64,000 nt of DNA from Hemileia vastatrix (taxonomy: Eukaryota; Basidiomycota; Pucciniomycetes; Pucciniales; Zaghouaniaceae), in NCBI GenBank assembly GCA_030280995.1, contig JASXTE010000016.1:15267001-15331000 (forward strand). The letters are read 5' to 3'. Numbering within the stretch: position 1 is the stretch's first letter; every line of letters starts with the position of its first letter. This document shows, piece by piece, positions 1 through 64,000 of this stretch. Made by a program: the position numbers and the translations under genes. Below the pieces are notes generated by a model. That model saw nothing but the letters and a program-made list of their open reading frames with translations. It did no database searches and was not told the origin of the DNA.

Positions 1-25
1 AGTCCTGGGGATATACAGGCTGACA
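1..25 (-). repeat. Terminal scrap of a Chv1-type LTR
   Basis: The first 25 bases end in CAGGCTGACA after a CCTGG-rich stretch. This matches the right-hand end of the minus-oriented Chv1 LTRs at 5920-5944 and 45684-45708. It is probably the last bases of an LTR lying mostly left of the window. The assignment rests on a short match. Confidence 0.5.
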
Positions 26-202
26 ATAATGGACATTAATTTGATTATTTAATTAAATTTTCTTATTGTGATTATTTAATTTATTACAAAAAATTTTAAG
101 ATAAATATAATATTATTAATAAGAAAATAAGAAAAAAGGTGTGGCTTCATCCCAGTAAATAATTAATTATCTTTCTGGGTAAGTCTAGAAGCCTGGCTGA
201 TA
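26..202 (-). repeat. Remnant of a Chv2-type LTR, right-hand part
   Basis: This stretch matches the last part of the Chv2 LTRs ending at 23129, 30609 and 60443. Shared features are a GACATTAAT start, the block GGTGTGGCTTCATCCCAG and the end CCTGGCTGATA, where the usual ACA has become ATA. Its left part is missing and is replaced by the Chv1 LTR scrap, so a Chv1 element appears to have inserted into an older Chv2 LTR. Confidence 0.7.
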
Positions 203-702
203 AACTACCAGAGAGGGGGAGACTGGCTGGTAGTAATTTAAAATTACATAAAAAAACACCCCTGTGCCACTTCATGTGGCTTAGGTTTGAAAATACAAAA
301 TATATTTTGCTGCCAGATTTAATCTGGCTGCATTTAATAATAAATAAAAGAATGACCAAAGCCACTTTTAGTGGCTTTGGTCACTTTAATTATACATCTT
401 GCAGGCAGTTTAAAACTTCCTGCAAGATTTTGTGTTTAAAAACAAGAAAAGTTGCATAAAGCAACTCCACTTGCTTTTTTTATTTAAATGACTTTCATCC
501 AGTTTAAAGCTGGCTGTAAGTCTTTTTTTAAAGCAAGAAAAGTGGCTACAAGTGACTTTGGTTGCAATATATTTGTTTTTCATCTCCAAGCCAGATAACA
601 TTGTCTGGGAGGTTTCAAGGTGAGATTTGACCAGCCAATGTTGCTTTAAGAAAAATTGGCTACTATAAAAAATAAATCACCAGCTAGGTTCTTGGGCCTG
701 GT
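203..702. other. Chain of unrelated short hairpins
   Basis: About nine inverted repeats follow one another in 500 bp, each with a different stem. Examples are 204-211/227-234 (8 bp), 312-319/321-328 (8 bp, one-base loop), 353-366/370-383 (14 bp perfect, TTT loop), 396-405/419-428 (10 bp), 450-455/461-466 (6 bp), 591-595/604-608 (5 bp), 633-639/655-661 (7 bp) and 679-683/698-702 (5 bp). No credible protein is encoded; the short reading frames run straight across the stems. The function is unknown. Confidence 0.65.
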
Positions 703-942
703 TTGAATTAATAAGAAATAGTATGAGAGTTGAGATATTTAAATTTTTCCTACTCTTTTACATTTCATTTGGCATGAATTTTTTGACAGTGTGAAATGTA
801 TATTTGCATAGTTAAAAATCAAAGCCAAAAAAAGTGGTATTGGATATTTTTAAATGCCAAAACTTATATACCCAGTTTTAACATAATTGAAATATCAGCA
901 TACTAATTTTTTGTTCAGATTGTTTTTCAGAAATATGCACTT
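703..942. other. AT-rich spacer, nothing recognised
   Basis: This is AT-rich DNA with no reading frame or repeat that I can support. Its last five bases, CACTT at 938-942, are the left target-site duplication of Chv1-B. Confidence 0.6.
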
Positions 943-2216
943 TGTCAGCCAGGCTATGCCAGGAGCCCAGTAGATTGTATTTTAATCTATTGGAGCTTAA
1001 TGAGGGTAAAAAATTATGCATTTTATGTATATAAATTAATATTATATTGCATAATAAAATTATATAACAATTGTATTATAATATAACTAAAATAAGGGTT
1101 ATATTAAATTTATTATTAAATAAATTATAGATAAAATTAAAAGTCATAAAATACTTTATATTCTAAAAAATTTTGGCGCATTTTTCAAGTATTTCATACT
1201 TATAAATTATTAAGTAATATATTAAATATATTATAGTTAAAAAATCAAAATATTAACTTATAATACAATTAAATAAATAAATTAAATTAAAGTATTAAAA
1301 TAAAACTTTTATATCATATGAATTATGAATATTGAGCACTTTTTTGACTCATAATTATGTCATTAAGGTATTAAATTAGTTAAAACATTTTATTTAATTA
1401 ATTACTAATGTTGTATTCTAAAATTTAGTAATAATATTAAATTAATAAATTGTTTTAACCTAATTTAATTATTACACTAATAAAATAGGTTATATTAATT
1501 AATATCTTATGTTCCAGACTTAATTAATTAATTACACTAATTATTTTATTAAAATAGTTTAATTTTTATGTTTCACATAAAATGGGCTATTATTAAATGT
1601 GTTATAAATTGAATTAGTTAATACTTCAAGTGTTTCAATCTTATTTAATTACTCACTTTTTTTAAAGATTTGTTTGGGGTTAAATTGGTGGATTTTTTGG
1701 GCTCTTACTTATTTTTTAATTAATTGTTTTATATTTTTCCCTTACATATTTGGTACACTTAATTTTAACTATTAATTATTTTTTATCTTATCTTTTATAG
1801 AATATAATTTCTTGTGGCGCTTCAGAGGGCCCATTTCTTATATAAGGGCCTTGGAAAACCACCTGTAGCTCTATCACTTACTATACACTCAATTCAAATA
1901 TAATTTTAAATATATTACGTTTATTTAATTTTTTATTAGCATTATAATTCTATATTTAAAAGTAAATAAATTATCTAAGGCTGCTATAAGTCTATTAATA
2001 ATTATAATTGAGAGCTGCACACTGCTATATAACTTACAAGTTTTAAAAATTATAAATTGAACCTCACTGTTTTGTCACTGCTCAAATATTGTTGTAGCAT
2101 TTCTTTAAATTTTCTCTCTTACTTTCTTAAGATACCAATTTTTATAAAAATCTATTTTATTATTTTTTCTATTCCTTTCCTCCTTTTCCCTCCTTCTTCT
2201 AGACAACTGGCCAATA
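943..2216 (+). repeat. 5' LTR of Chv1-B
   Basis: The LTR begins TGTCAGCCAGGCTATGCCAG and ends near TCTAGACAACTGGCCAATA. It is homologous along its length to 18465-19735. A TATA box (TATATAAG, 1839-1846) lies just after AGGGCCC and before a conserved CCTTGG, so transcription probably starts near 1870. The terminal CA has become TA. Most of the first 800 bp is AT-rich and holds no gene. Confidence 0.9.
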
Positions 2217-2887
2217 ATTGGGAGCCTTTCAAAACGACAATGACAATACACCACCTTGCGACAAACTACATTGCACACGGACCACCCAACCCAAAAAGTA
2301 AACTTTTGCTTCAACCGTGTTTTGAACTGGGGTTTGATCATTTAGTTGTATATTAAATTAAATCATATATTATTTTGAAGTGATTTTACGATCACTATAG
2401 TAAGTTAACCTTTTCACCTCTCACTCATATTATTAAATTTTTACTGCAATAACAGCGTTTGTGGCTTAATTGCTGATTCACTGAGTGTAAGTGTTTATTA
2501 TTTTTTAATTTTTTTTTCATAGTTGACCATAATGGAGTAAAACTCTTAGTCCTAGAAAACAATTAATTTTTAATAAATTAATAAATTAATTTTATTATTA
2601 CTTTTGTTTTATTGGTTGACCATAATAGTACTCATTACTAATCCCAATATTGCAAATATATTAATTTTGGTATTAATTATTTTGGTTGACTTATAAACCT
2701 TTGTTGGTTGGTCCCATTATAATTATTGTTATTTCTTAATAAAAAATTCTATATACATAAATTTGTATTACATTTTTTGTTAATTAATTAATTTTGAATA
2801 AAAATTTAAAATTTTTGTTTTATAAAAAACTCAATTATTTATATTTTTGAAAATAAAAATTTGAATCATTAAATTAATTTTGATTCT
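2217..2887 (+). other. Leader of Chv1-B between LTR and gag
   Basis: This is an untranslated leader, homologous to the Chv1-A leader (12406-13078) in reverse complement. No standard primer-binding site lies directly at the LTR edge. About 80 bp in (2290-2340) is a segment that, read on the opposite strand, resembles the T-arm and 3' part of a tRNA. Farther on, GGTTGAC recurs near 2524, 2613 and 2685. Just before gag, CTTTGTTCACAG looks like a splice acceptor, but no matching donor is evident. Confidence 0.6.
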
Positions 2888-3400
2888 TTGTTCACAGTTT
2901 CAATGTCCAGTAGTTTGGCTAACAGCATGGATAACTTACATGTGGATTCGATTGAAGTGGATGGTGACACTGAATCTGTAGGTTCTTCTAAATTAATTTA
3001 CAAAAATTTTTCAGCTGAAAAAAAACCTTCAGGACATGGAAATGGCAGGAGAAGTGGCAAACCCCCCTTACCAAATACCTCTGAAAGAAGTAAAACCTCT
3101 AAAAAATCAGGAAAATTAACTCAAAGGTATAAAAATAAAAAAGATACCACTGACTCAACAAGTAAACAACCTGTCCAGTCACATCAAAGAACTGAGAGCA
3201 GAATGTATGAAGTACAAGGCAAGAGTAGACACACTATGGCAGCAGATGCAAGAATTATTAAATCCCAAACAGGCTCAAACTCCTCATTTCCCAGCCTTCC
3301 AGCCTCAGCCTCAACCTCAGCCCAATCAGGTACCCAGCTCCTTCACGCAAAATCAAAGCACCCTGCAGGTGGAGCAGTGGAAATGGGATTACTTGATTAG
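2888..3400 (+). CDS. Chv1-B gag, first frame (acidic N-terminus)
   Basis: This frame starts MSSSLANSMDNLHVDSIEVD, closely matching the first 30 residues of the Chv1-A gag at 12405: small polar residues, then an acidic patch and a Ser-rich stretch. After about residue 30 it runs alongside a second, better conserved frame (up to 3548), and it ends at a TAG at 3398-3400 that is absent from Chv1-A. The N-terminal part is probably real coding sequence for a structural protein. The rest may be only the shadow of the overlapping frame. Confidence 0.55.
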   Translation: MFTVSMSSSLANSMDNLHVDSIEVDGDTESVGSSKLIYKNFSAEKKPSGHGNGRRSGKPPLPNTSERSKTSKKSGKLTQRYKNKKDTTDSTSKQPVQSHQRTESRMYEVQGKSRHTMAADARIIKSQTGSNSSFPSLPASASTSAQSGTQLLHAKSKHPAGGAVEMGLLD

Positions 3401-3548
3401 CCATTACCAACAGAATGTTCAGCAACCAACAGCTCAACACCCTGGCTCATCCAGGACACCAACCTACCATCCATCTCCTCAGCCCCATAATTATCAGGGA
3501 GGGAGAAGAAAGAAGGCACAGGGGAAGTTTCCTCCCTTGCCATGGTAA
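3003..3548 (+). CDS. Chv1-B gag-region overlapping frame, ends PLPW-stop
   Basis: This is the +1 frame relative to the gag start. It encodes KIKK, a short coiled-coil segment (LSSHIKELRAE...YKARVDTLWQQ), a Pro/Gln-rich stretch, EQWKWDYLISHYQQNVQ, a basic RRKKAQ and a terminal PPLPW. The same features in the same order occur in Chv1-A (12314-11724) and Chv2-C (28834-28319), with conservative substitutions. One TAA at 3117-3119 interrupts this copy. The stop TAA overlaps the ATG of the next gag frame in ATGGTAA at 3542-3548. It is probably a gag-associated protein; the function is unknown and the start is not fixed. Confidence 0.6.
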
Positions 3549-4816
3549 GTAATTCTTTTGATAAACATGTTGGTATGTATAATAACAAATCTTCTTCAGG
3601 TAATATTGTGGATCCTGGTGAAAGAACAGTTAAGCCCTTAAAAAGACAGCTTCCTTTAATGAGTAGCCCAAATGATGTAATTAGAAAATTATCATTTGAT
3701 GAACCTTTAAATTTGACTTCTACTTCTTTAATTAATCCTTCTCTTGCAATTAAGAATGATTCTGTTTCTCCTGAAGTCTATACTTTAATTGAGAAAACTT
3801 CTGAAGAAATATTGAAAGATACCCTTGATTTTAATGTTGTAAAAGACAAACATTTGAGAAGTGTGTTAATACATGAGAGTGATAGATTAAATGATTTGCA
3901 CTTTCATTGTAAAGTAAGCTCTTCTGTACAAGATACAGCTTATTTTAAAATTAAAGAAACCTTGAATATTGTTCTTAGCCAACAAAAACAAATAAGGAGT
4001 GACCATAGATCTATCTCAGATAGGAATATCAATATACATATAACCTTGAGTGAATTGAAACCCCTTATTGAGGAAAATTATTCATTAAAAAGTGAAATTA
4101 AATCTCTAGAAAATGAGTTTAAAGGGCTTAAAAATGATTTCCATGCACTGAATGCCAAACACACAGTTTCTGAGGACAGAAACTTTTTATCTCTTGCAAA
4201 AGTAAATGACCAGATGTCTGAAATTCCAAGGATAAGAAACTATGTGGCTGACCTGTAGGAAAAATTTTCCATCTTTGCCATCAATAATTATGGTATAAAT
4301 GAGAATGCTGCCCATTAGCTGCATAAAAATAAAAGAAAAGAACCTGAACATAGTTCCTCTTTTCTTCCTCATACTTCAGCCATTAAACAAACTGACAATG
4401 AGTCTGTAGAATATTTTGCTACTAGCAAAAAATCTTGTGATGGTCATGTACCAGCTGTTTCTGTAAATAATGAAATTTCTGAGCACCTGGCAAAACTTCA
4501 GGAATTATTAATGATAAATAATTCAAACCAAAGGATGGACCATCCCAGTAGTCAGAAAAATTGGCCTAAATTGGACCAATATCCTACCTTTGATGGTGAT
4601 TCTTCATCTGATTGGCAACACTTTATCCAAAGAATTGATAATTTAAAGAGATCTTATAAACTACCTGATCAGGAAATTGTTTCTAAGCTAATTTCTTTAT
4701 TTTACAATTTAGCCTTGATGTGGTATGAATCTGTTCTTTTAGATAACAATCATTATACATGGAATGATTGGAAATCCTTGATTGAGAATCAGTTTGGTTG
4801 TTCAAAATTCTGGTTG
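3542..4816 (+). pseudogene. Chv1-B gag main frame, N-terminal part
   Basis: The frame starts at the ATG embedded in ATGGTAA. The first 240 residues are polar and helical with coiled-coil character, ending at a TAG at 4256-4258 after NYVADL; Chv1-A reads through at this point. The frame resumes after another stop near 4318 with the retrotransposon capsid domain: WPKLDQYPTFDGDSSSDW, then the YKLPDQEIVSKLISLF and MWYESVLLDNNHYTW blocks. It is cut at 4816 by Chv1-A within FGCSKF; the rest of the capsid resumes at 14207. This is the structural capsid precursor of a virus-like particle, here inactive. Confidence 0.8.
4812..4816. repeat. Left target-site duplication of Chv1-A (GGTTG)
   Basis: GGTTG at 4812-4816 is repeated at 14207-14211, directly outside both ends of Chv1-A. 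A 5-bp duplication is normal for Ty3/Gypsy integrases. Confidence 0.92.
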
Positions 4817-5944
4817 TGTCGGTCAGTCGTCTAGAAGAGATAAGAGAAGAGGGAAGAAAAGGGAGGAGGACAAGAAGGAGATAGTAGTTTAGAAATAAAA
4901 GAAATAAAAAAAACAATTGAAATTATTTAATTTATTTGAGAGAAAGCAACGACGAGTGATTTGAGAGGTGACAACAAATTGGTTTTATTAATATTAATAT
5001 TATTTAAGTAAGAGTTCTGCGCGGCAAACACTATAATTACTATCAGACTTAAGGCAACCTTTAAATTGTTATTTAGAATTTTTAATTAGAATTTAATACT
5101 AATAAAAATAATAATAAGCGTAATAAATTTATCTTTGAATTGTTGAGTGTGTAATAAGTGATGAGGCTACAGGGGATTATCCAAGGCCCTTTTATAGGCA
5201 ATGGGTCCTCTGAAGCACCACTATATTTGTAAATACAATAATTATAATAGGATAAAACAAGTATATCAAAGAGTAAGTGAAACATAACAATGTAGAGAAA
5301 AATATAAAACAAATAATTAAAAACACCAATTAAGAATCCAATTTTCCCGCCATTAATTCCCAAATCAGTAAGTAAAAATAGTGAATAACTAAACAAGCCT
5401 GGAACATAGTAACTATGAGAAAAATCATTCAAAACAGATGGTACAGTCTGATTTAAGGATTTTTAAGTGAAACAAAAAATATTCTGACGCAACAAATATG
5501 TTATTTATTTCAATTCAGTATTAATTAGTTTTTCCTGACACAATTATAGGTCAAAAGAAGCGTCATTATTTATTGTTTAATATTATAAAAAATGATATTT
5601 AATATATAAATATAAATAATTAGATTAATTATATTATAAGTAAATTTTACAATTATAATTATAATATATGTTTTTAATTAATTAAATATAAATTTATAAT
5701 TATTAAATACATAAAAAATGCGCCATTATTTGTAGAATATAATATATTATGTTAAATTTAAATGTATAAAAAATTTATATAACCAATAAAATTAATATAA
5801 CACTTATATGTAATAAAATACTTATATAATTTTATTATGCAATAAAATATTAATTTATATACATTAAATACAATTCTTACCCCCTCTTTCAGGTCTTATA
5901 AGCTACATATCATTTACTGGACTCCTGGAATAGCCTGGCTGACA
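4817..5944 (-). repeat. 3' LTR of Chv1-A
   Basis: Read on the plus strand it begins TGTCGGTCAGTCGTCTAGAA and ends CCTGGCTGACA, with TG...CA termini. The TATA box on the element strand is TATAAAA (plus 5190-5196), in the conserved context GCCTATAAAAGGGCCTTGG. It has the same length as the 5' LTR, apart from two compensating single-base indels. Confidence 0.95.
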
Positions 5945-5954
5945 CTCCCTCACT
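5945..5954 (-). other. Polypurine tract of Chv1-A
   Basis: On the element strand AGTGAGGGAG lies directly against the 3' LTR. The same tract is next to the 3' LTRs of Chv1-B (18455-18464), Chv1-D (45709-45718) and Chv2-C (23130-23139). It is the usual primer site for plus-strand DNA synthesis. Confidence 0.85.
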
Positions 5955-5977
5955 CTAAAAAAACAATAAAAAAAATG

Positions 5978-7315
5978 CTAAGATTTTTTCTTTTTGTAAT
6001 TTTTCAACAGAGTAGGCAGATTTGAAATCTCCTTATCAGGTATCCATGCATCATGTTCAGATGATTTGTTCTTATATCACAATAAATATTCAGTACCTCT
6101 TTCAGAGGTGATAATTCTATCATTGAGAATTTTATCAATTTCTGCTGTTTCTGTAACTTCCTGAGGGTTTTTCTTAGGTCTTCCCCTTCTTTTGGGAAAT
6201 AAGTCACTGTTGGAAGTATAAGGCTGAAGCAAAGAAATGGGAAAAACAGGATGTTTCCTATCATATGGAGAATACAATACAACTTCTACTGCATTATCAC
6301 CAACCATTCTTTTAACAACAAACGGTCCTACAAAAGGATCTTTTAATTTGTGGTTACCTTGTAAATTGAAATGGACAGTAGAGATCAACACTTCATCACC
6401 CTTTTTAAATGTGTATTCTTTATGGGATTTATCCCATCTTTTCTTTTCATATTCAAATGCTTTATCAATACAGCTCTGAGCATGTTTTCTGCATAGCTGT
6501 TGCATTTGCATAAATGATTTTACACCAGGGTGTAGTTCCAACTTAGGTAATTTATTATTGAGAATCTGAGCAGGAGTGTTTGGGACATAACCTAACCAAA
6601 GCTCAAAAGGATTTTTCTCAGTGACAGAATGAACAGTGCTATTATATGCAAATTCAAGACCAGGCAAAAGAGTGACCCAATCATGAGTAAATCTGTCATT
6701 GTCTTTATATTCTAAACCAAAGGCACAATACCTTCTAATCATATCTTCCAGAGTTTGAATCATTCTCTCATCTAGACCATCAGTTTGAGGATGGTGAGAT
6801 GTAGACAATTTTAACTCACAGCCACAAATATCCATCAAAGAGGTCCAAAACTCAGAAGTGAATTTTGGATCCCTATCAGAGATAATGGCTTTTGGAAAAC
6901 CAATAATATTAAACATGTAAGACCACCATAAGAAAGCTAATTCTTTGGTGGATACATCTTTGTGGGTTGGAATAAATTTCCACATTTTTGTGAATCTATC
7001 CACTATTACCCAACATGAGTTAAAGCTGTCTTTACCTGCAACAGGAAGACCAGTGACAAAATCCATATTAATGATTTGCCAGAGAGCATTAGGTGCTTCA
7101 ATATGTTGTAATAACCCTGCTCTCTTACCTGTTAACCTTTTAGATTTTTGGCAGGAATCACAAGATTCAACATATAATTTTGTGTCTTCAGACATATTAG
7201 CCCACCATGCAGTGTTTTTGATTCTAATCAATGTTTTTTCAAGATCAAAATGACCAGCTAATATGTCATCATGACAAAGTTTGAGGATAGTTTCTTTCAT
7301 AGAAGGAGGAATCAC
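5978..7315 (-). pseudogene. Chv1-A integrase with C-terminal chromodomain
   Basis: An HHCC zinc-binding domain (CHDDILAGHF...CDSCQKSK) is followed by the DDE core: Asp in INMDFVTGLP, Asp in SDRDPKF, Glu in DGLDERMIQTLEDM. A GPF-type module follows (DPFVGPFVVKRMVG), and a chromodomain closes it (EIDKILNDRIITSERGTEYL, then HDAWIP). Chromodomains of this group steer integration toward marked chromatin. A TGA at 6077-6079 replaces an Arg codon seen in Chv1-D inside the chromodomain; the same frame then runs on to a TAG at 5978-5980. Upstream it is joined to RNase H through a frameshift near 7360. Integrase proper is otherwise open. Confidence 0.9.
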
Positions 7316-7358
7316 AAGTACATTAGTAAGCTTCCTTTTATAATATATATAACCATCT

Positions 7359-8033
7359 TCAATAGAGACTTTCTTTATTTAAAGCATTTTGATACTTTGC
7401 AGAAAGAGTTTTTATTAATGCTTGAATTGAAGCATTCTTAGAATCATTTAAGATAGTAACTAATTTATTTAAATCAGAATCTTTATCATATGAATCCAGA
7501 ATTAATTGTAATAACTCTTCTTCCATATCAGGTGTAAATATACCATGGTTATGAATAGTATCATCTTCAGGTACATAAGCAGGATTGGAGTCATTATTTG
7601 GCAGAGGCAATATTGACAGCATATCAAAATTGGAGTGAACATTTCCAACCCTATGGATAATTGTCATTCTTCCTCTGTATTCTTGGACAGAAAGTTGCCA
7701 CCTGAACATATGTCTGTTAGGTGTCTTTAGGTTTAAGAGGGACTTCACAGCACTACAGTGAGTTACCAACTCAAATTTTTGGTCATCCAAATAGTAATGA
7801 AGCTTCTCAAGAGCCCAAAAAACTGCTAAGCACTCCAATTGAGTGGCACCATATTTCAATTCACTATTTCTTAAGGTTCTTGAAATATAACAAATTACAA
7901 CCTCTGAGGATTTATCATTAATAATTTGCTTTTGGTGAAGGGCAGCACCCAGACCAATAAAGCTAGCATCTGTATATAGGACAAATGGCTTTTTAAATCT
8001 GGAAGAGCCAATATAGGGGCTGTCATTAAGCAA
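7359..8033 (-). pseudogene. Chv1-A RNase H segment of pol
   Basis: The segment starts at FKKPFVLYTDASFIGLGAAL, the first catalytic Asp region of Ty3-type RNase H. It continues with LRNSELKYGATQLECLAVFW (catalytic Glu) and FELVTHCSAVKSLL, where His replaces the Asp seen in the sister copies' FELVTDCSAV. That would remove a catalytic residue. Frame breaks on both sides separate it from reverse transcriptase (single-base losses near 8000 and 8107) and from integrase (near 7365). It is part of the pol polyprotein and non-functional as it stands. Confidence 0.85.
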
Positions 8034-8097
8034 CTTTTTAATGTATCAAAAGCTTTTTGATAGTAATTATTCCAGAGAAAAGCAACCTCTTTTCTGG

Positions 8098-9126
8098 TCA
8101 GTTTGTAAGAGGCAAGGCTATGACCTGATAATTTTTAATATATTGTCTATAATAGCCACACATACCCAAAAAACTTTGGATTTCTCTTACAGAAGTTGGT
8201 GCTTTCACATTTTGAATGGAAGAAACTTTGTTATGGTCTACACAAATTTGTAAGCCTGACACAACATGGCCAAGGACTTTCAAATATTGAAAACCAAATT
8301 TACACTTTTTTAAAGATAAGTTCATATTGATTTCATCCATTTTTTGGAAAACTCTATTCAAGTGAATCATATGTTCATCGAAAGTTTTAGAAAAAACAAT
8401 AATATCATCAATATAAACCATGAGCCAACCTTCAATAATTTCTTGATGGAAAGTGTTATCCATAACTTTCTGGAAAACTGAAGGAGCATTTTTAGGGCCA
8501 AATGGCATCCTAACATACTTATATATTCCCATATGAGTAGCAATAAGCAAAAATATTTGAGAATTTTTCTCAACTGGAACTTGATGATAACCTTTATTAC
8601 CATCCAGACAACTAATAAATTTTGCACCTTGCAAGGTAGCATGTATTGAATTTATTCTGGGTAAAGGATAAATATCATCAACAGTATAAGTGTTTAAAGC
8701 TCTGTAATCTCCACATAATCTAGCTTTATCTTTTTCATAAGAAATCAAGACTGGGGAGATGACGCAATATTTGGGGGTGACATCCACTTTCTCAATGATA
8801 TTCATTTTTAATAATGTTTCAATATTATCTTCAAAATCTTTTCTTTTTGATGGAGAAGCAGGATATGGTTTTTTCTTAAGGGTAGGAGGAATATCACTCA
8901 AATTACAGGATATGTTAATTTTCATATCTTCCTGAACAATTCCCAAGACATGAGAACCATGAGCAAAAGCCATAGGGAAAGAGGTAATAGAGGCAACAAT
9001 AGAATCTTTTTGTTCACTAGTCAACTGATCACCAAAAGAAGCAGTATTTATTTCATGTAATAAATCATCCATTTCAGTTGTTGATCTACCTTTACACTGG
9101 ATCAGTGAGTTACAAGATTTCAACAA
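8098..9126 (-). pseudogene. Chv1-A reverse transcriptase segment of pol
   Basis: Conserved motifs appear in order: ARLCGDYRALNTYTVDDIYP, FISCLDGNKGYHQVPVE, YKYVRMPFGPKNAPSVFQ, the catalytic WLMVYIDDIIVF and LKVLGHVVSGL, followed by the connection FLGMCGYYRQYIKNY. It is open for 342 residues in the same frame as the protease and gag upstream, from which only nonsense codons separate it. It ends after IALPLT by a one-base deletion, seen by comparison with Chv1-B near 16300. It would copy the element's RNA into DNA in the particle. Confidence 0.9.
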
Positions 9127-9189
9127 ATGCCCAGAAGTTCTAGGAGAGGAAATTTTGAATTTCCTTTTCCCATTTATTCCTAAGGTAAA

Positions 9190-10719
9190 TCAATTATTTG
9201 CTGGGTCCAGTTTCACACCAAACATGGTTAAAATATCATTTCCCATAATAAACCAATTGCTCAAATTATCAATTTTCATGACAACAAACTCACAAATAGC
9301 TCTGACAAAACCACCATTATATTTGAAGAATACAGAGGTTTTGTATTTTCCAATAGGAAATAAGGTAGAACCATGCCCTCTCAATTTTTCAGAAGTTATA
9401 GGTAATAATTTACTCAAATATTCCTTATCCACTTAAGCCAAAGCTTTTTCAGATACTACACTTCCTCCAGCACCAGAATCAAGAACTACATCAACATTTT
9501 TACCATTAATGATAACAGGTGCCTTTAAAGGGGATATAGGTATAGAATTGTTAGTAATATCTTTAAATATGTCAGCATTTTCTACTGAAGATAAATCTAA
9601 TACACATTCTTCAGATATATTATTTAAATAATGGACATCTTGTTCCAACATTAAAACATCTTTAACAGAATCATTTTCATAGGAGATATTACTTTCACAT
9701 TCACTGGAAGAATTATTGACATCAAGTTCAACTTCATCAGTGTCTTCATATTGTTCAACAAGATGAATTTTCTTGTCACAAACATGACCCTTCTGCCACG
9801 GTTTGTTACATTTATAACAAGTATTTGTTGCATATTTTTTAGGTGCAACTGGGGCAGAGGGTTTACTAGATTTCTCTGGGAGCTTTGTAGAAGGTTTATT
9901 CTGATCATTATAAGATTTACCAAGGTAATTCTTTGGTTCATATCTATGGTTGAGCAGTACTTCATTACAGATATTAATGAAAGAAGAATTTTCCCTTACA
10001 TGCTCAGTTCTAGCCACAATCAAATCCCTAAGAGAATTTGGTAATTTATACAAGATTTTATCTCTCCAAATATCATAATCCATCTTTGGATCAATTGCTC
10101 TAGGGATTTTTGTTATTTTCATCAGAAAAACAATGGGCTTTTCAAAAGAGGAGGATATATATCTAGTATTCTCATACAGTGTCTGTTGAGCTAACCTGAA
10201 TTTTGAACCACCAAATTGATTCTCAATCAAGGATTTCCAATCATTCCATGTATAATGATTGTTATCTAAAAGAACAGATTCATACCACATCAAGGCTACA
10301 TTGGAAAATAAAGAAATTAGCTTAGAAACAATTTCCTCATCAGGTAGTTTATAAGATCTCTTTAAATTATCAATTCTTTGGATAAAGTGTTGCCAATCAG
10401 AGGAAGAATCACCATCAAAGGTAGGATATTGGTTTAACTTAGGCCAATTTTTCTGACTACTGGGATGGTCCACTTTTTGGTTTGAATTATTCATTATTAA
10501 TAATTCCTGAAGTTTAGCCAGGTGTTCAGAAATTTCATTATTTACAGAAACAGCTGGTGCATGACCATCACAAGATTTTTTGCTAGTAGCAAAAGATTTT
10601 ACAGATTCATTGTCAGTTTTTTTAATGGTTGAAATATGAGGAAGAAAGGATGAACTTTGCTCAGGTTTTTTCCCTTTATTTTTATGCAGCTTATTGACAG
10701 CAATCTCATTTGATTCATT
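9190..10719 (-). pseudogene. Chv1-A gag C-terminal half and protease
   Basis: The capsid domain (WPKLNQYPTFDGDSSSDW through SLRDLIVARTEHVREN) is followed by a basic linker, a zinc knuckle of plant/fungal Ty3 type (CYKCNKPWQKGHVC), an acidic linker and a retropepsin-like protease with VVLDSGAGGSV, where DSG is the active site. A TAA at 9433-9435 replaces the Ser codon TCA of Chv1-B just after the active site. A TGA at 9190-9192 replaces the Cys codon TGC at the protease end. Otherwise one frame runs into reverse transcriptase. The MITE at 10720-10980 separates this part from the gag N-terminal half. Confidence 0.88.
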
Positions 10720-10980
10720 CACTACGCAATATAGGGGGTGGACTTGCTAGCAAGTCCTCAACCTGAACTCAGATGGAACTCAGATGGAACTCAGACTGAA
10801 CTCATACTGAACCCATACTGAACTCTACTTGAACACCCACCTAAAACTGTTCTGCTGAGTGGTGTTCATCCCTGATTGTATGGTTCCTTTATCAATAGCT
10901 CAATGTGTGTTCAATCTATGGTGAGTTTGGGTCCAAGGTTGCGGACTTGCTAGCAAGTCCGCCCCCCATATTGTGTGGTG
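10720..10980 (+). mobile_element. MITE copy 1, CACTA-type, in Chv1-A gag
   Basis: This is a 261-bp non-autonomous DNA transposon flanked by ATT (10717-10719 and 10981-10983). Its terminal inverted repeats start CACTACGCAATATAGGGGG and contain the perfect palindrome GGACTTGCTAGCAAGTCC. Next to the left end are about seven units of an 11-bp repeat (consensus GAACTCAKAYT). CAC-starting ends, a 3-bp duplication and subterminal repeats are hallmarks of the CACTA (EnSpm) superfamily. It splits gag; Chv1-B and Chv1-D are uninterrupted at this place. Confidence 0.9.
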
Positions 10981-12405
10981 ATTATTGATGGTTAAGGTTG
11001 AGAACTTTTCCTGCAGGTCAGACACATAGTTTCTTATTCTTGGAATTTCAGATATCTGGTCATTTACTTTTGCAAGAGATAGAACATTTCTGTCCTCAGA
11101 AACTGAGTGTTTGGTACTTAGTGCATGGAAATCATTTCTTAGCTTTTTAAACTCATTTTGCAGAGATTTTATTTCATTTTTGAATGAATAATTTTCTTCA
11201 ATAAGGGGTTTCGATTCACTCAAGGTCTTATGTAGACTGATATTTCTCTCTGAGATAGCTCTATGGTCACTTCTTATTTGTTTTTGTTGACTAAGAACAA
11301 TATTCAAGGTTTCTTTGATTTTTAAATAAGCTGTATCTTGTACAGAAGAACTCACTTTACATTGCAAATGTAAATTATTTAATCTATCATTTTCATGGAT
11401 TAACACATTTCTCACATGTTTGTCTTTCACAACATTAAAATCAAGGGTATCTTTCAATATTTCCTCAGAAGTTTTTTCAATTAAGGTATAGATTTCAGGG
11501 GGAACAGAATCATTTTTAATTGCAAGAGAAGGATTAATTAAAGAAGTAGAAGTTAAATGTAAAGTTTCATCAAATGAAAATTTGCTAATTACATCAATAG
11601 GGCTACTAGTTACAGGAAGCTGTCTTTTAACAGGTTTAACTGTTCTCTCACCATGTTCAATAATATTACCTGCAGAAGAAGATTTATTAGAAAACATACC
11701 CAAGTGACTATCAACCAAATTACTTACCATGGCAGAGGAGGAAACTTCCCCTGAGATTGGGCTTGGGATTGTGTTTGGGCCTTCTTTCTCCTGCCTTGTT
11801 GGTAGGGATGAGGAGGTGGATGGAAATTGGGTGTTCTGGATGGGCCAGGCTGATGATGAGGAGGGTGTTGCACATTCTGTTGGTAGTGACTCATTAGATA
11901 ATCCCATTTCCATTGCTCTACTTCCATAGTATTTGGATTTTGGATGGTTGAGCTGGGTGGCTGTGAAGGTTGAGCCTGAAACTGAGGCTGATTGGGAGGC
12001 AACTGAGGAGGGGCCTGGGCCTGATTCTGGTTCCTGAGTTCTTGAACCTGATCCCACAAGGTGTCTACTTTTGCTTTGTATGTCATATTTTCTGTCTTCA
12101 AATCTTTTATATGACTGGACAGGTTGCTGATTTGTTGTGGCAGAGGAAGCTTTTTTATTTTGAATCCTTTTGGAAGACCTTCTTGAAGTACTAGAGGCTT
12201 TACTTCCTTCTGTTGTGCTGGGGGAAGGGGGTTTGGTTTGTTTACATTTCCTGTCATTTCCACATCCTGAATTATGTGAATTTTTTGTGTTATCATAAGA
12301 TTTTTTATGTCCAACTTTAGAAGAACTCACAGTATCAGCATCATAGTCAATTTCAATTTCATCCACTTGCATGTTAACCATTTTTTCAGCCAAATTGTTG
12401 GACAT
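10981..12405 (-). CDS. Chv1-A gag N-terminal frame
   Basis: Starting at ATG 12405 (MSNNLAEKMVNMQVDEIEID), one frame stays open through the whole N-terminal half and runs into the MITE, which ends it at 10900. Residues 1-30 (acidic) and the part after 11730 (MVSNLVDSHLG..., a long polar helical region ending EIPRIRNYVSDLQEKF) match Chv1-B and Chv1-D. Between about 12315 and 11730 this frame is poorly conserved, while the overlapping +1 frame is well conserved. The product is a particle-forming structural protein. The internal ATG at 11730 may be the true start of the main gag. Confidence 0.7.
11724..12314 (-). CDS. Chv1-A overlapping gag-region protein (196 aa)
   Basis: The ORF lies +1 relative to gag. 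It has a basic FKIKKLPLPQQ, a coiled coil (ISNLSSHIKDLKTEN...AKVDTLWDQVQEL), a Pro/Gln-rich middle, MEVEQWKWDYLMSHYQQN, a Pro/His-rich linker, GRRKKAQ and a C-terminus PPLPW. Chv2-C shares the coiled-coil part with mainly conservative changes, whereas the gag frame over the same bases is much less similar; that argues that this frame is the selected one. Its stop overlaps the next gag ATG (ATGGTAA, plus 11724-11730). It resembles no family I recognise and may be a gag domain or a separate accessory protein. Confidence 0.68.
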   Translation of the reverse strand: MDIKNLMITQKIHIIQDVEMTGNVNKPNPLPPAQQKEVKPLVLQEGLPKGFKIKKLPLPQQISNLSSHIKDLKTENMTYKAKVDTLWDQVQELRNQNQAQAPPQLPPNQPQFQAQPSQPPSSTIQNPNTMEVEQWKWDYLMSHYQQNVQHPPHHQPGPSRTPNFHPPPHPYQQGRRKKAQTQSQAQSQGKFPPLPW

Positions 12406-13078
12406 AATAGTGGGAAGATAAATTAACTTTTTTTAAAAAAATAATAAAAGTTATTTAATAATTGCTCCAAATATAAAAAAAAATTTATTAATTAAATTAT
12501 AAAAAAAAATTTTTAATATAAAGTAATAATTATAAAAAATTAATTTAAAAAATGGATTACAAGGTTAAATTGGGAATAAACAATCAAGTTAATTCAACCA
12601 ATTAATTACCAATATTAAATATGGCAATATATTTGGGACTAAGCACAAAGTACTTTCAAGTCAACCAAAATTAACAATAATTAATAATAAAAAAAAATTA
12701 ATTTAATAATTCAATTTGTATTAATAATAATGTCAATTCTTCTAGGACTAAGAGGATTTAACACTCTATAATGGTCAACTAGGTAAAAAAATTTTTAATA
12801 ATTGAACACTTACACTCAGTGAATCAGCAATTAAGCCACAATCACTGTTATTTCAGTAAAAATATAGTAATATGAGTGAGAGGTGCAAAGGTGAACTTAC
12901 TATAGTGATCAAAAAATCACTTCAAAATAATATATGAATTAATATAATATAAACCTAAGAAATTGAACCCAAGTTCGAAACACGGTCGCGGCAAAAGTTT
13001 TGTTTTTTCTAGGTGGTCCGTGAGTTTGTCGTTTGTCGCCAGGCTAGATCGTCATCGTCGTTTGGAAAGGCCCTCAGT
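12406..13078 (-). other. Leader of Chv1-A
   Basis: This AT-rich untranslated leader lies between the 5' LTR and gag. Next to the LTR (12955-13078) is a less AT-rich part whose plus strand reads AGTTCGAAACACGG then TCGCGGCAAAA, like a tRNA T-arm followed by an acceptor end. It is shared with Chv1-B and, diverged, with 30715-30835. No other feature is evident. Confidence 0.6.
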
Positions 13079-14206
13079 TGTCGGTCAGTCGTCTAGAAGA
13101 GATAAGAGAAGAGGGAAGAAAAGGAAGGAGGACAAGAAGGAGATATTAGTTTAGAAATAAAAGAAATAAAAAAAACAATTGAAATTATTTAATTTATTTG
13201 AGAGAAAGCAACGACGAGTGATTTGAGAGGTTACAACAAATTGGTTTTATTAATATTAATATTATTTAAGTAAGAGTTCTGCGCGGCAAACACTATAATT
13301 ACTATCAGACTTAAGGCAACCTTTAAATTGTTATTTAGAATTTTTAATTAGAATTTAATACTAATAAAAATAATAATAAGCGTAATAAATTTATCTTTGA
13401 ATTTTTGAGTGTGTAATAAGTGATGAGACTACAGGGGATTATCCAAGGCCCTTTTATAGGCAATGGATCCTCTGAAGCGCCACTATATTTGTAAATACAA
13501 TAATTATAATAGGATAAAACAAGTATATCAAAGATTAAGTGAAACATAACAATGTAGAAAAAAATATGAAACAAATAATTAAAAACACCAATTAAGAATC
13601 GAATTTTCCCGCCATTAATTCCCAAATCAGTAAGTAAAAATAGTGAATAACTAAACAATCCTGGAACATAGTAACTATGAGAAAAATTATTCAAAACAGA
13701 TGGTACAGTCTGATTTAAGGTTTTTAAGTGAAACAAAAAATATTCTGACGCAACAAATATGTTATTTATTTCAATTCAGTATTAATTAGTTTTTCCTGAC
13801 ACAATTATAGGTCAAAAGAAGCGTCATTATTTATTGTTTAATATTATAAAAAATGATATTTAATATATAAATATAAATAATTAATTTAATTATATTATAA
13901 ATAAATTTTACACTTATAATCATAATATATGTTTTTAATTGATTAAATATAAATTTATAATTATTAAATAAATAAAAAATGCGCCATTATTTGTAGAATA
14001 TAATATATTATGTTAAATTTAAATGTATAAAAAAGTTTATATAACCAATAAAATTAATATAACACTTATATGTAATAAAATACTTATATAATTTTATTAT
14101 GCAATAAAATATTAATTTATATACATTAAATACAATTCTTACCCCCTCTTTCAGGTCTTATAATTTACATATCATTTACTGGACTCCTGGAATAGCCTGG
14201 CTAACA
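13079..14206 (-). repeat. 5' LTR of Chv1-A
   Basis: This is the partner of 4817-5944, with the same 1,128-bp length and about 25 differences. On the plus strand the right end reads CCTGGCTAACA, where the 3' LTR has CTGACA. The element-strand TATA box is at plus 13452-13458, and transcription would run leftward. It is followed by GGTTG (14207-14211). Confidence 0.95.
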
Positions 14207-15012
14207 GGTTGGCTCAGCAAAGACTGTATGAGAATAATATATATGTATCCTCCTCTGTTGAAAACCCCATTGTTTTTCTTATGAAAGTAACAAAAATCCT
14301 GAGAGAAATTGATCCAATGATGGATTATGATATTTGGAGAGATAAAATCTTGTGTAAATTACCAAATTCTCTTAGAGATTTAATTGTAGCTAGAACTGAG
14401 CATGTAAGGGAAAATTCTTCTTTCATTAATATATGTAATGAAGTACTGATCAACCATAGATATGAACCAAAGAATTACCCTGGAAGATCTTATCATGATC
14501 AAAATAAGCCCTCTACAAAGCCCCCAGAAAAACCTGTTAAACCCTCTGTCCCAGTTGCACCTAAAAAATATGCAACAAATAATTGTTATAAATGTAAAAA
14601 ATCATGGAAAAAGGGTCATGTTTGTGCCAAGAAAATTCATCATGTTGAACAAAATGAAGACACTGATGAAGCTGAAATTGATATCAATAATTCTTCTAGT
14701 GACTGTGAAAGTAATATCTCCTATGACAATGAATCTGTTAAAGATGTTTTAATGTTGGAACAAGATGTCCATTATTTAGATAATATATCTGAAGAATGTG
14801 TATTGGATTTATCTTCAGTGGAAAATGCTGAAATATTTAAAGATATTACTAACAATTCTATAGCCATATCTCCTTTGAAGGCACCTGTTATCATTAATGG
14901 TAAAAATGTTGATTTAGTTCTTGACTCTGGTGCTGGAGGAAGTGTAGTGTATGAAAGAGCCTTAGCTTCAGTAGATAAGAATTGTTTGGGTAAATTGTTA
15001 CCTGATTTCTGA
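14207..15012 (+). pseudogene. Chv1-B gag C-terminal part and protease start
   Basis: After the duplicated GGTTG the capsid frame interrupted at 4816 resumes with LAQQRLYEN and continues to SLRDLIVARTEHVREN. A zinc knuckle (CYKCKKSWKKGHVC), an acidic linker and the protease active site VVLDSGAGGSV... (here LVLDSGAGGSVVYERALA) follow. A small indel after LLPD shifts the frame and ends the ORF at 15012; the protease continues at 15038 in another frame. Confidence 0.88.
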
Positions 15013-16234
15013 AAAATGGAGAGGGTATGGTTCTACCTTGTGTCCCATTGTAAAATACAAAACCTCTGTGTTATTCAAATATGATGGTGGTTTTGTCAGA
15101 GCTATTTGTGAATTTGTTGTCATGAAAAATGATAATTTAAGCAATTGGTTTATTATGGGTAATGATATTTTAACCATGTTTGGTGTGAAATTGGACCCAG
15201 CAAATGATTGCTTCACCTTGGGATTGAATGGCAAATAAAAATTCAAAATTTCCTCCTCTAGAAAACCTTCTGGGAATCTGTTAAAGTCTTGTAACTCACT
15301 GATCCAGTGTAAAGGCAGACAACAATTGAAAAGGATGATTTATTAAATGTAATAAATACTGTTTCTTTTGGTTATCAGTTAACTAGTGAACAAAAGGATT
15401 CTATAATTGCCTCAATTACCTCCTTCCCTATGGCTTTGGCTCATGGTTCTCATGTCTTAGGAAGTGTTCAGGAAGAAATGGAAATTACCTTATCCTGTAA
15501 ATTGAGTGATATTCCTCCTAGTCTTAAGAAAAAAACATATCCTGATTCTCCAACAAAAAGAAAGGATATTGAGGATAATATTGCCACATTATTGATAATG
15601 AATATCATTGAGAAAGTGGATGTCACCCCCAAATATTGTGTCATCTCCCCAGTCTTGATTTATTATGAAAAAGATAAGGCTAGATTATGTTTAGATTACA
15701 GAGCATTAAAAACTTATACTGTTGATGATTTTTATCCTTTACCCAGAGTTAATTCAATACATGCTACCTTGAAAGGTGCAAAATTTATTAGTTGTCTGGA
15801 TGGTAATAAAGGGTATCATCAAGTTCCAGTTGAGAAAAAATCTCAAAAAAATTTTCTTATTACTACTCATATGGGAATATATAAGTATGTTAGAATGCCA
15901 TTCGGCCCTAAAAATGCACCTTCAGTTTTCCAAAAATTCATGGATAACACTTTCCATCAGGAAATAATTGAAGGATGGCTCATGGTGTATATTGATGATA
16001 TCATAGTTTTTTCTCAAACTTTTGATGAACATATGATTCACTTAAATAGAGTTTTTCAAAAAATGGATGAAATCAATATGAACTTGTCCTTAAAAAAGTG
16101 TAAATTTGGCTTTCAATATTGAAAAGTCCTTGGCCATGTTGTGTCAGGCCTAAATATTTGTGTAGACCACAACAAATTTTCTTCAATTCAAAATGTAAAG
16201 GCACCAACTTCTATAAGAGAAATGCAAAGTTAGT
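15013..16234 (+). pseudogene. Chv1-B protease end and reverse transcriptase
   Basis: The protease remainder is 15038-15238 (FVVMKNDNLSNWFIMGNDIL), ending at a TAA where Chv1-A has AGG. Reverse transcriptase motifs follow at 15430-16122: ARLCLDYRALKTYTVDDFYP, ISCLDGNKGYHQVPVE, YKYVRMPFGPKNAPSVFQ and MVYIDDIIVFSQ. A one-base loss at about 16120 gives a stop after FGFQY, and another break near 16230 separates the connection domain. At least four frame disruptions make it inactive. Confidence 0.87.
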
Positions 16235-18430
16235 TTGGGTATGTGTGGCTATTATAGACAATATATTAAAAATTATCAGGTCATAGCTTTGCCTCTTACC
16301 AAACTAACTATGAAAAATGTTGCATTCATCTGGAATATTGACTGTCAAAAAGCTTTTGATGCATTAAAATGTTGTTTAATGACAGCTCCTATCTTAGCTC
16401 TTCCAGATTTCAACAAACCTTTTGTCCTGTATACAGATGCTAGCTTTGTTGGTCTGGGTTCTTCCCTTCACCAGAAACAAATTATTAATGATAAATCCTC
16501 AGAGGTTGTAATTTGTTATATTTCAAGAACCTTGAGAAATAGTGAATTGAAATATGGTGCCACTCAATTGGAGTGCTTAGCAGTTTTTTGGGCTCTTGAG
16601 AAGCTTCATTACTATCTAGATGATCAAAAATTTGAGTTGGTAACTGACTGTAGTGCTGTGAAGTCTCTCTTAAACCTCAAGACACCTAACAGACATATGT
16701 TCAGGTGGCAACTTGCTGTTCAAGAATACAGAGGAAGAATGACAATTATCCATAGGGTTGGAAATGTTCACTCCAGTTTTGATATGCTGTCAATATTGCC
16801 TCTGCCAAATAATGACTCCAATCCTGCTTATGTACCTGAAGATGATACTATTCATAACCATGGTATATTTACACCTGATATGGAAGAAGAGTTATTACAA
16901 TTAATTCTGGATTCATATGATAAAGATTCTGATTTAAATAAATTAGTTACTATCTTAAATGATCCTAAGAATTCTTCAATTCAAGCATGGATTAAAAATC
17001 TTCCTGAAAAGTATCAAAATGCTTTGGTTAAACAAAAATTTTCTATTGAAGATGGTTATATATATTATAGAAGAAAGCTTACTAATGTAATTTTAATTCC
17101 TCATTCTATGAAAGAAACTATCCTCAAACTTTGTCAGGATGACATATTAGCTGATCATTTTGATCTTGAAAAGACATTAATTAGGATCAAAAACAATGCT
17201 TGGTTGGCTAATATGTCTGAAGATAAAAAATTATATGTTGAATCTTGTGATTCCTGCCAGAAATCTAAATGGTTGACAGATAAAAGAGCAGGTTTATTAC
17301 AACATATTGAAGCACCTGATGCTCCTTGGCAAATCATTAACATGGATTTTGTCACTTATCTTCCTGTAGCAGGTAAAGACAGTTATAAATCTTGTTTGGT
17401 AATAGTGGATAGATTCACAAAAATGTGCAAATTTATTCCCACCCACAAAGATGTATCCAAAAAGGAATTAGCTTCGTTATGGTGGACTTACATATTCAAT
17501 ATTCTTGGATTTCAAAAAGCGATTATCTCTGATAGAGATCCAAAATTTATTTCAGAGTTTTGGACCTCTTTGATGGATATTTGTGGCTGTGAGTTAAAGT
17601 TGTCTACAGCTCACCATCCTCAAACTGATGGTCTAGCTGGAAGAATGATTCAAACTCTGGAAGATATTATTAGAAAGTATTGTGCCTTTGGATTAGAATA
17701 TAAAGAAAATGACAGATTTACTCATGACTGGGCCACTCTATTACCTGGTCTTGAATTTGCATATAATAGCACTGTTCATTCTGTCACTGAGAAAAAGCCT
17801 TTTGAGCTTTGGTTAGGTTATGTCCCAAACACTCCTGCTCAAATTCTCAAAAATAAATTACCTAAGTTGGAACTACACCCTGGTGTAAAATCTTTTGTGA
17901 AAATGCAACAGCTATGCAGAAAACATGCTCAAAGATGTATTGATAAAGGATTTGAATATGAAAAGAAGAGATGGGATAAATCCCATAAAGAATACACATT
18001 TAAAAAGGGTGATGAAGTGTTGATATTTAATGTCCATTTCAATCTACAAGGTAACAACAAATTAAAAGATCATTTTGTTGGACCATTTGTTGTTAAAAGA
18101 ATGGTTGGAGATAATGCAGTAGAAGTTGTATTGTATTCTCCATATGATAGGAAAAATCCTGTTTTTCCCATTTCTTTTTTTAAGCCTTATACTTCCAACA
18201 GTGACTTATTTCCCAAAAGTAGGGGAAGACCTAAGAAAAACCCTCAGGAAGTCACAGAAACTGCAGAAATTGATAAAATTCTCAATGATAGAATTATCAC
18301 TTCTGAAAGAGGTACTGAATATTTATTGAATTATAAAGACAAATAAGCTGATCATGATGCATGGATACCTGGCAAGGAGATTTCAAATCTTCCTACTCTG
18401 TTAAAGAAGTACAAAAAGAAAAAATCTTAG
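16235..18430 (+). pseudogene. Chv1-B RNase H, integrase and chromodomain
   Basis: This is the longest open stretch in the window (703 codons to 18346). RNase H (FVLYTDASFVGLGSSL, ELKYGATQLECLAVFW, FELVTDCSAV) leads to an HHCC domain and the integrase core (MDFVTYLP, SDRDPKF, and DGLAGRMIQTLED, where Gly stands in place of the expected catalytic Glu). A GPF module and chromodomain follow. TAA at 18344-18346 cuts the chromodomain after EYLLNYKDK where Chv1-D has a Ser codon; the frame then runs on through HDAWIP to TAG at 18428-18430. Confidence 0.9.
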
Positions 18431-18464
18431 CATTTTTTTTTATTGTTTTTTTAGAGTGAGGGAG

Positions 18465-19735
18465 TGTCAGCCAGGCTATACCAGGAGCCCAGTGAATTGT
18501 ATATTAATATATTGGAGCTTAATGAGGGAAAAAATTATGCATTTTATGTATATAAATTAATATTATATTGCATAAAAAATTATATAACAATTGTATTATA
18601 ATATAAATAAAATAAGGGTTATATTAAATTTATTATTAAATAAATTATAGATAAAATTAAAAGTCATAAAATACTTTATATTCTACAAAATATTTGCACA
18701 TTTTTCATGTATTTAATACGTATAAATTATTAATTAATTTATTAAATATATTATAGTTAAAAAATCAAAATATTAACTTATAATATAATTAAATAAATAA
18801 ATTAAATTAAAGTTTTAAGATAAAACTTTTATATCATATGAATTATGAATATTGAGAGCTTTTTTGAGTCATAACTATGTCATTAAGGTATTAAATTAGT
18901 TAAAACATTTTATTTAATTAATTACTAATGTTGTATTCTAAAATTTAGTAATAATATTAAATTAATAAATTGTTTTAACCTAATTTAATTCTTACACTAA
19001 TAAAATAGGTTATATTAATTAATATCTTATGTTCCAGACTTAATTAATTAATTTCACTTATTATTTTATTAAAATAGTTTAATTTTTATGCTTCACTTAA
19101 AATGGGCTTTTATCAAATGTGTTATAAATTGAATTAGTTAATACTTCAAGTGTTTCAATCTTATTTAATTACTCACTTATTTTAAAGATTTGTTTGGGGT
19201 TAAATTGGTGGATTTTTTGGGCTCTTACTTTTTTTTAATTGATTGTTTCATATTTTTCCCTTAAATATTTGGTACACTAAATTTTAACTATTAATTATTT
19301 TTTATCATATCTTTTGAAGAATATAATTTCTTGTGGCACTTCAGAGGGCCCCTTGCCTATATAAGGGACTTGGGAAACCATCTGTAGCTCTATCACTTAT
19401 TATACACTCAATTCAAATACAATTTTAGATATATTACGTTTATTTTATATTTTATTAGAATTATAAGTCTAAATTTAAAACTAAATAAATTATCTAAGGT
19501 TGAAATAAGTCTATTAATAGTTATAACTGAGAAAGGTGGACTTCTATATAACGTACAAGATTTAAATATTATAAATTGAACCTCACTGTTTTCTCACTGC
19601 TCAAATATTGTTGTAGCATTTCTTTAAATTTTCTCTCTTACTTTATTAAGCTACCAATTTTTATAAAAATATATTTTATTATTTTTTCTATTCCTTTCCT
19701 CCTTTTCCCTCCTTCTTCTAGAAGACCGGCTGATA
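18465..19735 (+). repeat. 3' LTR of Chv1-B
   Basis: It starts TGTCAGCCAGGCTATACCAG directly after the polypurine tract AGTGAGGGAG (18455-18464) and ends ...CCGGCTGATA before the CACTT duplication. The TATA box is TATATAAG at 19358-19365. Compared with the 5' LTR it has many substitutions and a few indels, more than the Chv1-A pair. Confidence 0.9.
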
Positions 19736-19740
19736 CACTT

Positions 19741-20775
19741 GGTTGTTAACTCTTTTGTAGACAAATTTCAACTTAGTGGCAACAAAAATAATAAGTGACA
19801 AAAAATGTGTCCAGAACAGCTGAATGTGAGTTTTCCCTCCTTGTGTGAAGAAATGATACTGATAAAGGGATTGAATTTCAAAAATAAGTAAAATTAAATA
19901 TTAATAGCATCTGTGTGCAACTATCCTAGGCTTTGGTTCCTCCAGTTTCACTTTGTGAAACCCTATAAAAATAAACTGTGAAAACAATACGAAATTTATA
20001 ATTAAAAGCATGTGAAAATGTTTTGTTATCATTTGTACAATATATTTCTGTGAAAAAATCTGTTGCATTTTTTCCTTATTCAAGTAACTGAATGCCATGC
20101 AATGGGCTTCAGTAACTTGCATGTTTCTAGATTCATAACTGTAAGTGAATTTTTGCCAAGTGGAAAATTTTATGCTTCTTTAATTTCACTTAAAAGAGAC
20201 AGGCTATTATCATTATCTTTAAATCTGTTTCACTTAAGAGTTTTTTATTTTGGTTTTCTCCTTATACTTGTTTCTTGAGTAAAAATATTAGTTCAACTTT
20301 TGGGGAATCCATTTTTCTCAATCATTAGGTTTGCAATCAAAGTAAATGTTTAATGATTACTAACATGGATTGGTGGTATTTTACTCTCCTTTTTTATCTC
20401 TTTAAAAAATAAAAAAATAGAATTGATGATTGTTTTTAACTCTTGTCAGCTTGACCTCTAACTTGTCATAGTATAATCAAAAAGCTAATTTTTGGTTAAC
20501 ATCCAAATTTTATATTAGTTCCTCTTTTTCTTTTTCTTTTTTTCATTAAATTAAAACAATATTTTTTTTTCTAAAATAATCTATTCCAAAATATTAAAAT
20601 TTACAGATTAATTTTCCATTTATTGATCAATCAACTCCTACCAAAGAATTTTTTTTTAATTTTAAGAAAGTATATCTTTTTTTTCACTATTTCATTTTTA
20701 AAATTTTTATTATTTTTAATCATTATGTATTAAATAATTAAAAAAAATAATATATCATAGTATTTACATGTGTAT
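19741..20775. other. AT-rich unassigned DNA
   Basis: I recognise no gene here. Small reading frames of about 70 codons occur on both strands without recognisable motifs. A 7-bp hairpin (GTTTCAC/GTGAAAC) lies near 19950. It may be host intergenic DNA or an unrecognised old repeat. Confidence 0.45.
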
Positions 20776-21023
20776 CACTAAGCAATATAGGGGTGGACTT
20801 GCTAGCAAGTCCTCAACCTGAACTCTTATGGAACTCAGACTGAACTCATACTGAACCCATACTGTACTCTACTTGAACACCCATGTAAAACTGTTCTTCT
20901 GAGTGGATTTCATCCCTTATTGTATGGTTCCTTTATCAATAGCTCAATGTGTGTTCAATCTGTTGTGAGTTTTGGTCCAAGGTTGCAGACTCACTAGCAA
21001 TTCTGCCCCCATATTGTGTGGTG
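20776..21023 (+). mobile_element. MITE copy 2, CACTA-type
   Basis: This 248-bp copy is in the same orientation as copy 1, flanked by TAT at 20773-20775 and 21024-21026. It starts CACTAAGCAATATAGGGG and ends ATATTGTGTGGTG. The left palindrome is intact; the right one is degraded (ACTCACTAGCAATTCTG). It carries about six 11-bp subterminal units. It is the only copy outside a recognised retrotransposon. Confidence 0.88.
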
Positions 21024-22328
21024 TATGGGATACATATTTTTTTACATATAAAGAATTTATTGTATTGGCCTCCTGTAATTCTATTAATGGTAGAGGTAAA
21101 GTTTATTCTTGTTTAAAGAAACTATACTTTTCAAAATTTTAAATTATGGATATCTGGCGGTTTGATATATTATTGATATATGGTGAAAAATTAAATAAAG
21201 GATCAACACATACTTATGTATTATTTCTGTATTTATCATAATAATTGGGAATTGGATTTAAGATTCACATTTAACTGTTTATTTTTAGAGTATATTTGAA
21301 TCTTGTGTGCCCAATGCATATGGCAGAATACTATACTTGTAAGCAATAAAATGAAGCTTTAATTCCAAATAATTAATTGAAATTTTAAATGCAGCTAATA
21401 CTAATGTTTGCTACATGCATGTTGGATATGAGTTTTTATTTAATATTAAGAATATAATTATTATTCTTGGTGACCTTATTTTTAACGATCACATTATTTT
21501 GCACTTTATATTTATTTATTTTTGACTAAATTAATTTCTTATCCACTACACTACAAGATGCAGGCTTCACAAAGTTTTTTTATTAATAAAAATCACCACC
21601 AAGGAAAAAAGTCAAACAAAAAGCATTCAAAGAAAATCAATAATGCATTACTTTTGGTTGAAAATGACAGTACTAAGACAGATGGAAAGATGGCAAAATA
21701 TTTTTCTAAGAGTTTTGTAAAAAATTTGTTAATAAAGAATGGTATTTGATTTTGAATTCTAGCTGTTATATTTTCCATCCAAACTGCTTTTCAATTCCAA
21801 GTGTGATAGTGAAAACATTTTCTATTGAAGATCTCATTCAATTAAACATGCTTGAAGCAACAATTCAATGCATCAAAGACTTTTTGTATTTTGAATATCA
21901 AGTTTGTAAAATAAAGCTCATAAAAATGATGGTGGATTTGGTAATATGTTGGTTGGTGGTCAATATTTTGATATGAAAAAGACTCTATTAATTAGTTGGT
22001 ATTATATAGTTTTATTAATAAATAGTTTTAATCTTCTATTATTTTAATTACTTATCTAGGTCAATATACTTCTAAGCCCTTAGATTTGGCATAGTATAAT
22101 CATAGCATGAAGCTAATAGAGTTATTCTTTAAATTTTTTTATCAAAATATATATAATGTTAAGTGTTGAGAAGCTGTAAAAATCTTTCAAAAGCTTGGGA
22201 TTCCTGGGTTTGGAGAAAATTTTAATGATTAATAAAAAGAACCATTTTCTGGAGATGTTACTTAGACAACAGGCTCAAATGGAAATGGTTTTTCCAATAT
22301 TAATCCCTGTAAATAAGACCATAGCAAG
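21024..22328. other. AT-rich unassigned DNA with two small ORFs
   Basis: Two plus-strand reading frames (21522-21749, Lys-rich, 75 aa; 21746-21976, 76 aa) overlap by four bases. They match nothing I know. Composition does not separate them from the surrounding DNA and I do not call them genes. The rest shows no feature. Confidence 0.4.
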
Positions 22329-23129
22329 TGTCAAGGGGTCCTAATGGTCTAGAAGATTTTACGGTGGTCCAAACGGCAGAGAATGTGGATAACTCAAGAA
22401 TTTCAAAGTAAATTGTTTTTATCTTTTATGATTTAGTGCCCAAATAAAAGGTAAGGGAATATTTTATTATTACTTAAAAGGATTTAAATTATGCAAAATG
22501 TAATGAGTAAACCAGTTATAGCAGTAATAGAATTTTTATTGGTTGTATATAATAAAACTGTAAGTAGTATGGAATGAAGAAAAATAGCACAAAGTGGAAG
22601 GTCTTTTATAGGCAAAAGGGAGAGAGAGCACATGGAGTAAAAAGGCCTATTTACAAGGGTGTGAGAGAAAAGGTCCTTTCAAAATAAGAAATTACAAATA
22701 ACAGAGAGTACTAAAAAGATATGCCAATAAAATATATTTTTATATATCAATTTATTCGATATATTTTAAAGTTCACTTTTAAATGTCACACTTAGTACAA
22801 AAAAATTTGAATTTTCAATTTTTAGGATTTAATATAATTTGAGTATTTTAAATAAACTCATTTGAATTTTTTCTTTTATTTTTAGTATTAGTATATTTTT
22901 ATCTCTTTAACCTGTCATTAAGCACAGTGTTAGGGAGTAAAAATATAAGGGAAATTAATATTAATTTAAATATTTACTAAATTTACTTATTGTAATTAGC
23001 TAATTCATTACAAGTTATTTTAAAGTAAATATAATATGATTAATAATAAAATGAGAAATTAAATGGTGTGGCTTCATCCCAGGAAATAATTAATTATTTT
23101 ACAGGGTAAGTCTATCAGCCTGGCTGACA
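22329..23129 (-). repeat. 3' LTR of Chv2-C
   Basis: It begins TGTCAAGGGGTCCTAATGG and ends CAGCCTGGCTGACA. It shares its type with 29874-30609, 43898-44501, 59647-60443 and the scrap at 26-202. The element-strand TATA box is TATAAAA (plus 22604-22610). The polypurine tract is at 23130-23139. Confidence 0.9.
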
Positions 23130-23164
23130 CTCCCTCACTATAAAAATACAATAATAATAAAATG

Positions 23165-25232
23165 CTATGATTTTTTCTTTTTATATTTCTTTATTAGAGT
23201 AGAAAGATTAGATATCTCTTTCCCAGCTATCCAAGAATCATATTCAGAATATTAATTCTTGAATCTGAAATAGTATTCAATACCTTTTTTAGCAGTAATT
23301 ATTCTTTCATTGAGAATCTTATCAATTTCTCCTGTTTCAGTGATTTCAGTAAGGGTCTTCTTTGGTCTTCCCCTCCTTTTGGGAAATAAATCACTATTAG
23401 ATGTGAAAGGTTTCAGAAGAGATATTCGAAAAACAAGATGTTCTCTGTAATATGGGGAATACAAGATAACTTCAACTGAATTATCACCAAATATTCTTCT
23501 GACAACAAATTTACCTATTAATGGGTCTTTTAATTTTCTATTAACTTTTAACTTGAAGTGGACTGTAGAAATCAGTACTTCATCACCCTTATAAAAGTGT
23601 ATTCTTTATGGGATTTGTCCCAACTCTTCTTCTCATATTTAAAAGATTTTTCAATACATTTTTGAGCATGACTTCTGCAAAGTTGTTGAATTTGAAGAAA
23701 ATATTATACACCAGGATGTAAATATAATTTAGGTATTTTATTATTGAGAATTTAGGCAGGAGTATTTGAAACATATCCTAGCCAGAGCTTAAAAGGCTTT
23801 CTCTGAGTAACAGAATGAACAGTGCTATTATAAGAGAATTCCAAACCAGGAAGTAAGGTAACTTAATCATGAGTATATCTGTCATTGTCTTTGTACTCAA
23901 GGCCAAAGGAACAATACCTTCTTATCATGTCCTCTAAATTAAGAATAATTCTTTCAGCTAATCTATTAATTTGGAGGTGATGGGCAGTAGAAATCTTCAT
24001 ATCACAACCACAAATATACATCAGAGACATCCTAAATTCAGAAGTAAATTTAGGGTCTCTTTCAGAGATTATGGCCTTTGGAAAACCAGCAGTATTAAAA
24101 ATATGAGACCACCACAAGAAATCTTATTCTTTAGTGAAAAAATTCTTGTGAGCAGGGATAAATTTACACATTATTGTGAATCTGTCTACAATAACCCAGA
24201 AAGAGTTATAAATGTCTTTCCCAGAAATGGGCAATCCTGTTACAAATTCCATGTTTAATATTTACCATGGTGCATCAGGAACTTGAATATGTTACATTAA
24301 TCCAGCTCTTTTTCAAGTTAATAGTTTTAATTTCTGGAAAGAATCACAGAATTCCACATATAGTTTGGTGTCTTCAGACATTTTAACCCACCAAGAAGTG
24401 TTCTTAATTCTGATCATTGTTTTTTCAAATTCAAAATGTCCAGCCAATATGTCATCATGACAAATCTTTAAGATTTTTACTTTCATAGAAGGAGGAAAAA
24501 AAATAACATTACTCAACTTTCTTCTATAATAGAGGTAGCCTTCATCAGTTGAAAATATACCTTTTTCCAAATCAGTCTGGTACTTTGGTGGGACGGTTTT
24601 AATTAATGCTTGTATTAAAGCATTCTTCGGATAATTTAATATATTAAATAACTTCTTTGAGTCAGAATCTTTATCATATGAATCCATAATAAGCTGTAAT
24701 AGATCTTCCTCCATATCAACCACATATATCCCATGAATGTGAATTATTTCATCCTCAGGACCATATGCAGGATTAGAGTCATCATTTTCCAAAGGTAGCC
24801 TTGATAAAATTTCCTCATTTGAGTGAAAAATACCATCCCTATGAATTATTTTCATCCTCCCTCTGTATTCATGAACAGCTAGCTGCCATCTGCACATATG
24901 TCTGTTAGGTGTTTTTGAGTTTAAGAGGAATTTAACTGAACTTCAGTCAGTGACAAGTTCAAATTTCAGGTCATACAGATGAAAATGTAGCTTCTCTAGA
25001 GCCCACACAACTTCTAAACACTCCAGTTGAGTGGCACCATATTTCAATTCACTATTTCTCATGGTTCTTGAAATATAAGAAATTACCACTTCTGATAATT
25101 TATCATTCATAACTTGTTTTTGATGGAGAGCAGCACCAATACCAATATAACTGGAATCAGTGTATAAAACAAATGGTTGATTAGAGTCAGGCAAACCAAT
25201 AACTTCAAGGAATGGAAACCAAATTTGCATTT
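23165..25232 (-). pseudogene. Chv2-C RNase H, integrase and chromodomain
   Basis: RNase H is recognisable at 25230-24943 (FVLYTDSSYIGIGAAL, ELKYGATQLECLEVVW), and 24897-24313 holds its end plus the HHCC region (LKICHDDILAGHF...). The integrase core is at 24117-23863 (SERDPKF). The C-terminus with GRPKK and a chromodomain start (EIDKILNERIITAKKGIEYY) is at 23464-23252, and the last codons run on to a TAG at 23165-23167. The segments lie in different frames and are separated by stops. It is non-functional. Confidence 0.85.
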
Positions 25233-26030
25233 TTTCAAGGCAGGTGTCATATTTATTTCATCCAACTTATGGAAAACTTAATACAGTTGGTTAAGATGAT
25301 TCTCAAATGTTTTAGAGAATTTGATGATATCATCAATGTAAACTATCAGCCATCCTTCAATTAATCTTGATTGAATGTGTTATCCATAGCTTTCTAGAAA
25401 ACTGAAGGGGAATTTTCGGGGCCGAATGAAATCCTAACATACTTATAATAAAAATACCTATATGAGTAGAAATCATCAGAAAATTCTGAAATTTTTTTTC
25501 AACAGGTACCTTTTGATATCCTTTATTACCATCTAAACAGATTATATATTTAACACCTTGTAAGGTAGCATGTATAGAGCTAATTCTGGGTAAAGGATGG
25601 AAATCATCAACAGTATAAGTTTTTGATGCTCTATAATCACCACATAACCTGACTTTATCTTTCTCATAGGAAATTAGGACAGGTGAGATAACACAATTTT
25701 TAGGTGTTTCAAAAACCTTTTCAATAGTATTCATTTTAAAAAGGGTAGAGATATTGTCTTCAATATCTTTCCTCTTTGTGGGAGAAGAAGGATAAGGCTT
25801 CTTCTTTAAACTAGGTTGCATTTCATTCAATGGGAAAGAAAATGAGGGCTTCATTTCTTCTTTTACCAATCCTAACTCATGTGAACCATGAGAAAATGCC
25901 ATAGGATAAGATCTTATCACTGAATTATGAAATCTTTTTCCTTACTAGAAAGTTGTTCTCTGAAAGAAGCAGTGTTTATTTCAGACAGAAGGGCAGGCGT
26001 TTTTTTGTATATCTTCCTTCAAATTGAACT
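25233..26030 (-). pseudogene. Chv2-C reverse transcriptase remnant
   Basis: The longest open part is 25920-25357 with VRLCGDYRASKTYTVDDFHP and ICLDGNKGYQKVPVEKK. The catalytic region lies downstream near 25330 in another frame. The second half of the domain is shortened: the sequence passes quickly from the active-site region to the RNase H start, so an internal deletion of connection sequence is likely compared with Chv1. Confidence 0.78.
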
Positions 26031-28928
26031 ACAGAATTACATGTGTTAAATCCTGGTGTTAATAATTTTTTGGGGGAAGAAATTTTAAATTTTCTCTTCC
26101 CATTAAACCCCATTGTGAAGCATTGGTTTTATGGATCCAATTTTATGCCATATTTGGTTTAAATATCTTTTCCTAAAATTAACCAATTGCTTAAGTTATC
26201 ATTTTTCATATTTAAAAAGTCACACATAGCTCTTACAAAGCCATGGTTATATTTAAAAAATAATGTAGCTTTGTATTTACCAATGGGGACAAAAAAGAGC
26301 CATAACCTCTCCAATTTTCAGAAATGATAGGCATATGTTTTAATTTATAATCCTGATCCACTGAAGCAAGTGCTTTTTCAGATTCTACACTTCCTATAGC
26401 TTCAGAATCTAAAACAACCTTAATCCTCTTTTCTTTGATCAAGACTGGTGCCTCAAGAGGAGCAATAATTATTGAGCTGTCTTCAAGATTTTCATGATCT
26501 CAGCATCTTCTACTGTGGATAAATATTCATTCTAAATGTCAACAGTATTTAAATAATGAATATCTTCTTCCAGAATACAAATTTCCTGGTGAGATTCATA
26601 CAAAATATTTCTGGCACAATCACTTGAAGTATCATCCAGTGCAACTGTGTCATCAGCATGTTCCTCTGTTTTATCAACAAGATGTGTCTTCTTTTCAAAA
26701 AAATGGCCTTTCTGTCAAGGCTTTCTGCATATAAAGTAAAATTCTGTTGCATACTTTTTAGGTACAACAGGGGCAGAAGGTTTACCAACTTTTTCAGGAG
26801 GTTTCTGTTTGTAATTGGAGGTTTTCTCCAATGAATTTCTAGGAATGAATCTTCTATAATCATACTTGTTATTTAAAAGGATCTCATTACAAGTATTAAT
26901 AAAAAAATAAGGTTCTCTTGAGAACTCATTCCTAGCAACTATTAAGTCTCTCATAGACATAGGCAATTTATAGAGGATTCTGTCCTTTCATAATTCAAAA
27001 TCCATATCTGGGTCCATTTCCCTCAGGATCTTCACAAGTTTCATCAGGAACTCAATAGGCTCTTTAGAGGAAAAAGAGCTATATCTAGCTTCCTCATACT
27101 GCCTTTTTTGAGCTAACCTAAACTTGGAACCATCAAATTTTTCTTTAATTAATTTAATCCAATCCTCCCATGAGTAGTCATTTTTATCTAAAAGTACAGA
27201 TTCATACCACATTAGGGTAACATTGGTAAATAAAGAAATCAATTTAGAACCAATTTCTTCATTTGAAAGTTTGTAAGAACTCTTCAGGTTATCAATTCTG
27301 CAAATAAATTGTTTCCAATTAGAGGAAGAATCACCATCAAATGTTGTGAATTGGTCAATTTTTGACCAATTCTTTAGATTTGAAGTAGTCTCTTTATTAA
27401 AAGCTTGTTTCTGAGTGAGAAGAAGATGTAACTTCTCCAATTGGGCAGTAATCTCATTGTTTAAATATTCTGTAGATGAACAAGGTTAATCATAAATTTT
27501 TGATTGAAACTCGGTAATATCTACAGGAATTTCTGGCACTTATTTTACTTTAGATGAACTAGGTACAGGTACAATTGGAGTATCCTGTGCAACAGGTTCT
27601 TTCAAAGAAATGTCAGAATTTTTTTGTTCATATAATAATAAATTCAACTTGTCTTAATTGGTTGTTAGCCTAGTCTTCACTCTTGGAATACTGGATAATT
27701 TCTCATTGATAGTTCGAAAAGATAATTGGTTCTTATTTTTCAGAGATGAATAATGGTCACTTAGTCTCTCTAAATTCAACTTATGTCCCTCTAGTTCCTG
27801 GAATTAGATAGACACAGTGTCTTTTAATTTAGAAAAATAATTTTTGATATTTTTTCACAAAGCAACTTTCTTCTCATTAGTTCCTTTGAACTTATAAAAA
27901 TCATCAGAAACTCTCTGAAATTAACTTCTTACTGATTGGTAAACTTTTTAAGTTAAAAATGTATTAAATTTTTGAGTCAATCGCATGTTTTTCATTATAT
28001 GATTTTGTTTGGCAATGATATCTCTCAAATATTCATCATTAATTGTAGCTAAATCTGGAGTATTTCTTAATAAGGAAACAGAGTAATTTTCCAGATTCTC
28101 ATAAAATTAAGGATCAAGTGTTTCATCAATAATAGCCATATCAGGATTAATCATTGAAGTATAAATCAATACTAATGGATTAGTTACATTAGAATATTGA
28201 GCAATATGCCTACTACAGCCAGCCTCTACTGGTCTCAAGGTATCATCCCCTCTTCATGAATTACCTTAAGGAACTAAATAAGTAACAAGAAAGGGTACTA
28301 GGTATTCAATAGAGGGGCCTACCATGGCTTTGGAAAAAATTGTAGTTTATTGTTCTTCTTCTTTCACTCTCCTTAGTAGGGATCAGGAGGAGTTGGATGG
28401 AACTGATGGGGCCTGGAAGGACCTACCTAAGGTTCTTGCTGTTGTTTTTGGGCCTTGAGATATTCCCACTGAGTGTTTAGCCAGTCCCATTGCAATTTTA
28501 AAAATTCCACCTTTTCCTGTTGTTGAGGAGCCAATTGTGGAAGGACTTTTGTTGCTGTAGGAGGTTTCATCTCCTCTTGAAGAAAGGATTCTACACTTAA
28601 TAACTTTTCTTCTAGAATTTCTACTTTTGATTTTAGTTTGAGGTTCTCTGCCCTCAACTCCTTGATATGAGTGGAGAGGTTTCTGACTTGCTGCTTCAAG
28701 GGCATCTTTTTTATCTTGAATTCTCTTGGAAGCTCTTCTTGGGGCTTTTGATCCAGAGAAGTTTTTTCCACTTTTATCTCTATTTCTTGCATTTTCACAT
28801 CCTGATTGGTCCAATAATTGATTAATTTGAGCAAGTTTTGTAGTCAAAGAATAACTTGAAGAAGTCTCATCATAATAAATCAAGTCTAGTTCCTCATCAT
28901 GGCCAGAAGAAGAACTTCTATCAATCAT
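26031..28928 (-). pseudogene. Chv2-C gag and protease
   Basis: Gag starts at ATG 28928, two bases from the MITE, with an acidic first 30 residues. The +1 overlapping frame (28834-28319) carries FKIKKMPLKQQVRNLSTHIK, a strong coiled coil, a Pro/Gln part and PKPW before TAG. That stop overlaps an ATG (ATGGTAG, plus 28319-28325). From 28318 to 27441 lies a decayed coiled-coil region with several stops. The capsid is at 27440-26715 (WSKIDQFTTFDGDSSSNW; MSMRDLIVARNEFSRE). The protease at 26442-26233 has VVLDSEAIGS in place of DSGA, so the active-site Gly is lost. Confidence 0.82.
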
Positions 28929-28929
28929 T

Positions 28930-29190
28930 CACCACACAATAAGGTGGGAAGACTTGCTAGTGAGTCCGCAACCTTGGACCCAAGATCACAACAGATTGAA
29001 CACACATTGAGCCATTGATAAAGGAACTATACAATCAGGGATGAACAATACTCAGCAGAAAATTTTTAGGTGGGTATTCAAGTAGAGTTCAGTATGGGTT
29101 CAGTATGAGTTCAGTCTGAGTTCCACCTGAGTTCCATCTGAGTTCAGGTAGAGGACTTGCTAGCAATTCCACCCCCTATATTGTGTAGTT
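28930..29190 (-). mobile_element. MITE copy 3, CACTA-type, next to Chv2-C gag start
   Basis: This 261-bp copy is in the opposite orientation to copies 1 and 2, flanked by ATT (28927-28929 and 29191-29193). It starts CACCACACAATAAGG and ends ATATTGTGTAGTT. The first palindrome has diverged (AGACTTGCTAGTGAGTCC) and the second has one change. The 11-bp repeats lie near the right end. The left duplication overlaps the gag start codon, so the insertion separated the Chv2-C leader from its gag. Confidence 0.9.
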
Positions 29191-29873
29191 ATTTTTGTTT
29201 ATAAATTAACTGAGGCAAAGAAATATTAAAATTTAATTAGTAATTATTTAACTTTGTTGAAAAAAATAAGGAAAAAAATAAAAATATTTCAAGTATATAA
29301 TCAACTATCAGGATTATTTAATCAACTGGAATATTGAATATAGAATTTATCAGGACAAAAAATCAACTGAAATTGTTATCAAAATTTTTAATTAATTAAA
29401 AAAATTAAGATATTTATATTTTATTACCAGGGTAAACTGAAATAATAAAATAATTAATTATCAGGAAGAAAAAGTCAAATGGAATAATTAATACAAGTCT
29501 CAATTAATTACTAATATTTATATTGATATATAATTATCAGGACTATCAGTCAACTGAAATTTTTATTACCAGGACTTTAATGTCAACTGAAGTAATTTAA
29601 TATAATTTATTCAAGTAATTTATATATTTATTATTTCACTGCCAGGACAATTTTCAACTGAAGAAATAAAATAATAATTTAATTATCTGGAAAATTTTCA
29701 ACTGATATAATTAATATATATATATATATAATTAATTAAATAATTTTATTACTTCTACAACTAAGAACAGTATTGCTCTATCTTGGTCAACTAGGAAAAA
29801 AAAAATTTATTTACAAGGCACCTCCCCCTGTAATGTGAAAAAATTAATGCCACTATAGAGTGCTGAGTAAAAA
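29191..29873 (-). other. Chv2-C leader with repeated CAGGA...TCAACTGA motif
   Basis: No gene is seen. On the plus strand a motif of the form TTAYCAGGA, 6-10 AT bases, TCAACTGAA recurs about eight times between 29307 and 29707: near 29307, 29350, 29424, 29458, 29536, 29565, 29641 and 29683. A run of alternating TA lies at about 29715-29731. The spacing is irregular, so this is not a simple tandem array. Confidence 0.6.
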
Positions 29874-30609
29874 TGTCAATGGGTTACTTTTGGTCTAGAA
29901 TATTTAATGGCAGTCCAAAGGCAGTGAAAGGTAGGAAACTCATGATTTCAAAAAGGTATGTAATTTTTAACTTTATAAGTTTTAATACTCAATGAAAAGG
30001 TAACAGATAACTATTATTATTACTTTGAAAACTTAGAAGTACGTAGATGAAAATTCTAATGTAGTAATAGTAGTAATAGATGTGGGTTATATAAATATAT
30101 TAAATTTGTAAGAAGAGAATGGAATGATGAAAAAAAACCAAAATGGGAGGCCTTATATAGGCAAAAAAGAGAGAAACCACAGAGCTAAAGTTCTATATAC
30201 AGAAGTATGAGAGAAGGAAGATTCCAGAATAAGATATTAATAATATTAAGAATGTTCCATAATTAATGTGTCAATAAAATGTATTTCTGCATGCACCTAT
30301 TATTTAATTTATTTTAAATTTTTCTATAAATTTAATTTTTAAAGTAATATAATTTGAATTTGAAATTTTGTATTAGAAAATTTTTATTTCACTCTTGACC
30401 TGTCATGAGGACAGTGTTGGGGAATAAAAATATGGGGGACATTAATTTTTTAAATATTTACTTAATTTACTTATTTTAATTAGTTAAATTATTACAAGTA
30501 ATTTATTTAAGTAAATATAATATAATTAAAAATTAGAATTTAAAGTTTTGACTTCATCCCAGTAAATAATTAATTATTTTACTGGGAAAGTTTAGTAGAC
30601 TGGCTGACA
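29874..30609 (-). repeat. 5' LTR of Chv2-C
   Basis: It begins TGTCAATGGGTTACTTTTGG and ends AGTAGACTGGCTGACA. It is 736 bp against 801 bp for the 3' LTR, with many differences, so the element is old. The TATA region reads CCTTATATAGGCAAAA on the plus strand near 30151-30166. Confidence 0.85.
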
Positions 30610-30835
30610 AAAAAGATATATGTGAAACATGAAATAAGCAGAGTGAGACCTACAGATAGTAGCTGGTATAGCCACTACAAATATATATGAAAAATACACT
30701 TATATGAAACTTAGGTTTGGGGCAAGGTTCAATTACTAGTCGTGGCAAAAAAAGGTAAGTCATGTGTTTAATGAATTTTTTTTTTTTCAGTCATCCACAA
30801 GTCCTTATTATTCCTGATAGTCAAAGGTCCCTCGG
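30610..30835 (-). other. Remnant of a Chv1-like leader
   Basis: 30715-30835 resembles the LTR-proximal part of the Chv1-A leader (12955-13078): a GTTCAA box, TCGTGGCAAAA, a T-rich tract ending in CAG, and AAAGGTCCCTC against AAGGCCCTC at the edge. In Chv1-A this edge joins an LTR; here it joins the first base of the Asz-F LTR. The other ~100 bp hold nothing recognisable. Confidence 0.45.
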
Positions 30836-31927
30836 TGTGGTCTTCCAACATTGGCAGGGGCCTTTGTTGTGTGATTTGGCGCTGTTTGTGCATGTCTTAT
30901 TTGACATCTGTTAAGGAATCAGGTATTTTTCTGGTTTTATTCCATGGATATTGGGTCTGCGGGTATGTGGGTACTATCATTGGATAGCTCCGGTTTTTCT
31001 CTATATTTTATGTCTTGTATACATTTTTCATATTCTAAGTTTTAAGGGGTCATTTCCTCATTTTTCATTTATAAAAGATAGATGTTTAATTTTGTTTTTC
31101 ATGTTTTACGGGCTAACCTTAAGTCTTAGGGTTAAGGGCTTAGTAACATTGGATAGGGCTAATTTTTCTCTATATTTCATGTCTCAATGTTGTTATAGTG
31201 AAATTCTGTGTTTTAAAGGTTTTAGTAGTTGTAGCTAATTTTTCTAAGTAGATTAGTTGTTTTTATTGGTTTTCTGGCTCCAGGGAGGCCGGGCTGCTTC
31301 AGGCGGCACCTCTGATGTCGGGCGGCCCGCCCGCCTCTGTTTTAGAAGGTTGGGGAGCGCTTCTGGAGGGTTTTTTATTCAATTTGGGGGGTACAGGGGC
31401 CAGATTTGTGGGTGTGCATGGGCTCTTAGAGAGTGGTCTGTGTGTACATAGTGAATAAGACAGTTTAGGGCAACTTTAATTATCATACAACCATCCGGAG
31501 GTGATATCCTTGTTCCTCACTCAGTTTTCACTGTTTTTGGCCAAAATTGGCTGTGTTTGTTGCAAGGTTAGTTCTTCATTTAACTCAACTTTGGAAACTT
31601 TTTTCTCTGGTGTAGTCTTGCAAGCTATATCAAGTATTATTTCTGTCTCTGGTGTGGATTCGCAGCCTACATCAAGTATCATTGCTTTCTCTGGTGTGGA
31701 CATTGGTCTACATTTCAGTTCGTTGGTCTGGTAGTCTGTCTGGGGCTACTTTCTTGGCTCATCAAGCAGTCAAGTGTGTTGAAAAAGGGGATTTAGCAAA
31801 CAGGAACCAACTTAATTTAGCAAGTAAATATCACTCTTTTTTTCTAAAGGGACAGGGGATTTTCTCTCTGGTTTTTCTCCAACTCCCTTGGTCAAGGCCT
31901 ATAGCTAGTACTATAGGATTGTCTACA
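30836..31927 (+). repeat. 5' LTR of Asz-F
   Basis: It starts TGTGGTCTTCCAACATTGGC and ends ATAGGATTGTCTACA. It is homologous to 42751-43841 and, inverted, to 51993-54249. At 31260-31340 it holds an unusually GC-rich segment with CpG dinucleotides. At 31605-31705 there are two and a half copies of a 42-bp repeat beginning CTCTGGTGTG. Short open frames in the LTR are probably not genes. Confidence 0.9.
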
Positions 31928-31930
31928 TTT

Positions 31931-31950
31931 CTGGCCCCCAACGTGGGGTA
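31931..31950 (+). other. Primer-binding-site-like sequence of Asz-F
   Basis: CTGGCCCCCAACGTGGGGTA starts four bases after the 5' LTR. From the TGG on it differs by one inner base and the last base from the retroviral primer site complementary to the 3' end of tRNA-Lys1,2. The tRNA identity is inferred from that resemblance. Confidence 0.6.
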
Positions 31951-32018
31951 GAACTTGCTAATTCTTTGGAATCTCTGTTTTCTTTGGTTGGCTCTTTTTG
32001 TTGTTTTGGTCTGGAGGA

Positions 32019-34402
32019 ATGGCTTCTGGTTCCTCTTTTCCTGTGGTGACTGTCAGTGGGGGAGATGGTCCTCCTGCTGTGATGGTCAAAAAGTGTGTAA
32101 GGATTAAAGCTTGGGATGATACCAAGTTTAATGGGGAAGATGTGAAGTGGTTTCTAGAGAAATATGAAACTGCTGCTGGTGTGGATGTTGCTTCCTACCT
32201 GGACATGGTGAAGCAGATTATCTTCTTCATTGGTGATAGGGCAGTGGAGAAGGAGATTGTGGCCATGTCTGGCTACAAGAAGAGGGATTGGAAATTGTTG
32301 TGTAGGGAGATGGTAGATAGATAGGGTGTCAGGCTCACTATGGTGGATCTGAACAAGGCTGTCAGTGAATGAAAATCTTATGGTGGTGTTGGTAACTTGC
32401 ATAGTTACAGAAAGTTTCTGCTACAGTTTGATACTGTGGTGGAATACTTGGTGGAAGTGGAGGAGCTGGCACATGAAAATGCTTCCAAGGATGTTTTTTG
32501 GTCTGCCCTGGCTAGAGATTTCAGGATGGATGTGTTGAAGGAGTTGTCAAGAAAGGAATTGATGAAGACTCTTTCTAATGGGGACCAGAAGTTGCCTGCC
32601 TTGGATAAGGTGAAGGGGGCTGTTGAGGCCCATTTGAAGTTATTGGCTGTGGACACCTATCAGGAGGGGTGTGCCAAGTATGTCAGCAAAGTCAGTGAGG
32701 CTTTGGCTGAAGAGGAAGTTAGGGAGAAGAAGGAGGAGAAGAATATGGTGAAGGTTCCAAAATAGGAGAGGGACCCAATGGCGGAACAGTTAGCTGACCT
32801 GATAAAACAGCTCCACATTTTTGTGCAGGAGGCTAAGAGGGTCAATAAGGCACCTTCTCAGCCTAGAGATTTTGATAGGAGGGCTGGTAGGAGTGATCCT
32901 TGGGTCTGGTCTTATTTCAGCAGGAGGGGGCACAGGTCCAATGATTGTTGAGAATTGAACAGGGATGTGTCTGAAGGAAAGGTAGAATTATATGGCAGAT
33001 TTTTCAAGTTCCCTGACGGTTCATTTGTGAAGCCCAGTGAGGGGCAGGCTCCCGTTGATTTGGTCAGGAGAAGAGGTGGTCTCAATCAAAGGAGACTAAG
33101 GTTTGAGGAGATTTCTAGGCAGAGGAAGTCTTCTGGTGAGGAGGATGAGGATGTCAAGGGAAAGGGGAAGGAGGTCAATAAGGTCTCTTTTTCTACTTCC
33201 TTTGGTGGTTTGTAGTTGTACTCTTGTGGTGGACAGTCAAGTGGTGAATGCTTGGCTGGTGTTTATGATGTGGAAGCAGGAAAGGTGGGAAGGCCTAAGA
33301 GCAGTTCTCAGGCACAACCAAAGCCTAAGGCTTCAAAGGTGGATCCTAAGCTGAGTGCAGCTAGGAAAAAGTACAGCAAAGAGGAGCTGTACAAGATTCA
33401 GAAGGGTATGGCTGACATGGGCCCCCCTAGTTTTGGCGCATTAAACATGAATGGTGAGCTAATGCCAATGGAGGTGGATTCTGACTCTGAGGAGGATGTC
33501 TCTTTGGCTTCATTTCCAAAGCCTGCTGGATTTAGAGGTTCAGGTGAGGGATCTGGTTTGGTTCTTGTTGATGGTAAATCTGTTGGTGGTGCTGGTCCTC
33601 AAGAATCTTCTAGGACCAAGGTGGTGAAGCCAAGGGCTCACTTTGAGAGGCCAGTGGTTTCTGGTCAAGTCAATGTTATGGACTATGTCCTGGAGAGGAT
33701 GAATCAGGGTCAGGTTTCCCTATCTTATGGGGAATTGTATGCTATCAGTCCAGGGTTGGCTGATAGGCAGAAAAAGTTGTTGACCAGGAGAAGAGCTTCT
33801 TCTGGGGAGGTAGAATACATTTGTGATTCTTCTGAAAAGTTTGGTGAGGGGTTGGAAACTCATTTTTCTGCTCCTCTGGGATATGTCAATGTCACTCTGA
33901 ATGGCAGGGAGGCAAGGGCATTGGTGGATTCTGGTTCTTAGATAAACCTGATTTCTTAGTTTGAGGCAACTCATTTGGGCCTCCCCATCAAAACTGATAT
34001 TGGTGGGAATTTGAGAGGGATTGGTGGTCATGTAACTGAACTGGTTGGAACTTCAGAGTTTGTGAAGTTAGATGTTAGTGGAGCCTCAGGGAAGGTTCAT
34101 TTTTATATTGCTAAGGGAAAAGTTAAAGCTGTTTTGGGTGGGCAATTCTTGATGGATTTTCAGGCAAGAATTGGTTATCAATTTGATTTGGGAATCAGTT
34201 TGGAGTTGACTGGTGAAGATGAAAGGAGACTTCACATGAGGTTATCTTCCCCTGGAGAGGATGGTTGGGAGACCAGGCCTGTTTTATCTTCAATGTGCCA
34301 GTGCCTGGATTGCTGCAGGAGAAGGAAGGAAGTGGGTGCCACCTCTGGTTTTTTGGAGTGTGGCTCAGGCTCTATTGAGAGTCTGTCTTTTTTAGAGTAA
34401 TG
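32019..34402 (+). pseudogene. Asz-F gag and protease
   Basis: The frame opens with MASGSSFPVVTVSGGDGPPA, then a capsid-like region (KAWDDTKFNGEDVKWFLEKY). It stays in one frame to about 33960 but is broken by stops at 32322, 32368, 32763, 32947, 33213, 33940 and 33958. A degraded CCHC knuckle near 32905-32950 has lost its first two Cys. The acidic MEVDSDSEED block lies at about 33471. The protease has ALVDSGS (33923-33943, active site DSG) and continues in a clean frame as 33975-34400, ending with an unusual Cys-rich tail CQCLDCCRRRK. It would form and mature the particle. Confidence 0.85.
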
Positions 34403-35053
34403 AAGTCTGATCACCCTAGCGCTACAACCTCTCCCCAAGATGAGGAAATCCCAGGTTGTAGTAGGTCAGCTCCCTTGGAGATATATCAAGTGGATTTTCA
34501 ACTTTCTCTTTTTAATGTTTCTCTTCTCTGCAAGTGTTCATCAAGTTTTTTATCAAGTCTATGTTCTCTTTCAAGATTCTCAATTATTTTTAATTCAAGA
34601 TCAAGGAAGAAGATTGGTTATATATCTTTATTGAAAGATATGCGGAAAAGTTTTGGGGCGGTGAGATTGGGGTCTAAAAGTAAGTCCTCCCAATTGTGCA
34701 CCACTAGGGTTTCTTCTACACCTTTCAAAAACATTACCTGGGCCACACCTGTGAGCATTGGGGAAAACCCTGGTTAATTTTGTAGGTCAGAAGAAAACTC
34801 AAGAAAAGAAGATAAAAATTACAAGATAATTCAAGAAAATCAAGAAAAAAATCTGAAGATAATGAAGAAAGAAGATTCAAAATATTTTTTTTGAAGATTG
34901 TCAAGATCAATTTTTGTGCCTCCAGAATGAAGTTAAACTGCAGAAAATTATGAAGAAAGAAGATCATCAAGATCAATTTTTGGGCCTCCAGCATGAGTAA
35001 AACTGCAAAATTTTAAAAGAGTTGATTCTGAAGATGAATCAAGATATGAAGGT
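34403..35053 (+). other. Gag-pol linker of Asz-F with duplicated segments
   Basis: A segment of about 110 bp occurs twice (34660-34790 and 35098-35236), both copies starting near GGTCTAAAAGTAAGTCCTCC or its variant. Between them are two copies of a 66-bp unit (34901-35013) encoding QDQFLxLQ-like residues in Asz-E. Asz-E has the same layout with nearly three 66-bp units (63148-63330), where the region is open over 222 codons. The region is probably translated as an acidic, repeat-bearing Pol N-terminus. Confidence 0.6.
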
Positions 35054-38000
35054 TTGGAAGATCGAAGTGAAGATGAAGATTTGGAATCGCGGAAAAATTT
35101 TGGAGTGGTAAGATTGGAATCTAAAAGTAAGTCCTCCCAATTGTGCACCGCTAGGGTTTCTTCTACACATTTCAAAAATATTACCTTGGCCACACATGTG
35201 AGCAATGGGGAAACCCTTGGTTTTTGTTCCAGGTCTGGTGGTGAAGATTTCCTGAAGATCCCTCAAGTTGAAGGTGGAGCGGCAAAGTATAAGAAGGTAG
35301 CGCAGAAGATTAGGCCTGTTAATGAGCCTATGCCTGTGGGTTTGAATCAGCCCTTGAAGAGACCTCCTTTTTCAAGAGATTTGTACTGTACTCCTTTGGT
35401 GAAGAGTCCTCCAAGATTTGTAGAGATGGCTATGGTGAGTGTGGAAAGGTTAAAAGTTGTTAATTTTGGTCCTGATGGGTGGTTGTCTGAAGAAGAAAAG
35501 AAGTTGTTGTTGCACGTTATTGTGCTAAGGGAAAAAGCTGTGGATTTTGTTGAGGAGGAAAGGGGTGTGTTGAAGCACTCTTATGGGGAACCTTACTTGA
35601 TTCCTGTGGCTTGTCATGAACCTTGGAAAATCAAACCTATTCTAATTCGAGCTGCTTTCAGAGAGGATTTTGTGGAGATTGTTAGGGAAAGAGTCAGGAC
35701 TGGGTTATAAAAACAATCAACATCCAGTTACTCAAGTCCGGATTTCTGTGTAAAGAAGCAGAATGGGAAGTTGAGGGTGGTTCATGATCTTAGAGCCTTG
35801 AATAGAGTCACTATCAAGGACACTGGTATTCCACCAAGTGCAGAGGATTTTGTTGAAGCTTTTTCTGGAAGGGTGTGTTATGGTCTGGGTGATATTATGG
35901 GTGGTTATGATGAGAGGGAACTTCATACGGATTCAAGGCCTCTCACAACTTTTGAGACTCCTTTGGGAAGAGTCAACTCACTAGGTTGCCTCAAGGAGCA
36001 ACTAATTCAGTGGCAGTATAACAAGCACAGATGGCTTGGAATTTGAAGGATGAGGTTCCTACTCATGCTGGTATTTTTATTGATGATGGTGGAATTAAAG
36101 TACCATCCACTGATTATGGTAATGAGGTGTTAGCAGAGAACCCTGGAATAAGGAGGTTTGTTTGGGAATATGCAATAACTCTAGAGAGAGTGTTTTTTAG
36201 GATTGAAGAGGCTGGTTTGACCATTTCAGGGTCAAAATTCTGTTGTTGTGTTCCTGCTTTGGAAATTCTGGGTCATGTGGTATGTAAAGAGGGAAGGATT
36301 ATTGAAAAGAAGAAGATTAATAAAATACAGTCATGGCCGAGGCCTAAAAATACTACTGAAGTCAGGGGATTTTTGTGTGTATGTGTATATGTCAGGATTT
36401 TTTTTAAGGATTTTTCTTTGTTGGCTTCACCTTTAAGGAGGTTGACCAGGAAAGATGCAGATTGGGGATGGACTAATGAGTGTGAAGATTCTTTTCAGAA
36501 GTTGAAAAGGGTTGTTGGTGAAGATATTGTTCTTCACAAGTTGGATTATGGTGTTGGTGCTGGAAAAATTTATCTGGAAGTGGACTCAAGCTATATTGCT
36601 GCTGGTGCTGTTTTGTCTCAGGAGGATAAAACTGAGAGGGTCAGGCCAGTACAATATGAGTCTGTGGTGTTTAATGAGGTGGAATCTAGGTATTCTCAAC
36701 CTAAGTTGGAATTGTGTGGTGTAGCAAAAATTTTTAAGAAGCTACAGACTGTTTTGTGGGGGCAGAATTTTGAGCTGCAGGTGGATGAAAAATCTTTGGT
36801 TCAGATGATCAATACACCTAGTCTTCCAAATGCTCCAATGACTAGGTGGGTGGAATTTATTCAACATTTTTCTTTTGACCTAGTACACAAACCAGGCAAA
36901 ACTTTTACAATGCCTGATGGATTATCAAGGAGGCCACCTACAGATGAAGATTCTGAGGCTGAAGAGTTTGATAAAGATGTTCCAGTAATTAGGGCCAGCA
37001 CTGAGGGTGCTGAAGATTTTTCTGACCTCCCCCAAGAGGCTAAACTGGCTGGATCTGATCTTGATTCTGGTGATCGGGATGTTTTTGTTGATGAAGATGG
37101 AGTTGTTGTTTGGGACAGCTCAAATTTGGAAAGGGGTGTTTTTGTTAGTGAACTGGATGCTCACAAGGTTCAGTGGAAAGAGAAGGACTTGCCAAAATTT
37201 AAGGATTGGTGTACTGGTTGGGCTGCTCAATTGTCTCATGTTTACACTGGTGATTTTGATGACAGAATTGTACCCTTGGATGTTGTTTTGTTGGATTTTG
37301 AAGATGAGACCTGGGGTCAGTCTGGGTTTTATTTTATTTTGGTGGAATATCTGTTGACCTTGGAGAGGCCAGATAGTTTTGATAATGATACTTGGTTGGC
37401 AATCAAGACAAAGAGTCCTGGATTTTATGTGTCAGGAAGGCGGTTAGGAGGAGTAGACATCCAAATCCTCAAGTGGTGGTGACTCAGAAGAAGGGTCAAG
37501 AATTGGTTTTGAGGTCTTTGCATGAAGACCTTGGTCATAGAGGCATTGGGGAGACTTATAGAAGAGTAGCAGAAAGATTTTGGTGGCCAGGTATGAAGTT
37601 GGCTGTGCAAGGTTGGGTTAAATCTTGTGAAGAATGTCAAAGAAGAAGTAACTTGAAACCTAAAGAGGTGGGCCGTGCTACTGGTGAATCAACTGTTTTG
37701 GGAAGGTTCAGTCTGGATGCTGTCCATATTAAAGAGGGCATGTATAAATACTTGATTGTTGCTAGGGATGATTTTTCTGATTGGGTTGAGGCAGTGCCTC
37801 TGGTTAATTTTACTGCCAAGAATGTGGCAGAGTTTTTGAAGAAGGAGTGGATTTATAGGTATGGGTTGATGAAGTTGGTGACTGTTGATGGTGGGCCAGA
37901 GTTTGGTGCCAAATTTAAAGAAGCTGTGGCTAGTGTTGGTTCTAAAGTTAGAGTGGCTACACCTTATTATCCTGAAGCTAAAGGCATGGTTGAAAGAGGC

Positions 38001-38581
38001 CATCAAGTTATCAAGAATTCTTTGGTAAAGATGTGTGGGGATAGTGCTGAAAAGTGGAGGCATTATTTACCTTGGTGTTATTTGCTGATAGGGTCACTGT
38101 GAAGAGAACAACTGGCTATTCTCCTTATTAGTTAATTTTTGGTCAGAAAGCTGTTCTACCAGTGGACTTGGAAGCTGTCACTTATCTTGGAATTGATTGG
38201 GATGACGTGCACTCAACAGAAGAATTGCTCTGTGCCAGGATGCAACAGTTGGAATGTAGAGAGGAATGCCAAGAGAAGGCATACTCTAGAATGATGAAAA
38301 TTAGGAATCAATCAGTCAGATACTGGGACAAGAAGTTGGCTCATAGAATCAGGAATCCCTTGAAACCTGGTTGTTTGGTTTTGGTGTATAATAGAAGTTT
38401 GGAGAGTCAGTGGGGAAAAATGTTTGCTGAAAGATGGAATGGACCTTACCAAGTCAAATCTCAGGTGTCTGCAGGTTCTTATGATTTGGAAGCATTGGAT
38501 GGTGCAGTCTTAAAGAAGAGAGTGGCTGCAGATCAGGTGAAGAGGTTCTTTCCCAGAAGCACAAGGCATGAAGAAGATTGA
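35054..38581 (+). pseudogene. Asz-F pol: reverse transcriptase, RNase H, integrase
   Basis: In order: N-terminal region (35054-35710), reverse transcriptase with LRVVHDLRALNRVTIKD and active site GIFIDDGG (about 36067), and thumb/connection (LEILGHVVCKEG; EVRGFLCVCVYVRIF). RNase H follows (YLEVDSSYIAAGAVLSQ, QPKLELCGVAKI), then the HHCC zinc domain (37500-37640) and the integrase core (SLDAVHIKEG, TVDGGPEFG, AKGMVERGHQVIK). It ends with a GPY-type C-terminus (ERWNGPYQVKS). No chromodomain is seen. Stops at 35708 and 36019 and frameshifts near 35970, 37440 and 38090 inactivate it. Comparison with Asz-E identifies each lesion. Confidence 0.9.
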
Positions 38582-38671
38582 CTCCGCAATGAGGATAAAC
38601 TACAGATTATTCTTTAATTTGGTTTTTTTGTGGTTATGCTATGCATCTGTTTTTTGGAATTTTGTGCTAGA

Positions 38672-38760
38672 GGGTACCTATGGGGGGGCTTCTAGATTTT
38701 ATCTTGGCAAGTGTAGGGGTAACTGATGGGCTGGCTGCTATATAGAACAGTTACCCCAGA
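38672..38760 (+). repeat. Hairpin unit H1a
   Basis: The unit runs from GGTACCTATGGGGGGGCTTC to CAGTTACCCCAGA. Stem arms are 38716-38725 and 38748-38757, a perfect 10 bp with a 22-nt loop. Sister units are 38934-39020 and 41763-41850 here, and three in Asz-E. Confidence 0.8.
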
Positions 38761-38933
38761 TTGTCTGTTTCCAACCCTTTCTCTTAATTTGGTTGAGCCC
38801 TAGTATTGGTTTCTTTTCACAGGTTTTAGTCCTCTATGACTTTAACCTTGAATTTCCTTTGTTTTTCAAGTGCTGGACTCTTCACTCTTATTGTTTTTGG
38901 TTTAGTGTGTTGGATGTTGTGTTTTTGTTAGAA

Positions 38934-39020
38934 GGTACCCAGGGGGGGCTTCTAGATTTTATTTTGGAAAGTGTGGGGGTAACTGATGAGCTGTCTGCTC
39001 TGTAGAACAGTTACCCCAGA
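38934..39020 (+). repeat. Hairpin unit H1b
   Basis: Same unit as H1a. Stem arms are 38976-38985 and 39008-39017, a perfect 10 bp. The text between GGTACCC and the stem is nearly identical to H1a. Confidence 0.8.
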
Positions 39021-39850
39021 ATGTCTGTCTCAAGTCTTTTGTTTTTCCTAGTTGAATTCTAGTTCTGTTGTTTATTATTAAGGTTTCAAGTCCACTATGA
39101 CTTTAAACTGGTTTGGGACTGGCTTTTTTATCTTTGGTTCTTTTGGATTGGCGGTGGATCACTGGTGGTCTCCCATCATTTTTACTTATTGGAGGGAGCC
39201 CACCCAGTGATCATTTCTATGGACTGGACATTCTCTTATTGGACCATCTATGGAGCTGGAAAGTCTTTGATTTTGTAGTTATTTTTTTGCTAGATAGTAG
39301 TTTCAGATTATTTTCTTTTTTCTCTTTTTTTCTTTAAATTTTTTTATGGGGTTGTTAAAACTATAAAATTAAAAAAAAAATAGGGTGTTACCACATCAGG
39401 GTCACCTGGATGTGGGCAAGCATTGGTGGGGAAAGTCTCATGAATTGGCCGGGCAATGCTATATTATCATTTTAGTTTATTTTATTTTTATTTTCATTAA
39501 TTTCATTTTTTATTTTTTTTATTCTCATTATTTCCCTTAATTTATGTTTCTTATTTCAAATTTTTAAAATTTTTTAAGGTGTATCCACATCAAGGTGCAC
39601 TTGAATGTGGGCAAGGTATCAGGGGATCAGCTCATCAATTGGCTGGGGGATACCATTTGTATTATTTTTTATATCTTATTTTATTTCATTTATTTTTATT
39701 TTATTTTATTTATCAATTTTTAATTTTAGTATTATAGTAGATTAAAAAAAACATATAAAAAAATTATAACAATATATATTAGAATTTATAGTTATTAATT
39801 GTTTTTTTATTATTTATTTATAATTATGTTTCTAATCTTTTTGCAGGAGC

Positions 39851-41385
39851 TCATGGTCTGGATGATGAAGCTTCTGGAGGCTGGTCTGGATTATGATGTT
39901 GTTTTTGTTTTTTGTTGGGGTTGTTGGAAGCACTGTGTTCTTTGAAGTGCATCCTGCTGGAGAGACTATATAGATTGTAATGGGCAGGAATTGGATTAGA
40001 GGGAAGTTCAGAGGAGGAAGAAGAAGAGGCAGGAATGGATTGTTGGAAGGTGTGCTTAATGATCCTAGACATCTTCCAGTGGTTGTCCAACAGGCACTTT
40101 CTCAGGGATTTTTCAAAGTCATTCAAAGGTCCATGGAGGGCAAAGGCTTTTAGCATGTTGGAACACATGGTGCTTATGTGTTGTTTCATATCTCAATAAT
40201 CCAGGGTCAAAGAAGTTTCTAGAGGTTGGCCAGCTCCAATAGTAGATTCAGGAAGAGGGGTTCCAACTAGGCAAGAAGAATTGGATCAGTAATTATTTTT
40301 GTTGAAGAAATGGGATGAATTAATTTGGTACTTACAGATTGGAAGCTCATCAAATTTGTAAGCAGCCCGAATTTGGACTTCTGAAGATTTTGGAATGGTC
40401 ATAGTAGGTGGATCAATCAGGGAAAGATATGGATTTTCTTGGTCTTCCTCTGAAAAATTTTGAGAAGGTTAACTAGGAGGCTGATCTTCCTGGGGCCTAT
40501 TTGGAGAAGCGGGATTGTTGTTGTTGTTGTGGTTGATATTTCTATTGGATTCAGCTGGAGGAGGTGCTGGTGATGGAGTACCAGGGTTGTTAAAAGATGG
40601 AGCAGGAGAGGGTGATTTGGAAGCAGATTGATCTCTTCTGGATGGAGCTTTTGAGGGAATGGAACTGTCAGAAGAATAGTTGGATGACAGAGGAGAGGTG
40701 TAGTTTCATTTTCTTAACTGGGGACAAAGTTGTTGCTTTGGTGCAGTGTTGGGTGCTCTGGTTTCTTCCTGGGGTCCTCTGGCAGGTCTTCTAGAAGTTT
40801 GGGAAAATTTGGAGTTTTTGGACCTTGGAAGGGTTGGCTGCATTGCTCTGGGAGCAGTGGGAGATAATGGCGTGGAGTTGTTTTTGTTGATTAGTTAAAT
40901 TTGGCTGTTTTCTGGTTATTTTTGGAGGTTTTGAGCCTGATTTTCACTGTCTAGTGAGGCGGGCAGGACACACAACGTTGTCTGGGCTGCCTGGACGCGG
41001 TTTAGTAGCCTAGGAGCTAATTTAGCAGAGATAAAAGCAGTTTCTTGGGAACGCTAAGGCTGGTCTTTTGGGAAGAGTTCTGGAAGCTGAGCTTCTGGAT
41101 CTTCTGGAAGGTGCTGAAGATAAAGAGCTCTGGGGATCTGGTAGAGGATCTGGAGATGTATTTATGAGAAGGTGAAGGAGGAGGAATAGGGTAGTTGGCA
41201 TCTCTGTCACATTTTTTCTTTTTGGAGTAGCAAGAATCACAAGCACTGTTGTAGAATTTGGCTTCAGGAGTTGGAAGAGTGAATGTGAAAGGTCTGCACA
41301 TGTGGATGCACTGTTTGCAGGCATAGTCCTTAGGAGCAGTGAAGCAAGGACGATTAGAGGGGTCAACATCAGGGGATCCAGCCAT
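39851..41385 (-). pseudogene. AP2 antisense gene of Asz-F (Cys cluster, spliced)
   Basis: The gene is opposite to gag-pol. ATG 41385 opens a Cys-rich domain: Cys at NRPC, then CKQCIHMC, 18 residues, then CDSCYSKKKKC. A basic Ser/Pro part follows, with a frame change near 41120 that a 17-bp loss relative to Asz-E explains. A Ser/Pro/Asn-rich stretch (about 40900-40480) and a conserved segment NPYLSLIDPP...AAYKFDELPI come next. A 69-bp intron (plus 40267-40335, GTAAGT...CTAG) precedes the last exon with PESTIGAGQPLE and a helical C-terminus (MCSNMLKAFALHGPLN..., HWKMSRIIKHTFQ). Stops near 40905, 40882, 40711, 40470 and 40190 break it. The exon join near 40950-41030 is unresolved. A nuclear DNA-binding role is inferred. 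Confidence 0.72.
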
Positions 41386-41538
41386 GATCTGTGGTGAGAA
41401 AAGATGATGGCAAGAGATAGGAAGGAGATTTTTGTCAGTGATGGGTAGATGATGAAGTGAAGGTGGAAGTTCATCAGGTTGGCTGTAGAGGTATTCTGTA
41501 TGAAATTGGCTGCATTTATTTTATGCAAAATTCTGTCA

Positions 41539-42002
41539 GTCCATCAAGACTTTAAACTGAAATCTGGTTTCTATTAGTCATCCAAGACTTTAAACTGGCT
41601 GGTTTAAAGACTTTATCAAGATTAGTCTGTCAAGAATTTAAACTGAACACTGTGTTAGTCCCCCAAGACTTTAAACTGAGGATTGTTGTTGGTTCAGTCC
41701 CCCAAGACTATAAACTGAGGAATGGGTTTTGTTGTTGGAGTTGGTTTTGAAAGATTGGTGGAGGGTATCCACAGGGGGAGCTTCCAAATTTAGCAAAGGC
41801 AAGTTTGGGGGTAATTGATGGGCTGGCAGCTCTATTCACAATTACCCCAGAATTTTAGTTTTTTCTCTGTGTCTTAATGTGGTTGATCTCTGGTTCTGGG
41901 TTTATGATATAGGTTTTGAGTCCCCCAAGACTTTAAACTGAGGGTTTTTGAGTCCCCCAAGTCTATAAAATGAGGATGGTCCCCCAAGACTTAAAACTGA
42001 GG
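41539..42002 (+). repeat. Array of AGTC...GACT dyad motifs between AP1 and AP2
   Basis: Eight copies of a motif with consensus AGTCCCCCAAGACTTTAAAC followed by TGAGG lie at about 41539, 41579, 41634, 41657, 41696, 41919, 41951 and 41979. AGTC and GACT form a small dyad around CCCCAA. Spacing is irregular (22-40 bp, with one gap holding hairpin H1c). Two weaker relatives lie near 38828 and 39089. The array lies directly upstream of AP2 in the AP2 direction. Confidence 0.82.
41763..41850 (+). repeat. Hairpin unit H1c with compensatory change
   Basis: Same type as H1a and H1b but diverged. The stem arms GGGGTAATTG (41808-41817) and CAATTACCCC (41839-41848) still pair perfectly. The C in one arm and the G opposite it in the other copies have both changed, which keeps the pair. 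Confidence 0.8.
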
Positions 42003-42061
42003 GTTGTTTTGTGGTTACATCCTATAGAGGGTGTGGTCAATTTTTCTTTTCTGAATCAAAC

Positions 42062-42702
42062 TCAAGTACTAGTGGAATTACAGAGGGAATCAAGAGATGA
42101 AATGAAGTGTTCAGAATTAGCCTTGAACTGGTGAATGAGGTGTCTTCTGTTCTCAATGTCCTGTGGATCTCTAGCAGGAGTGGATTGGAAGTAGTGAAGC
42201 AGAAGGTGTTTCTGTTGAGATGTGTGTTGTTGAAACTTGGCCTTAATTGTGGGCAAGTGGTTTAGTTTTGGTGGTGCAATGGATCCTACATTGTTATCAT
42301 CACGATCAGAAGATGGAGGAACTGAAAAGTAATCAGTTTTAAAGTTGAAGGAATAAATTAAAGTTATTTACCATCAGATGGACCAGGAATGGTGTAAATT
42401 GTTGTTTTATGGGTTGTGGCACTTTTCTCGGAAGGGTGAAGCCTTTTGATTAATCTGGGTATCAGGATGGATGACCTAGATCTTTTGGTGCTGGTAGAAG
42501 ATGGACCAGGTTGAGGTGGAGGTGAATCTGTTGCAGAAGATAATGGACCAGGTCTGTAGCAAGGCTTCTTTCTAGATTGGCAGACATCGCAGGATGTTCT
42601 GTATGGATGGATAGATGGTGTCATGGCACAGATTAGACTATCGTCAATGCAGTATTGGCAAGGACCCATTTCAGAGGCATGTTTGGGAAGAAGGTTGAAC
42701 AT
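42062..42702 (-). CDS. AP1 antisense gene of Asz-F (Zn2Cys6-like, spliced)
   Basis: The start ATG at 42702 is 49 bp from the 3' LTR. Exon 1 is 42702-42372, intron 42371-42322 (50 bp, GTAAAT...TTTTCAG), exon 2 42321-42062 ending in TGA; the joined frame is open for 196 codons. Residues 13-43 hold CX2CX6CX12CX2CX6C (GPCQYC, LIC, CDVCQSRKKPC), the spacing of a fungal Zn2Cys6 cluster, though the basic residues sit in the second half rather than the first. A Ser/Pro-rich stretch and a basic KRSRSSILIPRLIKR follow, then an exon-2 helical part (QQKHLLLHYFQ). Asz-E has the same gene with the same intron position. A zinc-binding nuclear protein is inferred; transcription probably starts antisense in the 3' LTR. 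This is the only intact copy of any gene in the Asz family here. Confidence 0.75.
42322..42371 (-). other. Intron of AP1 (Asz-F)
   Basis: On the minus strand the intron is GTAAATAACT...ACTTTTCAG, 50 bp, with a CTGAT branch-like sequence about 12 bases before the acceptor. The reading frame is continuous only after its removal. The Asz-E intron (54629-54677, 49 bp) is at the identical codon and phase although its sequence has diverged. Confidence 0.75.
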
Positions 42703-42750
42703 GGTGGTTTGATGAAAAAAGAATCTGAACATTCTTAATTGGAGGGAGGA

Positions 42751-43841
42751 TGTGGTCTTCCAACATTGGCAGGGGCCTTTTTTGTGTGATTTGGCACTGT
42801 TTGTGCATGTCTTAATTGACATCTGTTAAGGAATCAGGTATTTTTCTGGTTTTATTCTGTGGATGTTGTGTCTGCGGGTATGTGGGTACTATCATTGGAT
42901 AGCCCTGGTTTTTCTCTATATTTCATGTCTTGTAGACATTTTTCATATTCTAAGTTTTAAGGGGTCATTTCCTCATTTTTCATTTATAAAAGATAGCTGT
43001 TTAATTTTGTTTTTCATGTTTTACGGGCTAACCTTAAGTCTTAGGGTTAAGTGCTTAGTACCATTGGATAGGGCTAATTTTTCTCTATATTTCATGTCTC
43101 AATGTTGTTATAGTGAAATTCTGTGTTTAAAGGTTTTAGTAGTTGGAGCTAATTTTTCTAAGTAGATTAGTTGTTTTTATTGGTTTTCTGGATACAGGGA
43201 GGCCAGGCCGCTTCAGGGGGCACGTCGGACATCAGGCGGCCTGCCCGCCTCTGTTTTAGAAGGTTGGGGAGCGCTTCTGGAGGGTTTTTTATTCAATTTG
43301 GCAGGTACAGGCGCCAGATTTGTGGGTGTGCATGGGCTCTTAGAGAGTGGTCTGTGTGTACATAGTGAATAAGACAGTTTGGGGCAACTTTAATTATCAT
43401 ACAACCATCCGGAGGTGATATCCTTGTTCCTCACTCAGTTTTCACTGTTTTTGGCCAAAATTGGCTGTGTTTGTTGCAAGGTTAGTTCTTCATTTAACTC
43501 AAATTTGGCAACCGTTTTCTCTGGTGTAGTCTTGCAAGCTATATCAAGTAATATTGCTGTCTCTGGTGTGGATTTGCAACCTACATCAAGTATAATTGCT
43601 TTCTCTGGTGTGGACATTGGTCTACATTTCAGTTCTTTGGTCTGGTAGTCTGTCTGGGGCTACTTTCTTGGCTCATCAAGAAGTCAAGTGTGTTTAAAAA
43701 GGGGCTTTAGCAGACAGGAACCAACTTACTTTAGCAAGGAAATATCACTCTATTTTTCTAAAGGGACAGGGGATTTTCACTCTGGTTTTTCTCCAACTCC
43801 CTTGGTCAAGGCCAATAGCTAGTACTATAGGATTGTCTACA
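42751..43841 (+). repeat. 3' LTR of Asz-F
   Basis: It starts TGTGGTCTTCCAACATTGGC directly after the polypurine tract and ends GATTGTCTACA. It has the same GC-rich island (43195-43255) and 42-bp repeats (from about 43519) as the 5' LTR, to which it is highly similar with scattered substitutions. AP1 would be transcribed leftward from within or near its left edge. Confidence 0.9.
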
Positions 43842-43897
43842 TCTTTGCTAGAATAAAGATAGCAATGTGTCGACAATAATTTAGAAAGGCTCCCAAC

Positions 43898-44501
43898 TGT
43901 CAAGGGGTCCTAATGGTCTAGAAGACTTTTCAGTAGTCCAATTTGTGGAGAGGTGGATAACTCAATGATTTCTAAGTATGTAGATTTTATTTTTTGTAAT
44001 TTAGTACTCAAAAAGAAGGGAAGAGAATATTATATTATTACTTAAAAGGGTTTCAATTACACAAAATGTAATGAGCAAACCAGTTATAGTAGTAATAGAA
44101 TTTTTATTGGTTGTATATAATAAAAATGTAAGTAATATAGAATGAAGAGAAACCGCACAAAGTGGAAGGCCTTTTATAGGCAAAAGGGAGAGAGAGAAAA
44201 TGGAGTTAAGAGGTCTAGATACAAGGGTATGTGAGAAACGATCCCTCCAAAATAAGAAATTACAAATAACAGAGAGTAATAAAAAGATGTGCTAATAAAA
44301 TATATTTTTATATATCAATTTATTTGATATATTTTAAAGTTCACTATCAAATTTAACACTTAGTACAAAAAAATTTTAATATTCAATTTTTAGGATTTAA
44401 TATAATTAGAGCATTTTTAATAAACTAATTTGAATTTTTTTTTTCATTTTTAGTATTAGTATATTTTTATCTCTTTAAACTATCATTAAGCACAGTGTTA
44501 G
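43898..44501 (-). repeat. Chv2-type LTR truncated by Chv1-D
   Basis: It starts TGTCAAGGGGTCCTAATGG like 22329 and follows that LTR to AGCACAGTGTTAG, where the Chv1-D LTR begins. The missing ~200 bp do not follow on the far side of Chv1-D, so a later deletion or rearrangement removed them. The 56 bp between this LTR and Asz-F (43842-43897) hold no feature. Confidence 0.85.
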
Positions 44502-45708
44502 TATCGGCCAGTCGTCTAGAGGAATGGAAGAAAAGAAGAGGGAAAAGGACAGGAGGAGAGGAAACTATAATATCTTATAAGTATGAGTAATAAAACTAAA
44601 ATATTTGTAGTTTGAGAAGAGAGGACGACGAGAGATTTTAAAGAGTTTAAAAAACTTGTTAAGAATTATTTAAATTGTATTATATTAAAATAAATAGTTG
44701 TATTCAATGCGCGACTGTCAATGATAGTATTATTAGACTTAAAGCAACCCATTATAATTTATATAGTATTTAAATTAGATAATAGAACTAATAAAAATAA
44801 TAAATAAAAGTAATATATTTAAAATATGTTAAGTGAGTGTATAATAAGTGATGAGCTACCAGAGAGGTTTCTAAAACCCTTTTATAGGCAATAGGACCTT
44901 CTAGAGCTTTAAAAATATAATTACAAAAAGGTAAAATAAAGTTAAAGAAATAATTAAAAGAATTTAATTAAAAACAATAAAAAAATAAACCTGTGATTAA
45001 ACAAATATCTTTTCCCATCAGAAACTCCTAAATAAGAATAGAACTAATATAGCAAATAACTACGTGAACATGGAAAATGAGAACTATGAGAAAAATTTTT
45101 AAGAGGGAATAAAAATAGCAAAAAAAGTATAATTAAAATAAAAGGAATTATTTTTACGCTTTTAAATATTCTTCATTCAGTATAAGTAAAGGTAATTTAA
45201 ATATTTTAACTATTCCAAGTAATTTAATGATTAAATTAATTGAAACAATTAATTAATTTAATAAAGAAACTTATTTAAGATGAGAAACTAAATCTAATCA
45301 TATTAAATAAATTTTTTTAATTAACTTAGAAATTTTAGTGATACAATTAAGAATCAAGGAAGTGCCAAATATTTATGGATATTATTATATGATGAGTTGT
45401 ACTTAGTTTATATAAATGTTATTATTAAAATTTTAATTAAAGTGTAAGTTAAATTTACACTTATAATTTAATTTTGAATAATTTATTTATACATACAAAT
45501 TACACCATGATATTATAGAATATTATATTTGTTTATGTAATAAAATTTATTTAACAATAAAATTAAGTATTATAATTATTTTATTTATTAATAAAATATT
45601 CATAATTTTATTTTAATAATTTTTTGTAATTACATAAAGTTATTCCTCTATATGATTACAGCAATTTATTGTATAAATTACTGGACTCCTGAGATAGCCT
45701 GGCTGACA
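44502..45708 (-). repeat. 3' LTR of Chv1-D
   Basis: It begins TATCGGCCAGTCGTCTAGAG (TG mutated to TA) and ends AGCCTGGCTGACA. The element-strand TATA box TATAAAA is at plus 44880-44886. Similarity to the Chv1-A LTR is strongest at the ends and around the TATA box and weak in the AT-rich middle. Confidence 0.88.
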
Positions 45709-45782
45709 CTCCCTCACTCTCAAAAAACAATAAAAAAAATGCTGAGATTTTTTCTTTTTATACTTTTTTAACAGAGTAGAGA

Positions 45783-47270
45783 TATTTGAAATTTCTTTTC
45801 CAGGTATCTATGCATCATGATCAGATGACTTGTTCTTATATCTCAATAAATATTCATTATCCCTTTCAGAAGTGATAATTCTATCATTGAGAATTTTATC
45901 AATTTCGGCAGTTTCTGTGACTTCCTGAGGGTTTTTCTTAGGTCTTCCCATTCTTTTGGGAAATAAGTCACTGTTAGAAGTATAAGGTTTAAGAAAAGAA
46001 ATGGGAAAAACAGGATTTTTCCTATCATATGGAGAATACAATACAACTTCTACTGCATTATCACCAACCATTCCTTTAACAACAAATGGTCCTACAAAAG
46101 GATCTTTTAATTTTTTGTTACCTTGTAAATTGAAATGGACATTAAATATCAACACTTCATAACCCTTTTTAAATGTGTATTCCTTATGGGATTTATCCCA
46201 TCTCTTCTTTTCATATTCAAAGGCTTTATCAATACACCTTTGAGCATGTTTTCTGCATAGCTGTTGCATTTGCATACAAGATTTTACACCAGGATATAGT
46301 TCCAACTTAGGTAATTTATTATTGAGAATCTGAGCAGGAGTGTTTGGGACATAACCTAACCAAAGCTCAAAAGGTTTTTTCTCAGTAACAGAATGAACAG
46401 TGCTATTATATGCAAATTCAAGACCAGGCAATAGAGTGACCCGGTCATGAGTAAATCTGTCATAGTCTTTATATTCTAAACCAAAGGCACAATACCTTCT
46501 AATCATATCTTCCAGAGTTTGAATCATTCTTTCAGCTAGACCATCAGTCTGAGGATGATGAGCTGTAGATAACTTTAACTCACAGCCACAAATATTCATC
46601 AAAGTGGTCCAAAACTCAGAAGTAAATTTTGGATCTCTATCAGAGATAATGGCTTTTGTAAATCCAATAATATTGAACATGTAAGTCCACCATAAGAAAG
46701 CTAATTATTTTTTGGATAAATCTTTTTGGGTGGGAATAAACTTGCACATTTTGGTGAAACTATCCACTATTACCCAACAAGAGTTGTAACTGTCTTTACC
46801 TTCTACAGGAAGACCAGTGACAAAATCCATGTTAATAATTTGCCAAGGAGAATCAGGTGCTTCAATATATTATAAAAATACGGCTCTTTTACCTGTCAAT
46901 CTTTTAGATTTTTGACAAGAATCAAAAGATTCAACATACAATTTAGTGTCTTCAGACATATTAGCCCACCAAGAAGTATTTTAAATTCTACTAATGGTTT
47001 TCTCAAGATCAAAATGTCCTGCTAATATGTCATCATGACATAGTTTTAAGATGGTTTCTTTAATGGAAGGAGGAATAAAAATGACATTGGTCAGTTTTCT
47101 CCTGTATTAAATATAACCATCTTCAAAGGAAAACTTTCCTTTACTCAAAGCACTCTAAGACTTTGGAGGATAAGTTTTTATCAATTCTTGGATAGAAGCA
47201 TTCTTTGGATCATTCAAGATTGTAACCAATTTATTCAAATCAGAATCTTGATCATATGAATCCAGAAATA
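45783..47270 (-). pseudogene. Chv1-D integrase and chromodomain
   Basis: The open segment 46680-45808 has the integrase core from IISDRDPKF through DGLAERMIQTLED (catalytic Glu present), the GPF module and a chromodomain (EIDKILNDRIITSERDNEYL). A TAG at 45808-45810 replaces the chromodomain Trp codon of the sister copies. Upstream (46681-47270) the zinc-binding part is recognisable but broken by several stops. The normal pol stop codon is itself mutated (TAG to CAG). Confidence 0.85.
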
Positions 47271-48780
47271 ATTGTAAAAGTTACTCTTCCATATCAAAAA
47301 TGTATATATCATGTATATGTACTGTATCATCTTTAGGTACATAGGCTGGATTAGATACATCATTTGGAAGAGGTAATCTGGACAACATATCAACATTAGA
47401 ATGAACATTTCCAGCCCTCTGAATAATAGTCATTCTACCTCTGTATTCTTGAACAAATAGTTGCCATCTAAACATATGTCTATTTGGTGTTTTCAAGTTT
47501 AAGAGGGATTTCACAGCACTACAATCAGTAACTAATTCAAAAGTTTGATCATCTAAGTAATAATGAAGCTTTTCTAAAGCCCAAACAACTGCTAAGCACT
47601 CTAATTGAGTGGCACCATACTTCAATTCACTTCTTCTTAAGGTTCTTGAAATATAACAAATTACTCCTTCTGGGACTTTTTCATTAATAATTTTTTTTGA
47701 TGAAGAGCAGCTCCAAGTCCAATAAAACTTGCATCTGTATAAATAACAAAAGGCTTATTAAAATCTGGAAGGGCAAGGATTGGAGCTGACATTAAACATA
47801 TTTTTAATGTATCAAAAGCTCTTTGATTGTCTTCATTCCTTATATATGCCTCATCTTTTCTCGTTAGTTTGGTAAGTGGTAAGGCTATGACTTGTTAATT
47901 TTTTATGTATTGTCTATAGTAGCCACACATTCTCAAAAAACTCTGTATTTCTTTAATAGAAGTTGGTGCTGACACATTTTTGATAGCCGCAACTTTTCCT
48001 TGGTCTACACAGATCTGTAAGCCAGACAAAACATGACCCAGGACTTTTAAGGATTGAAACCCAAATTTACACTTTTTTAAGGATAAAGTCATGTTAATTT
48101 AATCCATTTTCTGGAAGACTCTATTCAAGTGTTGTATATGTTCATCAAAAGTTTTAGAAAAAACTATGATTTCATCAAGATAAATCATTAACCAACCTTC
48201 AATTATTTCCTGATGAAATGTGTTATCCATTACTTTTTGGAATACTGAAGGGGCATTTTTAGGGCCAAAAGGAATCCTAAAATATTTGTAAATTCCCATT
48301 TGGGTTTCAATTAGCAAAAATTTTGGGAAGACTGTTCAACAGGTATTTGATGATAACCTTTATTACCATCCAGGCAGCTTATGAATTTAGCACCTTGTAA
48401 GGTAGCATGTATATAGCTAATTCTGGGTAATGGGTAAATATTGTCCACAGTATAAGTATTAAAAGCTCTATAGTCTCCACAAATTGTAGCTTTATCTTTC
48501 TCATAAGATATTAAAACTGGAAAGATGACACAATATTTTGGTGTCAAATCTACTTTTTCAATAATATTCATACTCAATAAAGTTGATATAATATCTTCTA
48601 TATATTTTCTCTTTGTGGGAGAAGCAGGGTAAGGTTTTTTCTTTAGGCTAGGAGGTATTTCATCCAAATTTCAGGATAGAGAAATTTTCATTTCATCTTT
48701 AACCAAGCCTAACACATGGGAACCATGAGCAAAAGCCATTGGGAAAGATGTAATTAAGGCTAGTATTGAATCTTTTTGGT
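47271..48780 (-). pseudogene. Chv1-D reverse transcriptase and RNase H
   Basis: The fragments are 48667-48311 (reverse transcriptase fingers and palm, ISCLDGNKGYHQIPVE), 48317-48099 (YKYFRIPFGPKNAPSVFQ and WLMIYLDEIIVF, where the catalytic YIDD has become YLDE), 48092-47895 (connection) and 47625-47281 (RNase H end, ELVTDCSAVKSLL). The second catalytic Asp of reverse transcriptase is lost as Glu. Frames change between fragments. Confidence 0.85.
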
Positions 48781-51234
48781 CATCAGTTAATTGATCACCA
48801 AATGAAGCTGTTTAAATTTCAGACAATAATACATTCAATTACTCTGTTTTTCTACCTTTAAATTGGATCAAAGAATGACAAGATTTTAAGAAGGGTACAG
48901 AATGCTTTTTAGAGGAAGAAATTTTAAATTTTCCTTTCCCATTCATTCCAAAAGTAAAAAAAATGTTTTCAGGATCCAATTTAATGCCAAACATGGTTAA
49001 AGTATCATTTCCCATGATAAACCAATTGCTTAAATTGTCATTTTTCATCACAAAAAATTCAAAAATAGCTCTGACAAAACCACCATTATATTTAAAGCAT
49101 ACAGTGGTTGTGTATTTTCCAATGGGACATAAAACAGAGCCATAACCTTTCAATTTTTCGGATGTTAAAAGTAATAGTTTGCATTGATAATCCTTATCTA
49201 CAGAAGCAATTGCTTTCTCAGACACTAATCTTCCTCCAGCACCAGAGTCAAGAATAACCTCAACATTTTTACCATTAATGATAACTGGTGCTCTCAAAGG
49301 TGATATTAAAATGGAACTGTCAGTAATATCTCTAATTACTTCAGCATTTTCTACAGAAGATAAGTCAATATCACAATTATCAGACCAATTATATAAATAT
49401 TGAATATCCTTTTCTAAACCAGAACTTCCTGAGAAGACTCATGGTCATAAGAGATATTGCTATTACAGTCACTGGAGGAATCATCAAGATCATCTTGAGT
49501 ATTTTCAGATTCCTCATTTTGTTCAGCAAGATGAACTTTCTTGTCACTAATATGTCCTTTTTGCCATTTTTTGTTACATTAAAAACAATTATTAGTTGCA
49601 TATTTCTTTGGAGAAACTGGGGAAGAGGGTCTACCATTTTTTCTGGAAGTTTTGTGGAAGGCTTTTGCTGGTCATGATAAGATTTAACAGGATAATTCCT
49701 TGGTTCATATCTATGATTTAGTAGGACTTAATTACAGATATTAATAAAGGAAGAATTCTCTCTCACATGCTCAGTCTTTGCCACAATCAAATCTCTCAGA
49801 GAATTCAGTAATTTGAAGAGAATTTTTTCTCTCCAAATATCATAATCCATTTTAGGATCCATGGCTCTAAGAATTTTTGTAATTTTCATAAGGAAAACAA
49901 TAGGTTTTTCAGGAGAGGAGGACACATATTTAGCATTCTCATATAATCTCTTCTGGGCAAGCCTGAATTTGGAACCACCAAATTGATTTTCAACCAAGGT
50001 TTTCCACTTTTTCCAAGTATAATGTTGATTGTTCAGTAAGACACATTCATACCACATTTAAGCTACATTGGAAAATAAAGAAATTAATTTAGAGACAATT
50101 TCTTCATCTAGCAATTTAAAAGAGTTTTTTAGGTTATTAACTCTCTGAAAATAATGTTGCCAGTCAGATGAAGAGTCACCATCAAAAGTGGGATATTGAT
50201 CCAGTTTGGGCCAATTTTTCTGGCTACTGGGATGGTCCATCTTTTTGGTTTGAATTATTTAACATTTATAAATGTTGAAGTTTAGCCAGGTGTTCATAAA
50301 TTTCATTATTTACAGAAAAAGCTTGTTCATTACAATTAAAAGAGTTTTTTCTAGTAGCAAAATATTTTACAGACTCATTGTCAGTTTTTTTAATGGCTGT
50401 AATATGGGGAAGAAAAGAGTTGCTCTTTTCAGGTTCCTTTCCTTTATTCTTATGCAGCTTATGGGCAGCACTTTCATCTACATCATAATAATTGATGGTT
50501 AAGGCTCAAATTTTTCCTGTAGTTCAGACACATAGTTTCTTATCCTTGTAATTTCAGACATCTCATCATTCATTTTTGCAAGGGATAAATCATTTCTGTC
50601 CTCAAAAACTGTGTGTTTGGTACTCAGTGCATTGAAATAATTTTTTAGATTTTTCAACTCATTGTGTAGAGACTTAATTTCACTTTTCAATGAATAATTT
50701 TCCTCAATAAGGGGTTTTTATTCACTCAAGTTTTATGTAGATTGATATTCTTATCTGAGATAGCTCTATGGTCACTTCTTATTTGTTTCTGTTGGCTAAG
50801 AAAATATTCAAAGTTTCTTGGATTTTAAAATAAACTGTATCTTGTAGAGAAGAACTCATTTTACAATGCAAGTGAAAATTTTTAAATCTATCACTCTAAT
50901 GTACTAATACATCTCTCAAATTTTTGACTTTCACAACATTAAAATCAAGTGTATCTTTTAATATATCCTTAGAAGTTTTCTCAAGTAAGATATAGACTTC
51001 AGGTGAAACAGAATGATTTTTAATTGCAAGAGAAGGATTAATTAATGAAGTAGAAGTCAAATGTAAAGGTTCATCAAATGATATTTTACTAATTACCTCA
51101 TTAGGGAGACTCATCAAAGAAATTTTTCTCTTTATGGGTTTAACTGTTCTTTCACCATGATCCACAATATTACCATTGGAAGAAGATTTGTGATTATACA
51201 TAGAAACATGTTTATCAAACAAATTTCTTACCAT
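48781..51234 (-). pseudogene. Chv1-D gag and protease
   Basis: Gag begins at ATG 51234, embedded in the overlapping stop/start ATGGTAA (plus 51228-51234). The N-terminal helical part is broken at about 50895 and 50700. The capsid is 50240-49728 (WPKLDQYPTFDGDSSSDW; MWYECVLLNNQHYTW), and a knuckle remnant lies near 49570. The protease is 49297-48839 with VILDSGAGGRL (DSG kept). The upstream overlapping frame survives only as the last codons GKFPPLPW-like before the deletion joint at about 51250. Confidence 0.82.
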
Positions 51235-51249
51235 GGCAAGGGAGGAAAA

Positions 51250-51595
51250 AAATTTATTAATTAATTTAATTACATTATAGGCTAATTTTATACTTATACT
51301 TATAATATATGTTTATCATTAATTAATTATTAATTTATATTTATTAAAACATAAAAAAGGGCCACAATTTGTAGAATATAACATTTATTATGCTTAATTT
51401 AAATGTATATATAACTTATATAATAGTTAAATTAATATAATCCTTATTTTACTTATATTTAATAAAACACTTATATAATTTTATTATGCAATATAATATT
51501 AGTTTATATACATAATAATCATATTTTTACGCCCTCTTTTGGTTCCATTAAATTTTCATAACATTTACTGGGCTCCTGGTATAGCCTGGCTGACA
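51250..51595 (-). repeat. Partial 5' LTR of Chv1-D
   Basis: This part matches about 345 bp of the right-hand (element-strand 5') end of Chv1 LTRs, ending GGTATAGCCTGGCTGACA. The inner two thirds of the LTR are missing; the joint to gag sequence lies within A-rich DNA near 51245-51252. Confidence 0.8.
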
Positions 51596-51992
51596 ATGGC
51601 TAAAGGTGGGAGTATTAGAATTAAGTGGGATAGGCCCTGAACTATATATTAAGGGATTGATAATATTAAAGATATAAAAATTAAGTTTTTTCCAGATTTT
51701 TTCACCACATGGTTTATTATTATCACTGTATTTTCTAAGGAGGCCAAGTTGTGTTATGAATTCTAAACAGTCTGAAGCTGACACAAGCTGGTGGTCCTGT
51801 GAGGAAATAAATAAACCACAAACACCATAAATCAAGCTAAAAGTAAGTGATTGATATTTATAGTGTGCATATTCTTGATTCATCTTATGAATAGAATAAG
51901 TATAAGACTCATCAAATTGCTGCATATTTGTCAATTTTTTTTATTCCTTGAACATCATTGATTTTTGCTTTGAGCTTGAGATATATTTGCAG
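51596..51992 (-). other. Short non-LTR segment with an unrecognised reading frame
   Basis: Between Chv1-D and Asz-E a minus-strand frame is open from about 51934 to 51596 and continues into LTR sequence to 51548. The residues (for example YKYQSLTFSLIYGVCGLF and SASDCLEFITQLGLLRKYSD) look like ordinary globular protein and resemble no retroelement domain here. There is no clear start, and a stop lies just upstream. It could be an exon of a host gene broken by the two elements, or chance. I do not recognise it. Confidence 0.4.
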
Positions 51993-54249
51993 TGTAGACA
52001 ATCCTATAGTACTAGCTATAGGCCTTGACCAAGGGAGTTGGAGAAAAACCAGAGAGAAATTCCCCTGTCCCTTTAGAAAAATATAAGTGAGATTTACCTG
52101 CTACAGTAAATTGGTTCCTGTTGTTTAAAGCCCCTTTTACAATACACTTAACTGCCTGATCAGCCAAGAAAGTAGTCTCCAGACAGAATACTAAACCAAA
52201 GAACTGAAATGTAGACTAATTTCCACACCAGAGAAAGCAATTATACTTGATTTAGGTTGTAAATCCACACCAGAGACAGCAATAATACTTGATATAGCTT
52301 GCAAGACTACACCAGAGAAAACATTTTCTAAAGTTGAGTTAAATGAAGAACCAACCTTGAAACAAAAACAGGCAATTGTGGCCAGAAATCAGTGAAAACT
52401 GAGTGAGGAAAAAGGATATAACCTCTGGATGGTTGTATGATAATTAAGTTTGCCCCAAACTGTCTTATTCACTATATACACACAGACCACTATCTAAGAG
52501 CCCATGCACACCAACAAATTTGGTGTTTCTGAGCACCAAATTGCATAAAACCCCTCTAGAAACACTTCCCAGCCTTCTAGAACCCAGGCAGGTGGTCTGC
52601 CTGACGTCAGGAGGCCTGCCTGAGGCGGCAGGAGCGCCCTGAAGCCATAAAACCACCAAAAACCTCCAAAAACACCCAAAACACTTAGAAAAATAAACTA
52701 CGGCTACTAAAACCTTTAAAACACATAATTAAGCTACAACAACATTTTGAAATGAAACTTAGAGAAAAATTAGCCCATTCCAATGTTACTAAGAACTTAA
52801 CACTAAGACTTAAGGTTAGCCCGTAAAATGCAAAAAACAAAATTAAACAGCTATCTTTTAAAATGAAAAATGAGAAATGATCCCTCAAATACTTAGAAAA
52901 TGAAAAATGTTGTCAGCCTAGGTATCTCCAGCACTGAGTAATTCTTATGTTTAAAATAATATAACCTTAAATAAATTAAGCTTATATCTTAAAAATAAGG
53001 TTAAAACACTTATATATATGTTATAATACATATATATATAATTATTACACTATTATATAACTTATAGTAGTTTAAATAGCTTATCCATAGCCTAATAAAA
53101 CTTATTAAGGTGTTAATGGATTCATAATATATTTATTTTAAGTTATATTAAGTAATTATTGACATACATAAGCTTATATGTATACATAAATCTCATATTC
53201 AGTGAAATATGCAGTATATTATGTATATTTATGTCTATAAGTGGGTTTTAGCCTCTTAATAGCCTATAAACTTTGTTTTTCTGCTTATTCTAGGTAATAT
53301 GGACGTATTTAGTGGATTGACAACACCTAAAGAAGAATATACATCTATTTCAGGCGCATATACTCAGTTTGGACAGCTTAATCTGTTTTCTTGGATGGAT
53401 ATTCACCGATTTATGGGTTGGGAGGTCATTGCTGGGTTAATATGGATGCTTGGGGATGTTATTGGGGGCTCGGAAATTTAATTTGTTTTGTTTATATGCT
53501 TTGGGTTTCATTATATACTCTTTAGATGAGTTATTTTACCTGTTTCTTTATGGTATCTGCTTTTATCTGGATTTTCTATTTATGGTATGGGTCTGTGTTA
53601 TCATTAATTGTGATGGAGGGTCCTTACTGGAGGTCTGGGTGTTGAATATGCTTGAAGTGGACGCCATGGGGAAGTGATGGGCCCTCACAGTGCTTTAATT
53701 GCCAGGGATAGCAGTAACATTGTCTGGATTGAAGGTCTGTGCACTCCAGTGGATTTTGGTATAAGTAAGGGAGGATTTTGACAGTTATTAGACATAAATT
53801 ACTTACTAAAATTAAATTAAAAGTTTAAAAACAATTATTATCATTAAGAAATATATTATAAAGCCTTTATAAATTGATATTATCATTATATAAGCTATAA
53901 CTATATTCTATTTATCTATTTTCCACCACTAGCACGCATTTAAATCCAAGTATTGCGAGTTTTATTTGAGTATAACTATTTTATTAGTCTTCCCCTGAGG
54001 TTTATTCACTAAATAATTTATCAATAAGTGGTAGGAACATTAATAAATACTATTAAATCATACTTATATACTAGATACACTGACAAATGTCATCAAGACA
54101 CAAAATATAGAGAAAAACTGGGGCTATCCAATGGTAATACCCACATCCCCGCAGTCCCAATATTCATCAAATAATTCTAGAAAAACAACCAATTAGTAAA
54201 CAAGGCCAAAAACACCAACAAAGGGCTCTGCCAATGTTGGAAGACCACA
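51993..54249 (-). repeat. 3' LTR of Asz-E, interrupted by solo LTR G
   Basis: It begins TGTAGACAATCCTATAGTAC and ends CCAATGTTGGAAGACCACA. It matches both Asz-F LTRs in reverse. Excluding the insertion 52911-54085 and one duplicated AATGT it is about 1,077 bp. The GC-rich island (52570-52640) and 42-bp repeat (52230-52320) are kept. Confidence 0.88.
52911..54085 (+). mobile_element. Solo LTR G (separate family) in the Asz-E LTR
   Basis: This 1,175-bp insert begins TGTCAGCCTAGGTATCTCC and ends GATACACTGACA. It is flanked by AATGT at 52906-52910 and 54086-54090, and the Asz LTR sequence continues across it. TG...CA ends and a 5-bp duplication mark a solo LTR. Apart from the terminal TGTCAGCC it does not resemble the other LTRs here. 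A 60-codon frame at 53299-53481 (MDVFSGLTTPKEEY...) has no recognised function. Confidence 0.82.
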
Positions 54250-54297
54250 TCCTCCCTTCAATAGAGAATGTTTACATTCTCCTTAATCACAACCACC

Positions 54298-54922
54298 ATG
54301 TTCAGCTTCCTCTCCAAATCTGCTACTGACATGGGTCCTTGCCAATACTGCATTTAAAACAGTCTCATCTGTACTATAACACTTCAAGACCCTCCCTACA
54401 GAACCTCCTGTGATGCCTGTCACTCTAGGAAGAAGAATTTTTTCAGACCTGGTCCATTGTCCTCTTCAACATATTCTTCTCCTCCACAACCTGATCCACC
54501 TTCCACCAGCACCAAAAGATCCAGACTATCCATCCTGATCCCCAGACTGGTCAACAAGTAAAACCCTTCAAAAAAGAGTGCCAACACCGCTAAAAACACT
54601 AGCTCTTCCATCCCTAGTCCTTCTGATGGTAAGCTCAATACTTCTTCATACTGAAATTCAATCTGACAAATTTCCAGTTCATTTCCATCCGGAAAGTGAT
54701 GATGACAATGTGGGAACCATTGAAGAACCCCCACCTAATCCATTGCCAACCATTAAAGATAAGTTCCAACAAAATTCTTCTCAACAGAAGCATCTCATTC
54801 TAGATTACTTCCAATCCCCTCCTTCCAGGAACCCACAGGACATTGAGAAAATGAAGAACCTCATCAACCAGTTCAAAGCCAATGCTGAACCTTTTGTTAC
54901 ATCTCTTGATTCTTTTCTGTAA
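54298..54922 (+). pseudogene. AP1 antisense gene of Asz-E
   Basis: The ATG at 54298 is 49 bp from the LTR, as in Asz-F. Exon 1 is 54298-54628 (331 nt, the same length as in Asz-F), the intron 54629-54677 (GTAAGC...TTTCCAG) and exon 2 54678-54922. The joined frame matches AP1 of Asz-F throughout (MGPCQYC, PYRTSCDACHSRKK, STSTKRSRLSILIPRL, QQKHLILDYFQ). Two in-frame stops (in the Cys cluster and after PRLVNK) and loss of the last cluster Cys inactivate this copy. Confidence 0.75.
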
Positions 54923-55371
54923 TTATTTCTTGCCCAAAAATCATTATTTAGAAATAAAAAATAAAAAAAACTCTTCATTTTAAAGTCTTGGGGGACTAAT
55001 CCTCAGTTTTAAGTCTTGGGGGACTAACAACCCTCATTTTATTGTCTTGGGGGACTCAAAATCCCTCAGTTTATAGTCTTGGGGGACTCAAAACCTGAAT
55101 CAAAAATACAGAACCAGAGATCAAAACATTAAAGACCAAAGAAACAAACTAACATTCTGGGGTAACTGTTTTACAGAGCAGCCAGCTCATCAGTTACCCC
55201 CAGACTTGCCTGAACAAAATTCAGAGACTCCGCCTTGGATGCCCTCTGCCAGAATCACACCAAATCCACATTATCAGTTTTTAGTCCTGAAGGACTCAAC
55301 CAACAACCATCCTCAGTTTATATTCTTGGGGGACTGTACCATTTCTCAGTTTAAAGTCTTGATGGACTACT
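54923..55371. other. AP1-AP2 spacer of Asz-E: dyad motifs and hairpin
   Basis: Four copies of the dyad motif, here as CAGTTTATAGTCTTGGGGGA, lie at about 54976, 55003, 55034 and 55066, and three more at 55277, 55315 and 55347. Hairpin unit H1 occurs with arms GGGGTAACTG (55159-55168) and CAGTTACCCC (55191-55200), a perfect 10 bp. There is no gene. Confidence 0.8.
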
Positions 55372-55632
55372 CACCACACAATATGGGGGGCGGACTTGCT
55401 AGCAAGTCCGCAACCTTGGACCCAAACTCACCATAGATTGAACAAACATTGAGCTATTGATAAAGGAGCCATACAATCAGGAATGAACACCACTCAGAAG
55501 AACAGTTTTAGGTGGGTGTTCAAGTAGAGTTCAGTATGGGTTCAGTATGAGTTCAGTCTGAGTTCCATCTGAGTTCCATCTGAGTTCAGGTTGAGGACTT
55601 GCTAGCAAGTACACCCCCTATATTGCGTAGTG
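55372..55632 (-). mobile_element. MITE copy 4, CACTA-type, in Asz-E
   Basis: This 261-bp copy is flanked by ACT (55369-55371 and 55633-55635). It starts CACCACACAATATGGGGGG and ends ATATTGCGTAGTG, with the palindrome GGACTTGCTAGCAAGTCC near the left end and seven 11-bp units near the right. It lies inside the dyad-motif array upstream of AP2; Asz-F has no insertion there. Confidence 0.92.
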
Positions 55633-55638
55633 ACTAGT

Positions 55639-55714
55639 GTTCAGTTTAAAGTCTTGACGGACTACCAGTGTTCAGTTTAAAGTCTTGACGGACTATACAA
55701 ATTTTTCATATAAA
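55639..55714 (+). promoter_or_regulatory. Putative AP2 promoter in Asz-E
   Basis: Two tandem copies of the dyad motif (55639 and 55671, CAGTTTAAAGTCTTGACGGA) are followed by a TATA box TATAAA at 55709-55714, 132 bp before the AP2 ATG. Asz-F has a similar CATAAAATAA in the same place (near 41520, minus strand). The role is inferred from position and the TATA match. Confidence 0.5.
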
Positions 55715-55845
55715 GGCGGAGCCACCTCCATGCACAGTGCTCCACAGCCAACTTGCTGAACTTCCACCCTTTCTTTATTATCTACACATCACTGACAAAA
55801 TTTTCATTCATCTCTTTTCTCTTCATTATTTCTCCTTCACAGATC

Positions 55846-57399
55846 ATGGCTGAATCTCCAAAATTTGACTCATCGGACCTTCCCTGTTTCACTGCTCCAA
55901 AGGACTTTGCTTGTAAACAGTGCATCCACATGTGCAGGCCTTGTACCTTCACTCTTCCTACTCCTCAAGCCACATTCTATAACAGAGCCTGTGATTCTTG
56001 AAACTCTAAAAAAGATGTGAAAGAGACCCCAACTATCCAATACCTCCGCCCTCACCTTCACAAAAGAATATTTTCAGATCTCCTACCAGGTCACCAGAAC
56101 TTGCGCCTGCTTCTTTTTCTTTCTCTTCTGCTCCTTCCAGAAGATCATGCCGTTCTGTTCCCAAAACACTCCCTAAAAGACTTGCTTTATCTTCTCAAGA
56201 ATCTGCTTTTATCTCAGGAAATTTGGCCAAATCAGCTTTAAAATCAGCTCCCAGGCTGCTAGAACACGTCCAGGCAGCCCGCCCGCCTTGCCAGAAAGTA
56301 AAAGTCAGGTTAAAAACTCCCAAATTCAGCCAGATAACAGCCAAAATACACCATTAAACACCAAGAACTCTACACCACCACCTCCTAGTGCTCCCAGAGC
56401 GATGCATAAACACCAAATTTCTTCCCCAGACAACCCCAAAAATTCCAACAACTCTAGAAAACCTGCCAGAGGACCTTCTGAAAACACCAGAGCACACAAC
56501 ACTGCTTCCAAACAAAAATCTCCGGTTACTTTAAGAAGAACTAACAACACCTCTCCTCTGGCTGCCAATTATTCCTCTGATGGTTCCCTTTCTTTTAGAT
56601 CTTCATCCAGAAAATCACAATCAGCTTCCATGTCACCTTCTCCTGATACTTCCTTCAAAAATCCTGGTTCTCAACCACCAGTGTCCAACCGAACTGGGCC
56701 AAACAATAATAATATCCACAACAACAACAACAGCAGCCCTTCTGCTCCAACCAGGCCACAGAAACACCCTTTTTCTGCTTCATCTTCTCAAGACCATTTA
56801 TAGAATGATCATTAGAATCCATACCTCTATCTGGTTGATCCTCCTTCAACATCCATTCAGCTTTCTTCAACAGCTCAAATCCCGGCTGCTTAAAAATTTG
56901 ATGAGCTTCCAATCTGTAAGTACTAAATCAATAAATCCAATTTCTTTAACAGAGAACAATTACTGATCTAATTCTTCTGTGTAGTTAGACCCCACCTCCT
57001 GAAACTACAATTGGGATTGGTCAACCTCTAGAAACTACCTTAAAGCTGGATTACGCTGACATGAAACAAAATCTAAGCATGATGTGTTCAAACATGCTTA
57101 AGGCCTTTTCCCTCCACGGTCCGTTGAATGAATTTGAAAAGAATCTGAGGAAAAAGCTCCTTGATGACCACTGGAAGATGTCTAGAATAATCAAGCACAC
57201 CTTCCAACACTTGATCCCCGCTTCTCCCACTTCTTCCCAAAAATTACCTTGCACTCCAGTACCTGACCATTACAATCCATATACTCTTTCGAGCCGCCTA
57301 CACCAAAAAGAACACAGTTCTTCTTCTAATCCTAACAAAATGCAAAAACGCCACCATAATCCAGAACAACTTCCAGAGGCTTCTTCTTCCAGACATTAA
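55846..57399 (+). pseudogene. AP2 antisense gene of Asz-E
   Basis: The ATG at 55846 opens MAESPKFDSSDLPC and the cluster CKQCIHMCRPC...ACDS, then a TGA replaces the next cluster Cys and a one-base loss shifts the frame. The basic Ser/Pro part (SAPSRRSCRSVPKTLPKR) resembles the AP1 tail. 56288-56803 is open and Ser/Pro/Asn-rich. NPYLYLVDPP...KFDELPI then leads to a 69-bp intron (56916-56984, GTAAGTACT...GTGTAG), as long as in Asz-F, and the last exon has IGIGQPLE, MCSNMLKAFSLHGPLN and HWKMSRIIKHTFQ to TAA at 57397-57399. The join between the Cys-rich exon and the 56288 frame is unresolved. It is inactivated by several stops. Confidence 0.72.
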
Positions 57400-58740
57400 A
57401 ATAAACAAGAAAGAAATTAATAAGTCACTAAATAGAGAGAACAATAATAATCAACAGAAATATATGATAAAAATTGTTTTATTTTTATTTTATTTATTAT
57501 TTATTTTACTTTATTTTTTATTTTACTTTATTTTTATTTTTATTTTTATTTTTTTTTATTTTAAACTAATAACATGCTAAAAAAAACTTGAAAATAAATA
57601 ACAAAATTAACCAAAAATATGAGAGTTGAAAAATTAAAATGAAATGAATAATAATAATAACATGAGACAAATAATAGTTACTTATGGTATCCCCCAGCCA
57701 ATTGATGAGCTGATCCCCTGATACATTACCCACATCCAAGTGCACCTTGATGTGAATACATTGTTAAGTAAATTTTAAATGAATTGAAATAAAAAATAAA
57801 GATAAAATAATTAGAAATTGAGAGAATAATAAGAGAAAGAAGGAAAAAAGCATTACTCGGCCAATAGATGAGCCTTTCCCAACCAATGCTTGCCCACATC
57901 CAGGTGACCCTGATTTGGTAACACCATATAATATAATTTGTGATTTTTCCCTCTCTATATCCTAATAACTCCCATAAAAAATTAAAAGAAAAAAAGAGAA
58001 AAAAGAAAATAATCTAAAGCTACTATCTAAGACAGCCATAGACACAAAAATCAAAGAAAAGAAAAAAATCCAGCTCCATAGAAAGTCCAGTCCAAAGAGA
58101 TGATCACTGGGTGGGCTCCCTCCAATAAGTAAAAATGATGGGAGACCACCAGTGATCCACCACTAAACCAAATAGACAAAAGAAGCCTGTCCCAAGCCAG
58201 TAATCCAGTTTAAAGTCATAGTGGACTTGAAACCTGAATAACAAAAACCAGAAATAGGATTAAACTAGGACAAACAAAAATACTTGAAAAAGACATTATG
58301 GGGTAACTGTTCTACAGAGCAGCCATCTCATCAGTCACCCCCACACTTGCCAAATAAAATCTAGAAGCCCCTCTGGGTACCTTTACAGCAAAAAACAAAA
58401 TCCAACACATTAAACCAAAACCAATAAGCGTGAAGAGTCCTGCACTTGAAGACCAAAAGAATTTCAAGTTTAAAGTCATAGAGGACTAAAACCTGTGAAG
58501 AAAAACCAATACTAGGGCTCAACCAAATTGAGACAAGGGGTTGGAAACAGACAATCTGGGGTAACTGTTGATAGAGCAGCCAGATCATCAGTCACCCCCA
58601 CACTTTCCAAAATAAAATCTAGAAGCCCCACCCTTGGGTACCTTCTAACAAAAAGTTTCCAACAAAACAGATGCACAGCATCACCAAAATCCAAAACTAA
58701 AGAATGATCCATAGTTTATCCTCATTGTGGAGTCAATCTT
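57400..58740 (-). other. Post-pol region of Asz-E: hairpins and AT-rich filler
   Basis: This mirrors 38582-39850. 57470-57560 is TTTTA-rich filler. 57685-57762 and 57852-57930 are the two larger inverted-repeat units (GGTATC.../CCACATC type). H1 hairpins occur with arms 58300-58309/58332-58341 and 58558-58567/58589-58598; in both, one pair is a G-U wobble on the element strand. Dyad-motif relatives lie near 58207 and 58469. There is no gene. Confidence 0.75.
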
Positions 58741-61700
58741 ATTCACTTTTTGTGCCTCTAGGATAAAATCTCTTCACCTGATCTGCAGCCACTCTCTTCT
58801 TTAACACTGCGCCATCTAACTCCTCCAAAAAATAAGAACCTCCAGACACCTTAGATCTGACTCTTTAAGATCCATTCCATCTTTCAGAAAACATCTTTCC
58901 CCACTTACTCTCCAAACTTCTATTATACACCAAAACCAAAAAACCAGGTTTCAAGGGATTCCTGAGTCTATGAGCCAGCTTTTTGTCCCAGTATATGACT
59001 GATTGATCTCTTATCTTCATCATTCTAGAGTATGCCTTCTCTTGACATTCCTCTCTACATTCCAACTGTTGCATCCTGGAACAGAGAAAATCTTCTGTTG
59101 AGCATATATCATCCCAATCAATCCCAAGATAAGAGACAGCTTCCAAATACACTGATAAAACAGCTTTCTGCCCAAAAATTAATTCATAAAGGGAATAGCC
59201 AGTTGTCGTTTTCACAGCGACCCTATCAGCAAATAACACCAAGGGTAAATAATGCCTCCATTTTTCAGCACTATCTCCACACATCTTCACCAAAGAATGT
59301 TTGATAACTTGATGGCCTCTTTCAACCATGCCTTCAGCTTCAGGATAATAAGGTGTAGCCACTCTGAATTTAGGACCAATACTTACCAAAGCTTCTTTAA
59401 ATTCAGCTCCAAACTCTGGCCCGCAATCAACAGTCACCAAATTCATTAACCCATACCTAAATACCCATTCTTTCTTTAAAAATTCTGCCAAAGTTTTGGC
59501 AGTCAAATTTACCAGATGCACCGCCTCAACCCAACCAGACAAATCATCCCTGAAAAAAGTAAAGAATTTATACCTTCCCTCTTTGATATGGACAGCATCT
59601 AAACTGACTCTTCCAAACACAGTTGTTTCACCAGTAGCACGGCCAATATCAAGGGGTCTTTCAAGTCTTGAAGGTTTTTCAAGGAGGTTCAATGGCAGTA
59701 ACAACGGGATTTATGTGCTCAAAATTAATGTACGTATTTTCTTAATCTTTTGATTTAATTACTCAAATAATAATAGGTGGTTTCAGATACTAGTATAATT
59801 TATATTTTAGAATTACGTAGATGTAAATACTAATGTTATAAAAGATAGTAATAAACGTTCTAATAAATGTATTGTGAATTGGTAAAATAAGTAATTAATG
59901 AATGAAAAGTACAAAAAGAGAGGGCCCTTTTATAGGCAAAGATGTGAGAAATAAAGACACAGAGTTAACACCACCTGATACAAGGGTGTGAGAAAAAAAA
60001 ACTAAAGAAAGAGTGTATGTAAAATAATAAAAGATATACTAAATAGTGCGTTAATAAAAGGTATCATTTTATTTGAAATAAAAATTAGAATCCCTTGTTC
60101 TGTCACATTTAAAACAGAAACATTTGATTTAAAATGTTGATTCAACAAAATCTAAATAAAGGAATTTGAAAAGTATCTTCTTTTTATATTTTATATTTTT
60201 AGTACTATTTCTATTCCCTCTCATCTGTATTATTGAGCACAGTGTTAGGGAGTAAAAATGTATGTGACAATTACTTATTTCTATTAATTATTTACATTAC
60301 TTATTGTACTTAGCTAGTTAGTTGTAAGTAATACATAAGTAGTTAGTAAATAATTAATTATTAATAAGGATTTAAAAGGTGTGGCTTCATCTCAGTAAGA
60401 TAATTAATTATTTTACTGGGTAAGTCTAGTAGCCTGGCTGACAGCCAACCTCTTTAGGTTTCAAGTTACTTCTTCTTTGAATTCTTCACAAGATTGAACC
60501 CAAACCTGAACAGCCAACATCATTCCTGGCCACCAAAATCTATTTGTTACTCTTCTATAGGTCTCCCCAAAGCCTCTATGACCAAGGTCTTCATGCAAAG
60601 ACTTCAAAACCAATTCTTGACCCTTCTTCTGAGTCACCACCACTTGAGGATTTGGATGTCTCTTCCTCATCAACCTCCTTCCTGACTCATAAAAGCCAGG
60701 ACTCTTCTTCTTTATTTCCACCCAAGTATCATCATCACAAGTATCTGGCCTCTCTAAGGTTAACAGATATTCAACCATAATCAAATAAAACCCAATCTGA
60801 CCCCAGGTCTCATCTTCAAAATACAAAAAAACAACATCCTAAGGGTACAACACTATCATCAAAATCTCCAGTGTACACATGAGCAACACGTCCAGCCCAT
60901 CCAGGACACCAATCTCTAAATTTTGGCACATCCTTTCCCTTCCACTGAATCTTATCAGAATCCAGTTCACCAACAAAAACACCATTTTCCAATTTTGAGC
61001 CATCCCAAACAACGGCCCCATCTTCATCAATAAAAAAATCTTGATCACCAGAATCAAGATCAGAACCAGCCAGTTTAACCTCTTGGTGGAGGTGAGAACA
61101 ATCATCCAGTTTAGCCTCTTGGGGGAGGATAGAAAAATCTTCAGCACCATTTGTGCTGGCCCTAACCACTGGAACATCTTCATCAAATACTTCAGAATAA
61201 GAATCATCATCTGTGGGTGGTCTTCTTGATAATCCATTTGGCATTGTAAAAGTCTTACCTGGCTTGTGCACCAGGTCAAAAGAAAAATGTTGAATAAATG
61301 ACACCCACCTAGTCATTGGAGCATTTGGAAGACTAGGTGAGTTGATCATTTGAACCAGAGATTGAGCATCGACCTGCAGCTCAAAATGCTGCCCCCACAA
61401 AACGGTTTGTATCTTCTTCAAAATTTTTGCTTCACCACACAATTCCAACTTTGGCTGAGAATACCTAGATTCCACCTCATTAAAAACTACATACTCATAA
61501 CTTACTAGCCTTAGCTTCCCAGCTTTATCTTCCTGAGACAAAACAGCACCAGCAGCAATATAACTTTAGTTCACTGCCAGATAAATTTTTCCAGCTTCCC
61601 TTCCATAATCCAACTTGTGAAGAATAATATCTTCACCTACCACCCTCTTCAATTTCTGAAAAGCCTCTTCACACTCTTCAGTCCATTCCCACTCCGCATC

Positions 61701-62957
61701 TTTCTTGGTCAACCTTCTCAAGGGTGAAGCCAACAAAGAAAAATATTTAATAAAAATCCTGATGTACACACAAACTCCCGAAAATCCCCTAACTTCAGTA
61801 GTATTTTTGGGCCTTGGCCATGACTGAATTTTATTAACTTTCTTCTTTGCCATAATCCTTCCCTCCTTACATACAACATGACCCAGGATTTCCAGAGCAG
61901 GAACAAAAGAACAGAACTTTGACCCAGAAATGATCAAACCAGCCTCTTCAGTTCTAAACAATACTCTATCTAGAGTAATTGCATATTCCCAAACAAATCT
62001 CCTTACTCCTGGATTCTCCTTCAGAACTTCATTTCCATTATCAGTGGAGGGTCCTTTTATTCAACCTTCATCAATAAAAATACCAGCATGAGTCCGAACC
62101 CCATCCTGTAAAATCCAAGCCATTTGAGCTTGATATACTGCTGCTGAATTAGTTGCTCCTTGAGGCAACCTAGTGAGCTGAAATCTTCCCAGAGGAGTCT
62201 CAAACGTTGTAAGTGGCAGTGAATCAATGTGAAGTTCCCTTTCATCATAACCACCAATAATATCTCCCAAACCATAACATAACCTTTCAGAAAAAGCTTC
62301 CACAAAGTTCTCCCCACTTGGTGGCATCCCTGCATCCTTGATAGTGACTCTATTCAAGGCCCTAAGATCATGCACCACCCTCAACTTCCCATTCTGTTTC
62401 TGAACACAGAAAACCGGACTTGAGTAACTAGAAGTTGATTGTTCATACAATCCTGTCCTGACTCTTTCCCTTACAATCTCCACAAAATCATCCCTGATAG
62501 CAGCTGGAATTTGAATAGGTTTGATTTTCAAAGGCTCATGATAAACCTCAGTAATCAAATAAGGTTCCCCATAAGAGTGTTTCAATACACCCCTTTCTTC
62601 TTCAACAAATTCCACCGCTTTCTCCCTGAGCACAATAATGTGAAACAACAATTTCTTTTCCTCATCAGACAACCACCCATCAGGACCCAAATTAACAACT
62701 TTCAACCTCTCCACAGTCACCCAAGTGGTTTCCACAAAATCAGGAGGATTCTTCACCAGAGGAGTACAGTATGGATCTCTTGAAAATGCAGGCTTCTTCA
62801 AAGAAGAATTCAAACCCACAGGCATGGGCTCATTGACAGGCCTAATCTTCTGCACTACCTTCTTGTACTTTGCAGCTCCACCGTCAACTTGAGGGATCTT
62901 CAGGATATCTTCACCACCAGACCTGGAACAAAAACCAAGGGTTTCCCCATTTCTCAC
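58741..62957 (-). pseudogene. Asz-E pol: reverse transcriptase, RNase H, integrase
   Basis: The N-terminal region and reverse transcriptase are 62957-62061 (LRVVHDLRALNRVTIKD, QLTRLPQGATNSAAVYQAQM, GIFIDEG, where Glu replaces the second catalytic Asp). Thumb and connection are 61961-61566, RNase H with tether 61541-60816, and the zinc domain 60826-60461 (HEDLGHRGFGETYRR). After solo LTR H the core is 59704-58865 (SLDAVHIKEG, TVDCGPEFG, EGMVERGHQVIK), and the GPY-type tail runs to about 58741. Stops at 62061, 61566 and 58865 lie in otherwise continuous frames. There is no chromodomain. Confidence 0.88.
59647..60443 (-). mobile_element. Solo LTR H (Chv2 type) in the Asz-E integrase
   Basis: This 797-bp LTR begins TATCAAGGGGTC and ends TAGCCTGGCTGACA, flanked by GCCAA at 59642-59646 and 60444-60448. 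It interrupts the integrase between the zinc domain and the core. The element-strand TATA box TATAAAA is at plus 59928-59934. A solo LTR with intact duplication is the usual product of recombination between the two LTRs of an inserted element. Confidence 0.92.
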
Positions 62958-63811
62958 ATGTGTGGCCCAGGTAATGTTTTGAAAAGTGTAGAAGAAACCT
63001 TAGCAGTTCACAATTGGGAGGACTTACTTTTAGACCCCAACCTCACCGCTCCACAACTTTTCTGTAATTCCACATTTTCATCCTCACAACCATCTTCCAA
63101 ATCTTCAAATATTGATTCATCTTCTGAATCACATCTTATAAAATTATGCAGTTTATCCTCATGCTGGAGGCCCAAAAATTGATCTTGATGATCTTCTCTC
63201 TTCAAAAATTCATGCAGTTTAACCTCATGCTGGAGGTTCAAAAATTGGTCTTGACAATCTTTTTTCTTCAAAAATTTGTGCAGTTTATCCTCATTCTGGA
63301 GGCCCAAAAATTGATCTTGATGATCTTTACAAAAATAATTCTTTTCTTCTTTTTTAATTATCTTCATATTTTTTTCTTGCTTTTCCTCAGTTATCTTGAA
63401 ATTTTTATCTTCTTTTCTTGAGGTTTCTTCCATCCTACAAAAATAACCGGGGGTTTCCCCAATGCTCACAGATGAGGCCAAGGTAATGTTTTTGAAAGAC
63501 ATAGAAGAAATCCAAGCGGTAAACAATTGGGATGACTTAGTTTTATATCCCAATCTCACCACTTCACTTCTTTTCCACATATCTTTCAATAAAGATATAT
63601 AGACAATCTTCTTTTTTGAAATTGAATTAAAAATAATTGAAAATCTTGAGAGAGAACAGATACTTGATAAAAACATGAAGAATACTTGCAGAGAAGAGAA
63701 ACATTAACAATAGAAAGTTGAAAATTTACTTGGTATATCTCCAAGGGAGCTGACCTACTACAACCTGGCATTTCATTATCTTGGGGAGAGGTTGTAGCAC
63801 TAGGGAAATCA
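62958..63811 (-). pseudogene. Gag-pol linker of Asz-E with 66-bp repeats
   Basis: The frame 63676-63008 (222 codons) contains an N-terminal Ser/Ile-rich part, a first copy of a segment with SSQLFTAWISS and SIGETPGYFC, a Lys/Glu-rich stretch, and nearly three 22-residue repeats (DHQDQFLGLQHEDKLH type). An acidic stretch and the start of a second segment copy (VRLGSKSKSSQL, ended by TGA) follow; the frame reopens into pol at 62957. It corresponds to 34403-35053 of Asz-F. It is probably a translated N-terminal extension of Pol of unknown role. Confidence 0.62.
63148..63330 (-). repeat. 66-bp coding tandem repeat (about 2.8 copies)
   Basis: Units start at 63148, 63214 and 63280, each opening GCAGTTTAWCCTCATKCTGG on the plus strand. 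The period is exactly 66 bp, which keeps the frame (22 residues). Asz-F has two units (34901-35013). Confidence 0.85.
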
Positions 63812-64000
63812 GCCCTTATTACTCTAAAAAAGAAAGAATCTCACTAGAGCCTGACCGACACTCCAAAAAACCAGAGGCGGCACCCACTTCTTTTCTTCTC
63901 CTACAACAATCCATGCACTGGCACATTGAAGACAAGCCTGGCCTGGTCTCCCAAACATCATCTCCAGGAGATGATAACCTCATTTGAAGCCTCCTCCCAT
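63812..64000 (-). pseudogene. End of Asz-E gag-protease, cut by window edge
   Basis: On the minus strand the sequence matches the last ~60 codons of the Asz-F protease frame (34230-34402): SSPGDD, then CQCMDCCRRRKEVGA, then FLEC and ILSFLE before TAA. The Cys-rich tail is conserved in both copies. The rest of gag lies beyond the window. Confidence 0.8.

What the first reader, a model, noticed from the sequence alone, without database searches (positions are those of the whole stretch)
54250..57399. Two antisense genes in the 3' region of a fungal Ty3-type retrotransposon
Between pol and the 3' LTR the Asz elements carry two genes on the strand opposite to gag-pol. The same two genes, in the same order and spacing, occur in Asz-F (39851-42702) and Asz-E (54298-57399), so they belong to the family. 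Seen: protein-level similarity over both genes in two copies. Known: HTLV-1 HBZ is a spliced antisense gene starting in the 3' LTR, and plant Tat-lineage elements such as Grande carry antisense accessory genes. Inference: a comparable regulator in a fungal element, which I have not seen described.
Basis: partly seen in the sequence, partly recalled or inferred. Interest (0 to 1): 0.92.

Follow-up and report, generated by a model that had tools for sequence, protein, structure and literature searches.

The report
Retrotransposon's two antisense zinc-cluster-like genes
Many copies of a virus-like jumping element, likely in a rust fungus, carry two related genes written backwards near one end; their sequences bear the mark of selection, and they are predicted to be spliced and to make DNA-binding proteins with which the element would likely control its own activity.

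Summary
Elements E and F carry the same two antisense genes between pol and the 3' LTR. dN/dS between E and F is 0.24 (AP1) and 0.14 (AP2, weakly constrained middle excluded). Across 37-41 genomic copies, three AP2 segments give 0.11-0.14 between subfamilies and 0.48-0.93 within them, as expected for genes needed while the element replicates. Both genes have a short conserved predicted intron. They share an N-terminal six-cysteine domain; three of four natural AP1 copies tested pass Pfam's Zn_clus cut-off, but with its halves in swapped order. The spacer between the genes holds an array of AGTC-N6-GACT sites that vary like DNA sites, and three sense-strand RNA hairpin modules surround AP2. The protein searches found no relative of either gene; pol's nearest named relatives are rust fungi. 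New, as far as searched, are the pair, the predicted introns, the zinc-cluster-like domain and the candidate target array. Regulation is inferred: no RNA data. Against it, 0 of 36 copies have a complete AP2 frame.

The parts
54331..54628 (+). E: AP1 exon 1 (zinc-cluster-like domain); stops at 54355 and 54559
54629..54677 (+). E: AP1 predicted intron (GTAAGC...CCAG), phase 1
   Evidence: GT in 17 of 18 and AG in 18 of 18 E-like copies
54678..54922 (+). E: AP1 exon 2
   Evidence: dN/dS 0.18 E-F
54976..55694 (.). E: iteron array (AGTC-N6-GACT type sites) between AP1 and AP2, interrupted by an insertion
55153..55252 (-). E: hairpin module r3 (sense-strand RNA)
55369..55641 (.). E: about 271-nt insertion inside the array, similar to 10719-10984 and 28929-29199
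55846..56915 (+). E: AP2 exon 1 (zinc-cluster-like domain, then long low-complexity part); 4-nt deletion near 56004
56916..56984 (+). E: AP2 predicted intron, 69 nt (GTAAGT...TAG)
   Evidence: GT in 34 of 36 and AG in 36 of 36 copies
56985..57399 (+). E: AP2 exon 2 (two confidently predicted helices, then low-confidence tail)
   Evidence: dN/dS 0.15 E-F, 0.14 between subfamilies
58294..58391 (-). E: hairpin module r2
58552..58651 (-). E: hairpin module r1
42372..42669 (-). F: AP1 exon 1
42322..42371 (-). F: AP1 predicted intron, 50 nt, phase 1; its removal gives an open 185-aa frame
42062..42321 (-). F: AP1 exon 2
41538..41999 (.). F: iteron array, 8 copies
41755..41854 (+). F: hairpin module r3
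40336..41385 (-). F: AP2 exon 1 (frameshifted; carries the 19-nt deletion)
   Evidence: L021 is F
40267..40335 (-). F: AP2 predicted intron, 69 nt
39851..40266 (-). F: AP2 exon 2 (one in-frame stop)
38925..39023 (+). F: hairpin module r2; an iteron copy follows at 39089
38664..38763 (+). F: hairpin module r1; an iteron copy follows at 38828
42751..43841 (+). F: 3' LTR (TG...CA) preceded by a purine tract; likely source of the antisense transcript
   Evidence: promoter role inferred
30836..31927 (+). F: 5' LTR, followed by a primer-binding-like site at 31932
   Evidence: primer-site reading recalled

Best explanation
The 3' end of this Ty3-type element carries two related antisense genes that bear the mark of purifying selection, are predicted to be spliced, and encode zinc-cluster-like proteins that likely bind the repeated AGTC-N6-GACT sites between them and so would regulate the element's own transcription. 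Shown: coding constraint in the antisense frames, conserved intron borders, a shared six-cysteine N-terminal domain close to Zn2Cys6 spacing, the site array, and hairpin modules whose changes favour pairing on the genomic strand. Inferred: splicing itself, an antisense promoter in the 3' LTR for AP1, a second promoter beside the array for AP2, zinc and DNA binding, and autoregulation that restrains or times genomic RNA production, since the antisense unit runs head-on into gag-pol transcription. The hairpin modules are likely a separate RNA signal of the genomic transcript, such as export or packaging.
For: dN/dS 0.24 and 0.14 between E and F, AP2 middle excluded. Between subfamilies 0.11 (Zn part), 0.13 (b) and 0.14 (exon 2), against 0.48-0.93 within subfamilies for the same segments, 1.46 and 2.01 in shifted frames and 1.04 in noncoding. 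AP1 ATG 17 of 18, GT 17 of 18, AG 18 of 18; AP2 ATG 34 of 36, GT 34 of 36, AG 36 of 36. Both genes have the cysteine domain in exon 1 and a phase-1 intron (AP1 exon 1 298 nt in E and F; AP2 exon 1 1090 nt in 4 of 18 E-like copies and 1084 nt in 2 F-like copies that lack the 19-nt deletion). AP1 and AP2 domains match at hhalign probability 92, E 7e-7. Cysteine pattern C-x2-C-x6-C-x12-C-x2-C-x6-C in 9 of 14 open AP1 rows; the AP2 equivalent with x15 in 12 of 20. AP1 of L042, L045 and L058 scores 22.0-22.4 bits against Zn_clus, cut-off 21. Iterons: 17 matches in the window, none in 100 shuffles; 314 in 40 loci. Iteron arms show G.U 10 and A.C 17, as for a DNA site, hairpin modules G.U 147 and A.C 23, as for sense RNA.
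Against: No transcript, protein or binding data. None of the exact sites in the window lies in an LTR, so direct control of the 5' LTR promoter is not indicated. AP2 is out of frame in many copies: a deletion of 19 nt (21 in one) in 9 of 18 E-like and 16 of 18 F-like copies, and 0 of 36 copies with a complete frame, so not every amplified copy needed its own AP2. The profile halves match in swapped order, so the standard Zn2Cys6 fold is not established; F AP1 scores 13.9 bits and AP2 pieces 14.8-18.0, under the cut-off. PDB searches gave one weak unrelated match each; the AP1 exon-1 model is unusable (pLDDT 54). The iteron arms could also form a hairpin. AP1 and AP2 exon 2 show no homology. 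Silent sites of the AP genes differ more than those of pol, unexplained. For AP1 no between-subfamily copy comparison was made beyond E against F.
Confidence: 0.5

Rival explanations
1. The proteins are likely RNA-binding helpers (Rev- or nucleocapsid-like) that act on the hairpin modules of the genomic RNA, not on DNA.
For: Three structured modules per element surround AP2, with paired changes (60 double-change cells against 14.5 in shuffles; 6 against 2.5 on the MAFFT alignment of six copies). Cysteine-rich basic domains can bind RNA (general knowledge).
Against: The nearest profile is Zn_clus, a DNA-binding type. Such modules could act through host factors alone.
Confidence: 0.2
2. The antisense genes make repressors that limit copy number or feed silencing (HBZ- or Ty1-p22-like, recalled), and long and short AP2 forms compete.
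For: Convergent orientation; the deletion shortens the AP2 frame, with a first stop at residue 150 in four F-like and 171 in two E-like copies.
Against: No exact site in an LTR; no expression data; the short form may simply be broken.
Confidence: 0.2
3. Passenger unit: a captured gene pair or nested element dragged along, without use to the element.
For: Two-exon genes with a host-type domain; amplified copies lack a complete AP2 frame (0 of 36).
Against: Low dN/dS between E and F and between subfamilies, in the range of pol or below; both genes collinear in 18 of 20 E-like copies picked by their AP2 exon 2.
Confidence: 0.07
4. Chance open frames or a shadow of sense-strand coding.
For: The G-rich sense strand gives C-rich antisense frames; sense frames sharing third positions also show lowered dN/dS, equal or marginally lower in two AP2 segments.
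Against: In the strongly constrained segments the antisense frame scores lower, mostly with fewer stops; splice borders join the frames; cysteines are kept across copies.
Confidence: 0.02

Closest known systems
brtn of Boty (Botrytis cinerea, Ty3/Gypsy)
   Same: Antisense extra gene in a fungal element; the review lists it among antisense genes between pol and the 3' LTR (PMC7264820 parts 1-2 of 3; PMC8365987 and PMC4227169 passages; Zhao et al. 2011 itself not read)
   Different: Named as one gene in those passages; here two related genes with predicted introns and zinc-cluster-like domains. Sequence relation not tested (brtn not available)
Plant Tat-lineage elements: Grande gene23, RIRE2, Retand TRP28
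   Same: [quoted passage not shown] in Retand also tandem-repeat arrays in that region and predicted DNA binding (PMC11963269 passages, PMC7264820)
   Different: Plant hosts and another protein domain; the passages read call the repeats' function unknown and do not tie them to the protein
HTLV-1 HBZ
   Same: Antisense gene at the 3' LTR, spliced (recalled)
   Different: bZIP protein of a retrovirus (recalled); here zinc-cluster-like proteins and no exact target site in the LTR
Fungal Zn2Cys6 factors (Gal4 type)
   Same: Six-cysteine spacing C-x2-C-x6-C-x(12 or 15)-C-x2-C-x6-C; AP1 copies pass the Zn_clus cut-off
   Different: Halves matched in swapped order and basic residues in the second half; the AP2 linker (15) exceeds the quoted 5-12; encoded by a retrotransposon

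Membership tests
Ty3/Gypsy LTR retrotransposon | RT, RNaseH, integrase in this order; LTRs TG...CA, primer site, purine tract | tested here: met
   RNaseH then integrase (H2C2, rve) in F; RVT_1 then RNaseH in E; LTRs, purine tract and primer-like site in F
[quoted passage not shown]
   copies were picked by their AP2 exon 2, so the share of all copies is unknown
Zn2Cys6 zinc cluster | Cys-X2-Cys-X6-Cys-X5-12-Cys-X2-Cys-X6-8-Cys (PMC5412356, passage) | tested here: inconclusive
   AP1 fits (x12) in 9 of 14 open rows; AP2 has x15, outside the quoted range, in 12 of 20
Zn2Cys6 zinc cluster | Profile match over the cut-off, halves in the usual order | tested here: not met
   3 of 4 natural AP1 N-termini are over the cut-off, but residues 3-19 match profile 18-35, and in F residues 25-38 match profile 1-14; AP2 is below the cut-off
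Zn2Cys6 zinc cluster | Two zinc ions bound, DNA binding | not testable with these tools
   no experiment
HBZ-like regulator | Antisense transcript starting in 3' LTR | not testable with these tools
   no RNA data; AP1 ATG 82 nt from the LTR in E and F
brtn family | Sequence homology to BRTN | not tested
   brtn sequence not held; no relative of AP1 or AP2 at E <= 1 in the protein searches

The most novel reading that the evidence does not exclude
A retrotransposon that carries its own gene-control system: two duplicated, spliced antisense transcription factors with a half-swapped zinc-cluster domain, together with an iterated array of their own binding sites, which switch the element between genomic RNA production and antisense restraint.
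Probability: 0.33. Interest if true: 0.88.

Novelty: new variant of a known kind. Interest (0 to 1): 0.72.

Why it matters
Antisense accessory genes of LTR retrotransposons have been noted in plants and in Boty, but the review read here says their roles are not yet determined. This family offers several handles at once: a recognisable DNA-binding-type profile, a candidate target array next to the gene, selection measured across many copies, and conserved splice borders. If the proteins bind the array, self-regulation of a retrotransposon through antisense genes becomes directly testable. Introns on the antisense strand are not removed from the genomic RNA, which would explain how a retroelement can keep intron-bearing genes. 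A swapped-half zinc cluster would be an unusual route to a DNA-binding domain.

Tried and rejected
Chance frames and sense-strand shadow: rejected. Iterons as RNA hairpins: suggested by the fold, then not favoured, because arm changes show no G.U excess (G.U 10, A.C 17, other non-pairs 51), unlike the module stems (147 to 23). Rfam: no match in the window. Protein relatives: none at E <= 1 for AP1 (54 candidates) or AP2 (only the 7987 candidates sharing most words were scored). Viral contigs with a pol piece: nothing confirmed. AlphaFold: AP1 exon 1 useless (pLDDT 54, single sequence); AP2 exon 2, two sequences, two confident helices; no fold search was made on either. Homology of the two exon-2 domains: none seen. 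Zn_clus in the host genome: 13 matches (150 of 3256 candidates scored), 12 of them on contigs other than the 18 that carry the listed AP matches; this does not settle the host. Papers: ten searches, seen as listings; brtn, gene23 and TRP28 came from papers found there and read in part. No listed title or abstract start showed zinc-cluster antisense genes in a retrotransposon, and no held paper has both 'circularly permuted' and 'Zn2Cys6'.
Full report
What is there. Element F lies on the + strand with LTRs 30836-31927 and 42751-43841 (95% identical; borders). Element E lies on the - strand and runs out of the window at 64000. Pfam finds RNaseH then integrase in F, and RT then RNaseH in E. A piece of F pol has its closest named relatives in rust fungi (Puccinia coronata 66% identity, Austropuccinia psidii 53-69%, among the 120 listed). 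The AP matches listed (40, 40 and 150) lie on 18 contigs, each over 20 Mb by its length or by the coordinates seen, of a 748-Mb assembly. That number fits rust chromosomes as I recall them, so the host is likely a rust fungus; it is not named. First-look candidates number 3043, 2912 and 10303 in those calls, but only 40, 40 and 150 were scored.

The genes. [quoted passage not shown] Each is predicted to have two exons. The AP1 intron is 49-50 nt and the AP2 intron 69 nt. In F both joins keep the frame, although F AP2 is broken elsewhere. AP1 of F reads 185 aa open. The introns lie on the antisense strand, so they would not be removed from genomic RNA.

Selection between E and F. Substitutions at codon positions 1/2/3 are 144/118/255; dN/dS is 0.24 (AP1, 177 codons) and 0.14 (AP2, 240 codons), while the AP2 middle (210 codons) gives 0.64 and was left out of the pooled values. 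In the segment tests the antisense frame is lowest in the strongly constrained parts; at 56803-56990 one sense frame equals it, at 56540-56803 one is marginally lower, and 56200-56540 shows no clear constraint.

Selection among copies. I took 20 E-like and 20 F-like loci from the best matches (of 40 scored in each). Of the 20 E-like copies 18 carry both genes collinear; all had been picked by AP2 exon 2. For all segments except AP2 exon 2, four loci (L051, L059, L022, L030) were dropped because their upstream part does not align; exon 2 used 41 rows (E, 20 E-like, 20 F-like; F is L021). Within subfamilies dN/dS is 0.48-0.93 in the Zn, b and exon-2 segments, between them 0.11, 0.13 and 0.14; late exon 1 is 1.04 and 0.88 within and 0.43 between; shifted frames 1.46 and 2.01; noncoding 1.04. 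For AP1 only within-E-like values exist (0.83 and 0.69). For AP2 this is the pattern of a gene kept while elements replicate and drifting after insertion.

Intactness. AP1: ATG 17 of 18, donor 17 of 18, acceptor 18 of 18, exon 1 open 10 of 18, whole spliced frame open 5 of 18. In a protein search 140 of 150 scored AP1 exon-1 matches have no stop, but these are the best-scoring of 10303 candidates. AP2: ATG 34 of 36, donor 34 of 36, acceptor 36 of 36, zinc part open in 22 of 36, complete frame 0 of 36. A deletion between short GC-rich repeats, 19 nt (21 in one copy), is found in 9 of 18 E-like and, read from the printed rows, 16 of 18 F-like copies. This is real evidence against AP2 being needed in cis; AP2 may act in trans, or a short form may work.

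The proteins. AP1 and AP2 share an N-terminal domain (tblastn in the window E 2e-6; hhalign probability 92, E 7e-7). Their commonest cysteine patterns are C-x2-C-x6-C-x12-C-x2-C-x6-C (9 of 14 open rows) and C-x2-C-x6-C-x15-C-x2-C-x6-C plus two more cysteines (12 of 20). The published zinc-cluster motif has x5-12 in the middle (PMC5412356, passage; likewise PMC6220061, passage). Of four natural AP1 N-termini tested, L045, L042 and L058 score 22.0-22.4 bits against Zn_clus (cut-off 21) and F 13.9; AP2 pieces score 14.8-18.0. In those AP1 copies residues 3-19 match profile positions 18-35, in F residues 25-38 match 1-14, and in AP2 residues 47-62 match 1-16. The halves are therefore matched in swapped order, so I call the proteins zinc-cluster-like and do not file them as Zn2Cys6 members. 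That the domain folds around zinc is inferred. The middle of AP2 is low in complexity and weakly constrained; exon 2 of AP2 has two confident helices.

Cis modules. Between AP1 and AP2 lies an array of about 22-nt iterons, with stray copies near the end of pol: 17 matches at up to 3 mismatches, 0 in shuffles. The 16 exact AGTC-N6-GACT sites of the window are all in these regions; spacers of 0-15 other than 6 give 0 or 1 site. Over 314 iterons in 40 loci the arms stay and part of the spacer varies, with G.U 10 and A.C 17, so nothing favours RNA pairing. Separately, three copies per element of a roughly 100-nt module fold into stems. On six copies aligned without a structure, 96.5% of cells pair (iteron stem included), slid controls 30-57%, covariation above all 500 shuffles, though the number of pair types is not raised (323 of 500 shuffles reach it). 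In 85 matches from the 40 loci, 60 cells changed on both sides against 14.5 in shuffles; the number of pairs with such changes (9) does not exceed the slid controls (4-10), the alignment was fitted to the model, and folding it anew recovered only part of the first stem. G.U exceeds A.C 147 to 23 (58 of the 147 at one pair) and 17 to 1 on the six copies (6 of the 17 at one pair), which points to the genomic strand.

Reading. I take the genes to be element-encoded zinc-cluster-like regulators acting on the array beside AP2, most likely autoregulating the antisense unit and so tuning genomic RNA. The absence of exact sites in LTRs speaks against direct HBZ-like control of the 5' LTR. Confidence is high for real antisense genes and moderate for the function.

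Known or new. Antisense genes of this placement are known in plants and in Boty. New, as far as the searches listed under Tried and rejected show, are the pair, the predicted introns, the half-swapped zinc-cluster-like domain and the linked array.

Noticed in passing
window 30000-64000: The gag-pol sense strand of both elements is strongly G-rich over C: skew +0.20 to +0.39 in 2-kb steps across F, and -0.21 to -0.34 on the + strand across E (54001-64000).
   Followed up: no
54331-57399 against 58700-64000: Silent sites of AP1/AP2 differ at 0.45-0.62 between E and F (0.39 in the AP2 middle), pol at about 0.19-0.39, and nearby noncoding at 0.12-0.26 apart from the AP1 intron (0.47) and the stretch after AP2 (0.41). 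Exchange of modules or some other cause; unexplained.
   Followed up: partly
AP2 exon 1, near 41000-40970 in F and 56240-56280 in E: A GC-rich palindromic stretch with a recurrent 19-nt deletion in both subfamilies; a similar GC-rich string lies in the LTR near 31320.
   Followed up: partly
37026, 61128, 61092: Iteron-like CCTC-N6-GAGG dyads inside pol, with both arms changed together relative to AGTC/GACT.
   Followed up: no
10719-10984, 28929-29199, 55369-55641: A roughly 270-nt repeat found at two places outside E and F; it interrupts the iteron array of E.
   Followed up: no
about 3500-18450, 23095-29200, 45672-51600: Several copies of another Ty3-type family, one with an open 709-codon RNaseH-integrase frame.
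   Followed up: no
G000 contigs other than the 18 long ones: 12 of the 13 Zn_clus matches reported for the assembly lie on contigs that carry none of the listed AP matches, at coordinates under about 111 kb; possibly another fungus in the assembly.
   Followed up: no
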